Positions 1 to 64,000 of a stretch of 64,000 nucleotides of DNA are shown here, piece by piece (the first letter of the stretch is position 1; each line of letters starts with the position of its first letter). A model generated the notes under the pieces. That model saw nothing but the letters and a program-made list of their open reading frames with translations, was not told the DNA's origin and did no database searches. The DNA is from Fluviicola taffensis DSM 16823. Lineage in GTDB: Bacteria > Bacteroidota > Bacteroidia > Flavobacteriales_D > Crocinitomicaceae. The stretch is taken from assembly GCF_000194605.1 (NCBI RefSeq), contig NC_015321.1, forward strand, positions 3,286,001 through 3,350,000. The letters run 5' to 3'. The translations under genes were made by a program, and so were the position numbers.

Positions 1-337
1 ATTGCGGAGAATAGAAACAAGCTGGGGTGGAGTTGCGCAAGAAGCACATCGACCAAAATTCGTGTATCACTACATTCAAGACCGCTACCTCAAACCAGAT
101 TTTGCAATTGATGTAACGGAGTTCGTAGAACAAAAATTTGACTCTATCAAAGCATACAAAACCCAGTTTTGGGATCCAAGTTCTTCTGAGCCTAAAACAC
201 CCATTTCTGGAGAAGAATTTTTTGAATTCTTGCGCGGTAGAATGGCCGAATTTGGACGTAGCATTGGTGTTCGCTACGCTGAAGGATATACAGTTGAACG
301 ATTAATTGGAGTAGATTCCTTATTGGATCTTCGCTAA
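1..337 (+). CDS. bshB1: Bacillithiol biosynthesis deacetylase BshB1, C-terminal part (cut by window start)
   Basis: Only the last ~111 residues are present and the reading frame is open at the left edge. The tail carries a stretch typical of BshB1, including RPKFVYHYIQDRY, KPDF.IDVT and an end like ...FAEGYTVERL. BshB1 is a zinc-dependent LmbE/PIG-L-type hydrolase that deacetylates GlcNAc-malate to GlcN-malate in bacillithiol synthesis; that role is family knowledge, since the metal-binding N-terminus lies outside the window. The stop codon overlaps the 3' end of the convergent FMN reductase gene by 18 bp. A bacillithiol gene fits the sulfur and redox genes further along. The first in-frame TTG is not a credible start. 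Confidence 0.85.
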   Translation, partial: LRRIETSWGGVAQEAHRPKFVYHYIQDRYLKPDFAIDVTEFVEQKFDSIKAYKTQFWDPSSSEPKTPISGEEFFEFLRGRMAEFGRSIGVRYAEGYTVERLIGVDSLLDLR

Positions 338-853
338 GGTTTCTTTTACGTTTTCAATCAAATCGTTGAATTCTTTTGCCAATTCTTTATTGATAATGCC
401 ATCCTTGAAGTTGTCTCCAAAGCTTGGCAAGCTGAAATGACCTAGAATATTTGCTGTGTGGCGTGGAAAACGATTCAATGCAGCTTCTAGTGAGAATTTT
501 GCACCCAATTTTCCAGGAGAAGTAGAAATCAACAACATTGGTTTTTCGTGAAAGACACTGTTATTTAATCTAGAACACCAATCTAAGGTGTTTTTGAAAG
601 CCGCGGAATAACTTCCGTTGTGTTCTGTCATTGAGATTACTAGGAAGTCTGAATGTTCGATAATTTCATGAAGTTCGTGAGCTTCGTCAGGGAAACCATC
701 TTCTTTTTCCTTGTCAACAGAAAATACTGGCATTTCGAAGTCATTTAAATCAATCATATTGACGTCACCTTCAAATTGGTGAGCGGCAAAGTGTGCAAAT
801 TGCTGATTGATAGAAGATTTACTGGTACTTGCTCCGAATGCTAATATTTTCAT
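320..853 (-). CDS. NADPH-dependent FMN reductase / flavodoxin-like NAD(P)H oxidoreductase
   Basis: A cytoplasmic flavoprotein of 177 residues, usual length for the NADPH-dependent FMN reductase (SsuE/ArsH-like) family. The N-terminal FGASTSKSSINQQFA is the phosphate-binding loop for FMN. The central MTEHNGSYSAAFKNTLDW corresponds to the family's P-E-Y-N-G-S..LKN..DW motif, followed by KPMLLISTSPGKLGA. Such enzymes transfer electrons from NAD(P)H to FMN, quinones or azo compounds; the substrate cannot be told from sequence. The gene converges on bshB1 with an 18-bp overlap. A TAnnTTTG-like -7 element (TACCTTCG, complement of 869-876) lies 15 nt before the start, and a word-repeat hairpin array fills the region behind it. 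Confidence 0.85.
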   Translation of the reverse strand: MKILAFGASTSKSSINQQFAHFAAHQFEGDVNMIDLNDFEMPVFSVDKEKEDGFPDEAHELHEIIEHSDFLVISMTEHNGSYSAAFKNTLDWCSRLNNSVFHEKPMLLISTSPGKLGAKFSLEAALNRFPRHTANILGHFSLPSFGDNFKDGIINKELAKEFNDLIENVKETLAKIQ

Positions 854-889
854 AGGTTTTGTTTTTTACGAAGGTAAGCATATTGAAAG

Positions 890-979
890 GTTCAAACAAG
901 TTCAAAAAGTTTAAAAGTTCAATTGGTTTGATTCCGATAACTATCGGAACTTTGAACGTTTTGTTTGAACCATTTGAAC
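890..979. repeat. GTTCAAA word array with inverted arm (hairpin-forming intergenic repeat)
   Basis: GTTCAAA-type words begin at 890, 900, 909 and 917 (the third is GTTTAAA, the fourth GTTCAAT). Reverse-complement words TTTGAAC follow at 951, 964 and 973, so the region can fold as a long imperfect hairpin. The apex is a separate perfect palindrome, TTCCGATA-AC-TATCGGAA, at 932-949. The same word arrangement occurs at 6515-6593 and 20836-20911. Confidence 0.75.
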
Positions 980-980
980 G

Positions 981-1020
981 AAAAAAGGGTTGTCAGCATC
1001 GGCTGACAACCCTTTTCTTT
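981..1020 (-). terminator. Rho-independent terminator, probably bidirectional
   Basis: Perfect 11-bp stem GGGTTGTCAGC (987-997) and its complement (1002-1012) with loop ATCG. The stem is extended by an A-run on the left and a T-run on the right, so it can end transcription from the beta-helix gene on the minus strand. It could also work for plus-strand read-through. Confidence 0.9.
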
Positions 1021-1051
1021 GCTATAAAACTAAACTAACAGAGAAAACTCG

Positions 1052-2677
1052 TTACTTAACAACACTCAATTTTACTGTTTTAACTGTATTACCTGATCTT
1101 ACAACCGCGTAATACAATCCTTGAGCAAATGTTGCAGCATTGATTGTGAATTCATGTGTTCCAACTTCAGCATACTTTGTAGCTACAGTTTGGATAATTT
1201 GTCCATTTGAGTTCATGACAACTACTTCAATTTCGTCGTTTTGAGCTACATCAACAAATAAGCTTGCATCACCGTTTGTTGGGTTAGGATATAAAGACAT
1301 TCCAACGATATCCGAAACCTCTTCGATACCTAATCCTGTACTCATTCCTGTGAAATCTGCACCTGATAAAAGTGGAGAACTTCCAGCTGGACGGTAGTCA
1401 GGAGTCAAATAGTTGTATGGTGTTGTCAAAATTCCTGCTGTAGAAGCAATTGAATCATTCATTCCAGCAGCAAACCAAGCTGTGATACCAAATGTACTAG
1501 TTGCACCTTTCTCAGTTACTTTCCCTGGAGTATTTCCAGCAACGATATTGTTTTTGAAAATGATCAAACCGCCAGTAGCATTCGCCTCACAAGCAGTTCC
1601 ATCAATATGAATTCCAGTCATAAAGTCCATAAAAATAGAGTTACGGATATCTAACTGAGAATTACGACGGATACGAGCACCACGACGGAATTTAGGATCG
1701 ATTGTATTTGAAGTACTTCCTCTGAATGGCCCGATTGCAGTTACATTCGAGAAAATAGCACTTGTAAAAGGTGAGTTTGTACTACCTGAAGCGTCATTAT
1801 CTGATTCGAAACCTTCGGAAGTAGAAGAAGATGATTGGTCAGCGATATCTGGATCACGAACGATTAATGCAAATTGTACTTTTCCGTTGAAACCGTTGTC
1901 AGTATCAAAGTCATCATCCAATCCTCTGTAAGAGATAAGGTGTTTACAGTTTACACTTCCACCAAACCATTCGAATGAATCGTCATTCGAGAAAGAAACT
2001 TGAACGAAATCAACTTCTGTTTGAGAACCAACTGCTCCAAATGTAATTCCATTGATTTCTTTGTCTTGTTGGTAAGCATATCCAGGGAATTCTACGCGAA
2101 CATATTTCAATACACCTGAATTATCAGTATTAACTGGAGTTGTAGCACCACCATATTCTGTGTCAGTAGATGAAGCGATACCTTCAATGAATCCAATACC
2201 ACCTACTAAGTTAGTAGTCGCTTTACCCATAAGGATTATTCCTCCCCAGTCACCTGCCGAGCGAGATCCTGCTGGTTGATCAGATGTGAATACAATTGGA
2301 CTAGTTGCTGTTCCTGCAGCGATTAATTTTGCACCTTTTGTAATAAACAATCCTGATCCAACAACTGCTTTAGAACCCATAATAATAGTTCCAGGCTCAA
2401 TTGTTAAAGTAGCGTTGTTTTTTACATAGATTTGACCTTGCAACAAATACACATTTCCAGCTGTCCATGTTGTGTTTGTTGTAATGTTAGCTGTAATAGG
2501 GGTATTTGAAGTACCGTAATTCGTGTTTTGTGGATCCCAGTTAGCCCAGCTTCCAGACCACATTGCTGTTGGAGCAGGAGCGAAAGCTCCACGGTAAGTT
2601 GTTTCGTAAAAGTCTTGTCCAAATGCTGCTAAAGCACCCAAACCTGCAAAAATTGCACTTAAGTAAATTTTTTTCAT
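1052..2677 (-). CDS. T9SS type A sorting-domain protein with right-handed beta-helix-like body
   Basis: A secreted protein of 541 residues. The start is taken at the ATG giving MKKIYLSAIFAGLGALAAFGQ, a clean signal peptide; an upstream in-frame ATG at 2716 would put a Lys-rich leader before it and lies beyond the candidate -7 element. The body has beta-helix-like repeats (NNATLTIEPGTIIMGSK, GDWGGIILMGKA, SFEWFGGSVNCKHLI) with several Asp-rich turns. The last ~80 residues (MSLYPNPTNGDASLFVDV ... KTVKLSVVK) are a type A T9SS C-terminal domain, which directs export through the type IX system and surface anchoring. It lies directly downstream of a large TonB-dependent receptor on the same strand; a functional partnership is inferred from that adjacency. 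No catalytic motif was recognised. The hairpin at 981-1020 terminates it. Confidence 0.85.
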   Translation of the reverse strand: MKKIYLSAIFAGLGALAAFGQDFYETTYRGAFAPAPTAMWSGSWANWDPQNTNYGTSNTPITANITTNTTWTAGNVYLLQGQIYVKNNATLTIEPGTIIMGSKAVVGSGLFITKGAKLIAAGTATSPIVFTSDQPAGSRSAGDWGGIILMGKATTNLVGGIGFIEGIASSTDTEYGGATTPVNTDNSGVLKYVRVEFPGYAYQQDKEINGITFGAVGSQTEVDFVQVSFSNDDSFEWFGGSVNCKHLISYRGLDDDFDTDNGFNGKVQFALIVRDPDIADQSSSSTSEGFESDNDASGSTNSPFTSAIFSNVTAIGPFRGSTSNTIDPKFRRGARIRRNSQLDIRNSIFMDFMTGIHIDGTACEANATGGLIIFKNNIVAGNTPGKVTEKGATSTFGITAWFAAGMNDSIASTAGILTTPYNYLTPDYRPAGSSPLLSGADFTGMSTGLGIEEVSDIVGMSLYPNPTNGDASLFVDVAQNDEIEVVVMNSNGQIIQTVATKYAEVGTHEFTINAATFAQGLYYAVVRSGNTVKTVKLSVVK

Positions 2678-2699
2678 TTTTCGTTTTTTTTTCTTGGTA

Positions 2700-2707
2700 C
2701 AAAGTTG
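2700..2707 (-). promoter_or_regulatory. Candidate -7 promoter element of the beta-helix protein gene
   Basis: The minus strand reads CAACTTTGTACC, one base from the Bacteroidota TAnnTTTG element, 22 nt before the chosen ATG at 2677. If correct, transcription begins downstream of the alternative start at 2716 and supports the shorter reading. No clear -33 element was seen. Confidence 0.45.
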
Positions 2708-2910
2708 CTTCAACAACCTTGTTCTATCCTTTCTTTTAAGTTACGTTTCGAGTAAATAAATGTTAAGCGTATCTTAATTGAAGTATCCTTAAATTAACAT
2801 TGACTCAATCGTTTTAGTAGGAACTAAAATAGTTTCAAAGCTTCATCCTTGGATGATTCAAAAGTTCAAAATAAATTTGCTTCAATTCCTTTGACTATTT
2901 TTTTGGAAAC

Positions 2911-2936
2911 AAAAAAGCCACCCGATCACGGGTGGC
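2911..2936 (-). terminator. Rho-independent terminator of the TonB-dependent receptor gene
   Basis: Stem GCCACCCG (2917-2924) pairs with CGGGTGGC (2929-2936) around loop ATCA. It is followed on the minus strand by a run of six T (complement of 2911-2916). It sits 22 bp after the receptor's stop codon. Confidence 0.92.
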
Positions 2937-2958
2937 CTCTCAGGCGTCTTTTGGATAC

Positions 2959-5913
2959 TTACAATTTGATACTTATTGAAGCACTAAATGTTGTTCCGAA
3001 ATTGGTGTTCCAAATTTCTCTATCAATTGATTTGTCGTAATTATTGTTGTTGTTTTTATCACCCACAAAAATGGTGTTAAAGAATGCATTCATTCCTTTT
3101 GCTGTTGATCTTTCTGTAGAGCTGTTTTGGTAAAAGATTTGATTCTGTGCCAAAATGTTCTGAATGTTTAGTTTAAATTGTGCGCGGCCTTTCCAGAATC
3201 CCTTTGTAATTTGCAGATCCAAAAAGGTGCGTGCTTGCTCCCAAAGATCTGGTTCGTATACATTTCCAACATAATAGATACGTTGTCCAACGCGGTTTAC
3301 GTTTAATGAAACTCCCCATTGATAGCGTGAATTATCGTAACGAATACCAGCGTTGAAGACATAAGGAGATTGTCCTTGTAATGGTCTAGAATCTGTTGCA
3401 CTTCCCACGACTGTAGAAACATCTACTTTTGAACGGATAATTGATAAGTTTGCGTAAACAGTAAACTTGTCAAAGAATGATGATGTGTCTAGCCCGAAAA
3501 GGTTAGAGATAAGGGTTCTTGCTTCCAATTCCAACCCATAATTTTGTGCAGTAGGTACGTTTTGATACGTAATCTCATTCGTTACATCAGCGCGCGATTT
3601 TTGCTCAATTGGGTTTTGGAAATTTTTGTAGAAAACTGTAGCAGAGAATAACTGACCTCTTCCTGGGAAAACCTCGTATCTCAAATCTAAATTATGAATC
3701 AATGCACGTTTCAATGTATCATTTCCTGAAATAACGAAGTTCGTTGAGAAATCGTAGAAGGCAAATGGAGCTAGTTCGCGATATTCTGGTCTGTTTAAAG
3801 TTTGCGAGTAGCTTAAACGAATGTTGGTACGTTTATTTGCTTCAAAAATACCATTGATTGAAGGGAGGAAATCTAATTTAGTTGTGCGGATTTTTAAATC
3901 AGATAAATTATCACGCAACGCATTCAGTTTTTGATCAAAATATTCTGCTCGAACTCCATAAATGAAACGGAATCGTTTACCAAATCGATTGTCAATTTGC
4001 AAATAAGCTGCATTTAACATTGATTGAGCATCGTAATTATCTGATGGTTTTGTATCATCTGTTAATTTGAATCCACCTTTTCCAGGATTTCCATTTTGTC
4101 CAGCTTCAATTAACCCCATGTTTTCAGGCGCAAAAATCTCATCTTCGGGTAAATACAAAAGATTGTTATCAAATTTCACATTTCCACCTGTTACCCCGTA
4201 GCGGGTATATCCTAACTGACGTGCTTCAAATTTTCTGGATCTAATCTGATTGTAAACGCCAATTTTAAATTCGCTTTTTATTTTTCCGAATAAATCTGTT
4301 GTATAGGATAAATCTACTCGTGCATTTGTGGAACTTTCCTTATTGTCAGAAAAAAACATTCCTCCACCAAAATTTTGTCCAGCATTTGTAAATGAAATAC
4401 TTGCGCTGTACATGGTGTCTTTTGGATTTACTGGATCTTTTGGTTTTGAGTATGCTGATCTGCGTAAATTTGGAATGGAACGATAAATATTACTATATCC
4501 TGCCAACCAGTTTATTTTAAGTCCTTTTACTTTTAAACCATGTTGTCCTTCTAATTGTCCTGAATACACTTGATTTGAAGTGAACCAACGTGCACTATTA
4601 CTTACAAGTGTTGGGTTTTGTAAAGGGTCATTTTCACCCGTTCTGGAAATTAATTTGTCTGTTGAATTGATACTATATATATTCTTAAAGCTAAGTGTAT
4701 TCAATTCATTGATTTTTAGTGAGAAATTAGCAAGAGCTCCAGACAATGTTGTTGTCACATTATTTTTGTCGAAGTATTCGTATTGCAATTGGCTAGTTTC
4801 TAACGAATTTGGGTCATTCGCATTGAGATAACCTCGACGTGTTGTTTCATTGTAACTAAAACTTCTACTATAAGTCAAAGCAGCAATCATTCCGAATTCG
4901 CGCATTTTTCCAAATTTTTTATTGAATCCCCCAGATGCTTGAAGGTTTAGATTTGGCGAGAATTTACTTTCTGTTGTCTTCCAGTCGGTGCTGAATGTTT
5001 TTGCTAATTTTGCTTCATCGTGCATGCTTGTTGGGAAGTCTTTAAATGATGGAATCGAAGATGGTATTTTCCTGTTTCCGTCATCTATTCCTAACCAATC
5101 CATTTTTCCACCTTTATAACTAGTGCGGTCTTTGAATGTAGTAATGGTATTGTATCCTGTTCCAAGTTGAAAAGAGAAGAAGTTTTTTTCAGGGATACTT
5201 TTGGTGTTAATTTGAATTAATCCACCAGCAAATTCAGCAGGTTGTTCTGGTGTAGCAGATTTTGTAATTGTTAAATTGTCGAGCATATTAGAAGGAAATA
5301 TGTCGAATGAAAATGCTTTTCGGTCACTTTCAGAACTTGGAAGTGGTGAACCATTTAAGAAAGCTGCGTTGTATCGATCGTTTAAACCTCTGATAACAGC
5401 AAATTTATTGTCTTGGATACTTGCTCCACTTACCATTTTTAAAACATCACTGGTATTGCTGGCAGTTGATCTAGCTATAGATTGGCTTGACATGACATCT
5501 CCAACACTTACAGCATTTTTTTGTTTCAAGGCCACACCTTGATCTGTATCTATAATTCTTTTTGCAGTTATGACTACTTCTACAATTGTATCCTCGTTTG
5601 GAGGAGTCATAACAACATCAATGTTTGTGATATTACCAGATTTCACTTCAATACCATTTATTATTTGAGTGGGCATTCCTGGATATACAATTCGAATGGA
5701 GTAGCTTCCTTTTTCTAACTTGTCGAAATTGTAAACACCTTCAATGTCTGAAAGTATTTTTTTTGTTTGTTCTACCAATTCAACTTGGGCTGAAGGTAAA
5801 CCTTCACCTGTTTCAGAATCGATTACTTTTCCTTGAATAACTCCGTTATTTTTGTCTTGCCCAAATGCAAAACTTACAATCATTAATGAAACAACGGAAA
5901 GAAATATCTTCAT
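2959..5913 (-). CDS. TonB-dependent outer-membrane receptor with N-terminal carboxypeptidase-regulatory-like domain
   Basis: A protein of 984 residues. It has a signal peptide (MKIFLSVVSLMIVSFAFGQ), a carboxypeptidase-regulatory-like beta-sandwich (about 25-105; GKVIDSETGEGLPSAQVEL), a plug domain (about 120-240; RGLNDRYNAAFLNGSPLPSS, SATPEQPAEFAGG), then a long beta-barrel to the C-terminus. This is the architecture of Bacteroidota nutrient receptors energised by TonB-ExbBD. The ligand cannot be read from sequence. No SusD-like lipoprotein gene accompanies it; instead the next gene downstream encodes a T9SS beta-helix protein, which may be its surface partner (inference). It has its own terminator at 2911-2936 and a -7-like element before the start. 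The plug and barrel show no break. Confidence 0.9.
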   Translation of the reverse strand: MKIFLSVVSLMIVSFAFGQDKNNGVIQGKVIDSETGEGLPSAQVELVEQTKKILSDIEGVYNFDKLEKGSYSIRIVYPGMPTQIINGIEVKSGNITNIDVVMTPPNEDTIVEVVITAKRIIDTDQGVALKQKNAVSVGDVMSSQSIARSTASNTSDVLKMVSGASIQDNKFAVIRGLNDRYNAAFLNGSPLPSSESDRKAFSFDIFPSNMLDNLTITKSATPEQPAEFAGGLIQINTKSIPEKNFFSFQLGTGYNTITTFKDRTSYKGGKMDWLGIDDGNRKIPSSIPSFKDFPTSMHDEAKLAKTFSTDWKTTESKFSPNLNLQASGGFNKKFGKMREFGMIAALTYSRSFSYNETTRRGYLNANDPNSLETSQLQYEYFDKNNVTTTLSGALANFSLKINELNTLSFKNIYSINSTDKLISRTGENDPLQNPTLVSNSARWFTSNQVYSGQLEGQHGLKVKGLKINWLAGYSNIYRSIPNLRRSAYSKPKDPVNPKDTMYSASISFTNAGQNFGGGMFFSDNKESSTNARVDLSYTTDLFGKIKSEFKIGVYNQIRSRKFEARQLGYTRYGVTGGNVKFDNNLLYLPEDEIFAPENMGLIEAGQNGNPGKGGFKLTDDTKPSDNYDAQSMLNAAYLQIDNRFGKRFRFIYGVRAEYFDQKLNALRDNLSDLKIRTTKLDFLPSINGIFEANKRTNIRLSYSQTLNRPEYRELAPFAFYDFSTNFVISGNDTLKRALIHNLDLRYEVFPGRGQLFSATVFYKNFQNPIEQKSRADVTNEITYQNVPTAQNYGLELEARTLISNLFGLDTSSFFDKFTVYANLSIIRSKVDVSTVVGSATDSRPLQGQSPYVFNAGIRYDNSRYQWGVSLNVNRVGQRIYYVGNVYEPDLWEQARTFLDLQITKGFWKGRAQFKLNIQNILAQNQIFYQNSSTERSTAKGMNAFFNTIFVGDKNNNNNYDKSIDREIWNTNFGTTFSASISIKL

Positions 5914-5929
5914 AGCTTTAATTTTGCTA

Positions 5930-5937
5930 CAAAGGAA
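5930..5937 (-). promoter_or_regulatory. Candidate -7 promoter element of the TonB-dependent receptor gene
   Basis: The minus strand reads TTCCTTTGTAGC, one base from TAnnTTTG with the TA continuation seen at other starts in this window. It is 16 nt before the ATG at 5913. Confidence 0.4.
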
Positions 5938-6063
5938 CTGCTGTCAGGTTATTCTAAATTAAGTGTAAAACTATTGGATTGTGAAGCTTATGTAAATAAA
6001 TTATGAAGTGAGTTCATATTAAATTAACATTCGCTAAAAGGTTGTAGTAAGTAATGGGCTAAG

Positions 6064-6507
6064 TTAAAGAATTTGTTCGATTAGAAAGCTTTGTTGATTG
6101 ATTTGAATGCAATCATTGATTTGTTTTTTCAATAAGACTTGACCAAGAGGTGCGGCTGCTCCAATACCAGTTATCTCTAGTTGATTGAAGCTGATTTTTC
6201 CTATGGGAACACCTACTAAAAAGTGCCCTTTATCTGTTTGAACCAATGAGCCAATTTTCACGATGTCTGATTCTTCCTGAGATAAACTTTCAATGAATCC
6301 TTTCAAACGTTGTTGTTCACTTAGTTGAACACTTAGCTTTGAAAGTTCTTGTTGTGCCATTTCACGTGCTGTTTCAAATTTATCACCAGCTGAACTTTTA
6401 CTGTCTTCTGCAATATCTTTTTGCAAGTCGGAGATATCAGCCTGTAATCGGTCGATTTTTTCCTGAACTATCTTTGAAATGTGATTGAAGAGATTTTTTT
6501 TATCCAT
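6064..6507 (-). CDS. GreA/GreB-like C-terminal (FKBP-fold) domain protein
   Basis: A protein of 147 residues with an N-terminal helical, probably coiled-coil part (about 8-75; KIDRLQADISDLQKDIAED, KSSAGDKFETAREMAQQEL). The C-terminal part resembles the GreA/GreB C-terminal domain (VKIGSLVQTDKGHFLVGVPIG ... SPIGQ-like AAPLGQVLLKK). The same small family in Flavobacteriia is often labelled 3-oxoacyl-ACP synthase in databases, but no ketosynthase fold or Cys-His-His triad is present. A role at RNA polymerase is a guess from the Gre-like shape; the acidic tip residues of true Gre factors cannot be confirmed. A GTTCAAA word array lies directly upstream, between this gene and the downstream end of the glycosyltransferase gene. 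Confidence 0.7.
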   Translation of the reverse strand: MDKKNLFNHISKIVQEKIDRLQADISDLQKDIAEDSKSSAGDKFETAREMAQQELSKLSVQLSEQQRLKGFIESLSQEESDIVKIGSLVQTDKGHFLVGVPIGKISFNQLEITGIGAAAPLGQVLLKKQINDCIQINQQSFLIEQIL

Positions 6508-6514
6508 ATAAAGA

Positions 6515-6593
6515 GTTCAAATGGGTTCAAAGGAGTTCAAAAGTTCAAATCTGTTTTACCTTTAACTCTTTGAACAACTGAATTATTTTGAAC
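6515..6593. repeat. GTTCAAA word array with inverted arm
   Basis: GTTCAAA occurs at 6515, 6525, 6535 and 6543, spacing 8-10 bp. The reverse complement TTTGAAC follows at 6569 and 6587. The last word touches the stop codon of the glycosyltransferase gene. Same word and layout as the arrays at 890 and 20836. Confidence 0.75.
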
Positions 6594-7732
6594 TATTCGT
6601 AAATAATAAAATGTTTGTTAAATAATTCAATGAGTTGGTTTTTGACACTTTCCTTTGAAAATTGCATGCCAAATGAGCGTAAGAAATTTTTATCATATTG
6701 AAATTTTCCATTCTTCATATCCAAAATAGCGTGTTTTAATTCGGCAATATTGTTGTGTTCGACTTTTATTCCCAATGAATCAGTCATGTTTGCCGCAATA
6801 CCCACAGCTGTTGAAATTACTGGAGTTCCAGTTAACCATGCTTCCGCAATTACTATACTGAATGTTTCGTATTCTGAAGTAAGAATAAGTGCATCGTGTT
6901 CTTTTAATAGTTGGCTGACCTCTTCCCATTCAGAAGGACCGATAAAGGTAATAGCTTCACTGCAACTATTTAGTTTTGCCCATCTTTCCCATTCGTCGGT
7001 GTTTTGATCAGAAACAACGGTTAAACTGATTTTTTTACTAGATTCTAAATAGGCATTTAAAAAACCATCGAAAAGAAAACTCGGGTTTTTCGTGTTTTTA
7101 TCAAGCGTTGAAATGTGGATAAACTTAGTTCTTTGAATCGGATTGGAATCTCTTAAACTGAAAATTTCTTCGTCTACAAAGTTTGGAATCACTTGGATTT
7201 TTGTAGTTGGAAAAAGCGGTTTCATATCTGTTCTCAAAACATTTGAAACTGCCACAATTTCTTTGGTGTGTCTACTTGCTCTTTTTATTAATTGTTGATG
7301 CAGAGAGATGAAATTCTTTCGAAGTTTTTTTCGATAATAAGAACCATGCTCCATCACAATTAATGGGCAATGAAAATACCTTTGTACTCTGGTGAATTGC
7401 ATCGCTCTTGGAAGAAACACATGTGCAAAAATTAAATCAATGTGATCTAACATGAGTAATCCTTTTCGCAAAGCTTTTCGCTGTAACCACCAATGAATAA
7501 ACCTGTTTTTTGAAATGCTGTGATAAATTCGAATGATTCTTACATTATCAACATACTGTTCATCTACTTCAATCGAGCTGCAATTTTTATCACCCATCGT
7601 ATGAAGAACAGTAACTTCATACGTATCTGAAAGTAAATGTGCAAATCGCTCAACGAAATTTCCTGCGTATGGATCTAAACGCGTAGGAAACCATGAACTC
7701 ATAACGAGAATATGTCTCTTCGTACCGGGCAT
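6593..7732 (-). CDS. Glycosyltransferase family 4-type protein
   Basis: A GT-B-fold glycosyltransferase of 379 residues, normal length for family 4. The N-terminal half begins ILVMSSWFPTRLDPYAGNFVERFA, the usual acceptor-side Rossmann start. The C-terminal half has the donor-binding signature EYETFSIVIAEAWLTGTPVIS, with the two glutamates spaced as in the E-x7-E motif. No signal peptide or membrane segment was found, so it probably works at the cytoplasmic face in surface polysaccharide or glycoprotein synthesis. Donor and acceptor are unknown. It follows the T9SS serine hydrolase gene by 25 bp on the same strand, but nothing links them functionally. MSSWFP at residue 11 is an alternative start. 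Confidence 0.85.
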   Translation of the reverse strand: MPGTKRHILVMSSWFPTRLDPYAGNFVERFAHLLSDTYEVTVLHTMGDKNCSSIEVDEQYVDNVRIIRIYHSISKNRFIHWWLQRKALRKGLLMLDHIDLIFAHVFLPRAMQFTRVQRYFHCPLIVMEHGSYYRKKLRKNFISLHQQLIKRASRHTKEIVAVSNVLRTDMKPLFPTTKIQVIPNFVDEEIFSLRDSNPIQRTKFIHISTLDKNTKNPSFLFDGFLNAYLESSKKISLTVVSDQNTDEWERWAKLNSCSEAITFIGPSEWEEVSQLLKEHDALILTSEYETFSIVIAEAWLTGTPVISTAVGIAANMTDSLGIKVEHNNIAELKHAILDMKNGKFQYDKNFLRSFGMQFSKESVKNQLIELFNKHFIIYE

Positions 7733-7757
7733 AGGCTAAATTTAGTGGATTTTTTCA

Positions 7758-9044
7758 CTAATAACGCATCACTCGGAAAGTTTTTGTATTGTTTTTTGTG
7801 TGAATTGTGAGAAAATAAACTCCTGCTTGAGCTGTGTTTAATGTGATTTCTTTTTCAACTTGCTGAAAAGTAACTATTTGCCCAAGTTGATTACTAACCT
7901 CCATTTTTTCGATACCTGTTAGATCGGAGATGGTGAAAGTGCCCGTTGAAGGATTGGGAGATAGTTGAATTTCTTCGATACTATTTTCAGTAGTCCCTAA
8001 TGTACAACTCAATCGATTCATGTATTGCCAAATCGTATCGTTGTATTGCGTTCCAACTAGACTAGTCCCCATGTTAGCTCCCATTCGCACAACAACCAAG
8101 CCTTGTGATGGGACAACATTGATAATTTGCCCATTTTTTCCTTCTGCGGCGTACATATCAGTAGGAGCATTGGGGCAAAGTTCTCCAGAGAATACAAACT
8201 GAGATTGTGGAAGCATAAAGGAAGCTTTGCCATTTAACCAAGTCAAATATCCGTAAGAGTTGTTTAAACTTTGACTGCTGTTTCGCATTGCGTTGAGGTA
8301 GGTTAAATCTGGAAGTACAGGATTTGCGTTCCAATAACCATCTTGTGAAAGTAATAACCCAAAACGAGCCATTCCTCTTGCTTTTGATGCAAATACATTG
8401 TTGTATCCCAATTGAAGATACGTTCCAACCATTCCAATTTTGCTGCTTATTTTTTGATTTACCCAAGCATTCAATGTCAATCCTGTTGCAGATTCAATCA
8501 CTGAGTCGAGTAGGGTATACGGTCCGTTGTGGTATGCCCATCTCGTTCCGGGTGCTGCTTTGTAAATCAAGCATGAGGGATCTGTACAATGAATATCTGA
8601 CACTCCATCATCCAAACCTGTGGTCATAGTTAATTGATGTTTAATTGTAATTGCAGCTTCCTGAGTTGGTGTTAAGCTTGTCCAGCCAGTTCCTAGGTAA
8701 TCAATCGTTGGGTCATTTATATCTAGAAAACCTTCGTGTTGTGCAATACCCACAGCATAAGCTGTTAAGGTTTTTCCTGCTGAATTCCACACATAAAAAC
8801 TGTCTATAGTAAAGGTTCCAAAGTATTTCTCTAATACGATTTTTCCGTCTTTCAAAACAATAAATGCTTTGGAATCGGATAGTTCCAGCCAATCGTACAT
8901 TTTGGTGATTGAATCTGGACACCATCCCAAGGTTGCTGGATCTGTTGTAGACCAAGTATTTCCGACTAGTGGAGGGAAATACGTTTGTGCCTTTAAATTT
9001 GAAAACCCAAGGATAAGGGCAAGTAGAAGTAAAGAAAGTTTCAT
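7758..9044 (-). CDS. Secreted serine hydrolase (beta-lactamase/PBP4b-like) with T9SS type A sorting domain
   Basis: A protein of 428 residues. It has a signal peptide ending LKAQ (1-20) and a class C beta-lactamase-like domain (about 45-340). The S-x-x-K nucleophile motif is SAGK at 88-91 and the Y-x-N motif is YHN at 171-173. EGKNGQIINV near residue 300 sits where the K-T-G/H-x-G strand should be. The last ~75 residues (IQLSPNPSTGTFTISDL ... TKTFRVMRY) form a type A T9SS sorting domain. The enzyme is therefore probably exported and surface-linked or released. Family members are esterases, peptidases or beta-lactamases; substrate unknown. It heads a likely two-gene unit with the glycosyltransferase. 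The third catalytic motif is imperfect, so activity is likely but not certain. Confidence 0.87.
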   Translation of the reverse strand: MKLSLLLLALILGFSNLKAQTYFPPLVGNTWSTTDPATLGWCPDSITKMYDWLELSDSKAFIVLKDGKIVLEKYFGTFTIDSFYVWNSAGKTLTAYAVGIAQHEGFLDINDPTIDYLGTGWTSLTPTQEAAITIKHQLTMTTGLDDGVSDIHCTDPSCLIYKAAPGTRWAYHNGPYTLLDSVIESATGLTLNAWVNQKISSKIGMVGTYLQLGYNNVFASKARGMARFGLLLSQDGYWNANPVLPDLTYLNAMRNSSQSLNNSYGYLTWLNGKASFMLPQSQFVFSGELCPNAPTDMYAAEGKNGQIINVVPSQGLVVVRMGANMGTSLVGTQYNDTIWQYMNRLSCTLGTTENSIEEIQLSPNPSTGTFTISDLTGIEKMEVSNQLGQIVTFQQVEKEITLNTAQAGVYFLTIHTKNNTKTFRVMRY

Positions 9045-9136
9045 AGAGCAGTTCGTTATATTATGTTCTTGCTAAGACGACTAAAACACAAAAAAGTTTA
9101 AACCTGTGTTTGAATTCTTTTCTTTATAGAGTCGAT

Positions 9137-10276
9137 TTATGCTAATACCTTGTCATATATTGCTTCCAATTGTTCGATAGCAAAATCTATTTCTTCTTTG
9201 GTTGTGTATCTTGAAAATGAGAATCGGGCATTTGGGCGTGAATTATCCGCCTGAATTCCTTCCAATACATGTGAACCTTTTGTAGCTCCAGAAGAACATG
9301 CAGATCCCCCAGAACAAGCAACACCTTTTAAATCCAATGTAAATAAAAGCATTCCCGATTTTTCAGTTGCAGGCAAACACACGTTTAAAACGGTGTACAA
9401 ACTTTTCGCAGGATCTGTTTCCCCGTGGAAAGTAACATCTGAAAGCGTTTCTTTTAATCGTTCAATCATGTAGGTTTTCAATCCTTGAACATGCGCTTGG
9501 TGTTCTTCTAAATGAGAGTATGCCAATTCGATTGCTTTTGCCAATCCAACAATTCCGTATACATTTTCTGTTCCTCCACGCAATCCTCTTTCTTGTGCTC
9601 CTCCGTGAATTAAAATATCTGTTTTGATGCGTTTATTGGCGTACAAAAATCCAATTCCTTTTGGACCGTGAAATTTATGTGCTGCACATGTCACAAAATC
9701 GATTCCTAATTTGTCCAAATCAAATGCGTAATGCCCCATTGTTTGAACGGTATCTGTGTGAAAATAAGCGTTGTATTTTTTGCAAATTTCACTTACTTTT
9801 TCAATTGGAGTTAATGTTCCAATTTCGTTGTTTGCGTGCATCAAAGAAACCAGCGTTGGTTTTTCGTCTTTCAAATAAGTTTCTAGCTCATTTAGATTGA
9901 TATTTCCTTTGGAATCTACTGATAACCAAACAGCTTCAATGCCTTCTCTTTCGGCTAAATGTTCAATAGTATGACAAACAGCATGATGCTCAATAGTTGT
10001 TGAAATAATGCGTTTTACTCCTAATTGGAAAACACCTGTATTCAAAGCAATGTTATCTGCTTCTGTTCCGCCTGAAGTGAAAATAAGCTCACCCGGTGAA
10101 CAGTTTAACTGTTTCGCAATTGATCTACGAGAAGTTTCAATTAACGCCTTTGTTTGTCGGCCATAGAAATGCGTTGAAGAAGGGTTTCCAAATTCATTTT
10201 GTAAAACTGGAATCATGGCTTCTGCAACTTCTTTTGCAAGTGGGGTTGTTGCAGCATTGTCTAAATATACACGCAT
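9137..10276 (-). CDS. Cysteine desulfurase (NifS/IscS-type)
   Basis: A cytoplasmic PLP enzyme of 379 residues that moves sulfur from cysteine to its own catalytic cysteine as a persulfide, for Fe-S clusters or thio-modification. The PLP lysine is K201 in AAHKFHGPKG. The catalytic cysteine is C327 in GSACSSG, in the long-loop IscS/NifS arrangement (group I). Also seen are the N-terminal YLDNAATTP start, FTSGGTEADN (67-76), THFYGR, and HTDTVQTMG around the PLP ring. No IscU or SUF genes are adjacent, so the acceptor is not indicated. A second cysteine (C321) precedes the active one. It stands close to, but not inside, the rhodanese/persulfide cluster that begins at 12.2 kb. Confidence 0.93.
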   Translation of the reverse strand: MRVYLDNAATTPLAKEVAEAMIPVLQNEFGNPSSTHFYGRQTKALIETSRRSIAKQLNCSPGELIFTSGGTEADNIALNTGVFQLGVKRIISTTIEHHAVCHTIEHLAEREGIEAVWLSVDSKGNINLNELETYLKDEKPTLVSLMHANNEIGTLTPIEKVSEICKKYNAYFHTDTVQTMGHYAFDLDKLGIDFVTCAAHKFHGPKGIGFLYANKRIKTDILIHGGAQERGLRGGTENVYGIVGLAKAIELAYSHLEEHQAHVQGLKTYMIERLKETLSDVTFHGETDPAKSLYTVLNVCLPATEKSGMLLFTLDLKGVACSGGSACSSGATKGSHVLEGIQADNSRPNARFSFSRYTTKEEIDFAIEQLEAIYDKVLA

Positions 10277-10325
10277 CGAATTATTCTTTTTTACAAATTT
10301 AATCGTTTCGAAGGAAATGAATGAA

Positions 10326-10835
10326 TTAATCCTTGCCCAGAAGAAACCGAAATGTTTCTTTTCCTTGGGGAGCTAAAAGTAGATTTGATAGTAATAAATG
10401 GGTTCGCTCCAACCTTTTTTCTGTTGATTTAGCAGTGGATACATGATTTAAAATGTATCGTTTCATTCCAGGAGTAAGGGCATCAAAACGATCTTTTGAT
10501 TCTGGAACCTGAATCCAGTATTCGTTGATTTCATCTGCAACGGGAACTCCAAATTCAGAATCGTCTTTTTCCAATTGTACGATTACCGAATCTCCTAAAG
10601 TTTTTCCGAGCTTTTTTAGTCGGTCTTTTTGAACAGTGATCATTCCACTTCCTTCACCAAGAGCGAGAATTCCAGCTTGCCATTGAATTTGGTAATCTAA
10701 GGTGATGAGTAATCGCTGATTGAAATCTCCTTTTTCGGCTCTGCCAGGCAATTGAGCGAGTATATCAGGAGTAATTTCCACAAACCAGTAGTTGAGATAA
10801 TCAAGTGCTCGTACGTCTGTTTCAAATTCGATCAT
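10326..10835 (-). CDS. DUF1905 plus YdeI/OmpD-associated domain protein
   Basis: A protein of 169 residues. The N-terminal ~95 residues match the DUF1905 pattern (VEITPDILAQLP, LLITLDYQIQWQAGILALGEGSGMITVQKDRLKKLGKTLGDSVIVQL). The C-terminal part has the YdeI-like F..LTPGMKRYILNHVSTAKSTEKRLERT helix-turn signature. Proteins of this two-domain type are widespread, cytoplasmic and of unknown biochemical function; links to bacteriocin protection come from distant relatives only. It is separated by 49 bp from the cysteine desulfurase on the same strand, so co-transcription is possible. No signal peptide or metal site was seen. Confidence 0.75.
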   Translation of the reverse strand: MIEFETDVRALDYLNYWFVEITPDILAQLPGRAEKGDFNQRLLITLDYQIQWQAGILALGEGSGMITVQKDRLKKLGKTLGDSVIVQLEKDDSEFGVPVADEINEYWIQVPESKDRFDALTPGMKRYILNHVSTAKSTEKRLERTHLLLSNLLLAPQGKETFRFLLGKD

Positions 10836-10953
10836 GAGGTATTCTTGGAATGATAAAGATAGGAAAGGTAGATTGTTAATAACAGTTTGGTGAGTGTAAT
10901 TTTAATTACCATGGTAAGTGGTGGATAATCTTGCACTTATCCCTGATTTGATG

Positions 10954-10986
10954 AAAAATCCCCGATTAGACTTAGTTAATCGGGGA
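10954..10986 (-). terminator. Rho-independent terminator of the VWA protein gene
   Basis: A perfect 10-bp stem, TCCCCGATTA (10959-10968) with TAATCGGGGA (10977-10986), around an 8-nt loop. It is followed on the minus strand by five T (complement of 10954-10958), 11 bp after the stop codon of the VWA gene. Confidence 0.92.
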
Positions 10987-10997
10987 CTTATGGTTCA

Positions 10998-12125
10998 TTA
11001 TTCAACCGTGAATCCTATTTTCTGTGCGGTAGCAACTAAGGATTCAATGATTGCTGATCCAAGGTCTTTTTTTGCATCTGATTCATTGATTTTTTTCTTT
11101 TCTTCTGCAATATATTCTTCTCTTTTTTTCGAAAGTTCTCCAATTTTAGCTTGGTATTTAATGCGATCTGCTTTTTTAGACTCGATATATTTCGTTTGTT
11201 CTTCTTTCGTTTTTCCTTTCAGTTCTTTAGGAAGATCTTCCGGTCGAATACTATCTAATTTCACATTTCCTTCTTCCAATCCGTCTACTAAGTCCCAAGT
11301 TGCATTTTTGTAATTTGATTTTGATTTTGCTTCAGCTCGATCGCTCATGACAGCAATACCTTTAGATCCAGCGTTTTCATCTTCTCTTGCTTGTTTACTT
11401 GCTCGGTAATAACCGTCTCTTCCATATCCTACATACGTTTTGTTTAAAGAATCATTCGCCGTGATAATCTCTTTGTCGTATGGAGTATCAATGTGTTTGA
11501 TTGCATCATTCGATTCAATGTTGAAATAAGAACCTTGCGTTTGAAGAGCTCCATCGTACCAAAATTCGCGCACTCCTTGATCGTATGCACCACAATAAAT
11601 GGTGTTCACAATGATGTCTCGGTCTGCAGCTATTTTTAAAATTTTCTTGTAGTCAATCGGACCTTGATTGAAGGGCTCGTTTCCAGCGATGTAGACTAAA
11701 CGCAAATCATTTGGGTTGTTAGACCATTTTAAATCGTTGATGGAAGATTCGATAACTGCGGCACAATATTCCGTTCCACCATTGGTTTTTAGTGAAAAAA
11801 GTTGACCTGAAATGGAGTCCAAATCGGCGATGAGGTCTGTTCGTTTGCGAATCCAATTAGGAGTTTTTATTTCATCGTTTCCATAATCGTACAGGGCAAT
11901 TTCCAGCTGAGGGGCTTTGCCTTTATCAGACATTTTAGAAGCGATATTGACAATTTTCCAGATAGTTGATTTTGCTTGTTCGATTAGGCCGTCCATACTT
12001 CCGGAAGTATCGAATAGAATCGCAATTTGGATTTTACGCAATTCATCTGTTGGATGAACGGGTTGAGCTTGTGAGAAATGAATTCCCGCGATTAAGCTAA
12101 CAATTGTAATAAGGATCGATTTCAT
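10998..12125 (-). CDS. Secreted von Willebrand factor A domain protein
   Basis: A protein of 375 residues starting at MKSILITIVSLIAGIHFSQAQ, a signal peptide; an upstream ATG at 12161 would bury it behind 12 extra residues. A VWA domain follows directly (about 30-210) with an intact MIDAS motif, DTSGSMDG (D39, S41, S43), and a conserved later segment RLVYIAGNEPFNQGP. The C-terminal ~120 residues are Lys/Glu-rich and predicted helical or coiled coil (KELKGKTKEEQTKYIESKKA). MIDAS domains bind Mg2+ and a protein ligand. No partner is encoded nearby, and no T9SS sorting domain is present, so it is probably periplasmic. The function is unknown. It has its own terminator at 10954-10986. Confidence 0.85.
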   Translation of the reverse strand: MKSILITIVSLIAGIHFSQAQPVHPTDELRKIQIAILFDTSGSMDGLIEQAKSTIWKIVNIASKMSDKGKAPQLEIALYDYGNDEIKTPNWIRKRTDLIADLDSISGQLFSLKTNGGTEYCAAVIESSINDLKWSNNPNDLRLVYIAGNEPFNQGPIDYKKILKIAADRDIIVNTIYCGAYDQGVREFWYDGALQTQGSYFNIESNDAIKHIDTPYDKEIITANDSLNKTYVGYGRDGYYRASKQAREDENAGSKGIAVMSDRAEAKSKSNYKNATWDLVDGLEEGNVKLDSIRPEDLPKELKGKTKEEQTKYIESKKADRIKYQAKIGELSKKREEYIAEEKKKINESDAKKDLGSAIIESLVATAQKIGFTVE

Positions 12126-12228
12126 AACGTTGGCGTTTTGAAGGGATACAGCCAAGTTCAAAAAACGTTCAGATAAGCTTTTTTTGATGAATCTAATTGC
12201 TATTTAGAGGTGATTTTTTCAGCCAATC

Positions 12229-12924
12229 TTATAATTGCTTTAACACTTCAGACTTTTCAATGAAGCCGGTGTTCGTCCAGATAAGCTTTTTCTTTTTGTA
12301 AATCTGTAATACCGGAATGGCACTAATTTGTAATTCTTTACAAAGTTCTTGGTTTTCATCTGCATTGATTCTGATAACAGTAACCGTATTTTTCAAATCA
12401 TTCGCAATTTCATTCAAATAAGGTTCCATTTTTTTACAAGGGACGCACCAATCTGCATAAAAATCAATGAGGACTAATTTGTCCGAGTTTATAAGCACTT
12501 CGAAATCTTGTTTACTCATTCCTTTTGATACGACTTCATTCCTTGTCGTTTCGGGAAGATTTTGGCTTCGCCATTGCATCAGACCTCCTTCCATTTCATA
12601 AACTTCTTTGAAACCTTCTGCTCTCATCTTGCTAGCTGCTTCGGAACTTCGTCCACCACTTAAACAATAAACAAATACGGGTTTTGACTTGTCCAGAAAT
12701 CCGATTTGATTCTCAAACTCAGTTCCGTTCCAATCGTAATTCAGGGCATTTTCAAGATGACCATTTGAAAATTCTGCTGGTGTTCTTACATCAATAATTG
12801 GAGCATTAGGAAGTCCTTTCAGTTTTGCTGAAAATTTGGTAGCAGGAAGTGAATTTGCTATTTGTCCATTAGAACAACTGACCAGGATAAGTGTTAGGAA
12901 GGTAATCGACAGGAATTTTTTCAT
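12229..12924 (-). CDS. Rhodanese-thioredoxin fusion lipoprotein
   Basis: A protein of 231 residues. The lipobox LVSC places the lipidated cysteine at residue 17, so it is anchored to a membrane on the periplasmic side. A rhodanese domain (about 25-125) has the loop CLSGGRS with active C87. A thioredoxin domain (about 135-231) has WCVPC with C160 and C163 and the cis-Pro segment SAIPVLQIY. The combination suggests capture of sulfane sulfur on the rhodanese cysteine and reductive release by the thioredoxin dithiol (inference). It is the last gene of the run that begins at the CstB-like enzyme. A paralogue with the same two domains but a different export signal lies at 47255-47941. Confidence 0.9.
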   Translation of the reverse strand: MKKFLSITFLTLILVSCSNGQIANSLPATKFSAKLKGLPNAPIIDVRTPAEFSNGHLENALNYDWNGTEFENQIGFLDKSKPVFVYCLSGGRSSEAASKMRAEGFKEVYEMEGGLMQWRSQNLPETTRNEVVSKGMSKQDFEVLINSDKLVLIDFYADWCVPCKKMEPYLNEIANDLKNTVTVIRINADENQELCKELQISAIPVLQIYKKKKLIWTNTGFIEKSEVLKQL

Positions 12925-12948
12925 GATGTTTAAATTAGTTTTTGAAGT

Positions 12949-13173
12949 TTACTTTTGGGTTTCTGATGACTTTTTGGTTTCTACCGCACAACTCCCACCA
13001 TAGCAATTTCCAGCAGCACAGCCAAATGAAAACAATCCCATGGAGGCAAAGTAACTGCCAAACAAAATCCCGAACCATTGTTGGCTAAGGATTGATTGGA
13101 TAATAATGATAGTTCCCAAAACAAGAAATAAGGCTCTTGTAAGTGTCCAATTTTTTAAGATTCGTTCTTTCAT
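12949..13173 (-). CDS. DUF2892 (YgaP-like) small membrane protein
   Basis: A protein of 74 residues starting MKERILKNW. An in-frame ATG at 13242 would add 23 residues of unlikely N-terminus, so the shorter start is preferred. Two hydrophobic segments (TRALFLVLGTIIIIQSIL and WFGILFGSYFASMGLFSFGC) are followed by a Cys/Gly-rich tail, CAAGNCYGGSC. This is the DUF2892 membrane hairpin found fused to or beside rhodaneses, as in E. coli YgaP. It sits between rhodanese genes, which supports a role in membrane handling of sulfane sulfur. The cysteine tail could carry persulfide or bind metal; neither is shown. Confidence 0.85.
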   Translation of the reverse strand: MKERILKNWTLTRALFLVLGTIIIIQSILSQQWFGILFGSYFASMGLFSFGCAAGNCYGGSCAVETKKSSETQK

Positions 13174-13253
13174 CTGTTTGAAATGCAAGTGAATCAAACC
13201 AAACTCAATTCTGTCAGATAAATCGAGCTTGGTAAAATTCACTTTATATTAAG

Positions 13254-13574
13254 TTATTGTCGAATTTTAGTTTGTAAACTGTACCAACCACCGCCATTGT
13301 GAACTTGCGTGTACCCATTTGATTTTAGAATGTTTTTTGCAGAAGCACTTCGCATTCCACTGGCACAACAAGTGATAATGGGTTTATCTTTGTCTTTAAG
13401 CCGGTTCAAATTACTTCCCAGAGAATCCAAACTGATGTTCAGAGAGCCATTGATGTGCCCGGCAGCATATTCTCCTTTAGTACGAACGTCCAGAATAATA
13501 GCTCCATTTTTCACTAACTCCGCATAATTTACTTTTGGGCCAAAGCCCAATAATTGTTTGATTGAGTTCATCAT
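13254..13574 (-). CDS. Single-domain rhodanese
   Basis: A protein of 106 residues starting at MMNSIKQLLGFGP. The start at 13574 leaves 4 bp after the upstream rhodanese stop; a longer in-frame start at 13604 would overlap that gene. Rhodanese features are ILDVRTKGEYAAGHINGSLNI and the active loop CASGMRSAS with a preceding second cysteine (TCCASG). It probably transfers sulfane sulfur in the cytoplasm. It lies between another rhodanese gene and the DUF2892 gene, all on one strand with short gaps, so it is almost certainly in the same operon. Confidence 0.88.
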   Translation of the reverse strand: MMNSIKQLLGFGPKVNYAELVKNGAIILDVRTKGEYAAGHINGSLNISLDSLGSNLNRLKDKDKPIITCCASGMRSASAKNILKSNGYTQVHNGGGWYSLQTKIRQ

Positions 13575-13578
13575 CTTT

Positions 13579-13857
13579 TTAACGTGTTTGAAAATAATTG
13601 ACATCTAACCAAGAACCACCATTGTAACATTCGATTCCCTGATGGGATAAAAATTGTGTTGCCTGACCGCTTCTTCCTCCGGAAGCACAACAGAGAATTA
13701 AGGGTTGTTTTAAATTCTTTACTTCATCCAATCTTCGCTCTATTTCTTGCAAAGGAATGTTAATCGAGTTGGCTGCATTTCCACCTCTGAATTCTGCCAC
13801 TGTTCTCACATCTACGATTGTACCTTGTCCTTCTTTGATCATTTGTTCTATGTTCAT
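13579..13857 (-). CDS. Single-domain rhodanese
   Basis: A compact rhodanese of 92 residues: TIVDVRTVAEFRGGNAANSIN near the N-terminus and active loop CASGGRSGQ with C57, preceded by C56. No export signal. It begins 11 bp after the stop of the CstB-like gene and ends 4 bp before the next rhodanese start, so it is translated from the same message. The two rhodaneses are clearly diverged, so this is not a recent duplication. Which persulfide acceptor each uses cannot be read from sequence. Confidence 0.9.
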   Translation of the reverse strand: MNIEQMIKEGQGTIVDVRTVAEFRGGNAANSINIPLQEIERRLDEVKNLKQPLILCCASGGRSGQATQFLSHQGIECYNGGSWLDVNYFQTR

Positions 13858-13868
13858 TTGAGTTTGGT

Positions 13869-15218
13869 TTAAAAAGTTTTTACTGCTTCACTTAAATCAA
13901 TTACTTGTGAAGCTCCATGGATTTTTGATTTGATAATACTGCTTCCTGCCGCACTGCGGTATCCTCCTGCACAATGAACAACAATGGGCTTGTTCGTCGG
14001 AATTTCTTGACTTCGTTCTCTTAGTTCGTATAATGGAATGTGAATCGACTGTTCGAAAATTTTAGCTGCTTTCACTTCGGAAGGATTTCTGATATCAATG
14101 ATTGTATACTTATTTAGGTTGTTTTTGAAATCTTCCAAATCGAATTCATCAGAAGATTCATTTCCGTAATCCAATACAAAAGCAAGCGCAATTTGGTTTT
14201 CATAACCGATTTTAGAGGTGCGTTCAATCAACTGATTCAAAACTTCTTCGTTTTCAGCTATCAAATAGAAGGATTCATTAGGATTTACAATACTTCCCAA
14301 CCAGGTTTCAAATTTGACATCATCCATTAGATTAATGGCATTTTTTAAATGAGCTTTTTTGAACTGATCTTGCGGTCTGGTATCAATGATTAAAATTTCA
14401 GGATTAAGTGTATTTGCACAATCGGTGCAAGTAATAGCTTCTCTTTTCAGCACTTTTGAAATACTGGTTTGATACCCGCCAGCTCCTTTTTTATTGATCC
14501 CCACTTCAAAAGGGAAGTATTTAGGGATGAATGGCTGGTCAACCAATAGCTCTTGAATAAAGGCTTCTTCACTCATTGATTGCAAACTCCAGTTGCTCAT
14601 TTTTTCAGCACCAATTGTACTGCTGTTTTGCTCACTCAACCCTTTTCCACATAAACTACCTGCTCCATGTGCTGGATAAACAATTACTGAATCTGGTAGT
14701 GTGATAAGTTTGTTTCTGAGTGAATGATACATCTGTTTTGCTAATTCTTTTCGTGGAGAAGTTATAGCACCTGCTTTTTCTCTTAAATCAGGTCTTCCAC
14801 AGTCACCGATGAACAAGGTGTCTCCTGTAAAAACAGCGTGTTCTTTCCCGTTTTCGTCTATTGCCACTATACTAATACTATCTGGCGAATGACCAGGTGT
14901 GTTTAATGCTTTTAAGAAACTGTTTCCGAGTTTTATGGTGTCTCCGTCATCGAAAGATTGATGTGCATATTCGGCGCCAAGTAGTTTGCTTACATAAATT
15001 TTCGCATGAGTTGTTTCCTGAATTTCTAAGTGACTACTTACGAAATCAGCGTGAGGATGTGTTTCAATCACGGTCGTAATTTTTACATCGTGCTGTTTTG
15101 CAAAATCATAATAGGGTTGTGGATTTCTCGCCGGGTCAATCAGAGCGATTTCTCCATTACTGTGAATTGCATAAGAATAATGTGCTAAGTTTTTGTCTTC
15201 GAATTGTTTGATTTCCAT
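13869..15218 (-). CDS. CstB-like persulfide dioxygenase: metallo-beta-lactamase fold fused to two rhodanese domains
   Basis: A protein of 449 residues. The N-terminal metallo-beta-lactamase domain (about 1-240) has THPHADFVSSH (H54, H56, D58), NTPGHSPDSIS, TGDTLFIGDCGRPDLR and YPAHGAGSLCG; these match the ETHE1/persulfide-dioxygenase branch, which uses mononuclear iron. A first rhodanese-like domain (about 265-350) has IIDTRPQDQFKKAHLKNAINL but no cysteine in the active loop. The second (about 360-449) has DIRNPSEVKAAKI and VHCAGGYRSA with C416. This MBL-pseudorhodanese-rhodanese layout and length match Staphylococcus CstB, which oxidises persulfides to thiosulfate; by homology I infer the same chemistry. 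It is cytoplasmic, heads the rhodanese run, and has its own -7 element at 15240-15247. Confidence 0.9.
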   Translation of the reverse strand: MEIKQFEDKNLAHYSYAIHSNGEIALIDPARNPQPYYDFAKQHDVKITTVIETHPHADFVSSHLEIQETTHAKIYVSKLLGAEYAHQSFDDGDTIKLGNSFLKALNTPGHSPDSISIVAIDENGKEHAVFTGDTLFIGDCGRPDLREKAGAITSPRKELAKQMYHSLRNKLITLPDSVIVYPAHGAGSLCGKGLSEQNSSTIGAEKMSNWSLQSMSEEAFIQELLVDQPFIPKYFPFEVGINKKGAGGYQTSISKVLKREAITCTDCANTLNPEILIIDTRPQDQFKKAHLKNAINLMDDVKFETWLGSIVNPNESFYLIAENEEVLNQLIERTSKIGYENQIALAFVLDYGNESSDEFDLEDFKNNLNKYTIIDIRNPSEVKAAKIFEQSIHIPLYELRERSQEIPTNKPIVVHCAGGYRSAAGSSIIKSKIHGASQVIDLSEAVKTF

Positions 15219-15239
15219 GTCTCTTGGTGTTTGATGTTA

Positions 15240-15247
15240 CAAAGTTA
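15240..15247 (-). promoter_or_regulatory. -7 promoter element of the CstB-like gene
   Basis: The minus strand reads TAACTTTG (exact TAnnTTTG) followed by TAAC, 21 nt before the ATG at 15218. This suggests the CstB-rhodanese genes can be transcribed separately from the TSUP gene. No good -33 TTG was seen at the usual distance, which would fit an activator-dependent promoter. Confidence 0.6.
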
Positions 15248-15291
15248 CCCCCTTCTTTTTGGAGATACAGTGACTTTTGTTACATACTGAA

Positions 15292-15660
15292 TTATTTTTG
15301 AAACCACATTTTAAGGGCAATTCCTACGAGCATTACTGCAAAAACTTTTTTCAATATTTCTTGAGGAATTTGTGTGGCAAATTTGGCACCGAAGAAGCCG
15401 CCCACAAAGAAAAATCCTGCTAGTATTAAAGCAGCTTTTACATCAACAAATCCTTTTTGATAATATTGAAATGCGGCTAAAGCCCCAACTGGAAGAACCA
15501 TCATGATTAATGCAGTTCCTTGGGCTAATTGCTGAGAATAACCGAGAAAAATCATTAATGCAGGAATAATAATGATTGCTCCACCAAGGCCAAGCATGCC
15601 TCCGAGTAATCCAGCTGCTAGACCAATGATTCCTAAAATAAGTGCGTTTTGTAGTTCCAT
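15292..15660 (-). CDS. Half-length TSUP (TauE/SafE) membrane transporter
   Basis: A protein of 122 residues with about four membrane segments and the TSUP start GLAAGLLGGMLGLGGAIIIIP. Typical TSUP proteins are about 250 residues made of two homologous halves; this one is a single half that ends cleanly with its own stop (ALKMWFQK), and no second half follows. It would have to dimerise. TSUP proteins export sulfite, sulfoacetate or thiosulfate, and a TauE gene also accompanies CstB in Staphylococcus, so export of an oxidised sulfur product is the likely role. It lies between the Crp/Fnr regulator and the CstB-like gene, with a candidate operator directly upstream. Confidence 0.87.
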   Translation of the reverse strand: MELQNALILGIIGLAAGLLGGMLGLGGAIIIIPALMIFLGYSQQLAQGTALIMMVLPVGALAAFQYYQKGFVDVKAALILAGFFFVGGFFGAKFATQIPQEILKKVFAVMLVGIALKMWFQK

Positions 15661-15687
15661 GTTCCATTTTCATTAATCTATTCCATT

Positions 15688-15707
15688 AGTGAATAAATTC
15701 GTTCACT
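15688..15707. promoter_or_regulatory. Candidate Crp/Fnr-family operator (palindrome AGTGAA-N8-TTCACT)
   Basis: A perfect 6+6 inverted repeat, AGTGAA (15688-15693) and TTCACT (15702-15707), separated by 8 bp. It is about 27 bp before the TSUP start and between it and the Crp/Fnr gene. The GTGA/TCAC half-sites resemble Crp-family sites, but with a longer central spacer (N10 between GTGA and TCAC) than E. coli CRP. The assignment to the adjacent regulator is inferred. Confidence 0.5.
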
Positions 15708-15748
15708 GCAAAAGTCAGACAATGAAAATTGCTACACAGCAACCTTTG

Positions 15749-16369
15749 TTACAGAAGCGAAACTTTATTTCGACCTAATTTTACTAGGCCTTGATCTTCC
15801 ATGTGTTTGAGGAGTCTTGAAACTACTACACGAGCAGTGCCTAACTCGTTGGCTAATTGTTCGTGAGTTACGGAGAGTGTCTTATTGCTAATGAGTTCAC
15901 ATTTTTTTTGAAGTAGATTTAAAAGTCGTTCATCCATTTTTTTAAAAGCCACGGCATTTACTACTTCCAATAGTTCTTCAAAGCGTTTGTGATAGAGGCG
16001 GAATATAAAGTCAAGCCACTCCGGATAGTCTTTAATAAGTAAACCGACCTTGTCAATTGGGATAAAGAGAATTTCTGTATCTTCTTCTGCAATTGCTTTT
16101 ACTTTACTAGTATCTTGATGAATTCCACCTAAAAAAGACATGATGCAACTTTCACCAGGTTTGATGTAATAGAGCAAAATTTCCCTTCCGTCTTCATCTG
16201 TTCGCATCACTTTAATACTTCCCTTGGTGACAATTGGAATTGCTTTGATATAGGCATTCTCATTGAGGATGATTTCACCCTCGTCAAATGTTTTAGCAAA
16301 ACCAAGGTCTGCAAGCTTTTCTCTGAGTTCTTTAGAAGATTTGAATTCGGATAGATTACTTAATTCCAT
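15749..16369 (-). CDS. Crp/Fnr-family transcriptional regulator
   Basis: A protein of 206 residues. A cyclic-nucleotide-binding-like domain (about 20-130; GEIILNENAYIKAIPIVTKGSIKV, EILLYYIKPGESCIMSFLGGI) is followed by a winged helix (about 150-206; LSVTHEQLANELGTARVVVSRLLKHMEDQGLVKL). The R/E pair of cAMP-binding Crp is not evident, and there is no N-terminal Fnr-type cysteine cluster; a conserved-looking Cys lies in GESCIMSF. It stands directly upstream of the TSUP/CstB-like/rhodanese genes on the same strand, so it probably controls them in response to a sulfur or redox signal. That would make it a functional stand-in for CstR or BigR. The 20-bp palindrome at 15688-15707 is the likely site. 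Confidence 0.88.
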   Translation of the reverse strand: MELSNLSEFKSSKELREKLADLGFAKTFDEGEIILNENAYIKAIPIVTKGSIKVMRTDEDGREILLYYIKPGESCIMSFLGGIHQDTSKVKAIAEEDTEILFIPIDKVGLLIKDYPEWLDFIFRLYHKRFEELLEVVNAVAFKKMDERLLNLLQKKCELISNKTLSVTHEQLANELGTARVVVSRLLKHMEDQGLVKLGRNKVSLL

Positions 16370-16410
16370 AAAGTAAAGTTAATGTTTATCAAAGAGATAA
16401 AATACTTCTT

Positions 16411-17130
16411 TCATGGGGTAGGAAGGTAAAGTTTGAAAGTTCCTTTTTGGAAGAAAAAATCGTACAGATGCCCCATCTTTTGTTTGTCAGAAGTAATCAG
16501 ATGCATGTGTAAATAGGTATCGTGGTGCGTGAATACTGCTTGGTGATCCTTGGAGAAAAAGCCTAAAATGGTTACTTCATCCTGATTAAGGAAATAGTTG
16601 GTTTGTCCTTGGTGAGCGTCTTCCGGAGAACTTACTTTTGATCCTTTGGGAAGATTTACAACATGAATTTTGGCTGTTTCCAGTGTTCCTTTTAATTGAA
16701 AGAAAAAGGGATGAACAGCGTTTTTGGTGATTTTATCAAGGAATGTCTCTAATTGAGCAATTGTTTGAATGCTGTCAGGTAAATCTTGCTCCGACCAGTT
16801 GTTGATGGTGGCATATCCAAAAAACGGAGCTTTGGCTTGAAATGTTTCTTCAACCTGCATTGTACTGTCTGTCACAACAGTGGATTTGTAAGCTTTACCA
16901 TCAATTATCAGCAGTTCTCCCGTCAAATATTCCACTGGTCCAAGTCCAAATAAATGTTGTTTGTTTGAAATCGTATCGAGGTTTATTGTTCCGTAAAGTT
17001 GTCCCTTCCACATCACATTTTTCATTGCACCAACCATTTGAATGTTTGAATTGGATTGTTGGCAAAAGGAATTCAAAGAACTAATTAGGAAGCTGAATAG
17101 TCCAATGAAAAAAACGTTGAATGTTTTCAT
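16411..17130 (-). CDS. Acetolactate decarboxylase-like protein with signal peptide
   Basis: A protein of 239 residues. The N-terminus (MKTFNVFFIGLFSFLISSLNSFCQ) is a signal peptide. The rest matches alpha-acetolactate decarboxylase: GQLYGTINLDTIS, HLFGLGPVEYLTGELLIIDGKAYKS, HPFFFQLKG, GFFSKDHQAVFTHHDTYLHMHLI and GHLYDFF. The H-x-H pair in HMHL and the later GH correspond to the zinc histidines of BudA. Classical BudA is cytoplasmic in many bacteria and makes acetoin from acetolactate, although Bacillus AlsD-type enzymes can be secreted. No acetolactate synthase or acetoin genes are nearby. The substrate of this exported form is therefore uncertain. It lies 29 bp from a lipoprotein gene upstream. 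Confidence 0.82.
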   Translation of the reverse strand: MKTFNVFFIGLFSFLISSLNSFCQQSNSNIQMVGAMKNVMWKGQLYGTINLDTISNKQHLFGLGPVEYLTGELLIIDGKAYKSTVVTDSTMQVEETFQAKAPFFGYATINNWSEQDLPDSIQTIAQLETFLDKITKNAVHPFFFQLKGTLETAKIHVVNLPKGSKVSSPEDAHQGQTNYFLNQDEVTILGFFSKDHQAVFTHHDTYLHMHLITSDKQKMGHLYDFFFQKGTFKLYLPTP

Positions 17131-17159
17131 ATTTGGGTTCCAGAATGTATCGGAAGAGC

Positions 17160-17621
17160 TTAGTTCTCCAACAATTTCTTTCGTTGGGAGCGCAATTCCG
17201 TTAGCAATGGCTCCAATTGGGAAGCTTCTTTATTGAACTCAATTGTTACTCTTTTTGTTCCTTCAGCTGTTTTGATTTCGATGTATTCCGAACCACCATC
17301 TGCGCAATCCGGACACCCGTATCGTTCTTCCAAGCTATTGAATTTCTTTAAATCGAGCTTTTCAGTCAATGTCGACCATTCCTTAGATGTATTCTTGAAA
17401 TTTTCCACTTTTACAGGATTTGTGGTCGAATCAACACTCGCTTCAAAATAATTAATCTGATTTGGATAAAAAACGAGCTCTTTTCTGCAATAACCTCTAC
17501 AATGACCAAAATTGGTTCCGTGGGTGATGCTAATAATTGTATCTTTTGAGGCAACTTCTTTTGGAGTGTTACAAGCTGTAAAGAAAACTAACAGTGAAAC
17601 AAGGGCAATCATGATTTTCAT
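17160..17621 (-). CDS. Putative lipoprotein, function unknown
   Basis: A protein of 153 residues with a lipoprotein signal (MKIMIALVSLLVFFTAC, lipidated C17). The mature part has a cysteine cluster, GHCRGYCRKELVFYP, and a second pair, YGCPDCADGGSEYIEI, with a Lys/Glu-rich C-terminus. The GHCRGYC..L.FY segment is faintly like the start of the DUF6438 family of Bacteroidota lipoproteins, but I cannot confirm membership. It is probably anchored to a membrane facing the periplasm. It could form a small unit with the decarboxylase-like gene downstream. The four cysteines could form disulfides or bind a metal. Confidence 0.65.
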   Translation of the reverse strand: MKIMIALVSLLVFFTACNTPKEVASKDTIISITHGTNFGHCRGYCRKELVFYPNQINYFEASVDSTTNPVKVENFKNTSKEWSTLTEKLDLKKFNSLEERYGCPDCADGGSEYIEIKTAEGTKRVTIEFNKEASQLEPLLTELRSQRKKLLEN

Positions 17622-17685
17622 AACTCAATTTTTTGGTGAAAGTAGGAAGAAATTTGGAGTGAATTGATTGGTTTTTTGTCTGAAT

Positions 17686-18312
17686 TTATTTGGCTTTATA
17701 AGAAATGTTAGAATCGTTCGTAAATTCTACGTGACGATAAGTTCGGATAGCTTTATAATAATAGTCATTACTCATGAAATAATCCCAATGTTTGGAATTC
17801 AGCGTGTGATAAATAGTTTGATAGATTGAAGGAAATTGGTTTGGATTTAACTTTACCTCGTTCTGTCCAAATCTTCTCGTCCATTCGCTGTAATCGTGGT
17901 AATAAAAGATCCCAAAGTTGATTTTTTTTGAGTTCTTGAATAGAAAATAACATTCAGGAGCACAGCTTGAACTGCAGTTAGTTTCCTCCTTATTTTTCAA
18001 TTGTTCTTTCAAAGTTGTTTTTCCGTATATACTGAATAGTGATAACAGACTGTCTTTTGGTGTTTTACGACATTTTAAATAGAAGTAACTTGACTTCTTA
18101 TTTTTAATTTGAACTTGAAAAACACTATCATGGTAAACAAATAGAATGGAGTGGATTTTTGGAGGATTCATAAAGACGCCACTTCCCACTTCAACTTTAT
18201 CACCACTATCTAGAAAACAAACAGCAGAGAAATCTTCATTCAAAGGTTTTGAATTTTGTCTACATGAGGCAAAAATCATGATGAGGAATAAAGCAAGAAT
18301 GATTCGTTTCAT
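17686..18312 (-). CDS. Putative lipoprotein, function unknown
   Basis: A protein of 208 residues beginning MKRIILALFLIMIFASC, a clean lipoprotein signal with C17 as the lipidated residue. No known domain was recognised. The mature part is rich in Tyr, Phe and Lys (NKKSSYFYLKCRKTP, IFYYHDYSEWTRRFG) and has a Cys-rich stretch, NCSSSCAPECYF. The stop codon of the SRPBCC gene is 2 bp upstream of this start, so the two are probably translated together. Expression as a protein is likely from the signal sequence and gene spacing; the role is unknown. Confidence 0.6.
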   Translation of the reverse strand: MKRIILALFLIMIFASCRQNSKPLNEDFSAVCFLDSGDKVEVGSGVFMNPPKIHSILFVYHDSVFQVQIKNKKSSYFYLKCRKTPKDSLLSLFSIYGKTTLKEQLKNKEETNCSSSCAPECYFLFKNSKKINFGIFYYHDYSEWTRRFGQNEVKLNPNQFPSIYQTIYHTLNSKHWDYFMSNDYYYKAIRTYRHVEFTNDSNISYKAK

Positions 18313-18314
18313 AC

Positions 18315-18821
18315 TTAAATATCTTGTAAACTATCCTTTTCAATCAAATTTTTCAGCAAAGTAACAGTTCCGTTCCAATAAAACTCCAAGTGCTTATAAA
18401 TGATTTTCGACGGAAAATTTTCTGCTTCCACAATCAATTCTGTTTTTTCTGCTTTCGGAACCAAGTTAAAGGTAATCATCGTATGATTCTCAGGTGTATC
18501 AGCCAAATTTGACATGGAGCTCAGATATTCGTATTGAAAAATTTTTTCAGGCTCAAACTGAAGAATGGTTCCTTTATTTTCAAATTGCAGATGATGAAAA
18601 CCTTTAATGCCAAACGGATTTCCAACTTTCCAATCAGTGATTACTTCAATGTTCATTTCGGGATCTCCCATCCATTGCTTCATCAAATCAGGATTCGTGA
18701 GGTATTCCCAAATCTTTGCAGGTGAATCTTGAATCAAAATGCTTTTTTCGATTCGCTTCGGATGATTTGAAAATTCGTAATTCGGCATTCGTAATTCGTA
18801 ATTATTTTGTCTGATGATCAT
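18315..18821 (-). CDS. SRPBCC/AHSA1-like ligand-binding domain protein
   Basis: A protein of up to 168 residues. From about residue 20 it has the START/AHSA1 pattern: IEKSILIQDSPAKIWEYLTNP, LMKQWMGDPE, a middle GTILQFEPEKIFQYEY and a C-terminal helix HLEFYWNGTVTLLKNLIEK. Such proteins bind hydrophobic ligands or act as Hsp90 co-chaperone-like domains; the ligand is unknown. The start is doubtful. The ATG at 18821 overlaps the upstream gene by 20 bp and makes the first ~18 residues (RQNNYELRMPNYEF) a translation of a 27-bp repeat that also occurs in an intergenic gap at 27205. The ATG at 18788 (MPNYEF) lies inside the repeat. Confidence 0.75.
   Translation of the reverse strand: MIIRQNNYELRMPNYEFSNHPKRIEKSILIQDSPAKIWEYLTNPDLMKQWMGDPEMNIEVITDWKVGNPFGIKGFHHLQFENKGTILQFEPEKIFQYEYLSSMSNLADTPENHTMITFNLVPKAEKTELIVEAENFPSKIIYKHLEFYWNGTVTLLKNLIEKDSLQDI
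18770..18796 (-). repeat. 27-bp exact dispersed repeat (AATTACGAAT words), copy 1
   Basis: On the minus strand this reads two AATTACGAAT words separated by GCCG, followed by TTTT. It is identical over 27 bp to 27205-27231 on the plus strand. This copy lies in the 5' end of the SRPBCC reading frame and is preceded by another AATTACG word (18797-18803). Confidence 0.9.
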
Positions 18822-19308
18822 AACTCAAACTCTTATTCAATTTCCAAAGCCCGTTTTCTAATATCCACACATGTGTGAACTTCGCCGTACTAGCAAATTG
18901 TTCCTGTTTTCCATCCATCTTTTCGTAAAAGCGGTGTTCTCCATACTGGATTGCACCGTAGAGTTCTCCGTTTTCATAAAGGGGAAAAACCTGTGTCTTT
19001 TCCACAATGAGTTCCCTTCTTGATTGATAGGTTTCAGGATATTTACACAAGCCGTTTTTTAAATCATTCAGGAATTTTTTCCGGTTAGAAATACCAGATT
19101 TGTCATGGAAAAACTCAAAACTCTCGCTTAGCAAAGATTCAAACTGCGAAATGTCACAGGTATTGAAACCAACTTGAAAGAGCAAACTGTCTTTCGAAAG
19201 AATGGTTTTATATAGCTTCGAACTGCTTTCAACTTGCGTAAATGCACTTACTGACGAACCTACAAACCAAATAACTAAGAAAAATTTAAATAGATACTTT
19301 GAATTCAT
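18802..19308 (-). CDS. Exported NTF2-like (DUF4440/SnoaL-type) protein
   Basis: A protein of 168 residues. The N-terminus (MNSKYLFKFFLVIWFVGSSVSAFTQ) is a signal peptide. The remainder has the cone-shaped NTF2-like pattern: an N-terminal helix, F..CDISQFESLLSESFEFFHDKSG, RKKFLNDLKNG, then strands ending FTHVWILENGLWKLNKSLSYDHQ. That ending (a W.ivhvW...n-g-W-k...-s-y-H pattern) is typical of DUF4440. Members act as small-molecule-binding or enzymatic domains; this one would be periplasmic. Its 3' end overlaps the SRPBCC gene by 20 bp. Function unknown. Confidence 0.78.
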   Translation of the reverse strand: MNSKYLFKFFLVIWFVGSSVSAFTQVESSSKLYKTILSKDSLLFQVGFNTCDISQFESLLSESFEFFHDKSGISNRKKFLNDLKNGLCKYPETYQSRRELIVEKTQVFPLYENGELYGAIQYGEHRFYEKMDGKQEQFASTAKFTHVWILENGLWKLNKSLSYDHQTK

Positions 19309-19332
19309 TCTTTAAAGTTAAAACAACTTGAT

Positions 19333-19412
19333 AATTACGAATTACTCAATTGATAATTTTATCATCTCAATTCGTATCCCGATAATTATAGGGACGGCAT
19401 TAATTCGTAATT
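19333..19412. repeat. Inverted AATTACGAATTA repeat upstream of recF
   Basis: Perfect 12-bp arms, AATTACGAATTA (19333-19344) and TAATTCGTAATT (19401-19412), enclose a TGATAA-TT-TTATCA palindrome (19351-19364) and a near-palindrome TCCCGATAATTATAGGGA (19377-19394). The right arm ends 8 bp before the recF ATG, so a transcript starting upstream would carry a strong hairpin at its translation start. Confidence 0.8.
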
Positions 19413-19419
19413 TTACAAC

Positions 19420-20514
19420 ATGTTCGTCGAATCCCTTTCTTTAGTTAATTTTCGCAATCACTCTGAGGCCGAATTTCAGTTCGAAGCTGGTGTAAATTGC
19501 ATTGTGGGGAAGAATGGATCAGGAAAAACAAATGTGCTGGATGCTGTTCATTATTTGAGCATGTGTCGCTCGTATTTGAACCCTACTGACAAACAGAATA
19601 TTCGCTTCAATGAGCAGTTTTTTGTCATTCAAGGATGCTGGATGAAAGATGAACAGCCCTTCAATTTGTATTGTGGTGTAAAAGCGGGATCCAAGAAAGT
19701 TTTCAAGAAGAACAAAAAAGAATACAATCGTTTGGCGGACCACATCGGGCATTTTCCAGTGGTGATGATTTCTCCGTACGATACCGATTTGATTTCCGAG
19801 GGAAGCGAAGTGCGTAGAAGATGGATGGATGGAATCATTTCGCAATTCGACCATGAATATTTGAGCGATTTACAACGTTACAATAAAGTCTTAGATCAGC
19901 GAAATGCCTTATTGAAATTGCAATTTGAAAATGGTTTTTTCGAACGTGAATCCATTGAAATTTGGGACGAGCAATTGATTAAGTATGGAACTGCAATTCA
20001 CAACAAGCGCGTTTCATTCATTGATGCATTTATTCCTCTGTTTCAACATTACTACAAGTGGATTTCGCAAGAGCAGGAATCTGTTTCGCTCAATTACGAA
20101 TCTAAATTGTCTGAAACCGATTTCAGGACATTGATTCAACAAGCTTATCCGAAAGATATGCGAGTTCATTATACTTCTGTTGGAATTCACAAAGACGATA
20201 TTACTTTTCTCTTAGAAGGTTTGCCAATCAAACGATTCGGATCTCAAGGACAGCAGAAAAGTTTCTTAATTGCCTTGCGTTTGGCACAATTCGATTGGTT
20301 GAAAGAACGCTTGAATCAAACTCCCATTTTATTGTTGGATGATATTTTCGATAAATTGGATAACTTGCGCGTAGCTCAATTAATGGAGTTGGTTTCTAAA
20401 AATACATTTGGTCAGGTTTTGGTAACCGATACGGATGAAATTCGAGTTTCAGCTATTTTTGAGACGATTCAAGTAAAACCGAAAATGATCATTTTTAATT
20501 CTGAATTGGTATGA
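19420..20514 (+). CDS. recF: DNA replication/repair protein RecF
   Basis: A protein of 364 residues, normal RecF length. The Walker A motif is GKNGSGKTN (30-38) in the RecN/RecF/SMC setting LVNFRNH...GVNCIVG. The ABC-type signature is FGSQGQQKSFLIALRLAQ and the Walker B is ILLLDDIFDKLD, followed by VTDTDE. RecF is an SMC-like ATPase that, with RecO and RecR, loads RecA at single-strand gaps. The next gene (dciA) overlaps the stop by 4 bp (ATGA). The recF-dciA pair is common in Bacteroidota. The only upstream candidate regulatory feature is the inverted repeat at 19333-19412. Confidence 0.95.
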   Translation: MFVESLSLVNFRNHSEAEFQFEAGVNCIVGKNGSGKTNVLDAVHYLSMCRSYLNPTDKQNIRFNEQFFVIQGCWMKDEQPFNLYCGVKAGSKKVFKKNKKEYNRLADHIGHFPVVMISPYDTDLISEGSEVRRRWMDGIISQFDHEYLSDLQRYNKVLDQRNALLKLQFENGFFERESIEIWDEQLIKYGTAIHNKRVSFIDAFIPLFQHYYKWISQEQESVSLNYESKLSETDFRTLIQQAYPKDMRVHYTSVGIHKDDITFLLEGLPIKRFGSQGQQKSFLIALRLAQFDWLKERLNQTPILLLDDIFDKLDNLRVAQLMELVSKNTFGQVLVTDTDEIRVSAIFETIQVKPKMIIFNSELV

Positions 20515-20822
20515 GTGAGTGGGACGAACGAAAGAGATCTGGAAATGCTCAACCAATGAAGGAATTGGTGGATAAACTCATGAGCGCTTACCAATTGCAA
20601 GGTAAAATGACAGAAATGGAAGTTTTGAGCAAATGGGAAGAAATGATGGGAAAAGCAGTTGCGACCAGAACAACGCACCTTCAAATTCGAATGGGAGTAT
20701 TGATTCTTCGTTTAAATTCCTCTGTAATGCGTGATGAACTAGCTCACGGTAAGCAAATTATCATTGAACGCGTCAATCAAACTGCAGGTAAACAGATTAT
20801 TCACGATGTTTGGTTTGAGTAA
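20511..20822 (+). CDS. DciA-like (DUF721) protein
   Basis: A protein of 103 residues of the DUF721 family. The conserved pattern is visible: KELVDKLMSAYQLQGKM, VLSKWEEMMGKAVATRTT, then GVLILRLNSSVMRDELAHGKQIIIERVN. DciA proteins are the ancestral loaders/operators of the replicative helicase DnaB in bacteria without DnaC, so a replication role is likely but inferred from family. The start overlaps the recF stop (ATGA), implying translational coupling. It is shorter than many DciA proteins and consists only of the folded KH-like core. Confidence 0.85.
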   Translation: MSEWDERKRSGNAQPMKELVDKLMSAYQLQGKMTEMEVLSKWEEMMGKAVATRTTHLQIRMGVLILRLNSSVMRDELAHGKQIIIERVNQTAGKQIIHDVWFE

Positions 20823-20835
20823 ACAGTTAGAAATG

Positions 20836-20911
20836 GTTCAAAACGTTCAAAAGGTTCAAAAATAGGATTCATTTTGAAAGTTTAAACTTTTGAACTTTTA
20901 AACTATTGAAC
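20836..20911. repeat. GTTCAAA word array with inverted arm
   Basis: GTTCAAA at 20836, 20845 and 20854 (9-bp spacing), then TTTGAAA, TTTGAAC (20889-20895) and ATTGAAC (20905-20911). The inverted arm runs up to the panB -7 element at 20921. It belongs to the same family as the arrays at 890 and 6515. Confidence 0.75.
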
Positions 20912-20920
20912 TTTGTTCAT

Positions 20921-20928
20921 TAACTTTG
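20921..20928 (+). promoter_or_regulatory. -7 promoter element of panB
   Basis: TAACTTTG, an exact TAnnTTTG, 19 nt before the panB ATG at 20948. A TTG occurs upstream inside the word array, but the spacing is not ideal. Confidence 0.6.
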
Positions 20929-20947
20929 TTAGATAAAATAATCGCTC

Positions 20948-21763
20948 ATGTCTGTGCATAAAAATGTAAAACGCGTAACAACGAACGTTTTACAAGAAAT
21001 GAAAAACTCGGGAGCAAAGATCTCCATGCTTACTGGATACGATTTTTCAATGGCTCGAATCATTGATTCGGCTGGAATCGATATTATTTTGGTAGGTGAT
21101 TCTGCTTCAAATGTCATGGCTGGGCATGAAACAACCCTTCCAATCACTTTGGATCAAATGATTTATCATGCTGGTTCTGTTGTTCGTGCAGTTGAACGCG
21201 CTTTGGTGGTGGTTGATATGCCTTTTGGGTCGTATCAAGGAAATTCAAAAGAAGCTTTGTCAAATGCAATCCGAATCATGAAAGAGTCGGGTGGACATGC
21301 CGTAAAATTGGAGGGTGGAATTGAAATCATCGAATCGATTAAACGGATTTTAACTGCTGGAATTCCAGTAATGGGGCATTTAGGTTTGACTCCACAATCG
21401 ATTTATAAGTTTGGAACGTATGTAGTTCGTGCAAAAGAAGAAGGTGAAGCACAACGCTTAATTGAAGATGCGAAAGCATTGGAAGAAGCGGGATGTTTTG
21501 CAATCGTTTTGGAAAAAATTCCAGCATCTTTGGCTGAAACAGTAGCGAAAGCAGTTTCCATTCCAATAATCGGTATTGGAGCTGGAAATGGAGTAGATGG
21601 CCAGGTGTTGGTTGTTCACGATATGTTGGGAATCAATAACGAATTTTCGCCACGTTTCTTGCGTAAATATGCAAACTTGTATGATATCATGAAAGAAGCT
21701 GTTGAAAGCTACATTGAAGATGTACGGAGCGGTGATTTCCCGAATCAAAACGAACAATACTAG
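20948..21763 (+). CDS. panB: 3-methyl-2-oxobutanoate hydroxymethyltransferase
   Basis: A protein of 271 residues, standard PanB length. It transfers a hydroxymethyl group from methylene-tetrahydrofolate to ketoisovalerate, the first committed step of pantothenate and CoA synthesis. Conserved features are [36 protein letters not shown] with metal ligand D51, [10 protein letters not shown] with D90, HAVKLEGG with E122, and the C-terminal [22 protein letters not shown]. The protein forms decamers in the cytoplasm (family knowledge). An RluA-type synthase gene follows by 8 bp. No other pan gene is nearby. The start is fixed by the -7 element 19 nt upstream. Confidence 0.97.
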
Positions 21764-21771
21764 TTTTCAAT

Positions 21772-22479
21772 ATGGAGCAAATCCGAGCTGAAGATGTTCT
21801 CTACGAGGATAATCACCTGTTGGTGGTTAATAAACATGCAGGAGAAAATGTACAAGGCGATATTTCGGGCGACTTTCCATTGGTGGAAAAAGTGCGTGAA
21901 TTCATTCGTCATAAATTTGATAAACCTGGAAATGTTTTCTGTGGATTGATTCATCGATTGGATAGACCTGTTTCTGGAGCAATTGCTTTTGCCCGAACAA
22001 GTAAAGCGCTTACTCGTATGAATAAACTCTTTGCTGAAAAACATCCCCGCAAAATTTATTGGGCGGTTGTTGAAAAGGCTCCCAAGGAAAAGTCAGGTTC
22101 TTTAACACATCATTTGGAGAGAAATGAAAAGCAAAATAAAACATATGCTTTCCAGGAAGAGCGAAAAAACACCAAAGAAGCACGATTAAAATACAGACAG
22201 TTGTTGAGTTCGGACAATTACACCTTGTTGGAGGTAGAGTTGGAAACGGGTCGACATCATCAAATTCGCGCGCAATTGTCTGCAATAGGCTGCATCATTA
22301 AAGGCGATTTGAAATATGGAGCTAAGCGCTCAAATCCAGATGGTTCTATATATTTGCATTCCAGGGAATTGGAATTTGAACATCCAACTTCCAAAGAAGT
22401 TGTAAAAATAATAGCTCCAGTGCCACAAGATAAACTCTGGCAGTGGTTTGAAATTGAACTGAAAAAGCAAAAAAAATGA
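21772..22479 (+). CDS. RluA-family pseudouridine synthase
   Basis: A protein of 235 residues made of the catalytic domain alone, with no S4 domain. The catalytic motif is HRLDRPVSGAIAFAR with D64 as nucleophile. The uridine-binding ETGRHHQIRAQLSAIGCIIKGDLKYGA segment is intact. The enzyme isomerises uridine to pseudouridine in rRNA or tRNA. Length and lack of S4 suggest a TruC/RluA-type small-target enzyme; the exact site cannot be told. It follows panB by 8 bp and overlaps the next gene's ATG by 4 bp, so it is probably co-transcribed with both. Confidence 0.9.
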   Translation: MEQIRAEDVLYEDNHLLVVNKHAGENVQGDISGDFPLVEKVREFIRHKFDKPGNVFCGLIHRLDRPVSGAIAFARTSKALTRMNKLFAEKHPRKIYWAVVEKAPKEKSGSLTHHLERNEKQNKTYAFQEERKNTKEARLKYRQLLSSDNYTLLEVELETGRHHQIRAQLSAIGCIIKGDLKYGAKRSNPDGSIYLHSRELEFEHPTSKEVVKIIAPVPQDKLWQWFEIELKKQKK

Positions 22480-24620
22480 AACTGATTCCTGTTTTTCTTC
22501 TATTCACATCATTCATTATTGCCCAAACAAAACCCTATTATTATCCAGTTCAAACTTCTTTGGGAGACCATCGAATTACAACTATCGTTCAAGATGATTT
22601 TGGACGATTAATTCTTGGAACAGATAAAGGGATTTTTACATTCAATGGATTCCAATCGAAGCAAATTCCTTCTTCAAAATTATATTCAAATGATATTCTG
22701 CAAATCATTAAGCTTCAAAATCGGTTTTATGGATTGAATAAAACAGGGCAATTGTTCGTTGTAAAAGAAGATCGAGTTTCTACGATTCCAATTCCCCAAA
22801 TTAAAAGTCCGATAGTTCGCTTAGAGGAAACTGCAAATGGCGAATTGCGGATTATTTGCTCTGAAGCGATTTATACTTACTCATTGCAGCCATTTTCTTT
22901 GAAATCAACCGTTCATATTCCCTTTTATGAAAAAGGAAAGGCAGAATTGATTGACTATAGTGAGAATGAGAAAGGAAGTTATGCTTTGCTTTCAAGTAAT
23001 GAATTTGTAGATCTCAAGGATCAAACTGCCAGAACGCTACCTGGAATGACAGGTAGATGGTTGATGAATTTGAAAAATAAGCTCGTCATTTTACCAGCGA
23101 AGCCCAATTCGAATATTTCGATGCAATTTTCAAACAAACGCTTTAAGAATCTGAATAAATTAATCGGTTCATTCAATCATTCAATTCAAAAAGTATGTAC
23201 GATTGACGAACATATTTATTTGTTGTCGGAAACCGGCTTGATTATTCTGAGAGCAGGAGAAATGAAGATTCAGTCGGTCATTGTTGGAATGCATGTAACG
23301 GCTGTTTTTCAGGATAAGGATAAAAATGTATGGATTGGCACGAAAACGAAAGGATTGTATTGCATGCCTTTTGGAAGCTATAAGTTGCTAAATGCGACTG
23401 AATTTAACTCTTTGGAGGCTTACAATAATCAGATAATCGCGCGAACCAATGGAGGTGAAACTCAATTTCTAACTTCATTTGGTAAGAAGAGCAACAAAAA
23501 CCCATTTAAGAATACAAATCCTCAAGAGAATGTTGCAAATGCAGAAATTGCTACTCCCATTATTTTAGCAGATGAATTTGTGAAATCAATTTTGCCTTTA
23601 AAAGCTGGAGGATATTTGATTGCTTCCTCAAAAGGCTTATTTAAAATTGATGCAAAAACTCCAAAGGAGTTTCGGAAAAAATTACTTAAGCCCGATGGAA
23701 GAACAGAAATTTTTGCCAATCCAATCAAAGATTTAGTGGTTTCTGACTCCTCAAGTGAAATGCTTTTCTCCAATCTTGAAGGATTGTTTACCTTGAATTT
23801 AGAAACCTTGGAATATCACTCGATTCGTTATTTCAATGAGAGCATTGATCCTTCTCAAATTTTGTTTAATAACCGAAAATGGTATGTATTGAGTTCAACG
23901 AATAAAATTTTCACAATCAATAAAGGAAGAATAACGCATGAAGTAAATTTTAGAGAAAATGGAACGAATATCCTTGTCACGAAACTCAAAATTTACAACA
24001 ATAAATTCTACATTCTTTCCGATAAGACTTTATATAGAACGGATCAATTGGATGGGAATTTAGAGCGATTGGACGAACTTTCACGGATGAATGACTTATT
24101 CCTAAGAGATTTTGTTATTCTAGACAAAAAAGTGTTTGTAGCAACTCAATTGGGCTTGTTCTTGTTCAAATGGGAGCAATTCAAATCTGATTTTCCATCC
24201 TTTATTCTAGGTAAACCAACGGGAGATTTTCAAACTAAAAATTCGCCTAAATTCGAATCTGAAAACACGGAAGTCATCATTCCTTACGAATTGGTGGAGT
24301 TGATGGGAAATCACCCGTATGACTTACAGTACCGATTGATTCGAAATGATAATACGGAGCAAGTATCTTGGTCTAATACATCTTTGGGTTTAACAAAACT
24401 GACCTTTGAGCACTTAAGTTCTGGATCTTACAAGTTAGAATTACGTTTATTTGATCCAGGAACAAAAAGTTTCTCCAAATTAATAAGCACTTCATTTTTA
24501 GTGAAAGCTTCTTGGTATGAAGATACGTTGATTTGGTTTATTGCTGGAATTCTAGTTGGCTTTTTCGGCCTACTTTATCTGAAGCGGAGAAAGCGATTGA
24601 AAAAAATGGAATTGAACTAA
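22476..24620 (+). CDS. Two-component-type propeller sensor with Y_Y_Y domain and one C-terminal membrane segment, no kinase
   Basis: A protein of 714 residues. It has a signal peptide (MKLIPVFLLFTSFIIAQ) and periplasmic propeller repeats of the reg_prop type (DFGRLILGTDKGIFTF near 48-63, DKDKNVWIGTKTKGLYCMPF). A Y_Y_Y-like beta domain (about 590-675; PYDLQYRLI, LSSGSYKLELRLFDPG) precedes one membrane helix (about 684-703; LIWFIAGILVGFFGLLYL) and a basic tail, KRRKRLKKMELN. In most Bacteroidota this module is fused to a histidine kinase; here the protein stops right after the membrane helix. The kinase is the next gene, 7 bp downstream. I infer a split receptor that signals by contact with that kinase. 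Confidence 0.85.
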   Translation: MKLIPVFLLFTSFIIAQTKPYYYPVQTSLGDHRITTIVQDDFGRLILGTDKGIFTFNGFQSKQIPSSKLYSNDILQIIKLQNRFYGLNKTGQLFVVKEDRVSTIPIPQIKSPIVRLEETANGELRIICSEAIYTYSLQPFSLKSTVHIPFYEKGKAELIDYSENEKGSYALLSSNEFVDLKDQTARTLPGMTGRWLMNLKNKLVILPAKPNSNISMQFSNKRFKNLNKLIGSFNHSIQKVCTIDEHIYLLSETGLIILRAGEMKIQSVIVGMHVTAVFQDKDKNVWIGTKTKGLYCMPFGSYKLLNATEFNSLEAYNNQIIARTNGGETQFLTSFGKKSNKNPFKNTNPQENVANAEIATPIILADEFVKSILPLKAGGYLIASSKGLFKIDAKTPKEFRKKLLKPDGRTEIFANPIKDLVVSDSSSEMLFSNLEGLFTLNLETLEYHSIRYFNESIDPSQILFNNRKWYVLSSTNKIFTINKGRITHEVNFRENGTNILVTKLKIYNNKFYILSDKTLYRTDQLDGNLERLDELSRMNDLFLRDFVILDKKVFVATQLGLFLFKWEQFKSDFPSFILGKPTGDFQTKNSPKFESENTEVIIPYELVELMGNHPYDLQYRLIRNDNTEQVSWSNTSLGLTKLTFEHLSSGSYKLELRLFDPGTKSFSKLISTSFLVKASWYEDTLIWFIAGILVGFFGLLYLKRRKRLKKMELN

Positions 24621-24627
24621 TTGTGCT

Positions 24628-26508
24628 ATGAAAAAAGGTTGTTTCTTATTCTTAGTTACTCTTTTTACATCCATTCAGAGTTTTGGACAATGCGATACCA
24701 ATAAAATCAATCTCCGGAACGATGCTGTTCTTAATTTGTGCTATGAAAATCCAAAAGCAGCTATAAAAGAATGCAAACAAATTGCGATTCAAGCCAATGA
24801 ATGTGGGTTTTACATTGGAGAAATTAGAGCTTACATTCGAATCGGAATAGCTTATGATGTGCTTTCTCAAACAGATTTGTCCATCGAGAATTACCAGAAA
24901 GCACTTTTCATTGCTAAAGAGAACAACTATTTTAAAGGGATTGCTTCTTGTCAGAATAATTTGGGTTTGATTTACTGGCGAAAAAATGATTTGAAACGCG
25001 CCATTCAATCTTTTCACAAAGCGAAGTTGTTTTTTGAAAAAATGGATGATTACTCCAATGTTGGAGCCACTCAAAACAATCTAGGATTACTTTATGAAGA
25101 ATTGGATTCGAGAAGTACGGCTTTGTACTGGTATCGAAAAAGTGCCGCATCTTATAAACGAGGAAATGACAAAGATCAAATTTTGGATACTTACTCAAAC
25201 ATGGGAACCATTTTTAATTCCCTAAAACAGAGAGATTCTAGTTTGTATTATTCCGAATTGGCAATTAAAGGATATCGAAGAACATCGAATAAATACGGAT
25301 TAGCGATTGTATTGTGCAATAAAGCAATGGTTTTGGCTGAATTGAAACAATACCCAAAGGCGGAAATATCGTATCGCGAAAGTGCATCTCTTGCTAAGGA
25401 AATTGAAAATGAATATTTGTATCTCAGTACTTTAATTAATTGGGCGAGAATCTACAAACATCAAAAAGATCAAAGGCAAGAAGAAAAGTTATTGCGTGAA
25501 GCTTTGCCAATTGCAGAAAAACTCCAAGCCAATGAGCAATTGTATAAAATTTCAAAAGCGCTTGGTTCGATTTGTTTGGATCAAAATAAGAATCGAGAGG
25601 CACGAATTCTTTGGGATAAATATGAAGCATTTCACTTGAAATATTACAAAGAGCTTCGGGATCAAACGATTGCTAGAACCAATGCCATTTACGATATTAA
25701 ATCTGAGAAACAACGATCAGAACTTTACCGCAAAAAGAAAGATACCGAATTGCGTGAACAACAGTTGAATCGGAAATTGGAAAATACGTATTGGATTGTT
25801 CTTGTTGCCATTTTATTCCTAACGGTTATTACACTGATATTCTACTTTAGAAAGCGCGCTTTAAAGAAGGAATTAATTGCTCAGCAACAAGTTTTTCAAG
25901 CTACCAATGAAGAACGGAAACGAATCTCGTATGATTTGCATGATTTAGTGGGCTCACAGTTGAGTTTTGTGGTGAATAACTTGGAATTACTGACTTTCAC
26001 CGATCAAGACAATGAGCGAATCTCTAGAACTTTTCAAATGAGTCAGGAAGCAATGGGATCTTTGCGAGATACTGTTTGGGCTTTGCACACCGAAAATATG
26101 TCTTCGAAGGTATTGGTTGAACGGATGAAGAACGTTTCCAAAAGATGGCTCGTTGATAATGGGATGGATGTTCAATATAGTGTCAAATTGAGTGATTCAG
26201 AATTGGATTCAGGAACTTCGCTTCATGTGATGCGCATTTTCCAAGAAGCAATTAGCAACGTTTATAAACACGCTGAAACCAAGAAGGTAAAGATCGACTT
26301 GCAGGAAGAAGAAGAGTTCATTGAGATGACGATTGAAGATTTTGGAAAAGGATTTGATCCTGATTTTAGACCAGACTTTCACTACGGATTGAAAAGTATC
26401 GAAGAGCGTGCAAAAAAAATAGGAGCAAGTTATTCCATTCAACAAACCGATAAGCATTCAGGAATGATTGTTCAACTGAAATGGAAAAAAAATAGCTCAA
26501 TTGCGTAA
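24628..26508 (+). CDS. TPR-containing sensor histidine kinase (HisKA_3 type)
   Basis: A protein of 626 residues. It has a signal peptide (1-20), periplasmic tetratricopeptide repeats (about 65-330; ASCQNNLGLIYWRKNDLKRAIQSF and similar), a helical linker, and a membrane helix (388-407; WIVLVAILFLTVITLIFYF). The cytoplasmic part has HisKA_3 (RISYDLHDLVGSQL with phospho-acceptor H438) and a HATPase domain (N-box IFQEAISNVYKHA with N544; G-box DFGKGFD at 571-577; GLKSIEERAKKIGA). It is of the NarX/DegS type and pairs with the LuxR-type regulator 36 bp downstream. TPRs outside the membrane suggest it senses through protein contacts, possibly the adjacent propeller protein. Confidence 0.92.
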   Translation: MKKGCFLFLVTLFTSIQSFGQCDTNKINLRNDAVLNLCYENPKAAIKECKQIAIQANECGFYIGEIRAYIRIGIAYDVLSQTDLSIENYQKALFIAKENNYFKGIASCQNNLGLIYWRKNDLKRAIQSFHKAKLFFEKMDDYSNVGATQNNLGLLYEELDSRSTALYWYRKSAASYKRGNDKDQILDTYSNMGTIFNSLKQRDSSLYYSELAIKGYRRTSNKYGLAIVLCNKAMVLAELKQYPKAEISYRESASLAKEIENEYLYLSTLINWARIYKHQKDQRQEEKLLREALPIAEKLQANEQLYKISKALGSICLDQNKNREARILWDKYEAFHLKYYKELRDQTIARTNAIYDIKSEKQRSELYRKKKDTELREQQLNRKLENTYWIVLVAILFLTVITLIFYFRKRALKKELIAQQQVFQATNEERKRISYDLHDLVGSQLSFVVNNLELLTFTDQDNERISRTFQMSQEAMGSLRDTVWALHTENMSSKVLVERMKNVSKRWLVDNGMDVQYSVKLSDSELDSGTSLHVMRIFQEAISNVYKHAETKKVKIDLQEEEEFIEMTIEDFGKGFDPDFRPDFHYGLKSIEERAKKIGASYSIQQTDKHSGMIVQLKWKKNSSIA

Positions 26509-26544
26509 TTGCTTATCTTTCGAAAATGAATCACTTTTGTTACT

Positions 26545-27201
26545 ATGGGAATGTGTTCGATAGGAATCGTTGACGACAAGGTCTACAATGTACAAATTTT
26601 GACTGAAAAGTTAGAAGCTAAATCAGGAGTAAAAGTTGCCTTAACTGCTTATAACGGACAGGCGTTTCTGCATATTCTACCAACATTAACAACGTTGCCT
26701 GAAATTATTTTCATGGATATTGACATGCCAGTTTTAGATGGTATTGAAGCTGTGAAACAAGCCAAAGCACTGTATCCGCAAATTCATTTTATCATGATTA
26801 CTGTATTCGATGATGAAGAACGGATCTTCTCGGCAATTCAAGCTGGAGCAAGTGGTTATTTATTGAAAGATGAATCCATCGCGAATCTTCATTTAGCAAT
26901 AGACAATGTATTGAACTTCGGTGCAGCTCCTTTAGCTCCAATGATTGCGAAGAAAGCCTATAATTTCATTCAGAATCAAAACAAAGAATCGAATATTCAG
27001 GAAGAAAATTCTCCGCTGAGTTCACGTGAAATGGATATTTTGAATTGCTTAGCCCAAGGTAAGAGTTATACCATTATTGCAGATGAACTCTTTATTAGTC
27101 CACACACGGTACGAAAACACATGACGAATATCTATGAAAAGCTCCATGTGAATTCGAAAGTAGAAGCGGTTCGTTTAGCGATGCAGAAGAAATGGGTTTA
27201 A
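26545..27201 (+). CDS. NarL/LuxR-type response regulator
   Basis: A protein of 218 residues. The receiver domain (about 4-125) has the acidic pair VDD (10-11), phospho-acceptor D58 in FMDIDMPVLDG, and the switch lysine in YLLKDE. A LuxR-type helix-turn-helix (about 155-215; LSSREMDILNCLAQGKSYTIIADELFISPHTVRKHMTNIYEKL) follows. It is the cognate partner of the kinase directly upstream. TATCTTTC (26514-26521), close to a -7 element, lies 23 nt before the start, so extra transcription of the regulator alone is possible. Target genes are unknown. The next DNA is a repeat-rich gap and then convergent adhesin genes. Confidence 0.94.
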   Translation: MGMCSIGIVDDKVYNVQILTEKLEAKSGVKVALTAYNGQAFLHILPTLTTLPEIIFMDIDMPVLDGIEAVKQAKALYPQIHFIMITVFDDEERIFSAIQAGASGYLLKDESIANLHLAIDNVLNFGAAPLAPMIAKKAYNFIQNQNKESNIQEENSPLSSREMDILNCLAQGKSYTIIADELFISPHTVRKHMTNIYEKLHVNSKVEAVRLAMQKKWV

Positions 27202-27204
27202 TCC

Positions 27205-27231
27205 AATTACGAATGCCGAATTACGAATTTT
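27205..27231 (+). repeat. 27-bp exact dispersed repeat (AATTACGAAT words), copy 2
   Basis: Two AATTACGAAT words separated by GCCG. Identical over all 27 bp to the reverse complement of 18770-18796. It begins 3 bp after the response regulator's stop codon. Confidence 0.9.
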
Positions 27232-27464
27232 TAAATTTGTTTATCTGCGTAAAATTTGTATTCTCAGTAGAAAAATAAACCTCCGTGTAATTCGAAGTTG
27301 TTTTCAATAGAAAATTTTATTTCACAAAAATGTAACCTCAAAGAGATAAAACACGGATTCCATAGACCAAGTATGGATCCCCCGACTATTACCAGTGTAT
27401 TACCCTACTATGCTTCGACTTTTGTACTGATTTTTAACAAGGGATTTAAGTTTAGAATTCTTTT

Positions 27465-27532
27465 AATTAGGAATTAGGAATTAGGAATTAGGAATTAGGA
27501 ATTAGGAATTAGGAATTAGGAATTAGGAATTA
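27465..27532. repeat. Heptanucleotide tandem repeat (AATTAGG), 9 full units plus 5 bases
   Basis: 68 bp of uninterrupted AATTAGG units with no mismatch, ending one base before the stop codon (27534-27536) of the minus-strand PorP/SprF gene. Perfect short tandem arrays like this can change length by slippage. A 7-bp unit would shift any frame, but this one lies outside coding sequence. Confidence 0.97.
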
Positions 27533-27533
27533 T

Positions 27534-28583
27534 CTAGAATCCACTAAATTCCTTCGGACAACGATAACGTCTCTTCATATTTTTGCTATTCACATTGCTA
27601 GAGAACAATACTCTGTTTGGTATTTCGAATAATAGCGAAAGCTCGTGACTTCCATAACTGCTCGTTTTTAAGCGAGAGATCGTCATGTCAAAGTTGTAAG
27701 TTACGCGCCAAATGGTTTCAGATTTACTTTTTAGGTTTAAGCCAAGCGTAAAAATAAAGGAATCATAATGCTTGAAATTGAGTGCAGCTGTTCTGTTTCT
27801 AAACCAAATTCCAATGATAAATGGTTGACTCACAAAATTACTTCCGATACTAAATGTCTTGAATTCATTTTGCATTTCGAAAACAATTCCAGGAGAAACA
27901 ATAAACTCGTTGAAAAGAAGATTTGATTGCCCATGAAATACCAATTTGAACGGCAGTTTCTCATTGTCTCCCAAAAAGGCATCTTTGGGTTGTGATAAAT
28001 GATGAATAGCCCCACCAATTGTTGCATTGAATCTTTTAAATGCTCCACTTTGTTTTCGAGCAGATCCATTGAAACGCGCTACTAATCCCGCGCTGAAATC
28101 TGCATACGAAACGGTATTATAACCTGGTCGATTGAAACTACTCGTGTTCACATTTCCCATTGTTTCATGTAGTTGATCAGAAAATGTCAATTTAGACCAA
28201 TCAATGTTTTTAGTAATAAATCCACCACTCACTCCAGCCTGAAGGATGAAATTTTTCGTATCAACTGGTCTGTAAGAATAATTGACATAACCTCCTGCAG
28301 TGCGCAAAAGGGCTTCTCCACCAACATCTGAGTAGGCCATGATTCCTAATCCCATTTTGTACATTGTTTGTGCTTCCGCAGAGAACGAAAAAGTGTTGAA
28401 TCTTCCAGGAATCGGCCCCCATAACGACCGGGCATTTAAACGAATGGCAATTCCATTATTTACGGCTGTCATGGAAGGATTGTAATAAATGGGATTATTA
28501 TAGAACTGCGAAAAATTCGCATCCTGAGCAAGAATATTTTTTGTTCCAATAACTAGAAATAGGATTAAAAGGGTTACTCTCAT
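27534..28583 (-). CDS. PorP/SprF-family T9SS outer-membrane protein
   Basis: A protein of 349 residues with a signal peptide (MRVTLLILFLVIGTKNILAQ) and the family start DANFSQFYNNPIYYNPSMTAVNNGI. A beta-barrel pattern follows (NARSLWGPIPGRFNTFSFSAEAQTM, GLGIMAYSDVGGEALLRTAGGYVNYSYR). PorP/SprF proteins are outer-membrane partners needed for type IX export and surface attachment of specific adhesins carrying type B C-terminal domains. The gene starts 3 bp after the stop of the 2318-residue PKD adhesin with such a C-terminus, so it is very likely that adhesin's dedicated partner. The stop codon abuts the AATTAGG array. Confidence 0.92.
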   Translation of the reverse strand: MRVTLLILFLVIGTKNILAQDANFSQFYNNPIYYNPSMTAVNNGIAIRLNARSLWGPIPGRFNTFSFSAEAQTMYKMGLGIMAYSDVGGEALLRTAGGYVNYSYRPVDTKNFILQAGVSGGFITKNIDWSKLTFSDQLHETMGNVNTSSFNRPGYNTVSYADFSAGLVARFNGSARKQSGAFKRFNATIGGAIHHLSQPKDAFLGDNEKLPFKLVFHGQSNLLFNEFIVSPGIVFEMQNEFKTFSIGSNFVSQPFIIGIWFRNRTAALNFKHYDSFIFTLGLNLKSKSETIWRVTYNFDMTISRLKTSSYGSHELSLLFEIPNRVLFSSNVNSKNMKRRYRCPKEFSGF

Positions 28584-28586
28584 GAC

Positions 28587-31500
28587 TTATCGTATTACAG
28601 TTACAGTTCCAGATCGCTTAATTCTTCCTTTTGGATATTCTTTCCCTTCCCAAACTTGTTCATTTCTGAAAGTTGCTGTTGCTTTCCAGACATACGCATC
28701 CTGTTGAACAGGAACTCCTCGGTAGGTTCCATCCCAATATCCAGTTGGCCGTCCATTTTCATCCAATGCATCTGTAGACCAAATGAGATTTCCCCAATCA
28801 TCATAAATCAACAATTCAAAGGTCTTCAAACCAACTCCTTTCGGAACGAAATTCGCTACTTCGAAATCGGCATGTCCAGGACTCATCGCATTTGGAATAA
28901 ACAAGCCGTAGTAGAAATCGACAGTAATGTTTTGTACCGCAGTATCCGCGCAACCATGAATGGTACTTGCTATTAATATGATTTCAAATTGTCCATCACT
29001 GTCATAGTGTTCTGTTGGATTTTCTTCGGCGGAATAGTTTCCATTTCCAAAACTCCAAGAATAAGAGTCTGCTAAACTGCTCAAATTGGTAAACGCTACA
29101 ATTCCACTCAATGGTTCTGGTCCTTCTACATTGCTATAACTGAAGTTCGCTGTTGGTTGTGGCAATACGGTAATAGAACTGTTCGTCGCTACAGTGTCGT
29201 TACATCCTCCATCTCCATAAGCAATCAGAACGATGTTGTAGTTCCCGCTTGAGCCATAGCTGTAATTGATCGAATTTCCTGTCAAAATAGTTCCATCTCC
29301 CATCTCCCATGAAATAGAATTAGCGAATTGGGAGTTCACTAGTAATTGTATTTCTTCCCCAACACAAAGAGAATCTGATGGGATTACAAAGGATGCGCTT
29401 GCCAGTTGGTACGATGAAACGGTTTTTTGAATGCTGTCTACACAACCGTGAATGGAAGTAGCGACAAGGGAAACAGTGTAATCGCCAACTTGTTGATAAG
29501 TGCTACTTGGACTAGTAAGAGTAGAAGATAAACCGTTTCCGAAATTCCAAAGATAACCAGCAGCATTGGCACTTTGATTGGTGAAATTAATGACCGTTGG
29601 TTGTATACAAGGATCAATCGGAGTTGAAGTGAAATCAACTGTTGGTAAAGGATAGACCGTAACGACTTGTGTTGCTGTATCAGGACAACCGATATTATCC
29701 AGTACGATTAATTGAACAGCGTATGAACCTGGAGTTGTAAATGTGTGCGTTGGATTTGTTTGAATAGAAGAATTTCCATCTCCAAAATTCCATGCTTGAC
29801 TTGTTATTCCTGCACTGGTATTTGTCATTTGAACCGTCAAGTCCACGCAACCAGCATTTGGACCAAGTGTAAATTGGGATGTTGGTCCTTGATTTACCTT
29901 GATTGTTTTTGATGTTTGTGTTGTACAACCATAAGTTTGACTAATCCCAGATAAGGTTACTGTGTAAAATCCACCGCTCGAATAACTGTGTGTTGGGTTG
30001 GTTAGAGTAGAAGTTGTTCCGTCTCCAAAATCCCAGCTAATTGAAGCAATTCCCGAGCTCAAGTTATTGAAGATAAATCCTTGATTCACACAAACAGAAT
30101 CCAGAGAGGTAAAATCAATTTGAGGCAAGGGATGAACAGTAACAATGGTCGTTGTTGTATCAAATCCACAGCCTGCAGCGAAAAGTGAAACGATGTATGT
30201 TCCGGGAGTTGTAAAAGTATGTGAAGGATTGTATACACTTGAAATATTTCCATCCCCAAAATCCCAAGAAGAAAAACTGGCTCCTTGCGAAAATTGATTC
30301 AAATTGATGGTGTGAGGAACACAACCCATCGGATTGTCGATATTGAAAAATGCATTTACTTGTGGTGGAAGAACGGTGATTTGATGTTGCACGGTGTCTG
30401 AACCACATTCATTGCTCACAATAAGTTGAATAGTGTAGGTGGTATCTTCTGTTCCAGTGTAAAAAGTGTGTTGAAGAGTTGTGCCAGATGTGTCAGAAGT
30501 AGTTCCGTCACCAAAAATCCATTCGTAGGTATCAGGTAAACCAAAACTATTGTTCACCATGTCCAGAATGAGTGGTGTACAGAGGATATTGGTAGATGTT
30601 CCAAAAACAGCTGTTGGTGAAGGCATTACAGTTATTTGTTCCGAATGACTGCTGGTTCCGCAGAAATTGGTTAAGTTCAAGGTAATGGTATAACTGGTAT
30701 CACTAAAATTACTTGCTTGATACGTTTGTGAAAGAGGAGTTGGATTGGTACTTGTTTGTCCATTTCCATAATTCCAGTTATAAGTTAAGCTTTGACCTAA
30801 AGATAAATCGGTAAAAGAAACCAACATTGGTCCACAAGCAGAATCAGGAGCTAAAATAAAATCAGCCATTGGAGGAATTCGAACTTCTATTTGATGGCTA
30901 ATTGAATCTAAACAGCCGAAAGAAGTTGTTACCAGTAATTGAATGTCGTAAAAGCCCGCTGATATGTATGTATGATTGGTATTCGAAGTAGAAGAGGAGG
31001 TTCCATCTCCAAAGCTCCAATCACTTTGATTCGCCAGTGTGCTTGTATTTGTGAAAAGTTCATTCGTTCCAATACAAGTAATCGGATTATAGGTGAAATT
31101 CGCTACGGGCATTGGATGAACAGTTGCAAGCAACGTATCGCGATTAATACAACCAGTTGTTGGATTTGTAAATGTATATACGATGGTGTTTGTAGCTATC
31201 GGAGCTATTGCTGGGTCGAATGTTCCTAACGAAGCATCTGTGATTCCATTTCCGCTCCAAACGCCATTTGCTGGATTTCCAGAGAAGTTAACAGGAGTAT
31301 CGCTTTGACAAAATTCAACATCAACCCCAACACTTACGATTGGCAAAGGATGAACAGTGAATAGCATGGTGTCGCTTGTTAAACAGTTTCCTGCACCATT
31401 TGAAATCACTAAAGGGAAAGTTCCTGCAATCGTTGGGTTAAACAATCCGCTTGCATTTACAAAGCTTCCTGTCCAAGTTCCTGTTATTGGCATTCCAGTC

Positions 31501-34500
31501 AACTGAATAGTTGGAGCATCAATGCAAGCTTCTAAATCAGTACCTGCATTTGCCAAAGCTGGACTGACAACAGTTACAATGCGCGTATCGGAATTCGTAC
31601 AACCAAATCCATTTGTGAACGTGTAAATCAAATTAAAAGTTCCAACTACACTTGGAGTGAAAAGTCCTGAAGGGGTAATTCCTGTTCCAGACCAAGTTCC
31701 ACCAGTTGGTAATCCAACAAATTGAATGGGAAGAGGTTGGTCACAAAGTGTAGTATCCATTCCTGCATTTACAACAGGTAATGGATTTACAGTGATTATG
31801 AGATTATCTGAAGCAGTGCAGCCATTTATATCAGTAAATGAATAAGTGATTGTTTTTGCTCCAGTTCCAGCAACGGAAGGCGTAAATTCTCCAGTCGGAT
31901 TTGTAATTCCAATCCCTGTCCAAGTTCCTCCAGTTGGTGTTCCGGCTAAGTTTTGAATTCCTGCATCAATACAAATGGAGAAATCAGTTCCTGCATTTAC
32001 AATCGGCAATGGATTTACAAGGGCAACTAATGTGTCTCTTAGCAAACATGCACCTGATCCCAAAGTATAAACCAAATTAAAACTTCCAGCAATTGTTGGA
32101 TTAAAAATGCCTGCTGGAGTTGTAAATGAACCACTCCAAGTTCCTCCAGTTGGTGTTGGAGTTAAAGAAACGTTTGGAGCATCGATGCAAACTGCAAAAT
32201 CAACGCCTGCATTTGGTTGTGTCGGACTTATAACAGTCACAATTCGTATATCACTAGCAATACAGCCATTTGCATTGGTAAATGTGTAAGTCAACGTAAA
32301 GTTACCAGTTCCATTTGGGGTAAAAACTCCAGTTGAACTCACATTCGTTCCTGTCCAAATTCCTCCCGCTGGAGATGCAGTTAATTGAAATGGATTAGGT
32401 TGATCACAAGCAGTGGTATCTGGTCCAGCATTTACAATTGGTAATGGATTTACGGTTACAATCAGATTGTCAGAAGCAGAACAGCCATTTACATTCGTGA
32501 AGGAATATGTTAAGGTTTTTGGACCAGTTCCAGCAACCGAAGGCGTAAATTCTCCAACTGGATTTGTAATTCCAATTCCAGTCCAAGTTCCTCCAAGAGG
32601 TGTTCCGTTTAGATTTTGAATTCCAGCATCGATACAGACTGCGAAATTCGGTCCTGCGTCAACAATTGGCAATGGATTTACGGTCATGAGCATGGTATCC
32701 CGCGATAAGCAAGTTCCAGTACCAAACGTGTAAACCAATGCGTGTGTTCCAACGGTGTTTGGAGTAAATATTCCAGCGGCTGTAATACTCGTTCCGCTCC
32801 AAGTTCCACCTGTTGGAGATCCGATTAAGGTAATGGTCCCAGAGCCGAAGCATTTGGAAGAATCAGGCCCTGCTAAAGCAGGAATTGGATCTGTAACGGT
32901 GACGATTAATGTATCTGTATTGGTACAACCGTTTCCATTCGTGAAGGAATAAACGAGGTTGAAACTTCCAGTTCCGCTTGGAGTGAAAATTCCTGTAGAT
33001 GTTACGTTGGGTCCCGTCCACGTTCCTCCAGCTGGAGTTGGTGTCAGTGTAAATGGAATGGGTTGATTACATAGATTGACATTTGGTCCTGCATTTACAA
33101 TTGGCAATGGATTCACAGTTATTATAGCAGTTGTAGTTCCTGAACAAGTTCCGTTGGAACCCACAATGGTGTAAGTTTGAGTAGCAGTTGGATTTGCAGT
33201 TACAGTTGCTGTATTGGTTGCAGATAATCCAGTTGCTGGACTCCAAGTATAAGAAGTTGCTCCCGAAGCTGTCAAGGAAACGGATTGCCCATTACAAATT
33301 GTTGCACTTGGAGGTGTCACTGTAATTACGGGAATTGGATTTACGATTAATGTGACGGATGAACTCGGACCTGGACAACCAGCCATAGTTCCAAATACGG
33401 TGTATGTTCCTGCCTGAGTAGCTGTGACGTTCGTGAGATTAAAGTTTTGCTGATTACTCGTAAATGAATTTGGTCCAGTCCAAGAATAAGTTGTGGAAGC
33501 AGAAGCATCCGAAGTGAAATTGGCAGTACTTCCTGCACAAACTGGGCTGTTTACTTGCGGATTGAGGACTGGAGGAATTGGTCGGATAACCACGGATGCA
33601 TTTGCAGTTGTTGTTCCGCAGGCATTCGTTACGGCCAATGAAATAGGAAATGTTCCAGCAGTTGGATATGAAATTGCTCCAGGAACAAGCGTTGCTACAC
33701 TATTTGGAGAACCTCCCGTAAAAGTCCATAAATAGGAATCGGAGGGTTCTAAACAATCAATAACGCTTGCTGTTGGGCTGACACTTAAACCAGCACAAAC
33801 ACTTGGAACTGTATTAATGATCACTTGTGGCGGTTTTTGAGCAACGATTGGCTGATTGGTAACAAAAGACCCGCATGAATTGCTTAAAGTAAGTCTTACC
33901 GTATAGTTTCCAGCTTGTGTGAATTGAATTTGAGGATTAACAGATGAAGCATTAGTTCCCCCCACGAATGAGAAACCTCCTGAAGCTGGTAAACAAGGAC
34001 TTCCATTGAAAAGTACTGTCCAAGTTCTCGTTACATTACAAGTGTTTGCTAAGTTTGATGCATCTGTTACTTGAGCAGTAAATGGAATACACGCTGAAGT
34101 AGGAGTAATTGTAAACGAAGGAGTGGGTGGACTTTCAATACATACTGTGCGTGTTATCACATTTACACTACACGTATTTGTGGTTGTTAGCGTTACTGTA
34201 TATGTTCCTGGAGCTGTGTAAATATGTGTTGGACTTGTAGCAGTAGTTGTTGTTAATGTTTGTCCATCTCCAAAGTTCCATTGGAATACTGTATTTGAGC
34301 TACAGGCACTGTTAAATCCCGTTTGAGTGGAATTTATAAAGGAAACTGCTGAGCCAACACAATTGTTTACTGCTGCAACATTGAAATTCGCCTGCGGTCC
34401 AGTATAAACACGGATAGGGGAGATAGAAGCTTCACTGCTATCACACAAATTAATTGCTTTAATTCGGAATACAAATTGATTACCAGCTTGTCCGCATGAT

Positions 34501-35543
34501 GAAGTTGTGTAAGTATGACAAATAGTTGCTGGAGGAGGATGAGATAAGGTGTCTGTAGGTGACCCATCTCCGTAATTGACCACGTAAAAAGTGGTGTTGT
34601 GATTGGAGGTATAATTACTCAGTGGAAAACAAAGTGTTATTGGTCCACAGCCTGTTGTAGCTCCTGGATTTGCAGCACCAATAGCCGGATTAGTAATATT
34701 CGCAATGTTGTAGGAAACCGTTTGAACACAGCCATTATTTCCAGTTACGGTATAATCCAACGTAAAAATCTCTGCAGTGGTGTAATTATGAGATAATCCA
34801 CCTCCAGGAAAAGTACCTGAATTAAAGTCTGGAGTACCGTCTCCCCATTGAATAGTATAGTTTGAAATGGCCGTAGTTGAAGAAGCATCAAAAACGGTCA
34901 TGGTAAAGTTTGAGCCATCACAATTGCGCATTTCGGCAATCGGATCGATCAATGCTGGATTTGGAAGCGCATTAATTGTAACTGTTTGGCTAATAGTTGA
35001 GGTACACCCATTTGAATTCGTAACAACTAATGTGACTGTGTAATTTTGACTTCCAGTACCAACTAAATTGAATTGATGTGTAGGATTTGTTTGAGAGCTA
35101 GTATTTTGTCCTCCAGAACTAGGATCTCCAAAATTCCAAGCATAACTGAGTCCTGTTCCAGTGGAGGTATTTGTAAATTGAATGGGAATATTGGAACAAC
35201 TGTTGTTGCCTGTAAAGTTAAATGAAGCTGTTGGAGGAGGTGCTACTGTAATCGTCACATTATTGTCGTCTGTGCATCCTAAAGATGAGGTAACAGTGAG
35301 TGTATACGTTTGATTACTTGTTGCTGTGAGTGTTGGGTTTGCACATGTAGTACAAGAGAGTCCTGTAGCTGGAGACCACGAGTAAGTTAATGTTCCCGCC
35401 CCAGTTCCAGCAGGAGTTCCACCGAGAACTGTGGATGCTCCAAGACAAACTGTTACATCAGGACCTGCATCTGCATTACATTGAGCAAATAAATTACTTT
35501 GGAGTAAAAGGCAAGCAGTAAGTAGAAGGAGAGAGTTCTTCAT
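28587..35543 (-). CDS. Giant PKD/Ig-repeat surface adhesin with gliding-motility-type (type B) C-terminal domain
   Basis: About 2318 residues, starting MKNSLLLLTACLLLQSNLFAQ. Layout: an Ig-like module (CNADAGPDVTVC...), several PKD domains (WNFGDPSSGG; WNFGDGQTLTTTTATSPTH), Ig-like Cys-containing modules, then a block of nine ~74-residue modules (31103-33110) in the order ABC-ABC-ABC. More PKD domains follow with repeated W.FGDG motifs. The C-terminus is a CHU_C/gliding-type domain (FIPNAMSPGHADFEV, LLIYDDWGNLIWSTD, YWDGTYRG, DAYVWKATATF) used for type IX export. The protein is probably a long surface filament for adhesion or gliding. Its SprF-like partner is 3 bp downstream. No enzymatic domain was seen. 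Confidence 0.92.
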   Translation of the reverse strand: MKNSLLLLTACLLLQSNLFAQCNADAGPDVTVCLGASTVLGGTPAGTGAGTLTYSWSPATGLSCTTCANPTLTATSNQTYTLTVTSSLGCTDDNNVTITVAPPPTASFNFTGNNSCSNIPIQFTNTSTGTGLSYAWNFGDPSSGGQNTSSQTNPTHQFNLVGTGSQNYTVTLVVTNSNGCTSTISQTVTINALPNPALIDPIAEMRNCDGSNFTMTVFDASSTTAISNYTIQWGDGTPDFNSGTFPGGGLSHNYTTAEIFTLDYTVTGNNGCVQTVSYNIANITNPAIGAANPGATTGCGPITLCFPLSNYTSNHNTTFYVVNYGDGSPTDTLSHPPPATICHTYTTSSCGQAGNQFVFRIKAINLCDSSEASISPIRVYTGPQANFNVAAVNNCVGSAVSFINSTQTGFNSACSSNTVFQWNFGDGQTLTTTTATSPTHIYTAPGTYTVTLTTTNTCSVNVITRTVCIESPPTPSFTITPTSACIPFTAQVTDASNLANTCNVTRTWTVLFNGSPCLPASGGFSFVGGTNASSVNPQIQFTQAGNYTVRLTLSNSCGSFVTNQPIVAQKPPQVIINTVPSVCAGLSVSPTASVIDCLEPSDSYLWTFTGGSPNSVATLVPGAISYPTAGTFPISLAVTNACGTTTANASVVIRPIPPVLNPQVNSPVCAGSTANFTSDASASTTYSWTGPNSFTSNQQNFNLTNVTATQAGTYTVFGTMAGCPGPSSSVTLIVNPIPVITVTPPSATICNGQSVSLTASGATSYTWSPATGLSATNTATVTANPTATQTYTIVGSNGTCSGTTTAIITVNPLPIVNAGPNVNLCNQPIPFTLTPTPAGGTWTGPNVTSTGIFTPSGTGSFNLVYSFTNGNGCTNTDTLIVTVTDPIPALAGPDSSKCFGSGTITLIGSPTGGTWSGTSITAAGIFTPNTVGTHALVYTFGTGTCLSRDTMLMTVNPLPIVDAGPNFAVCIDAGIQNLNGTPLGGTWTGIGITNPVGEFTPSVAGTGPKTLTYSFTNVNGCSASDNLIVTVNPLPIVNAGPDTTACDQPNPFQLTASPAGGIWTGTNVSSTGVFTPNGTGNFTLTYTFTNANGCIASDIRIVTVISPTQPNAGVDFAVCIDAPNVSLTPTPTGGTWSGSFTTPAGIFNPTIAGSFNLVYTLGSGACLLRDTLVALVNPLPIVNAGTDFSICIDAGIQNLAGTPTGGTWTGIGITNPTGEFTPSVAGTGAKTITYSFTDINGCTASDNLIITVNPLPVVNAGMDTTLCDQPLPIQFVGLPTGGTWSGTGITPSGLFTPSVVGTFNLIYTFTNGFGCTNSDTRIVTVVSPALANAGTDLEACIDAPTIQLTGMPITGTWTGSFVNASGLFNPTIAGTFPLVISNGAGNCLTSDTMLFTVHPLPIVSVGVDVEFCQSDTPVNFSGNPANGVWSGNGITDASLGTFDPAIAPIATNTIVYTFTNPTTGCINRDTLLATVHPMPVANFTYNPITCIGTNELFTNTSTLANQSDWSFGDGTSSSTSNTNHTYISAGFYDIQLLVTTSFGCLDSISHQIEVRIPPMADFILAPDSACGPMLVSFTDLSLGQSLTYNWNYGNGQTSTNPTPLSQTYQASNFSDTSYTITLNLTNFCGTSSHSEQITVMPSPTAVFGTSTNILCTPLILDMVNNSFGLPDTYEWIFGDGTTSDTSGTTLQHTFYTGTEDTTYTIQLIVSNECGSDTVQHQITVLPPQVNAFFNIDNPMGCVPHTINLNQFSQGASFSSWDFGDGNISSVYNPSHTFTTPGTYIVSLFAAGCGFDTTTTIVTVHPLPQIDFTSLDSVCVNQGFIFNNLSSGIASISWDFGDGTTSTLTNPTHSYSSGGFYTVTLSGISQTYGCTTQTSKTIKVNQGPTSQFTLGPNAGCVDLTVQMTNTSAGITSQAWNFGDGNSSIQTNPTHTFTTPGSYAVQLIVLDNIGCPDTATQVVTVYPLPTVDFTSTPIDPCIQPTVINFTNQSANAAGYLWNFGNGLSSTLTSPSSTYQQVGDYTVSLVATSIHGCVDSIQKTVSSYQLASASFVIPSDSLCVGEEIQLLVNSQFANSISWEMGDGTILTGNSINYSYGSSGNYNIVLIAYGDGGCNDTVATNSSITVLPQPTANFSYSNVEGPEPLSGIVAFTNLSSLADSYSWSFGNGNYSAEENPTEHYDSDGQFEIILIASTIHGCADTAVQNITVDFYYGLFIPNAMSPGHADFEVANFVPKGVGLKTFELLIYDDWGNLIWSTDALDENGRPTGYWDGTYRGVPVQQDAYVWKATATFRNEQVWEGKEYPKGRIKRSGTVTVIR
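31103..33110 (-). repeat. Higher-order protein-coding repeat, three 663-bp units each of three modules
   Basis: The same landmark (GCATTTACAA on the plus strand, or its close variant) falls at 33091, 32428 and 31765, an exact spacing of 663 bp (221 codons). Each unit holds modules A (..NAGP...CDQP..), B (..NAG.D...CIDAP..) and C (..CIDAGIQNL.GTP.GGTWTGIGIT..). Module C of units 1 and 2 is nearly identical, while the last C is diverged. Confidence 0.88.
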
Positions 35544-35563
35544 TTTCATTTGCGTAGTTGGTA

Positions 35564-35571
35564 CAAAGGAT
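35564..35571 (-). promoter_or_regulatory. Candidate -7 promoter element of the PKD adhesin gene
   Basis: The minus strand reads ATCCTTTGTACC, one base from TAnnTTTG, 20 nt before the chosen ATG at 35543. Confidence 0.4.
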
Positions 35572-35684
35572 CAAAATAAATTTGAATTTCCAAATACCTC
35601 AATTGTAGTAATAGTTATTCCAAAAGATTGGGTAGCTAATTTATGAAATAAAAAGGAAAAAAGAAAAAAGAAAGTCAGGGTAAC

Positions 35685-35714
35685 AAAAAAAGTCCCACAT
35701 ATGCGGGACTTTTT
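35685..35714 (-). terminator. Rho-independent terminator of the T9SS-A protein gene
   Basis: AGTCCC (35691-35696) pairs with GGGACT (35705-35710), extended by an A-run on the left and a T-run on the right, with a CATATG core in the loop. On the minus strand it lies 21 bp after the stop of the gene at 35736-36743 and before the adhesin promoter. Confidence 0.88.
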
Positions 35715-35735
35715 CTAAGTTATGATGACTATTTA

Positions 35736-36743
35736 TTAGTTGATAGTCAATTTTTTTGTTGTTGCATTTCCGTTAGAAAGAACTACTACTGTATAAATAC
35801 CAGCTTGAACATCAGAAACATTGAATGATTGTGATGTTCCTGCGTTTTGAGCAGTCAAGATTGTTCTTCCAGCCATGTCAATAATAGAAACTGTTTCATT
35901 TCCAGATAATCCAGAAATAAGAACTGATTCATTTGCAGGGTTTGGATACACACCAAAAGTTGCTTTATTGTTTTTAGAAAGCGCTAAATACTCATCTGGA
36001 GCAACACTACTCATAACTAGTGTTTGATCCAAATTAAATAAATTACTTGTTACTTTAAGATTTGAGTGAACAAAAACAGGTAAACCATTTGTAGTAACAG
36101 AAAGATCGTAATATTCATATTGAACTCTCTCAACAACTACAGGCCCAGCTAATGTAGTAGCAGTTGCATTATCAACAATTTTGAAACGAGTAATGTTGTT
36201 CAGTGTAGTTGTAGCATTCAATTTCAATGTTCCTGTACCATCAACTGTTGTGGTAATTGTACCTGATGTTGCTGCACTACCAAGAACCGGAACTTGAGAG
36301 TCACCTGAGTAAGTATCGGTCAGCGTATTTGTTAAAGCATAGGGATAATTCATTAATTTTGCTGGATTCGCATCGAATCTAACTTGAACTGTTTGACCAG
36401 GTCCAGTTTCGAAAACGTATCCTTGAGATGATCGATCACTAGCTGTAGAAGAAAAATAACTTGTTGTAAAACCTGGGATTTCAATTGCTTTTGTAGCACC
36501 AGCATAGTTACTCGCATTTGCAGTTGTAGTAGCATCAACAACAAGAACTGTTTTAGATGAATTAGGGTAACCAATAGTGGTACTGTAATCCCATGTCGCA
36601 GTTGCAGTAGCGTAATTTACTGCGTTAGAATCTAGAACGTACATGATACGCGTATTCCCAATTGTTGGTTCATTTGCTTGTGTGAACTGACCAAATGCAG
36701 CTCCTGTAAGTAAGCTCGTAGCTAATAGTAAATTTAATTTCAT
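35736..36743 (-). CDS. Secreted T9SS type A sorting-domain protein, function unknown
   Basis: A protein of 335 residues. It has a signal peptide (MKLNLLLATSLLTGAAFGQ) and a Thr/Asn/Ala-rich beta-type body without recognised domain (TANASNYAGATKAIEIPGF, TNTLTDTYSGDSQVPVLG). The last ~75 residues (FGVYPNPANESVLISGL ... NATTKKLTIN) form a type A T9SS sorting domain, so it is exported and probably attached at the surface. It is flanked by a strong terminator downstream and lies alone between the PKD adhesin and the outer-membrane protein cluster. No catalytic residues could be assigned. Confidence 0.82.
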   Translation of the reverse strand: MKLNLLLATSLLTGAAFGQFTQANEPTIGNTRIMYVLDSNAVNYATATATWDYSTTIGYPNSSKTVLVVDATTTANASNYAGATKAIEIPGFTTSYFSSTASDRSSQGYVFETGPGQTVQVRFDANPAKLMNYPYALTNTLTDTYSGDSQVPVLGSAATSGTITTTVDGTGTLKLNATTTLNNITRFKIVDNATATTLAGPVVVERVQYEYYDLSVTTNGLPVFVHSNLKVTSNLFNLDQTLVMSSVAPDEYLALSKNNKATFGVYPNPANESVLISGLSGNETVSIIDMAGRTILTAQNAGTSQSFNVSDVQAGIYTVVVLSNGNATTKKLTIN

Positions 36744-36866
36744 AGTTTATTTTTTTCTAAAATTACAACATTACATGATTACCTTTTCCGTTTTTATTTA
36801 AATGGTAACATTTGTTTCCTTTTTAAATGCTTATTTAACAAAAAGGTTGGAAAATTAATTTATGCT

Positions 36867-37643
36867 TTAAATCATAAACATGACTCCAGCTCTGCAACTG
36901 AATAAATTGGAAAGTCTCGATTGTAGTATCTTTCGTTCATTTCTATCATCAGGGGAGGAATACTCCGAATTGAAGATTATCAATGAAGGGTTGAGATTTA
37001 AATGGAAATAACCACCAAGATTTATTGCCATCCATCGAGTAATTGGTATTCTATATTCAGCTCCCAAAAGTGAAGTCATTGCTAGTTTTGGAGATCGGGA
37101 GAAACTGATTTTTTGATACTTGAATACTTTTTCGTACGTATTGTATGTGTAATAATTCGATGGGTAATTTTTTGAAATACCTACAGTAAATTCGATACCC
37201 AATCCGACGATATAAGTGAGTCCGACAGGGGCATTTGAATTATTCTTTGCGCTAAATTCAACACGAGGCATTATTCGATAGCTTCTATATTCGAATCTTA
37301 CATCATAAGATTGCGTGTACTTTACATTATAAGCTCTTAGTGAGAGTGCGCTTCCATGTAAGTAATTGAAGTCTATTGATAATCCCAGTTTTTTGGTTAA
37401 TGAATAGCCAACCGTTGCATGAAAGGAATAATTAAAAAGTCCTTTGGAGGATTTTTTATAAAATTCAGTGCCTCTGTGGTAACTTCTAAAAGAACGTTCA
37501 TTTCCATCTGATAGGTATGAAACGAGGTTGAAGTTTCCTCCAGCTCCAAGTGTCAATTGAAATCGCTTATTGTAAAAGCTAAGATCTTGAGAATGTATTG
37601 AAAATACAGCCAAAAGGAATAATAGTAGAATAGAAGCTTTCAT
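36867..37643 (-). CDS. Outer-membrane beta-barrel-like protein, paralogue 1 of 3
   Basis: A protein of 258 residues with a signal peptide (MKASILLLFLLAVFSIHSQ) and an alternating beta-barrel pattern. Landmarks shared with the next two genes upstream are FYNKRFQLTLGAGGNFN, FNYSFHATVGYSLTKKLGLSIDFNYLHG, YRIMPRVE, APVGLTYIVGLGIEFTVGISK, GAEYRIPITRWMAINLGGYFHLNL and the ending RLSNLFSCRAGVMFMI. It is the most diverged and lies 97 bp from paralogue 2. Function unknown; probably an outer-membrane protein of about 12 strands (inference). Confidence 0.75.
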   Translation of the reverse strand: MKASILLLFLLAVFSIHSQDLSFYNKRFQLTLGAGGNFNLVSYLSDGNERSFRSYHRGTEFYKKSSKGLFNYSFHATVGYSLTKKLGLSIDFNYLHGSALSLRAYNVKYTQSYDVRFEYRSYRIMPRVEFSAKNNSNAPVGLTYIVGLGIEFTVGISKNYPSNYYTYNTYEKVFKYQKISFSRSPKLAMTSLLGAEYRIPITRWMAINLGGYFHLNLNPSLIIFNSEYSSPDDRNERKILQSRLSNLFSCRAGVMFMI

Positions 37644-37740
37644 TTTAGTTGGATTAAAATGATTATAAATAGGTTATTACTAACAGGGTGAAGATATAAA
37701 AAAGAATAGAAAGGTGTGGTTTTGAATATGGATTTATGCT

Positions 37741-38625
37741 TTAAAGCATAAACATGACTCCAACTCTAAAACTTGCCAAATTTTGAAAACGGTAAATAGA
37801 TAATTGTCTTGAAAATTTCCAAGAATCTGTTTTCATATCGATTTTCCCAAAAATATCTGCATCTGTTAACCAGGCCTGAACAGGAATATTTAAGGTTAAA
37901 TAGCCGCCAAAATTTAATGCGATACTTTTGGTTAATGGATATCTATATTCCAATCCGTATAAGGCAGTGATGTTAATTCCTGGTTTCCTGGAAAAAGAAA
38001 AGGGAGTGTTGGGAGCGTAGGTTCCAGTGGTAGTTTGTTCCAGATAATTGTATTCATCATTGATGAAAGCATCATAATTTTTAGAAACTCCAGTTGACAA
38101 TTCAACGCCCAAACCAATTACATTGACTAATCCGATGGGGGAATTGGAACCATGTAAACCAAGTTCAATTTTGGGCATTATTCGAATCGTGCGGTAGTTA
38201 ATCCGAGCTGTTCTTCCAAGTGTGATTTCCATGCTCGAAGTATTCTCATTGTAGACTTCTCTATATCCATAATTATCAATGAACATATTCCCGAAATAGT
38301 AATTGAAATCAACTGTTAAGGCAATATTCGGGTTTAATTGTACTCCTAAATTTCCATAAACACTGTAATTAAATTGATCCGCATTTTTGGAACCTCCTAA
38401 ATACTGGTAATAGTATTGACGGTAATGTCGTTCATTGCGACTAATAATCTTCAAAATACTGTTGTGATGAATTCCTCCTCCCAATTGAATAAAAAAACGG
38501 TTGCCATAAAATCCAATAGCTTGTTTGTTCTTTTTAGGTCTACCTACTTCGTTGTTCGTTTGAGAAAAAGAATAGGAAGAACTCACTAAAATAATCCACA
38601 GAAGATGAATTGTTAGTTTGTACAT
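37741..38625 (-). CDS. Outer-membrane beta-barrel-like protein, paralogue 2 of 3
   Basis: A protein of 294 residues with a signal peptide (MYKLTIHLLWIILVSSSYSFSQ). It is closely similar to the next gene upstream: IGFYGNRFFIQLGGGIHHNSILK, DQFNYSVYGNLGVQLNPN, VDFNYYFGNM, NYRTIRIMPKIELG, SPIGLVNVIGLGVELS, GLEYRYPLTKSIALNFGGYLTLN, and the ending FQNLASFRVGVMFML. Tandem duplication followed by divergence is the simplest origin. It starts 9 bp after the stop of paralogue 3, so the two share a message with the M48 peptidase gene. Function unknown. Confidence 0.75.
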   Translation of the reverse strand: MYKLTIHLLWIILVSSSYSFSQTNNEVGRPKKNKQAIGFYGNRFFIQLGGGIHHNSILKIISRNERHYRQYYYQYLGGSKNADQFNYSVYGNLGVQLNPNIALTVDFNYYFGNMFIDNYGYREVYNENTSSMEITLGRTARINYRTIRIMPKIELGLHGSNSPIGLVNVIGLGVELSTGVSKNYDAFINDEYNYLEQTTTGTYAPNTPFSFSRKPGINITALYGLEYRYPLTKSIALNFGGYLTLNIPVQAWLTDADIFGKIDMKTDSWKFSRQLSIYRFQNLASFRVGVMFML

Positions 38626-38634
38626 TCAAAAGAT

Positions 38635-39504
38635 TTAAAGCATAATTACTAAGCCTGTACGCAAACTAAATAAATTTTGAAGTCTTGTCAACGATAAACG
38701 ATCTTTCATTTCTCGATCCCAGTTTTTATTTCCGTAAGGATCGTAATCGCCGAAATCTAAACCAATAAACTCATTTGCGATGACAGAAATAGGTAAGTTC
38801 AAATGGAGATATCCACCAAAATTCCAAGCAATATTTTTGGTTATTGGTAGACGATATTCTAAACCATATTGAACCGTGAGATTGAATGCAAACTCATCAA
38901 CAAAGGTCATGTTCTTTTCGTAAGGGTTTCCAATCGCAGAGATATATTGAGGGTCTACCATTATATATCTTCCTGATTTTGCTTTAGACATTTCTACACC
39001 TATTCCCAAAACATTTACCAAGCCAACAGGTGCACTTGAGCTTCGAGATCCTATTTCTATTCGGGGCATGATTCGAATCGTATTGTATGAAATTCTACCG
39101 TCAATTCCTGCTATGGAAGTATAGTTCCCCAAGTTGTCATAAAATTCCTTCCCTCCATAGCCTCTAAGAACCATGTTTCCAAAGTAATAATTGAAATCCA
39201 CAGAGAAAGTAGTTCGTTTACCGATTACAACCCCAAGATTTCCATAAACACTATAATTAAATTGATCTGACTTCGTTTCACTCCTATATTTTTCATAATA
39301 AGTACTATTTCTCATATCTCTTTCATAGGAACTGGCAAATTTCAGTAAAGTATTGTGATGAATACCCCCTCCAAATTGCATCACGAAGCGCTTACCATAG
39401 AATCCAATAGTTGATTTTTTCTTTGCTGAAGTTGTTTGTCCGTATGAATGTGCTGCGGAAAGAAATAAAATTCCAACAATCAATGTTGTTATTAATTTAG
39501 ACAT
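38635..39504 (-). CDS. Outer-membrane beta-barrel-like protein, paralogue 3 of 3
   Basis: A protein of 289 residues with a signal peptide (MSKLITTLIVGILFLSAAHSYGQ). Shared family landmarks are IGFYGKRFVMQFGGGIHHNTLLK, DQFNYSVYGNLGVVIGKRTTFS, NTIRIMPRIEIG, APVGLVNVLGIGVEMS, GLEYRLPITKNIAWNFGGYLHLNL and the ending RLQNLFSLRTGLVIML. It starts 6 bp after the M48 peptidase stop. Co-transcription with a periplasmic/outer-membrane peptidase suggests an envelope role, which may be substrate, partner or unrelated. Confidence 0.75.
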   Translation of the reverse strand: MSKLITTLIVGILFLSAAHSYGQTTSAKKKSTIGFYGKRFVMQFGGGIHHNTLLKFASSYERDMRNSTYYEKYRSETKSDQFNYSVYGNLGVVIGKRTTFSVDFNYYFGNMVLRGYGGKEFYDNLGNYTSIAGIDGRISYNTIRIMPRIEIGSRSSSAPVGLVNVLGIGVEMSKAKSGRYIMVDPQYISAIGNPYEKNMTFVDEFAFNLTVQYGLEYRLPITKNIAWNFGGYLHLNLPISVIANEFIGLDFGDYDPYGNKNWDREMKDRLSLTRLQNLFSLRTGLVIML

Positions 39505-39510
39505 GTCTGA

Positions 39511-41724
39511 TTAATTTGTTGATTTGAAAATTTCGTAATACTTAGATCCTAGAAGTACTTTGGAAGGTCTTCCACTAATTAAGTAAACTTCCGAATAATC
39601 TGCATGTCCAGTCTTTAAGTCAATTCCAATGAAATTGATTAATGTTTTTTGAGAATCTAGAAGTTTTCCTGTCAGTAACATCAATGCCACAGGAGGAATA
39701 TACCACGTTGCAAGAACGGGTCTTGCGATTTCCATCGGTTCACTTTTTTTCTGATCCAAGTAAAAAATGGTTGGAATCAAAATGACATCTGAATTATATT
39801 TCTTAGACATTTCTTCAATAACTACATAATCGATGGGGAAAAAATCTACTTTTCCATAATTCTCATTCTGTCTTAAGGCAGATTTGATATACATGAATGC
39901 ATTGATTCCTTCAATCGTTAAGTTATTAGGAGCATTGTCTGTATTGATTGTATATCCATTTTTGCTACCTTCAGCTAAGATTAATTCTGTAGCATGTGTT
40001 TTGATTGATTCTGAAAGTTTGATCGTTTTTTTAGAAGATTCAGCAATTTCAACATCTGTATCTACTAAAGCAATGGATTTTGATTTCAAATCAGGAATTG
40101 TTGGAATTAATTTTGATTTGTTTTCGCGTGCTAAAGAATCCTTTTCTTTGCTATTCAATGATTTATTATACGCAAGTTTGAATTGCTTTACAAATCCGCT
40201 ATCCGACATAATATCATGCATACCATAGAGGTAATAATTTGTTGAATCAAATACTTGCGCATCAATGTTTCCATCTGCAGTTCGCTTTTTCTTGATTTTA
40301 TCGTATTTAGAACCTGTGTTTTGAACTGCTTCATTCTTCTTCAAGGTATCCACCGGAATTTTAGCGATTGAATCATTGTAGTCTTTGTTTTTTACAATTG
40401 CAGTGCTGTAATCGTACTTCGAAAATGCCTCCAATGAAAATTGCTTTGTAGTTGCAGCAGTTTCCACCATTCTTTGGTAAATAGCTTGAATTTCTGAATT
40501 GTTGGGATTACTTGACTTGATATCATAGATTTCTCTTAAAGCAATGGTGGACATTTCTGCCTTTTCCATTTTCTTTAAAATAGAATGAAGGATAGCAATT
40601 TCTCCTTCTTTGTGTAATTTAGTTTCAAAAGGTTTGGACAAGGATGCAGATTTTGACTGTGCCAAAGCAAGCCATGTTTTAGCTTTCATTGATTTCAAAT
40701 ATTCTGAATTTGGAAACTCTTTTTCCAATACATATATGGAATACAAAGCGTTTGTTAAGTCCAAAGCTAATATGCTATTTCTGATAGATTCAAATCGTGC
40801 AATGTTTCTAATTTCCGCAAAACGATTTCCGCCAACTACTGTTGCATTTCCTTTCCAGCTAGTTCCTTTTTCTAACACATCTACAACTTGTTTCTTGCGT
40901 TTTGAGATATTTGGATGAGAACTCTTGCTATCGTTATAGTTTTCTTCTGCTGTAATAGGGAATTCTTCTTTCGGAAATTTAAATGAAGGCATGTAGAATT
41001 CTTTTGAATTAAAGAAGTCCATTGGTATTTTTACTTCATCAAATGGCAAGTAAGCGTACATCAATACATCAAAAGTAGGTTCGATTAAAGCTTCATCGTA
41101 TCCTGCTTTTTTATACAATTCAATTGCATCAGAATCAGCTTCTAATTCTCTATCCTTGCTGTAAGTGCTTAATTCGTAGTAGTTAGCGTTTTTCAAAACC
41201 GTTTTTTGTTTGAAGCGCTCCAAAACGTGTTTTCTCTTGTAATGGGCAATTTCATGCGCCAAAACATAAGCAATTTGGGCTTCACTACTTACTTGGGAAA
41301 CTAACCCAGTGGTTACGAATATAACTCCTTGATCGGTTGAGAAAGCATTCGTTTCATTCGATTTTAAGGTGTAGAAACGCAATTCATTGAATGTTGTTGG
41401 GTCGTCTTTCAACAAATTTTTAGCAATATCTCTCACATAAATAGAAATAAGATCACCGAATAAACACACTTCTGAATGAATAATTTCATCAATGCTTGTG
41501 TGAATTCCTGTATAAAATTTTCTTCTTAGGGAAGGTGCTAAATCAGGACGGTCAACTTTTATATCTCGTTCTACTTTTTGATAGGTGGAAAGACTGAAGT
41601 CATCTGGTATTGAGCCGTTTGAGCCCATTGTTTGATAATGATCAAAATCTACTTTTGATTGGGCAAATAATTCGCAAGTCGCTAATAATAGCGTAGGAAT
41701 TAGGATTAGATTAATTTTCAGCAT
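39511..41724 (-). CDS. M48-family metallopeptidase with long C-terminal extension
   Basis: A protein of 737 residues. The N-terminus (MLKINLILIPTLLLATCELFAQ) is an export signal, perhaps lipoprotein-like at C17. The M48 domain (about 75-260) has the zinc motif HEIAH (H157, E158, H161) and the downstream ELEADSDAIEL glutamate motif, so the catalytic set looks complete. The remaining ~470 residues include helical segments, a Lys/Ser-rich linker and a C-terminal domain with NYGKVDFFPIDYVVIEEM and LATWYIPPVALMLLTGKLLD, which I do not recognise. M48 exopeptidase-like proteins of the BepA type act in outer-membrane quality control; the position before outer-membrane protein genes fits this, as inference. 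It is the first gene of that unit. Confidence 0.85.
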   Translation of the reverse strand: MLKINLILIPTLLLATCELFAQSKVDFDHYQTMGSNGSIPDDFSLSTYQKVERDIKVDRPDLAPSLRRKFYTGIHTSIDEIIHSEVCLFGDLISIYVRDIAKNLLKDDPTTFNELRFYTLKSNETNAFSTDQGVIFVTTGLVSQVSSEAQIAYVLAHEIAHYKRKHVLERFKQKTVLKNANYYELSTYSKDRELEADSDAIELYKKAGYDEALIEPTFDVLMYAYLPFDEVKIPMDFFNSKEFYMPSFKFPKEEFPITAEENYNDSKSSHPNISKRKKQVVDVLEKGTSWKGNATVVGGNRFAEIRNIARFESIRNSILALDLTNALYSIYVLEKEFPNSEYLKSMKAKTWLALAQSKSASLSKPFETKLHKEGEIAILHSILKKMEKAEMSTIALREIYDIKSSNPNNSEIQAIYQRMVETAATTKQFSLEAFSKYDYSTAIVKNKDYNDSIAKIPVDTLKKNEAVQNTGSKYDKIKKKRTADGNIDAQVFDSTNYYLYGMHDIMSDSGFVKQFKLAYNKSLNSKEKDSLARENKSKLIPTIPDLKSKSIALVDTDVEIAESSKKTIKLSESIKTHATELILAEGSKNGYTINTDNAPNNLTIEGINAFMYIKSALRQNENYGKVDFFPIDYVVIEEMSKKYNSDVILIPTIFYLDQKKSEPMEIARPVLATWYIPPVALMLLTGKLLDSQKTLINFIGIDLKTGHADYSEVYLISGRPSKVLLGSKYYEIFKSTN

Positions 41725-41816
41725 ACAAGTAAAATAATGCGGTAAAGATAATTAAATTTTGGATTTTGAATATAAGCTCATTTTTGGTTTAAGTAACGCT
41801 AATTTTGGAATATTCT

Positions 41817-41824
41817 TACATTTG
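41817..41824 (+). promoter_or_regulatory. -7 promoter element of the amino-acid permease gene
   Basis: TACATTTG, an exact TAnnTTTG, 18 nt before the ATG at 41843. Transcription from here would begin after the earlier in-frame start at 41759, so it decides in favour of the shorter protein. The region 41725-41842 is the divergent promoter gap with the M48 peptidase gene. Confidence 0.55.
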
Positions 41825-41842
41825 CTTTCCTTGCAAAGAACT

Positions 41843-43957
41843 ATGAAACAAAATTCCCTCTTTCGAAAAAAAACAGTTCAAGATATCTTGACAGCTAGCG
41901 AACAAAGTCAAGCTGATGGGCATGATACGCTTGGAAAACACTTAAAAGTGAGGGATTTAGCAGCTTTTGGAATAGCGGCTATTATTGGAGCTGGAATTTT
42001 CTCAACCATTGGTGAAGCTAGTTCAAATGGTGGGCCAGCTGTCATTTTCTTGTTTATTTTCACTGCCATTGCATGCGGATTTGCTGCTTTTGCATATGCT
42101 GAATTTGCTTCCATGGTTCCAGTTGCAGGGTCTGCTTATACCTATTCTTATGTTGCTTTTGGTGAAATCATTGCATGGACAATTGGCTGGGCACTCATCA
42201 TGGAATATGCCATTGGAAACATTACGGTGGCCATCAGTTGGAGTGATTATTTCACTGGAATGTTGGAAGGCGTCAATATTCATCTCCCGCAATGGATTCA
42301 GACTGATTACCTGACTGCGTATAATGGATACAATGAGGCGGAAGCTCTTATTCAGGGAGGTAAAAACTTTGAGAACTTAGATGCTAGTTTACAAGCTGCT
42401 CATAAGGCATGGGAAACAGCCCCAACAATTTTTAATTTTCACCTTATTTTTGATTTACCAGCACTGTTTATCATTGTATTGATTACATGGCTTGTTTACC
42501 GTGGAATGAAGGAAAGTCGGAATGCGAGCAATGTGATGGTAATCATTAAATTAGCGATTATTTTACTGGTCATTGCTGTGGGTATTTTTTATGTAGACAC
42601 AGATAATTGGAGTCCGTTTGCGCCTAATGGTGTTTCTGGGATTTTGAAAGGAGTTTCAGCTGTTTTCTTTGCCTATATTGGATTTGACGCCATTTCAACA
42701 ACTGCTGAAGAATGTGAAAACCCACAACGAGATTTGCCTCGAGGAATGATGTGGGCAATTATCATTTGTACTATTCTGTATGTGATTATTTCTCTGATTT
42801 TGACAGGTTTAGTGAATTACAAAGTATTGGCTGTTGGTGATCCTTTGGCATTTGTATTCCGCGAAATAGATTTGAAATGGATGTCGGGAATAATTGCTGT
42901 TTCTGCCGTTATTGCGATGGCTTCCGTCTTGTTGGTATTCCAAATGGGGCAGCCACGTATATGGATGTCGATGTCTCGAGATGGATTGTTGCCAAAGAAA
43001 TTTTCGAAAGTACACCCGAAATACAAAACACCTTCATTTGCAACTATCGTTGTTGGTTTTGTTGTTGCAGTTCCAGCATTATTCATGAATTTGACGATGG
43101 TAACGGATTTGTGTAGTATCGGAACTCTATTTGCTTTTGTACTTGTTTGCGGTGGAGTATTGATTCTTCAAAACAGAACGGATATTCCTCGTGGAAAATT
43201 CAGAACTCCTTATATGAATGGGAAATATGTATTACCGTTTTTAGTAGCTGGAGCAATTATTCTTGGATTTACTCAATATAAACCTGAATTAATGGGATTC
43301 CTAACCAATCAATCGGAATTGAAAGAAACAAAAGATTTGATTGTTGATTTATCGGAAAAGGAATCTGCTCAGTTGAAAGAAAGTATCATTTTAGTCGATA
43401 AAGCTGGATTTTCTCTTGTTGGATCTGATTTGCTGGCCTATTTCGAGCAAGAACCAAAAATTGACTTGAAAACTTCTTTGAGAGGAATCAAAAGCTCATC
43501 GAAAGCGGAAATAGCTTCTGAGTTGGATCAAAAAACAAAAGACCGATTGATTCATTTTTTGGAAGGATACGATGAAAAAGGATTGAAGCTAATGGATTCT
43601 GATTTGGAGAAGTATTTTGAGCAAGGGCCAAAGATTTCTATTGAAAATGCCTTAAAGCCAATTGGAGTTTCTGGAAAGCGATTATACAATAGTGGATTCT
43701 CTCATTTTGCACATAAGATTCCAACATGGATTTTTATCTTGTTTACTCTGTTTATTACCATTGTTACGATTCGCAAGAATTTGTCGTTGATTCCGCTTTT
43801 GGGATTGCTTTCTTGTTTGTACATGATGAGTCAGATTGAACTTAGAAATTGGATAGCTTTTGTTATTTGGCTATGTATCGGTTTGGTGATTTACTTCGTT
43901 TATAGTAGAAAAAATTCCAAATTGGGACTGAAAAAGACTTCAGATGAAAGACAATAG
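41843..43957 (+). CDS. APC-family amino-acid permease with an internal soluble repeat insert
   Basis: A protein of 704 residues from MKQNSLFRKKTVQDIL. The APC core has about 12 membrane helices with the family motifs GIAAIIGAGIFSTIGEASSNGGPA, FFAYIGFDAISTTAEECENPQRDLPRG and KTPSFATIVVGF, as in cationic amino-acid transporters. After helix ~11 there is a hydrophilic insert of about 130 residues containing two copies of a ~39-residue repeat (43372-43489 and 43546-43663; YFEQEPKID and YFEQGPKIS as landmarks). Helices then resume (IPTWIFILFTLFITIVTIR, LIPLLGLLSCLYMM, WIAFVIWLCIGLVIYFVY). The insert is absent from usual APC proteins and might regulate transport. Substrate unknown. A hairpin overlaps the stop codon. 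Confidence 0.9.
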   Translation: MKQNSLFRKKTVQDILTASEQSQADGHDTLGKHLKVRDLAAFGIAAIIGAGIFSTIGEASSNGGPAVIFLFIFTAIACGFAAFAYAEFASMVPVAGSAYTYSYVAFGEIIAWTIGWALIMEYAIGNITVAISWSDYFTGMLEGVNIHLPQWIQTDYLTAYNGYNEAEALIQGGKNFENLDASLQAAHKAWETAPTIFNFHLIFDLPALFIIVLITWLVYRGMKESRNASNVMVIIKLAIILLVIAVGIFYVDTDNWSPFAPNGVSGILKGVSAVFFAYIGFDAISTTAEECENPQRDLPRGMMWAIIICTILYVIISLILTGLVNYKVLAVGDPLAFVFREIDLKWMSGIIAVSAVIAMASVLLVFQMGQPRIWMSMSRDGLLPKKFSKVHPKYKTPSFATIVVGFVVAVPALFMNLTMVTDLCSIGTLFAFVLVCGGVLILQNRTDIPRGKFRTPYMNGKYVLPFLVAGAIILGFTQYKPELMGFLTNQSELKETKDLIVDLSEKESAQLKESIILVDKAGFSLVGSDLLAYFEQEPKIDLKTSLRGIKSSSKAEIASELDQKTKDRLIHFLEGYDEKGLKLMDSDLEKYFEQGPKISIENALKPIGVSGKRLYNSGFSHFAHKIPTWIFILFTLFITIVTIRKNLSLIPLLGLLSCLYMMSQIELRNWIAFVIWLCIGLVIYFVYSRKNSKLGLKKTSDERQ

Positions 43958-43986
43958 ACTAATTTTCAGTCTTGCGTCTATTGTCT
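43949..43986. repeat. Inverted AGAC/GTCT word repeat over the permease stop codon
   Basis: Perfect 11-bp arms AGACAATAGAC (43949-43959) and GTCTATTGTCT (43976-43986) around a 16-nt loop. Further AGAC words lie left of it (near 43935 and 43949) and GTCTT words right of it (to 43995). The TAG stop (43955-43957) is in the left arm. A possible 3' end hairpin without a proper T-run. Confidence 0.8.
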
Positions 43987-44045
43987 TACGTCTTTCCCAT
44001 TCGTAATTATGTAATATATTCGTTCGTAATTGTAAGTGATTGATT

Positions 44046-45143
44046 ATGAAAGCTACTACTGTTTTATTTTCTTTTTTACTGATTGGCTTTATTCTAATTT
44101 CTTGTAAAAAGAAAACCGTAGATCCTATCAACAGTGGTACTACTTACGCTTCAATGGAAGTTTATAAGGAAAGTGCAATGGGCGTTATTTACAACCAAGC
44201 AACAAACAGTGTGGCTTACAGTAAACCAGATCCTGACGGAACTTACAAGATTTATATTTCGAATTTCGATGGAACAGGAGAGACACAGCTAACTTACCCA
44301 GGTTGGGCTTCAAACAGGCATCAATGGGCTGAAGAATGGGATCCAACTGGTCAATATTTGTACTGTTACGTTGAAAAAACGGATTATGTAACCGAAAGTG
44401 GTCATACGAGAACTCCTGAAGATGCCATTCCAGGCTACGGAGCATACACTGATTTATGGATTATCAAACGAGATGGAAGTCAGGCTTGGCAAATGACCAA
44501 TTTTCCCAATGATTACAACCATGGAATTATTCATGGAGCTATTTCTAGTGATGGAACGATGTTTTCATGGACAGAACGCATCCAAGCGCCCGTTTTTTTG
44601 GATTTGAATTTAGCAGCTGGAGCTTATGTGTTTAAAGTGGTAGATGTGACTTGGAATCCGCAACCTGTTTTTTCAAATGTTCGTACGTATCAACCAAATA
44701 ATGAATTGGCTGGTGGAGAAGTGGAAAGTATTAGTCCTTCAAAAACAGATATATTGGTTTACAGTACGTTTGAATCTCATAATTTGGTAGCGACACCTAT
44801 TTATCGGATTGATTTAACGACAGGAAATACGACCAAACTCACCACAGAAAGTTTTTCACAGGCACCAACCTATACTCCAAATGGACAACGAATTGTATAT
44901 ATGAGTGGGGAAGGATGTGATATTTTTCCAGGTCAGTTGCAAGGAGCAGATTGGTGGATCATGGATGCGAATGGAAGCAATAAAAAACGCTTAACCTATA
45001 TGAATCTAAAAGATCATCCTCAAAGTGTGAATAGTTACCGCTTGGCGGGTACACTTTCGTTTGTAAACGATTCTACTTTCATTGGTGGCATAATGACACA
45101 ATCTCTTGGTTTAGTCGGATATAGTGCTTTAGTTAAATTCTGA
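44046..45143 (+). CDS. PD40/TolB-like beta-propeller lipoprotein
   Basis: A protein of 365 residues starting at ATG 44046 (MKATTVLFSFLLIGFILISC); an earlier TTG is less likely. C20 is the lipidated cysteine. The mature part has repeats of the PD40/WD40-like type found in TolB (YKIYISNFDGTGETQLTYPGW, DLWIIKRDGSQAWQMTNFP, IYRIDLTTGNTTKLTTESF, DWWIMDANGSNKKRLTYM), consistent with a six-blade propeller. It is probably membrane-anchored and faces the periplasm or surface. No enzyme domain is fused. Neighbours are a permease upstream and ffh downstream, with repeat-rich gaps, so it is likely a single-gene unit. Binding partner unknown. Confidence 0.82.
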   Translation: MKATTVLFSFLLIGFILISCKKKTVDPINSGTTYASMEVYKESAMGVIYNQATNSVAYSKPDPDGTYKIYISNFDGTGETQLTYPGWASNRHQWAEEWDPTGQYLYCYVEKTDYVTESGHTRTPEDAIPGYGAYTDLWIIKRDGSQAWQMTNFPNDYNHGIIHGAISSDGTMFSWTERIQAPVFLDLNLAAGAYVFKVVDVTWNPQPVFSNVRTYQPNNELAGGEVESISPSKTDILVYSTFESHNLVATPIYRIDLTTGNTTKLTTESFSQAPTYTPNGQRIVYMSGEGCDIFPGQLQGADWWIMDANGSNKKRLTYMNLKDHPQSVNSYRLAGTLSFVNDSTFIGGIMTQSLGLVGYSALVKF

Positions 45144-45188
45144 ACTGAAAATTCAAAAAGAGATTTAGGGAATTTTTGCTTCGACAAT

Positions 45189-45216
45189 AATTTTGCATTT
45201 TGAATTTTGCATTTTG
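45189..45216. repeat. Tandem 14-bp repeat (AATTTTG-CATTTTG, two copies)
   Basis: AATTTTGCATTTTG occurs twice back to back at 45189-45202 and 45203-45216, i.e. four 7-bp units. AATTCAAAA (45150-45158) to the left is the reverse complement of the TTTTGAATT formed at the unit joins. The array supplies the -33 TTTTG of the ffh promoter. Confidence 0.8.
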
Positions 45217-45233
45217 AATTAGTCGTATCTTTG
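45205..45233 (+). promoter_or_regulatory. Promoter of ffh
   Basis: TTTTG (45205-45209), 16 bp, then TATCTTTG (45226-45233), an exact TAnnTTTG. The -7 element is 25 nt before the ffh ATG at 45259. This is the best -33/-7 pair in the window. Confidence 0.7.
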
Positions 45234-45258
45234 TGTCTCAAAAAAATCGCTCAATAAC

Positions 45259-46608
45259 ATGTTTGATAATCTTACCGATAAGTTTGAACGCGCCTTTAAA
45301 GTCTTAAAAGGACAAGGACAAATTACTGAAATAAATGTTGCAGAAACATTAAAAGAGGTTCGTAGAGCGCTTCTTGATGCCGATGTGAATTTTAAAACTG
45401 CTAAAGATTTCACGGTTCGTGTGAAAGATAAAGCAATGGGTGAGAATGTGTTAACGGCAATTTCTCCTAGTCAGTTAATGATTAAGATTTGTCATGAGGA
45501 GTTGGTTGAGTTAATGGGAGGGAACGAAAGTGAAATCCAAATTCAAGGAACACCTGGAGTCATTTTAATGTCGGGACTTCAAGGTTCTGGTAAAACGACT
45601 TTCTCTGGGAAATTGGCAAATTACCTTCAAACAAAAAAGAATAAAAAGCCACTATTAGTTGCTTGTGACGTTTACCGTCCTGCTGCGATTGATCAGTTGC
45701 ATGTTCTTGGCGAGCAATTGGGAATAGAGGTTTACTCCAATAAAGAAGAAAAAGATCCTGTTAAAATTGCAACAGATGCGGTTATTTACGCAAGAAGTAA
45801 AGGTTTTAATGTAGTGATTGTCGATACTGCTGGTCGTTTGGCTGTTGATGAGGCAATGATGGATGAAATTGCACGTGTTAAAAAAGCAATTAATCCTACT
45901 GAAACGTTGTTTGTGGTGGATTCCATGACAGGTCAGGATGCTGTAAATACTGCAAAAGCTTTTAATGACCGTATCAATTTTGATGGCGTTGTATTAACCA
46001 AATTAGATGGTGATACACGTGGTGGAGCTGCATTGTCAATTAAGTCAATTGTAGATAAGCCCATCAAGTTTGTTGGAACGGGCGAGAAGATGGATGCATT
46101 GGATGTATTCTATCCGAAACGAATGGCTGATCGTATTTTGGGAATGGGTGATGTTGTGTCCTTAGTGGAACGTGCTCAAGAACAATTCAACGAAGAAGAA
46201 GCGCGTAAACTTCAGAAACGTATTCAAAAAGATCAGTTTGATTTCAACGATTTCTTAGGTCAAATTCAGCAAATCAAAAAGATGGGTAACGTCAAAGATT
46301 TGATGGGAATGATTCCGGGAATGGGAAAGGCTGTGAAAGATGTGGATATTCAGGATGATGCGTTTAAGCATATTGAAGCGATTATTTTTTCAATGACTCC
46401 AAAAGAACGTGCAAATCCTTCTTTGATGAATGGTACACGTAAAACACGAATTGCCAATGGTTCAGGAACGAATATTCAAGAAGTGAATAAATTACTGAAA
46501 CAGTTTGAGGATACAAAGAAAATGATGAAAATGATGAGTAATCCGAAGAACATGATGGGTATGATGAAGCAAATGAAGGGGATGAAAGGCGGGATGCCTG
46601 GGATGTAA
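45259..46608 (+). CDS. ffh: Signal recognition particle protein Ffh
   Basis: A protein of 449 residues, normal Ffh length. It has an N-domain four-helix bundle (1-90), a G-domain with P-loop GLQGSGKTT (106-114), DVYRPAAIDQL, DTAGRLAVDEAMM and TKLDGDTRGGAALS, and a methionine-rich M-domain ending MMKMMSNPKNMMGMMKQ. It binds 4.5S RNA and signal peptides and delivers ribosomes to FtsY at the membrane. The 4.5S RNA gene was not found here. Its stop codon (46606-46608) is part of a nested hairpin that extends to the start of the next gene. Promoter at 45205-45233. Confidence 0.97.
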   Translation: MFDNLTDKFERAFKVLKGQGQITEINVAETLKEVRRALLDADVNFKTAKDFTVRVKDKAMGENVLTAISPSQLMIKICHEELVELMGGNESEIQIQGTPGVILMSGLQGSGKTTFSGKLANYLQTKKNKKPLLVACDVYRPAAIDQLHVLGEQLGIEVYSNKEEKDPVKIATDAVIYARSKGFNVVIVDTAGRLAVDEAMMDEIARVKKAINPTETLFVVDSMTGQDAVNTAKAFNDRINFDGVVLTKLDGDTRGGAALSIKSIVDKPIKFVGTGEKMDALDVFYPKRMADRILGMGDVVSLVERAQEQFNEEEARKLQKRIQKDQFDFNDFLGQIQQIKKMGNVKDLMGMIPGMGKAVKDVDIQDDAFKHIEAIIFSMTPKERANPSLMNGTRKTRIANGSGTNIQEVNKLLKQFEDTKKMMKMMSNPKNMMGMMKQMKGMKGGMPGM

Positions 46609-46683
46609 TTATAAATGATCAATGGAATAATTATCAAGAAGAGATTCAGTTCTTGATAATTGATAATTACCTCATTTATAATT
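46607..46683. repeat. Nested perfect inverted repeats between ffh and the next gene
   Basis: Outer arms AATTATAAATGA (46607-46618) and TCATTTATAATT (46672-46683), 12 bp perfect. Inner arms AATTATCAAGAA (46629-46640) and TTCTTGATAATT (46650-46661), also 12 bp perfect, with a 9-nt loop. The outer left arm includes the last two bases of the ffh stop codon, and the outer right arm ends 3 bp before the ATG at 46687. Confidence 0.92.
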
Positions 46684-46686
46684 AAT

Positions 46687-47250
46687 ATGATTGACTTCGA
46701 ACTTACATCTAACGAGCCTTATTCTGATTCTTTTCGAAACAAGGGGATCAACTCATTTAAAGAAGCGTGTGATTACATAGCGCAGCTTCCTTATGGTCGG
46801 AATGCCAATCGGGAAGATTTTAGTTTGGTGCTTTCAGAAGCGAAGGGAACGTGTTCATCAAAACATGCCTTGTTGTCCGAACTGGCTTTAGAAAATAGTC
46901 ATCCTGAAATTGAATTGATTGCAGGGATTTTTTTAATGAATGAAGAAACTCATTCTAAATTGACTGGTTTCTTTGAGGATAAACCCTATTCCAATATTCC
47001 TGAATGTCATTGTTATCTTCGATATAACGGTGAGCGCTTCGATTATACGGATACTTCGAATGGTTTGGAAAGAATTATTCCTAGACTGGTTCGTGAACAG
47101 CGTATTGATCCAAATCAAGTAAGTGATTGGAAAGTGATGATTCATAAACACTATTTGGAAGGTTGGTTAAGTAGAAATCCAGCTTTTCAACTTACTTTGG
47201 ATGATATTTGGAAAGATAGGGAAGAAGCAATCGCTCTTTTGAGTAAATAA
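46687..47250 (+). CDS. Transglutaminase-like cysteine protein, function unknown
   Basis: A protein of 187 residues starting MIDFELTSNEPYSDSF; longer in-frame starts would lie inside the hairpin. A candidate Cys-His-Asp triad is visible in the order of transglutaminase/papain-like folds: AKGTCSSKHALLSELA (Cys before the long helix), ECHCYLRYNGERFDYTD (His and Asp on adjacent strands). This is the layout of small bacterial transglutaminase-like domains, but I cannot confirm the fold from reading alone. No signal peptide. The start codon follows a strong nested hairpin by 3 bp. The 3' end converges with the rhodanese-thioredoxin gene, leaving 4 bp between the stops. Confidence 0.65.
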   Translation: MIDFELTSNEPYSDSFRNKGINSFKEACDYIAQLPYGRNANREDFSLVLSEAKGTCSSKHALLSELALENSHPEIELIAGIFLMNEETHSKLTGFFEDKPYSNIPECHCYLRYNGERFDYTDTSNGLERIIPRLVREQRIDPNQVSDWKVMIHKHYLEGWLSRNPAFQLTLDDIWKDREEAIALLSK

Positions 47251-47254
47251 AAAG

Positions 47255-47941
47255 CTAGTCCAGCAATTCTTTCAGTTTCGTTTTCGAACAAGCACCACTC
47301 ACTCTCTTACTTTCTATTCCGTTTCTGTAAACTATAAAAGTGGGGAATGTTTCTGCTTTTAAGTCCTTTGCTAATTGAGTTTGAGCTCCGCCGTCTATTT
47401 TCAGAATTACAATTCCTTCTTGTTCCAGCTCTTCTATAATTGGCTTCATTTTCTTGCACGGTGGACACCATTCTGCCCCGATATCAATTAAAATTGTTTT
47501 GTCTTTTGGGATAGAATTTAAAAAATCAGAGAGTTTTATTTGTTCCACATCTTTCTTTCCTTCTAATGGGAGATCCTCTAAATTCCAAGCGTTTATCCCT
47601 CCCTTTAAATTGACAACTGTTTTGAAACCTTCTTTTATAAGCCATTTTTGAGCTGCTGAACTTCTAGAACCTGCTAAACAATAAACATAAACGGGTTTAT
47701 TTTTATCCAAAGATAAAACCCGTTCTTTAAACTGATCGCTAGAATTCCAATCGGCTTGAAATGCATCTTTAATATGGCCTTGATTATACTCGTTAGAGGT
47801 TCTTACATCGAGTAATTGAATTCCTCTATTCTGAATAGAGTCATTAAAATTTGAAGGGCTAAGTTCTTGGTTTTGACTGAATAAATAAAAATTAATAGTT
47901 AAAAAAAAGGTTGAAATTATTGCTTTCGTGAAATTTTTCAT
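47255..47941 (-). CDS. Exported rhodanese-thioredoxin fusion protein
   Basis: A protein of 228 residues with a signal peptide (MKNFTKAIISTFFLTINFYLFSQ) that lacks a lipobox cysteine. The rhodanese domain (about 25-125) has LLDVRTSNEYNQGHI and the active loop CLAGSRSS with C88. The thioredoxin domain (about 135-228) has EWCPPC (C159, C162) and the cis-Pro segment AETFPTFIVYRNG. It is a paralogue of the lipoprotein at 12229-12924, with the same domain order but free in the periplasm rather than lipid-anchored. It stands alone here, away from the sulfur cluster. It probably handles periplasmic persulfides or disulfides (inference). Confidence 0.9.
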   Translation of the reverse strand: MKNFTKAIISTFFLTINFYLFSQNQELSPSNFNDSIQNRGIQLLDVRTSNEYNQGHIKDAFQADWNSSDQFKERVLSLDKNKPVYVYCLAGSRSSAAQKWLIKEGFKTVVNLKGGINAWNLEDLPLEGKKDVEQIKLSDFLNSIPKDKTILIDIGAEWCPPCKKMKPIIEELEQEGIVILKIDGGAQTQLAKDLKAETFPTFIVYRNGIESKRVSGACSKTKLKELLD

Positions 47942-48145
47942 AGAATATACTGATATAAAACACTTATTATTCTTTTGAAGAAAATAAATCCATAAGTCGT
48001 TAACGCGCGTAGTTAATGAAAGGAATTAAATTAGTTACCATAAAGATAACCATTCCTTATTTGGAATACTTGTAAAAAACTGTTAATTTCGACTTTAGTT
48101 AATGTTTGAAAATTTAATACTTTAGCTTCTCAACACTTATACTCT

Positions 48146-50365
48146 ATGCTTCGCCAATATATATTTTTGTTGATTTTATCTGTAACTTTTGCGCATACAA
48201 CAAGCGCGCAGGATGTTTGGTTACAAAATCATTTTTCACCAAACTCAGGATGTTCTTTGTCAAACTTGGAAACAGTTACTGTTTTGGTTAATAATAACTC
48301 TGGAGGGGTTATGTTGTCAAATACTATTCAAGTATACTATACCATTGATGGAGGAAGTGCAGTAAATCAGCCCTTATCGTCCAATTTAACTGCAGGTGCT
48401 TCTTGGAATTTTAGCTTTGCAGTGAAAGCTAATTTATCTGCATGTGGCGCGCATATTGTAAAGGTTTGGGTGAGTAGACCGCTAGATCCAAATCATTTAA
48501 ATGATACACTTCAATGGACAGTTCAGAATGATTGTCCAATTGTTCCAGGTACAGTAATGTCAGATATTACCGTTTGTCAAGGTGCAAATGCAGGGACACT
48601 TTCGCTTTCTGGTTGGACCCATGGTACAATTACATCTTGGGAGTCTTCAACAAATGGTGGTTCCACTTGGACGCCAACGCTCCCAAATAATACTACACCT
48701 TCTTATGCTTATGCAAATGTGAATCAAAACACACAATATCATGTATTGATTGATGGTGGATATTGTCCCGATGATACTTCCAGTTTTGCGACAATAACTG
48801 TGCAATCACCGCCAGTTGCAGGTACTATTTTGGGATCAGATTCCTTGTGTGAAAATTTGGCGAATGGTGTTTTGAATCTTTCAGGAAATTCGATGCCCGT
48901 GGTTCAATGGGAGTATTCAACAACTGGAGGAAGTCCATGGACTGTTGTTGGTGGTCCAGCTACAAGTTATAATTATACGGGTCTTACTTCCTCAACCATA
49001 TATCGCGTATTAGTTGATGGCGGTGCATGTAACGATGCGTATTCGGATACGGCATTGATTTATGTAGATCCGATTTATCCTCAAACTGTTTTGACAGGAT
49101 CTGATTCCTTGTGTATTACTAATGCTACTGGAGTTGTGAGTGGAACAGGATCTTTCGGAACTGTTTTGGGTTGGGAATGGTCAAATAATGGTTTTATATG
49201 GAATTCGGTTACAAATACTAGTGGGATTTATAATTATGTGAATCTGACTCAAACAACCTATTACCGAATGATCACTGAAGGAGGGCAATGTCCGGATGTT
49301 ATCTCAGATACAGCAATCATTTTTGTACAATCTATACCAGTTCAGCCATCTTTAGGGCAATCAGATACTGTTTGTGCTGCTTTGGTTAATGGTATATTGA
49401 GTTTATCAGGAAATTCATCCACAATTATAGATTGGGAATCATCTACTGATTCTGGAACTATTTGGAATCCCATGACGAATACAACAAGTTCTTATGATTA
49501 TAGTGGACAAAGTGTTACAACCATTTATAGGGTTAATCTGGATGGATGGTTTTGTCCAGATTTTTATTCAGATACGGCTATTATTAAATTAGATACGCCT
49601 CCGGTAATTGGAGTTTTGAATCAGGACAATAGTGTGTGTCAGTTTACCACAGACAGTTTAAGTTTGGTTGGTGCAGTTGCAGATTCCCTTCGCTGGGAGT
49701 TTTCATTAGATAATGGAGCAACTTGGCAAACTATTGCAAATTCGGATACAAACCATATAATGACTCCTGCAATTACTGGTGATATTCAATTTCAAGTTGT
49801 TGCAATTAATGGAGTTTGTCCTCCATTAACATCAAATACAGTAACAATTACTATGATTCCTGCTCCTGTCTCGAATGCAGGAAATGATACCGCAATTTAC
49901 ATTGGTGAAACCGTTACATTGAATGGTTCTGGAGGGGTTACCGGAATTTGGATGCCTGGATCAACATTGTCTGATTCACTGATTACAAATCCGATTGCTA
50001 CACCAAGTACCACAACTAATTATGTTTATTATGTGATAGACGGAACTGGATGTGTCGGAAGGGATACGGTTGTCATTACTGTAATGGATCCGATTCAATT
50101 CAATATTAGAAATGTGATTACCATGAATAATGACCTTGTTAATGATACTTGGAATATTACTGGAGTTGAATTTTTTCCAATGACAGATGTGAAGGTCTTT
50201 AATCAATATGGAAAATTAATTTTTGAAAGTGGTGATTATAAGAATGAATGGGTTGGTGATTACAAAGGATCTAAATTACCTAATGGAACCTATTATTATG
50301 TTGTTCAAAAAGGGGGGACTGAGGAGGAGTATAAAGGAACAATAACATTATTAGGAAATGAATAA
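48146..50365 (+). CDS. Ig-like repeat surface protein with gliding-type (type B) C-terminal domain
   Basis: A protein of 739 residues. It has a signal peptide (MLRQYIFLLILSVTFAHTTSAQ), an N-terminal beta domain (about 25-130), then five tandem modules of ~85 residues with the pattern GSDSLC...G.L.LSG....W.ySTTGG..W and YRVLVDGG.C.D.YSDTA. A PKD/Ig-like module (NAGNDTAIYIGETVTLNGSGG) and a C-terminal gliding-type domain follow (NVITMNNDLVNDTWNITGV, DVKVFNQYGKLIFES, LPNGTYYYVVQKGG). Export by the type IX system is implied. The stop overlaps the ATG of the PorP-SPOR gene by 8 bp, so the two are translationally linked, as adhesin and partner. The 204-bp gap before it has no clear promoter. Confidence 0.88.
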   Translation: MLRQYIFLLILSVTFAHTTSAQDVWLQNHFSPNSGCSLSNLETVTVLVNNNSGGVMLSNTIQVYYTIDGGSAVNQPLSSNLTAGASWNFSFAVKANLSACGAHIVKVWVSRPLDPNHLNDTLQWTVQNDCPIVPGTVMSDITVCQGANAGTLSLSGWTHGTITSWESSTNGGSTWTPTLPNNTTPSYAYANVNQNTQYHVLIDGGYCPDDTSSFATITVQSPPVAGTILGSDSLCENLANGVLNLSGNSMPVVQWEYSTTGGSPWTVVGGPATSYNYTGLTSSTIYRVLVDGGACNDAYSDTALIYVDPIYPQTVLTGSDSLCITNATGVVSGTGSFGTVLGWEWSNNGFIWNSVTNTSGIYNYVNLTQTTYYRMITEGGQCPDVISDTAIIFVQSIPVQPSLGQSDTVCAALVNGILSLSGNSSTIIDWESSTDSGTIWNPMTNTTSSYDYSGQSVTTIYRVNLDGWFCPDFYSDTAIIKLDTPPVIGVLNQDNSVCQFTTDSLSLVGAVADSLRWEFSLDNGATWQTIANSDTNHIMTPAITGDIQFQVVAINGVCPPLTSNTVTITMIPAPVSNAGNDTAIYIGETVTLNGSGGVTGIWMPGSTLSDSLITNPIATPSTTTNYVYYVIDGTGCVGRDTVVITVMDPIQFNIRNVITMNNDLVNDTWNITGVEFFPMTDVKVFNQYGKLIFESGDYKNEWVGDYKGSKLPNGTYYYVVQKGGTEEEYKGTITLLGNE

Positions 50366-51776
50366 AATACTACTACTTATCTTTGCGTTTTTGTATTGGG
50401 GAAGTTCATTTGGACAGCAAGTTCCTTTTTACAATCATTATTTGATTAATCCATTTATTTACAATCCAGCTTTTACAGGTGCTAGCGATTATGTAAACGC
50501 GAGCTTTGTTCGAAATCAACGATATTCTTCATTTGGTTCTACTGCTGTCAATAATTATCTCACAGTTGAAGGTCCAATTGCAAAGGGTAAAATGGGGTTG
50601 GGAATTGTCGTGGCACATCAAAATCAAGGGATTCAACAGCAATTAATGTCAAGTTTGAATTATAGCTACAAATTGACAATCAATGAAGCGCATTCTATCC
50701 GTTTTGGAGTTTCAGCGGGTGTTTTGGACAACCGCATAGATTACGATAAAATCAATGCTCAAGAGATTAATGATCCCTATTTAACTGGTCTTAGACCAAC
50801 CGCTCCTGTTTTTGATATGAATGTTGGTTTGGTGTATGCTTGGAAGGATTTGAAAATCGGAATTTCTGTTCCTCAGATAATCGGAGGGAAGGTGAAGTAT
50901 GCAAAAGAAAAAAGCAGGGGTTATTATCAATTGGAAAGACATTACATGATGTCTTTGGAATATGATTTTCATGTAGGTGAAAAATTCATTGTTAGACCGA
51001 ATGCTGTTTTGAGATACCTACCCAGTGTTCCATTGCAATATGATATTTCTGCAATGGCTATTTACAATAACATGATTTGGGCATCTGCAACTTATAAATC
51101 AGATTATGCAGTTCAGTTCAATGCAGGTGTTCGCTTATTTGATTTTTTGAGAGTAGGGTATAGTTATGAGTTACTAATTGGATCTTTAAAACAATATAAT
51201 ACAGGAATGAATCATGAAGTTTTCTTAGGTTTTTCATTCAAAGGGAAACGGGAAAAAGAAATCCAGATTGTAGAAAAAGAAGTAAAGGTTACGGATGATT
51301 TAGCAATTAAACAAAGAGATTCGATTCAACGATTAAAAGATGATTTAGAAAATCAATTGAAAAGAATGTTAGAGGATCAAGCTAAAAAAGATCGAATTCA
51401 AAAAGAAAAAGACTCTTTGAATGACTTAGCGAAGGTTGTTGTTCCAGTAGTGGATACTGTAAAACCTAAAAATACAGCTCCTGAGGTTATCCCAGTTGCC
51501 AAAGGATATCATTTTGTGAATTTGGATAAAAGTGAATCTCCTGATGGATTTTATGTTATTACTGGCGTTTTCTCTAATAGACAAAATGCAGATTTGATGC
51601 TATCTAAAAATTTAGCGGAATATCCAAATTCCTATTTGGTTATCAATGAATCCAATAATTATTTTTATGTGGTGATTTTATATTCATTAGATCAAGAACT
51701 CGCTTCCACCACATTTAATGACTATAAAACGAAGAAGAAACAGAAGGTTTGGATTTTAAATTATTTAAAAAACTAA
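50358..51776 (+). CDS. PorP/SprF-family T9SS protein fused to a C-terminal SPOR-like domain
   Basis: A protein of 472 residues with a signal peptide (MNKILLLIFAFLYWGSSFGQ). The PorP/SprF barrel spans about 20-305 (VPFYNHYLINPFIYNPAFTG, GKMGLGIVVAHQNQGIQQQ, LRVGYSYELLIGSLKQYNTG). A charged coiled coil (about 310-355; IKQRDSIQRLKDDLENQLKR) and a final domain (about 385-470; GFYVITGVFSNRQNADLML and NNYFYVVILYSLDQELA) resemble SPOR, which binds glycan strands stripped of peptide. Usual PorP/SprF proteins end after the barrel. The extension could tie the outer-membrane exporter to the cell wall. It overlaps the upstream adhesin by 8 bp and is 60 bp from the giant SprB-repeat gene, probably serving both. 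Confidence 0.88.
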   Translation: MNKILLLIFAFLYWGSSFGQQVPFYNHYLINPFIYNPAFTGASDYVNASFVRNQRYSSFGSTAVNNYLTVEGPIAKGKMGLGIVVAHQNQGIQQQLMSSLNYSYKLTINEAHSIRFGVSAGVLDNRIDYDKINAQEINDPYLTGLRPTAPVFDMNVGLVYAWKDLKIGISVPQIIGGKVKYAKEKSRGYYQLERHYMMSLEYDFHVGEKFIVRPNAVLRYLPSVPLQYDISAMAIYNNMIWASATYKSDYAVQFNAGVRLFDFLRVGYSYELLIGSLKQYNTGMNHEVFLGFSFKGKREKEIQIVEKEVKVTDDLAIKQRDSIQRLKDDLENQLKRMLEDQAKKDRIQKEKDSLNDLAKVVVPVVDTVKPKNTAPEVIPVAKGYHFVNLDKSESPDGFYVITGVFSNRQNADLMLSKNLAEYPNSYLVINESNNYFYVVILYSLDQELASTTFNDYKTKKKQKVWILNYLKN

Positions 51777-51836
51777 CAATTCAGGCAACCTTTAATGAAA
51801 TTTATAGTCAATACATTGAGCTACACTTTTACGATT
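51774..51836 (+). other. Leader shared with the second SprB gene, copy 1
   Basis: From TAACAATT (51774) through GGCAACC and TCAATACATTGA (51808-51819) to the ATG at 51837. It aligns with 58300-58363 before the second giant gene, including the downstream ACTACTAC codons. The PorP stop codon forms its first three bases. Confidence 0.7.
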
Positions 51837-54800
51837 ATGAGAATAACTACTACTTTGAAAGGAATTTGCAACATAGCATTGCTTTTTGTCTTTATTTTGG
51901 GCTTTTCAACGGTTTCGCTATCCCAATTTCCGGGTTGTCCGAATATTGATGCTGGACCAGATCAAACACTTCCGTGTTCTACACCGTGTACGAATTTAAC
52001 GGCCACGCCTTTTGCTACGGGTGCAACAAATACATATTCTGTTAGTGCGATTCCGCATACTCCACCAATTGCTTATAATCAAACTGGTGGAACAGCTGTT
52101 TCAGTTGGAACGGATGACGTATTTTCCCCTGCAATTAACTTACCTTTTAATTTTTGTTATTATGGAACAAACTATAATACGTGTACAGTAAGCTCTAATG
52201 GAGGGATTAAGTTTGGAACTGCATTTGCAAATGCAGGATCAGGTTTTAGTTATGTTGGAGGAGTCCCTAATGCGAGTCTTGTTTCAAGAGGTGATATATT
52301 TGGAGTAGGACATGATATTGATCCTACAGTGGCTGGATCGGTTACATGGTACTTGCTAGGAACGGCTCCTTGTCGGATTTTTGTTGTTTCTTTTAATGAT
52401 TTGGGCCATTTTCAATGCAATGCTATGAGAAGTACTCACATGATGGTTTTGTATGAAACAACGAATGTGATAGATGTTTACATTGCTAGAAAAGATGCTT
52501 GTAATACATGGCATCAAGGGTATGGAATTGTTGGTATTCAAAATCCGGCTGGAACAACAGGTATTGCGGCTCCTGGTAGAAATGGAATTCCATCATGGAC
52601 TGTACCTACCGCAACTCCAGAAGCATGGCGTTTTACTCCAACGGGAGCTCCTAACTATTCGGTTGCTTGGTTTCAAGGAGCCACTCAAATAGGTGTTGGA
52701 AATACAATTAACGTGTGTCCAACCGCCAGTACCACTTATACATCTGTCGTCACTTATAATCGATGTGATGGAACCACTGTAACAGATAATGATCAGGTTA
52801 CAGTTAATTTTTCAGGCTTAGGGCCTGCAACAGTTACTCCAACAGCAGAATCTTGTGCGAATTACAATAATGGATCGGTTGTTATTGATAATGCTCCAGG
52901 AGCAGGTCCATATACGGTCAATATTACTGGTCCTGCAACTGGCTCTGTCGTTGAGGGGAATGCAGCTGGAGCTACGGCCAATTTTACGAATTTACCTGAT
53001 GGGAATTATACTTTTACGGTAACAGGTGCAAATGGATGTACAACGACAGGTAATTTTACAATTGCTGCTGGTCCACCATGTTGTAGTGTTACCGCAGTAA
53101 ATACAAATATACTTTGTAATGGGTCTCCAACAGGAACTGCAACTGCAACACCTGTAGGTTTAGCTCCTTATACCTATTCTTGGACTGGTGGTGGTCAAAT
53201 ATCACAAACAGCTACAGGTTTAGCTGCTGGGCCGTATACTGTCACCATGACTGATAATTCTGGTTGTGTTGCTACAGCGAATGTTACTGTTACCCAGCCT
53301 ACTGTTTTAAGTGGAACGATTGCAGCTGTGAATGTTTCTTGTAATGCTGCTTGTAACGGAACAATTACGGTAACTGCTGCAGGAGGAACGCCTGGTTATC
53401 AATACAGTTTAAATGGAGGCGCTTTTCAAGCATCGAATGTGTTTACCGGTTTGTGTAATGGAACGTATGCAGTAACTATTCGAGATGCAAATAACTGTAC
53501 AGTTATTATCAATCAAAATATTACACAGCCTGCCGTTTTGAATTTAACGCAAGCATCTATTTCTCCAGCTAATTGTGGAGCAAATAGTGGCTCTGTAACG
53601 GTTACCCCTTCTGGAGGAACTGCACCTTATACCTATACCATTGATGGTGGAGCAAGTCAAGCTAGTCCTACTTTTAGTGGATTGACTCCAGGTACTCATA
53701 CAGTTGAGGTTACAGACAATCGTGGTTGTACTCGAAATTTGATTATAACAATTGTAGCTACAAATGCACCAGTTGCTTCAATATTGAGCCAAACAAACGT
53801 AAGTTGTTTTGGAGGTGTTAATGGATCTGTGATTATTGGATTAGCAGGAGGTTCTTCACCATTTACTTATTCAATTGGAGGTCCATTCCAAGCTTCTAAT
53901 ACGTTTACAAATATTACGGCTGGAACATATACAGCTACAGTAACGGATGCAAATGGTTGTAGTGGAACAGTTTCATTTACAATTACAACCCCACCACAAC
54001 TTACTTTTACATCTACAGCAACCGCTGCATCTTGTAATGGAGTATGTGATGGTCAAATTCAAGTGAATGCAACAGGTGGAACAGCACCTTATCAATATTC
54101 GTCTAACAACGGTATTACTTATGTCTTAGCGAATCCATTAACAGGTTTGTGTGCTGGAACGACTAGTGTAGTTGTAAAGGATGCAAATGGGTGTTTGACA
54201 AACTCAGACATCATCATTACACAACCAGCACCAGTTTCAGGTACTTTTGTCAACACAAACCCGATTTGTAATGGCGTATGTGATGGAACAATCACAGTTA
54301 CTCCTTCAGGAGGTACACCAACGTATCAATATTCATTGAATGGCGGAGCTTTACAAGCAGGAAATACAATTACAGGTGGTTGTGGAGGAAACAACACGAT
54401 TATGATTCAAGATAGTCATGGTTGTCAGTTTACTTCTGTTCAGGTATTAACCGATCCTCCAGGATTTGGAATTGATACAACGGTTGTTATCGAATCAAAT
54501 TGTGGATTTAACAATGGATCAATCAATGTGGTAGCAAATGGTACCAATGGACCTTTTTCTTATACAATGACAGGAGCTCCTGCTCAACCCCAACCAACAG
54601 GAGTTTATACAAATTTGTTTGCTGGAGCTTATGAAATCACAGCAGTGGATCAATTGGGTTGTTCAGAATCGGTATTCTTTGGAATCAATGATGTTGAAAT
54701 GGATGGTATTACCTTATTTCAAACCGATGCGAATTGCTTTGGAGTTGCAGATGGTACTATTGAAGTTCAGAACGTAAGTGGAGCAATTCCTATTACGTAT

Positions 54801-57800
54801 GAATTGGATAACAATCCACCGACTCAATCTTCAGGTTTCTTTCCGAATATTCCTTTTGGATCACACATTGTGACTATTTATGATGGTGGATTTTGTGTAT
54901 TCACGATTCCATTCAATGTTGCAGAACCCACAGAAATACAATTTGATACAGATTTAACGAATATCAGTTGTAATGCAGGTAGTACAGGAGAGATAGAATT
55001 TATCAATGTTTCAGGAGGAACAGGAGCTCATCAATTTAGTATTGATGGAGGAACGACTTACCAATCTAGTCCTATTTTTACAGGTTTACCCGCAGGTACT
55101 TATCCCTTAGATGTGATGGATGCGAACGGTTGTACTGTTTCAGGTTCAGTGACACTTATTCAAGCCCCAGCATTGACTATTGCATCGACTGTTTTTGACT
55201 TAACCTGTTTTGGTGATGCTTCAGGAGGAATTCAAATTGGATCCACAGGCGGAACAGGAGCTTACCAATACAGTATTCTTGGAGGTGCAGCAGGTTCTTT
55301 TTCACCGATTGAATCCTTCTTTGGCTTGTCAGCAGGAACTTATAATTTAGTGACTCAAGATGCTGCAGGTTGTCAGATCACAGGAACAGCAATAGTTAAC
55401 CAACCAGCTCAATTGACAGCAACTTACACCGCAACGAATGCAACATGTTTTGGTGTTTGTGATGGAGAGATTGCAGTGAATGCATCAGGGGGAACAGCTC
55501 CTTATTTGTATAGTCCAGATAACGGCTTGAATTACTTTGTAGCAGCGACATTAGAGAACTTATGTGCTGGAAATATTGATATTCAAGTGAAAGATGATAA
55601 CGATTGTTTTATCACAGCAGTTCAAGTAATTACCCAACCAACAATAGTTACGGTAAATGCCGTTCCAACGGATGCTACTTGTTCTTTGGCTAATGGTCAA
55701 ATAGCATTAACAGGTGGAGGCGGAACTGGAGCATACACTTACAGTATTGGAAATCCAGCAGCAGGTCCATATACAGCAACGTCAACATACACTGGATTGC
55801 TTGCAAATGTTTACAATGTCTTTGTTCATGATGCAAATAACTGTGAGGCAACAACAACGGTTTCAATAGCAAATTTCGCATCCCCAATCATTATTGGATC
55901 AGCAGTTACGAATGTATCATGTAATGCAGCATGTGATGGCGAATTACAGGTTACAGTTTCAGGCGGAACAGGAACAATTTCATACTCAATCGGTACACCT
56001 CAAGCAGCACCTTTAATTACAGGTATCTGTGCAGGAAACTACACGCTAACAATTACAGATCAAAACGGATGCACGGACACTGAACCAATTGTGGTGACAG
56101 AACCAGCAGTATTAACAGCAACAGTAACCCCAACAGCGTTAACCTGTTTCAATAACAATACAGGTGAAATTACATTCGTAGCATCAGGGGGAACAACACC
56201 TTATAGCTACAGTACGAACAATGGAGTTTCATTCTCGAGTCAGACTAACGTTCAATTCTTAAGTGCAGGAACTTACAACACGGTTGTTCGAGATGCGAAT
56301 GGTTGTTTGGTCAATACGAACATTATCGTTACAGAACCGGCACAGTTACTTGTTCAAAACATGGTTGTGAACAATGCAAGTTGTCATGGAGTCTGTGATG
56401 GAGATGCAACTGCAACGATTACAGGCGGAACAATACCTTACAGTTTTGCCTGGTCAGATGGAACAACAGGTACAGGTGCAACTGGTCTTTGTGCAGCTAC
56501 TTATGATGTTACTGTAACAGACGATAATGGCTGTTCTGCTATTGAAGTTTTCAATATTACTGAACCACCATTATTGGTGATTACAAGTACAAGTGCAACG
56601 GATGCATTGTGTAATGGAGATTGCAATGGTACAATTACTATTAATTCACCGCTTGCAACTGGATATAGTGTTAACAATGGAGCTACATTCCAACCTTCCA
56701 ATGTGTTTAATGGACTTTGTGCTAATACGTATACTATTCAAGTGCAAGATGCGGCAGGATGTACACAATCTGCTTCCATAGTTGTGGGTCAACCTCAACC
56801 GTTGGTTCAAGGATTGATTCCTGAAGATGGGTTATTAATCTGTTACGATGGATTTGGAACCTTGTCTGCAAATGCAACAGGAGGAACATCACCTTATTAT
56901 TTTGTTTGGAATACAGGAGACACCACTCAATTTTTGAATGTGAATTTGACTGCACCAGCAACATTTACTTGTACAGTATCCGATCAAAATGGATGTACAT
57001 CCAATGCTCAAAACGCAAACGTAACAGTTAGAACTCCATTTGTAGCTTCAGTTACAACACCAGTAATGGCTTGTCCTGGAGATTCAGTAACGTTTACAGC
57101 ATCTGGTACAGGTGGTTTACCTGGGTATAGTTATGAATGGTTAACTCCAACAACATTTGATACATTGGCGAATGGAACAAGTTATTCATATACTCCAAAT
57201 GGATCTGAAACAGTATTGATGGTTGCTCATGACGAATGTTATAGATACGATACAATTCCAGTGACTGTTCAAATTTATGCACTTCCAAGTGCTGAGTTTG
57301 AAGTAACGCCAGCATCTGGATGTTCTCCACTAAGAGCTGATTTTAGCTTTCCGATTGCTACAGCTGGTTCAATTACGAATGCTAACTGGACTTTTGGGGA
57401 TGGTAACACTGGAACTGGAACCACTGTTTCTCATGTGTTTACACAAGTTGGTTGTTACGATGTAACTGTAGAAATCACAACTACTGACGGATGTATTACA
57501 GATACAACGTTGTCGAATATTGTTTGTGTGGTTCCTGATCCGATTGCAAATTTCAATTGGTCACCAGTTTCACCAACTACCATTAATTCAACGATTAACT
57601 TTAATGATAACTCTGTGAATGCGGCAACTTACGCTTGGGATTTTGGCGCCTTTGGTACTTCTACGTTAGAAAACCCAATTATTAATTATGGGAATATCGA
57701 TGCAGGAAGTTATCAAGTATGTTTAACAGTAACCTCTCCTGAAGGTTGTGTGAATGATATCTGTAAACCAATTGTGTTTATCGAAGAGTTTTTGATTTTT

Positions 57801-58073
57801 GTTCCAAATACGTTTACTCCGGATGGTGATGAATTTAATAATGTATTCAAACCAGTTGTTCCGGTAGGAATGGCATTGGATGATTACACCTTTACTATTT
57901 TCAATAGATGGGGAGAAGTGTTATTCGAGTCACATGATGTGAATTTTGGATGGGATGGAACTTATCATGGTACCCAAGTAAAAGAAGGTGCTTATACTTG
58001 GACAATAGTAGCTAAAGGAGGCGGAGATAAAAAAGCGCGTAAATATGAAGGACATGTGAACATGTTGAAATAA
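51837..58073 (+). CDS. Giant SprB-repeat adhesin A with gliding-type C-terminal domain
   Basis: About 2078 residues from ATG 51837 (MRITTTLKGICNIALLFVF; an ATG at 51795 is also in frame, but alignment with the second gene favours 51837). Layout: signal peptide; N-terminal head of ~300 residues with a nidogen-like look (INLPFNFCYYGTNYNTCTVS, YETTNVIDVYIA); about 18 SprB-type repeats of ~76 residues (CNGVCDGTITVTPSGGTP.YQYS.NGG and variants); two PKD domains (WTFGDGNTGTG); and a CHU_C/gliding C-terminus (FVPNTFTPDGDEFNNVFKP, FTIFNRWGEVLFESHD, KEGAYTWTIVAKGG). It resembles the mobile gliding adhesin SprB of Flavobacterium. Nearly all repeats are duplicated in the next gene. A terminator follows at 58093-58129. 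Confidence 0.92.
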   Translation: MRITTTLKGICNIALLFVFILGFSTVSLSQFPGCPNIDAGPDQTLPCSTPCTNLTATPFATGATNTYSVSAIPHTPPIAYNQTGGTAVSVGTDDVFSPAINLPFNFCYYGTNYNTCTVSSNGGIKFGTAFANAGSGFSYVGGVPNASLVSRGDIFGVGHDIDPTVAGSVTWYLLGTAPCRIFVVSFNDLGHFQCNAMRSTHMMVLYETTNVIDVYIARKDACNTWHQGYGIVGIQNPAGTTGIAAPGRNGIPSWTVPTATPEAWRFTPTGAPNYSVAWFQGATQIGVGNTINVCPTASTTYTSVVTYNRCDGTTVTDNDQVTVNFSGLGPATVTPTAESCANYNNGSVVIDNAPGAGPYTVNITGPATGSVVEGNAAGATANFTNLPDGNYTFTVTGANGCTTTGNFTIAAGPPCCSVTAVNTNILCNGSPTGTATATPVGLAPYTYSWTGGGQISQTATGLAAGPYTVTMTDNSGCVATANVTVTQPTVLSGTIAAVNVSCNAACNGTITVTAAGGTPGYQYSLNGGAFQASNVFTGLCNGTYAVTIRDANNCTVIINQNITQPAVLNLTQASISPANCGANSGSVTVTPSGGTAPYTYTIDGGASQASPTFSGLTPGTHTVEVTDNRGCTRNLIITIVATNAPVASILSQTNVSCFGGVNGSVIIGLAGGSSPFTYSIGGPFQASNTFTNITAGTYTATVTDANGCSGTVSFTITTPPQLTFTSTATAASCNGVCDGQIQVNATGGTAPYQYSSNNGITYVLANPLTGLCAGTTSVVVKDANGCLTNSDIIITQPAPVSGTFVNTNPICNGVCDGTITVTPSGGTPTYQYSLNGGALQAGNTITGGCGGNNTIMIQDSHGCQFTSVQVLTDPPGFGIDTTVVIESNCGFNNGSINVVANGTNGPFSYTMTGAPAQPQPTGVYTNLFAGAYEITAVDQLGCSESVFFGINDVEMDGITLFQTDANCFGVADGTIEVQNVSGAIPITYELDNNPPTQSSGFFPNIPFGSHIVTIYDGGFCVFTIPFNVAEPTEIQFDTDLTNISCNAGSTGEIEFINVSGGTGAHQFSIDGGTTYQSSPIFTGLPAGTYPLDVMDANGCTVSGSVTLIQAPALTIASTVFDLTCFGDASGGIQIGSTGGTGAYQYSILGGAAGSFSPIESFFGLSAGTYNLVTQDAAGCQITGTAIVNQPAQLTATYTATNATCFGVCDGEIAVNASGGTAPYLYSPDNGLNYFVAATLENLCAGNIDIQVKDDNDCFITAVQVITQPTIVTVNAVPTDATCSLANGQIALTGGGGTGAYTYSIGNPAAGPYTATSTYTGLLANVYNVFVHDANNCEATTTVSIANFASPIIIGSAVTNVSCNAACDGELQVTVSGGTGTISYSIGTPQAAPLITGICAGNYTLTITDQNGCTDTEPIVVTEPAVLTATVTPTALTCFNNNTGEITFVASGGTTPYSYSTNNGVSFSSQTNVQFLSAGTYNTVVRDANGCLVNTNIIVTEPAQLLVQNMVVNNASCHGVCDGDATATITGGTIPYSFAWSDGTTGTGATGLCAATYDVTVTDDNGCSAIEVFNITEPPLLVITSTSATDALCNGDCNGTITINSPLATGYSVNNGATFQPSNVFNGLCANTYTIQVQDAAGCTQSASIVVGQPQPLVQGLIPEDGLLICYDGFGTLSANATGGTSPYYFVWNTGDTTQFLNVNLTAPATFTCTVSDQNGCTSNAQNANVTVRTPFVASVTTPVMACPGDSVTFTASGTGGLPGYSYEWLTPTTFDTLANGTSYSYTPNGSETVLMVAHDECYRYDTIPVTVQIYALPSAEFEVTPASGCSPLRADFSFPIATAGSITNANWTFGDGNTGTGTTVSHVFTQVGCYDVTVEITTTDGCITDTTLSNIVCVVPDPIANFNWSPVSPTTINSTINFNDNSVNAATYAWDFGAFGTSTLENPIINYGNIDAGSYQVCLTVTSPEGCVNDICKPIVFIEEFLIFVPNTFTPDGDEFNNVFKPVVPVGMALDDYTFTIFNRWGEVLFESHDVNFGWDGTYHGTQVKEGAYTWTIVAKGGGDKKARKYEGHVNMLK
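52828..57110 (+). repeat. Long near-identical direct repeat, copy 1 (SprB stalk)
   Basis: Aligns with 59721-64000 at an offset of 6893 bp at the left end and 6890 bp at the right end, a single net 3-bp in-frame difference. Over the 210 bp from 53071 I count two mismatches. The first ~240 bp of the copy are more diverged than the rest. The copy is cut by the window end, so its true length is unknown. Confidence 0.97.
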
Positions 58074-58092
58074 TCAGCTTTAAATAGTTTTG

Positions 58093-58129
58093 AAAAGGTT
58101 CTCTGTCATCTGATAGAGAACCTTTTTTT
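58093..58129 (+). terminator. Rho-independent terminator of adhesin gene A
   Basis: Stem AAAAGGTTCTCT (58093-58104) with AGAGAACCTTTT (58115-58126) around a 10-nt loop, followed by T up to 58129. It lies 19 bp after the stop codon. The second giant gene must then have its own promoter in 58130-58363. Confidence 0.92.
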
Positions 58130-58299
58130 ATTCCATAAATACCGATTGAAATTAAAAACAGGAAGGTATTTAATTGGGAAAAAAAATTGCTATTTCTAAA
58201 ATTTTGTTATTTTTGGTAAACTACGGTTCTTATAAAAATGGTTTTAATAAGTTGTTTATTTAGCAAATAGTTGATTTTAGAGGTTTTTTTCTAAAATTT

Positions 58300-58363
58300 T
58301 AACAATTAAAGGCAACCAATTGAAAAAAAAACTGTCAATATATTGAACAACAACACTATGACT
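58300..58363 (+). other. Leader shared with the first SprB gene, copy 2
   Basis: TAACAATT (58300), GGCAACC (58311-58317), the perfect palindrome TCAATATATTGA (58335-58346), then the start region. It aligns with 51774-51836. The A/T-rich stretch 58130-58299 before it shows no recognisable -7 element or other gene. Confidence 0.7.
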
Positions 58364-61300
58364 ATGAAAAGAGCTACTACTTTCAGATTAAGTTGCAATT
58401 CCTTATTGCTTCTTTTGTTCATGACAAGTTTTTCAAAAACTACATTTGCACAAATAACACTCAGCCAAACTACGGCTGCTAATTATGTAGCGAATATTTG
58501 TGGTCCTGGGATTACTTTTTCCAATGTTACTCTTACTGGAGATGCAGGGGCAATAGCTCAGTTTTTGGGTGGTAATTCAGGTGGTTTGGGAGCTTCCATG
58601 AATTCAGGTGTTGTTATGAGTACTGGCTATGTGAATGCTGCTAATGCGCTTCAAGGAGCAAATGGCGCTCAGGTGAGCAGCGATAATAATGGAGGTGCAA
58701 TTGCGGCATTGAATACAATTGCGGGTGCTGCTACAAACGATGGTATTATTCTGGAATTCGATTTTGTACCAATAACAGGTAACATTAATGTGAATTATGT
58801 ATTTGGCTCTGAAGAATACAATGAGTACGTGAATTCTGGATATAATGATGCATTTGCCTTTTTTATTAGTGGTCCTGGTATTGTGGGTACACCAAATATT
58901 GCTGTTATTGGAGCAGTACCTGTAACAATTGATAATATTAACAATGGGACTAATGCAGGCTCTTATAGAAATAATCAAGTTTTAAATAACAATAACATAA
59001 TGGATGGGTATACTGTCCAATTGACAGCTTCCAGAGCAGTGATTGCTTGCGAAACTTATCACATTCAACTAATGATTGCTGATGGGGGCGATCAAGTGTA
59101 TGATTCTTGGGTATTCATACAAGAGAATGGATTATTCGCTGTAGGTAATCCTCCTGTTTCATCGGTTACATCAAGTGGTGCAGGACCTGGTATTTTTCCA
59201 GAAGGTTGTTCGAATAACACCATGACATTTAACATACCAACCGCTCTTGCAACGCCTTATTCATTCAATGTTACTTGGACAGGTACTTCAACTTCTGGGG
59301 CAGATTATAGTGCATTGCCAACAACCATTACAATTCCTGCAGGCCAAACCTCTGTTACGATTCCAGTGAACGTTATTTTGGATGGAATTGCTGAAGGAAG
59401 TGAAACCTTAATTTGTACTTATCCCGCAACGGTATGTGCTGCAGGTGTCGCTATTGTGAATATTGTAGATGCGAATCCGCTAACTGTTACCGCAAGTCCA
59501 GATGTCAATATATGTACTACTGGATCTAGTGTGCCTTTATCAGCTACATCTACTGGTGGTACAGGAACGGTAACTTATACATGGTCGCCAGGTGGTGCAA
59601 CAGGCACTCCTGTAAATGTTTCTCCTACAGCAACAACAACTTATACAGTAACAGCTACAGACCAATGTGCAAATATTGTTACAGACCAAGTAATCGTAAC
59701 TTATTCTGCTTTGACAACTCCAACAGTTACTCCTACAGCAGAATCCTGTGCGAATTACAATAATGGATCGGTTGTTATTAATAACCCTGTAGGTTTTGGT
59801 CCATATACTGTTAGTATTTCCGGACCAACAACTGGTTCTGTAGTTGAAGCAAATACCGCTGCAGCCACAGCAAACTTTACAAACCTCCCTGATGGGAATT
59901 ACAATTATATAGTTACAGGAGCAAATGGATGTACTCTATCAGGTACTTTTTCAATTGCTGTTGGTCCACCATGTTGTAGTGTTACCGCAGTAAATACAAA
60001 TATACTTTGTAATGGGTCTCCAACAGGAACTGCAACTGCAACACCTGTAGGTTTAGCTCCTTATACCTATTCTTGGACTGGTGGTGGTCAAACATCACAA
60101 ACAGCTACAGGTTTAGCTGCTGGGCCGTATACTGTCACCATGACTGATAATTCTGGTTGTGTTGCTACTGCGAATGTTACTGTTACCCAGCCTACTGTTT
60201 TAAGTGGAACGATTGCAGCAGTGAATGTTTCTTGTAATGCTGCTTGTAACGGAACAATTACCGTGACTGCTGCAGGAGGAACGCCTGGTTATCAATATAG
60301 TTTAAATGGAGGCGCTTTTCAAGCATCAAATGCTTTTACAGGTCTTTGTAATGGAACGTATGCAGTAACTATTCGAGATGCTAACAACTGTACAGTTATT
60401 ATCAATCAAAATATTACACAGCCTGCCGTTTTGAATTTAACGCAAGCATCTATTTCTCCGGCTAACTGTGGTGGTACTGGATCTGTAACGGTTACACCTT
60501 CTGGAGGAACAGCACCTTATACCTACACCATTGATGGCGGAGCAAGTCAAGCTAGTCCTACTTTTAGTGGATTGGCTCCAGGTACTGATACAGTTGTAGT
60601 TACAGACAACCGTGGTTGTACTCGAAATTTGATTATAACAATTGTAGCTACAAGTGCTCCAGTTGCTTCGATTTTAAATCAAACAAACGTAAGTTGTTTT
60701 GGAGGTGTTAATGGATCTGTGATTATTGGATTAGCAGGAGGTTCTTCACCATTTACTTATTCAATTGGAGGTCCATTCCAAGCTTCTAATACGTTTACAA
60801 ATATTACAGCTGGAACATATACAGCTACGGTAACGGATGCAAATAGTTGTAGTGGAACGGTTTCATTTACAATTACAACCCCACCACAGCTTACTTTTAC
60901 ATCTACCGCAACCGCTGCATCTTGTAATGGAGTATGTGATGGTCAAATTCAAGTGAATGCAACAGGTGGAACAGCACCTTATCAATATTCGTCTAACAAC
61001 GGTATTACTTATGTCTTAGCGAATCCATTAACAGGTTTGTGTGCTGGAACAACTAGTGTAGTTGTAAAGGATGCAAATGGGTGTTTAACAAATTCAGACA
61101 TCATCATTACACAACCAGCACCAGTTTCAGGTACGTTTGTCAACACAAACCCGATTTGTAATGGCGTATGTGATGGAACAATCACAGTTACTCCTTCAGG
61201 AGGTACACCAACGTATCAATATTCATTGAATGGCGGAGCTTTACAAGCAGGAAATACAATTACAGGTGGTTGTGGAGGAAACAACACGATTATGATTCAA

Positions 61301-64000
61301 GATAGTCATGGTTGTCAGTTTACTTCTGTTCAGGTATTGATTGATCCTCCAGGATTTGGAATTGATACAACGGTTGTTATCGAATCGAATTGTGGATTTA
61401 ATAATGGATCAATCAATGTGGTAGCAAATGGTACCAACGGCCCTTTTTCTTACACAATGACAGGAGCTCCTGCTCAACCGCAACCAACAGGCGTTTATAC
61501 AAACTTGTTTGCTGGAGCTTATGAAATTACAGCGGTGGATCAATTGGGTTGTTCTGAATCGGTATTCTTTGGAATCAATGATGTTGAAATGGATGGTATT
61601 ACCTTATTTCAAACCGATGCGAATTGCTTTGGAGTTGCAGATGGTACTATTGAAGTTCAGAACGTAAGTGGAGCAATTCCTATTACGTATGAATTGGATA
61701 ACAATCCACCGACTCAATCTTCAGGTTTCTTCCCGAACATTCCTTTTGGCTCACACATTGTGACTATTTATGATGGTGGATTCTGTGTATTCACGATTCC
61801 TTTCAACGTTGCAGAACCTACAGAAATACAGTTTGATACAGATTTAACGAATATCAGTTGTAATGCAGGTAGTACAGGAGAGATAGAATTTATCAATGTT
61901 TCAGGTGGAACAGGAGCTCATCAATTTAGTATTGATGGAGGAACGACTTACCAATCTAGTCCTATTTTTACAGGTTTACCAGCAGGTACTTATCCCTTAG
62001 ATGTGATGGATGCGAACGGTTGTACTGTTTCTGGTTCAGTGACACTTATTCAAGCCCCAGCATTGACTATTGCATCGACTGTTTTTGACTTGACATGTTT
62101 TGGTGATGCTTCAGGAGGAATTCAAATTGGATCAACAGGCGGAACAGGAGCTTACCAATACAGTATCCTTGGAGGTGCAGTAGGTTCTTTTTCACCGATT
62201 GAATCCTTCTTTGGCTTGTCCGCAGGAACTTATAATTTAGTAACACAAGATGCTGCGGGTTGTCAGATCACAGGAACCGCAATAGTTAACCAGCCAGCTC
62301 AATTGACAGCCACTTACACCGCAACGAATGCAACATGTTTTGGTGTTTGTGATGGAGAGATTGCAGTGAATGCATCAGGGGGAACAACACCTTATTTGTA
62401 TAGTCCAGATAACGGCTTGAATTACTTTGTAGCAACTACATTAGAGAACTTATGTGCTGGAAATATTGATATTCAAGTGAAAGATGATAACGATTGTTTT
62501 ATCACAGCAGTTCAAGTAATTACCCAACCAACAATAGTTACCGTAAATGCAGTTCCAACGGATGCTACCTGTTCATTGGCTAATGGTCAAATCGCATTAA
62601 CAGGTGCAGGGGGAACTGGAGCATACACTTACAGTATTGGAAATCCAACAGCAGGTCCATATACAGCAACGTCAACATACACTGGATTGCTTGCAAATGT
62701 TTACAATGTCTTTGTTCATGATGCAAATAACTGTGAGGCAACAACAACGGTTTCAATAGCAAATTTCGCATCCCCAATCATTATTGGATCAGCAGTTACG
62801 AATGTATCATGTAATGCAGCATGTGATGGCGAATTACAGGTCACAGTTTCAGGCGGAACAGGAACAATTTCATACTCAATCGGTACTCCTCAAGCAGCAC
62901 CTTTAATTACAGGTATCTGTGCAGGAAACTACACGCTAACGATTACAGATCAAAACGGATGTACGGATACAGAACCGATTGTTGTTACAGAGCCAGCAGT
63001 ATTAACAGCAACAGTAACCCCAACAGCACTGACCTGTTTCAATAACAATACAGGTGAAATTACATTCGTAGCGTCAGGAGGAACAATACCTTATAGCTAC
63101 AGTACAAACAATGGAGTTTCATTCTTTAATCAGACGAACGTTCAATTCTTAAGTGCAGGAACTTACAACACGGTTGTTCGAGATGCGAATGGTTGTTTGG
63201 TAAATACAGCTGTTATCGTTACCGAACCAGCATTATTAACTATTCAGAATATAACTACCAACAATGCAAGTTGTCATGGAGTCTGCGACGGAGATGCAAC
63301 TGCAACGATTACAGGCGGAACAATACCTTACAGTTTTGCCTGGTCAGATGGAACAACAGGTACTAGTGCAAATGGACTTTGTGCTGCTACTTATGATGTT
63401 ACTGTAACAGACGATAATGGCTGTTCTGCTATCGAGATCTTTAATATTACTGAGCCACCATTATTGGTGATTACAAGTACAAGTGCAACAGATGCATTGT
63501 GTAATGGAGATTGCAATGGTACTGCTACAATTAATTCACCGCTTGCAACTGCATTTAGCATAGATAATGGAGCTACATTCCAACCTTCCAATGTATTTAA
63601 TGGACTTTGTGCAGGTACATATCAAATTCAGGTTCAAGATGCGGCAGGATGTACTCAAAATGGTGCAGTTACCTTGGGCGAGCCACAGGTATTGGTTCAG
63701 GGACTTATTCCAGAAGATGGATTGTTAATCTGTTATAATGGAAACGGTACTATATCTGCAAATGCAACAGGCGGAACAGCACCTTATTATTTTGTTTGGA
63801 ATACAGGAGATACAACTCAGTTTTTGAATGTAAACTTAACGTCACCAGCAACATTTAATTGTACAGTAATCGATCAAAATGGATGCGCATCGAATGTGCA
63901 AAGTGCTACTGTAAATATCAGACCATTGTTTACAGCTTCAGTAACAACTCCATTGAATGTTTGTCCTGGAGATTCAGTAACGTTTACAGCATCTGGTACA
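58364..64000 (+). CDS. Giant SprB-repeat adhesin B (cut by window end)
   Basis: Open from ATG 58364 to the last base, 1879 codons, all in one frame. Layout: signal peptide (MKRATTFRLSCNSLLLLLF ... FAQ); a choice-of-anchor L-type domain (about 30-250; LTGDAGAIAQFLGGNSGG, VVMSTGYVNAANAL, FVFGSEEYNEYV-like YVFGSEEYNEYVNSGYND); a Calx-beta-like module (TWTGTSTSGADYSALPTTI ... GIAEGSETLICTYP); an Ig-like module (ASPDVNICTTGSSVPLSATS); then SprB repeats nearly identical in DNA to those of adhesin A from residue ~453 on. The missing C-terminus should carry PKD and gliding-type domains. ATG 58358 is an alternative start. It has no PorP partner of its own in view. Confidence 0.9.
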   Translation, partial: MKRATTFRLSCNSLLLLLFMTSFSKTTFAQITLSQTTAANYVANICGPGITFSNVTLTGDAGAIAQFLGGNSGGLGASMNSGVVMSTGYVNAANALQGANGAQVSSDNNGGAIAALNTIAGAATNDGIILEFDFVPITGNINVNYVFGSEEYNEYVNSGYNDAFAFFISGPGIVGTPNIAVIGAVPVTIDNINNGTNAGSYRNNQVLNNNNIMDGYTVQLTASRAVIACETYHIQLMIADGGDQVYDSWVFIQENGLFAVGNPPVSSVTSSGAGPGIFPEGCSNNTMTFNIPTALATPYSFNVTWTGTSTSGADYSALPTTITIPAGQTSVTIPVNVILDGIAEGSETLICTYPATVCAAGVAIVNIVDANPLTVTASPDVNICTTGSSVPLSATSTGGTGTVTYTWSPGGATGTPVNVSPTATTTYTVTATDQCANIVTDQVIVTYSALTTPTVTPTAESCANYNNGSVVINNPVGFGPYTVSISGPTTGSVVEANTAAATANFTNLPDGNYNYIVTGANGCTLSGTFSIAVGPPCCSVTAVNTNILCNGSPTGTATATPVGLAPYTYSWTGGGQTSQTATGLAAGPYTVTMTDNSGCVATANVTVTQPTVLSGTIAAVNVSCNAACNGTITVTAAGGTPGYQYSLNGGAFQASNAFTGLCNGTYAVTIRDANNCTVIINQNITQPAVLNLTQASISPANCGGTGSVTVTPSGGTAPYTYTIDGGASQASPTFSGLAPGTDTVVVTDNRGCTRNLIITIVATSAPVASILNQTNVSCFGGVNGSVIIGLAGGSSPFTYSIGGPFQASNTFTNITAGTYTATVTDANSCSGTVSFTITTPPQLTFTSTATAASCNGVCDGQIQVNATGGTAPYQYSSNNGITYVLANPLTGLCAGTTSVVVKDANGCLTNSDIIITQPAPVSGTFVNTNPICNGVCDGTITVTPSGGTPTYQYSLNGGALQAGNTITGGCGGNNTIMIQDSHGCQFTSVQVLIDPPGFGIDTTVVIESNCGFNNGSINVVANGTNGPFSYTMTGAPAQPQPTGVYTNLFAGAYEITAVDQLGCSESVFFGINDVEMDGITLFQTDANCFGVADGTIEVQNVSGAIPITYELDNNPPTQSSGFFPNIPFGSHIVTIYDGGFCVFTIPFNVAEPTEIQFDTDLTNISCNAGSTGEIEFINVSGGTGAHQFSIDGGTTYQSSPIFTGLPAGTYPLDVMDANGCTVSGSVTLIQAPALTIASTVFDLTCFGDASGGIQIGSTGGTGAYQYSILGGAVGSFSPIESFFGLSAGTYNLVTQDAAGCQITGTAIVNQPAQLTATYTATNATCFGVCDGEIAVNASGGTTPYLYSPDNGLNYFVATTLENLCAGNIDIQVKDDNDCFITAVQVITQPTIVTVNAVPTDATCSLANGQIALTGAGGTGAYTYSIGNPTAGPYTATSTYTGLLANVYNVFVHDANNCEATTTVSIANFASPIIIGSAVTNVSCNAACDGELQVTVSGGTGTISYSIGTPQAAPLITGICAGNYTLTITDQNGCTDTEPIVVTEPAVLTATVTPTALTCFNNNTGEITFVASGGTIPYSYSTNNGVSFFNQTNVQFLSAGTYNTVVRDANGCLVNTAVIVTEPALLTIQNITTNNASCHGVCDGDATATITGGTIPYSFAWSDGTTGTSANGLCAATYDVTVTDDNGCSAIEIFNITEPPLLVITSTSATDALCNGDCNGTATINSPLATAFSIDNGATFQPSNVFNGLCAGTYQIQVQDAAGCTQNGAVTLGEPQVLVQGLIPEDGLLICYNGNGTISANATGGTAPYYFVWNTGDTTQFLNVNLTSPATFNCTVIDQNGCASNVQSATVNIRPLFTASVTTPLNVCPGDSVTFTASGT
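59721..64000 (+). repeat. Long near-identical direct repeat, copy 2 (SprB stalk, truncated by window end)
   Basis: Partner of 52828-57110. The mismatches I looked at are mostly in third codon positions, and the one length change is a multiple of three, so both copies are under selection as protein. Confidence 0.97.

Follow-up and report, generated by a model that had tools for sequence, protein, structure and literature searches.

The window analyzed here is a 64,000-nucleotide stretch (positions 3,286,001 to 3,350,000 of NC_015321.1) of the Fluviicola taffensis DSM 16823 (= RW262) genome, which is closed as one contig of 4,633,577 bp. Toward its end lie two giant adhesin genes in tandem, here called A and B (Table 1). 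Gene B is still open at the window end and is complete in locus L009 (L009:8843-15475, where the window position equals the L009 position + 49500). Orthologues share a conserved leader and start, ATGACTATGAAA, so that the true starts are probably the ATG at 51837 for A and the ATG at 58358 for B. The N-termini of both proteins, read by eye, look like signal peptides.

Table 1. Features of the adhesin cluster, in window coordinates.
Feature	Coordinates	Strand	Basis and comparison
739-aa T9SS type B (CHU_C) protein, first gene of the cluster	48146-50365	+	Pfam CHU_C 3.8e-21, TIGR04131 7.8e-17
PorP/SprF-family outer-membrane shuttle/anchor	50358-51776	+	Pfam PorP_SprF 1.3e-54, TIGR03519 8.4e-62
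Gene A, giant adhesin, 2092-aa ORF	51795-58073	+	ORF; ~14 SprB, 2 PKD, CHU_C/TIGR04131
Head A, Ig/PKD-like domain with ~200-aa beta insertion	51924-52826	+	AlphaFold2 model, structure matches
5' shoulder, gene A	52827-53060	+	78.6% identical to B; change-point segmentation
Stalk core, gene A (SprB repeats), homogenized tract	53061-56309	+	96.4% identical to B
3' shoulder, gene A	56310-57122	+	83.1% identical to B; change-point segmentation
Tail segment, gene A	57123-57449	+	55.2% identical to B; orthologous evolution, 40 orthologue : 7 species sites
End of A with type B C-terminal sorting domain	57450-58070	+	83.9% identical to B
CHU_C domain, end of gene A	57798-58034	+	Profile match
Intrinsic terminator between A and B (stem-loop and U tract)	58092-58127	+	-22.2 kcal/mol, z -7.5
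Candidate Bacteroidota-type promoter of B, TTG-N18-TATTTTTG	58187-58215	+	Pattern match; consensus match only
Gene B, giant adhesin, 2210 aa	58343-64000, onward to equivalent of 64975	+	ORF open at window end; SprB, PKD, CHU_C
Head B, choice-of-anchor L domain, then Calx-beta-like domain	58439-59719	+	Profile and fold matches
5' shoulder, gene B	59720-59953	+	Segmentation
Stalk core, gene B, homogenized tract	59954-63199	+	Segmentation
3' shoulder, gene B	63200-64000	+	Segmentation; continues beyond window end

Each protein has an N-terminal head of its own; common to both are a stalk of some 15 SprB repeats and the sorting domain at the C-terminus. SprB repeats (PF13573) were found in 14 and 15 stretches (E = 3e-107 and 4e-107), the type B sorting domain scored above the TIGR04131 cutoff and the CHU_C gathering score in both, and a PorP/SprF gene is linked to them. 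On these profile matches A and B are predicted to be full-length SprB-repeat adhesins, secreted by the type IX system (T9SS) and encoded beside a PorP/SprF gene.

At the thresholds applied, head A had no match in Pfam or NCBIfam. Modeled by AlphaFold2 (pLDDT 89), it resembles an Ig/PKD domain with an insertion of about 200 residues in beta structure, and its structural matches were generic and of Ig/PKD type only (Z up to 9.7 over 77 residues). Head B carries a choice-of-anchor L domain at 58487-59131 (NF038133, 2.4e-60), followed by a Calx-beta match that lies below the gathering score (2.9e-4) and is accompanied by a fold match to Calx CBD1; the structure search returned only the Calx-beta module and weak MAM-like matches. 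The fold matches of heads A and B allow no ligand to be inferred. The length of gene A is near-constant across the genus, at 2069 to 2098 aa from stop to stop (L053, L054, L055, L056, L057, L058, and window 51795-58073), and the gene A of another family (L061) encodes 2088 aa and is about 50% identical. The stalk seems to have a fixed number of repeats, as though its length were important.

The PorP/SprF gene overlaps the 739-aa gene upstream of it, and in every compared Fluviicola locus spanning the two, the 739-aa gene was syntenic and the PorP/SprF gene was kept. A PorP/SprF gene directly downstream of a type B gene is the usual cognate arrangement. Because the shuttle gene directly follows the 739-aa gene, its product may be the partner of the 739-aa protein first; its position also makes it the probable anchor for A and B. 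No more than about 60 bp separates the PorP/SprF stop from the start of gene A, which probably belongs to the same operon. A strong terminator hairpin lies 3' of A, and another 3' of B. SprF is known to bind SprB, which requires it (PMC9143113), PorP/SprF proteins act as cognate shuttles, one of them serving three type B substrates (PMC12618676), and F. taffensis has been described as gliding (PMC3236050).

Two further loci of this genome were noted. A minus-strand gene at window 28587-35549 encodes a 2320-aa protein in which 11 or more PKD domains and, at 31511-33121, internal direct repeats of about 75% identity were found. In a third SprB-stalk paralogue (L011:6714-13506, genome positions 3819713-3826505) the reading frame is interrupted at a run of eight G (L011:8241-8248), giving two frames. 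Five relatives have an uninterrupted frame of about 2264 aa, and the run is absent from G007, the relative that was checked; it is either a phase-variable homopolymer or a 454-era sequencing error.

Segmental identity of the two genes

Comparing the window with itself by BLASTN gave a single long direct repeat, 52825-57110 against 59718-64000 (4294 columns, 93.04% identity, 280 mismatches, E = 0), at an offset of 6893 bp that becomes 6890 bp past a 3-bp indel. When the first 2 kb of the repeat was compared with the whole genome, the next-best match was just 67% identical, so the pair is unique there. We then delimited segments by optimal change-point segmentation of the A/B codon alignment. 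Identity was not uniform but concentrated in a 3.25-kb core with sharp edges, and the heads (51783-52826) were unrelated, at 46% identity. In the core, where 118 of 3243 sites differ, substitutions were 96.5 synonymous to 22.5 nonsynonymous (dS 0.13, dN 0.009, dN/dS about 0.07), and in the 3' shoulder they were 62.5 to 50.5.

A first-pass annotation had described the two copies as nearly identical over 4.28 kb, with mostly synonymous mismatches and a net 3-bp length change. The repeat coordinates and the length change are borne out. The near-identity is not, since it amounts to 93.0% overall and reaches 96.4% in the core alone, and the excess of synonymous mismatches holds for the core and fails in the 3' shoulder. 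The end of the second copy at 64000 is the edge of the window rather than of the repeat. The alignment with dN/dS that the annotation had proposed shows segmental identity, with shoulders at 79% and 83% on either side of the core.

Tests of concerted evolution

A congener, G009, has both genes, and we aligned the codons of FtA and FtB (F. taffensis) with those of G009A and G009B as a quartet. In the core, 829 informative sites grouped the copies by species and 1 grouped them by orthologue, whereas in the tail segment 40 grouped by orthologue and 7 by species (Fisher p = 1e-60 for the contrast). Trees of the two segments agreed with these counts. The core tree joined FtA with FtB and G009A with G009B, each at 100%, and rejected an orthologue clade (AU p = 2e-49); the tail tree joined FtB with G009B (bootstrap 99) and rejected the paralogue clade FtA+FtB (AU p = 0.007). 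Species grouping extends more weakly to the C-terminal sorting domain (57657-58068), where 46 sites grouped by species and 2 by orthologue and an orthologue clade was again rejected (AU p = 5e-4).

Synonymous divergence of the core was 0.13 and about 0.04 within the two species and saturated between them, while the tail segments of A and B were 55% and 59% identical within each genome. The two G009 cores are 99.9% identical over 3,084 bp, a value that assembly could have inflated, G009 being a metagenome-assembled genome (MAG). The long-form B heads form one clade, (FtB,G001B),(G009B,G007B), with bootstraps of 77% for FtB+G001B and 100% for G009B+G007B. Because this tree is compatible with that of the flanking genes, gene B is older than these species. 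The stalk thus looks recently duplicated although the genes predate the species split.

Likeness within each genome at synonymous sites, orthologous grouping elsewhere and sharp boundaries between the two are the pattern of segmental concerted evolution. As read from these alignments, the stalk core was homogenized separately in the two lineages. The homogenized tracts of the two species overlap and differ in their 5' ends (alignment column 593 versus 612), as expected of separate events. Third-position differences are clumped in the F. taffensis core (dispersion p = 0.002, longest-run p = 0.07), which fits several events of different age. Strong homogenization is not universal, since the tandem pair of G033 (L061), which belongs to a different family of the order, reaches only 72% identity, over part of the stalk.

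Gene content and order in relatives

We compared the locus in eight congeners and in one genome from a different family; a number of these, G009 and G001 among them, are MAGs, and G001 and G007 are incomplete at the stalk. The cluster of 739-aa protein, PorP/SprF and one or more adhesins was kept wherever a contig spanned it, with a DinB-family gene downstream in most. Gene order is A-B in F. taffensis and B-A in G009 (NZ_CABHOL010000054). This reversal holds whatever the assembly of the stalk, as unique sequence runs through each of the junctions PorP-headB, tailB-headA and tailA-DinB. Since the heads moved along with the tail segments, one crossover in the stalk would not suffice for the change of order, and a simple head swap is excluded as its cause.

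Five congeners (G008, G003, G013, G006 and G012) have A only, and the long-form B head was found at a strict cutoff in 4 of the 14 genomes of the genus, F. taffensis included. In G001 and G007 a B head follows PorP/SprF on contigs that break off inside the stalk, and an A-type tail stands at another contig end, next to the DinB-family gene. A search of these two genomes found no long-form A head, only a short-form head at 63%; the missing B-tail/A-head piece may reflect a fusion or a loss in binning. The arrangement could be an unresolved B-A pair or a fused gene with B head and A tail, and that contigs of both genomes break in this stalk speaks for near-identical copies in them as well. Of the recombination outcomes predicted from the repeat, changed order and loss of B are thus seen between species, while a one-gene fusion, for which G001 and G007 are candidates, and a deletion of 6.89 kb remain predictions.

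The remaining B-head matches in F. taffensis and G007 are short-form, and at another site in both genomes short-form relatives of heads A and B, about 60 to 65% identical to them, stand side by side without a long shared stalk (L062:6855-13807 and L063:5816-12985), so the pairing of the two heads may predate the present locus. In G001 the reading frame of gene B is interrupted near where the stalk begins, not far from the contig end (L060:1-2062); the interruption is either real or an assembly error at a collapsed repeat. The present Fluviicola locus is also carried by CP034120.1 (L065), labeled Glaciecola amylolytica THG-3.7; the genome set places this genome in the genus of F. taffensis, and the name looks wrong.

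Probable reading: two heads on a shared stalk

We consider it highly probable that A and B are two old, distinct tandem genes for T9SS type B adhesins whose stalk cores were homogenized separately in at least two Fluviicola lineages, and which would present different tips on a common stalk and anchor. A reading that we find distinctly less likely, though not far-fetched, makes the homogenized stalk a recombination platform on which T9SS adhesins have their heads and tails permuted, lost or fused; it draws on the B-A to A-B change of order, the loss of B and the possible B-head/A-tail fusions in G001 and G007. Were it true, the adhesive tip would vary within populations of a free-living gliding bacterium.

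Replacement of both cores at once by a mobile or horizontally exchanged cassette from outside would likewise give the two copies of a species the same species-specific core, and allelic exchange is common among the surface proteins of Porphyromonas gingivalis, also of the Bacteroidota (PMC5266723). An external donor is, however, unnecessary, and the F. taffensis stalk groups with no sampled donor in the core tree; we regard such a cassette as improbable. Slightly more improbable still is a recent duplication, which the first-pass annotation had offered beside the older copies kept alike by gene conversion; one adhesin gene would have been copied in tandem and its head then replaced. High core identity, the core dS of 0.13 and the adjacent, direct orientation speak for it. 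Its signature would be uniform divergence, with orthologues of both copies absent elsewhere; divergence is instead segmental, both genes have orthologues in G009, where the B heads, B tails and gene B itself correspond to those of F. taffensis, and the A/B tails are only 55% and 59% identical. A single recent duplication cannot yield two species with homogenized cores and old ends; it would have to have occurred twice, with the same heads and tails gained both times. The quartet and synonymous-site tests rule it out and uphold the annotation's other suggestion, as heads and tail segment follow the gene and the core follows the species.

The same tests rule out purifying selection alone, on a stalk that tolerates no change, and we give it hardly any credence. 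Low core dN/dS and the near-constant length of the A protein would suit it, but synonymous sites are homogenized within species and saturated between them, which refutes selection at the protein level as the cause. Duplication of one stalk by the assembler, as the contigs ending in the stalk of two relatives might suggest, is equally hard to credit in F. taffensis, whose copies differ at the 118 core sites and whose heads and tails join unique flanks in both orders. An 11-kb paired-end library was used to finish this genome (PMC3236050), making a collapsed or invented copy unlikely.

Under the preferred reading of two old genes with a homogenized stalk, the mechanism would be RecA-type homologous recombination between the direct repeats, mostly nonreciprocal. 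Gene conversion is the simplest form of it, although a double crossover looks alike in single genomes. Exchange would stop at the unrelated heads in one direction and at the diverged tail in the other, and would keep the stalk and sorting signal common while tips and tail segment stay distinct; occasional wider exchanges might reorder or delete a gene. From the neighboring genes and the literature, A and B would leave the cell through the T9SS and be retained by the product of the PorP/SprF gene immediately upstream, so that one anchor and one stalk design could present two different binding tips at about equal distance from the cell. Two heads on one stalk and one anchor is the most economical reading, with binding, display and expression putative.

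The locus offers a clean case of one protein evolving in different modes along its length, with separate heads, a shared stalk, a separate tail and a shared sorting signal. The converted parts, stalk and sorting domain, coincide with what both proteins presumably need in common. One can therefore test whether stalk geometry and shuttle recognition are held in common while the binding tip can vary freely. Stalks of this kind may break assemblies, as in the two relatives whose contigs end inside the A/B stalk, and their identity misleads when adhesin duplications are dated.

Segmental gene conversion in tandem adhesins is already known from LigA/LigB of Leptospira, and exchange between paralogous adhesins from HMW and Helicobacter pylori. 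LigA and LigB, like A and B, are tandem surface proteins of Ig-like repeats that are near-identical in part and otherwise unique; their first six to seven domains and the upstream 266 bp are near-identical, which was attributed to gene conversion (PMC7821625). What LigA and LigB share lies at the N-terminus and takes in the promoter region, whereas A and B share the middle, between unrelated heads and a diverged tail; the Lig proteins also belong to a different phylum and use a secretion route other than the T9SS. In HMW1/HMW2 of Haemophilus influenzae, divergent binding domains are shuffled between loci, again attributed to gene conversion (PMC8262952), a parallel to the change between A-B and B-A order; those genes occupy two separate loci, use two-partner secretion and are known from strain-level data, whereas A and B are tandem and compared at the species level. 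Gene conversion between paralogous adhesin genes is also shared with alpA and homA/homB of H. pylori (PMC5971833), which, unlike A and B, encode outer membrane proteins without a repeat stalk and vary at the population level.

Nearer in phylogeny, hagA, rgpA and kgp of P. gingivalis encode Bacteroidota T9SS substrates whose identical repeats within and between genes break short-read assemblies (PMC5266723). Their repeats are gingipain and HagA adhesin domains rather than SprB repeats, and they form no tandem pair with a shared stalk and different heads, as A and B do. In the literature covered by our search, mostly outside the subscription journals, we found no earlier report of gene conversion in a SprB-type T9SS tandem pair. 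Closest in architecture is SprB/SprF of Flavobacterium johnsoniae, which has the SprB repeats, the type B C-terminal domain and the PorP/SprF neighbor in common with A and B (PMC9143113). SprB is one 669-kDa gliding adhesin, whereas A and B, whose movement along the cell would be hypothetical, are two proteins of about 2,100 to 2,200 aa with different heads.
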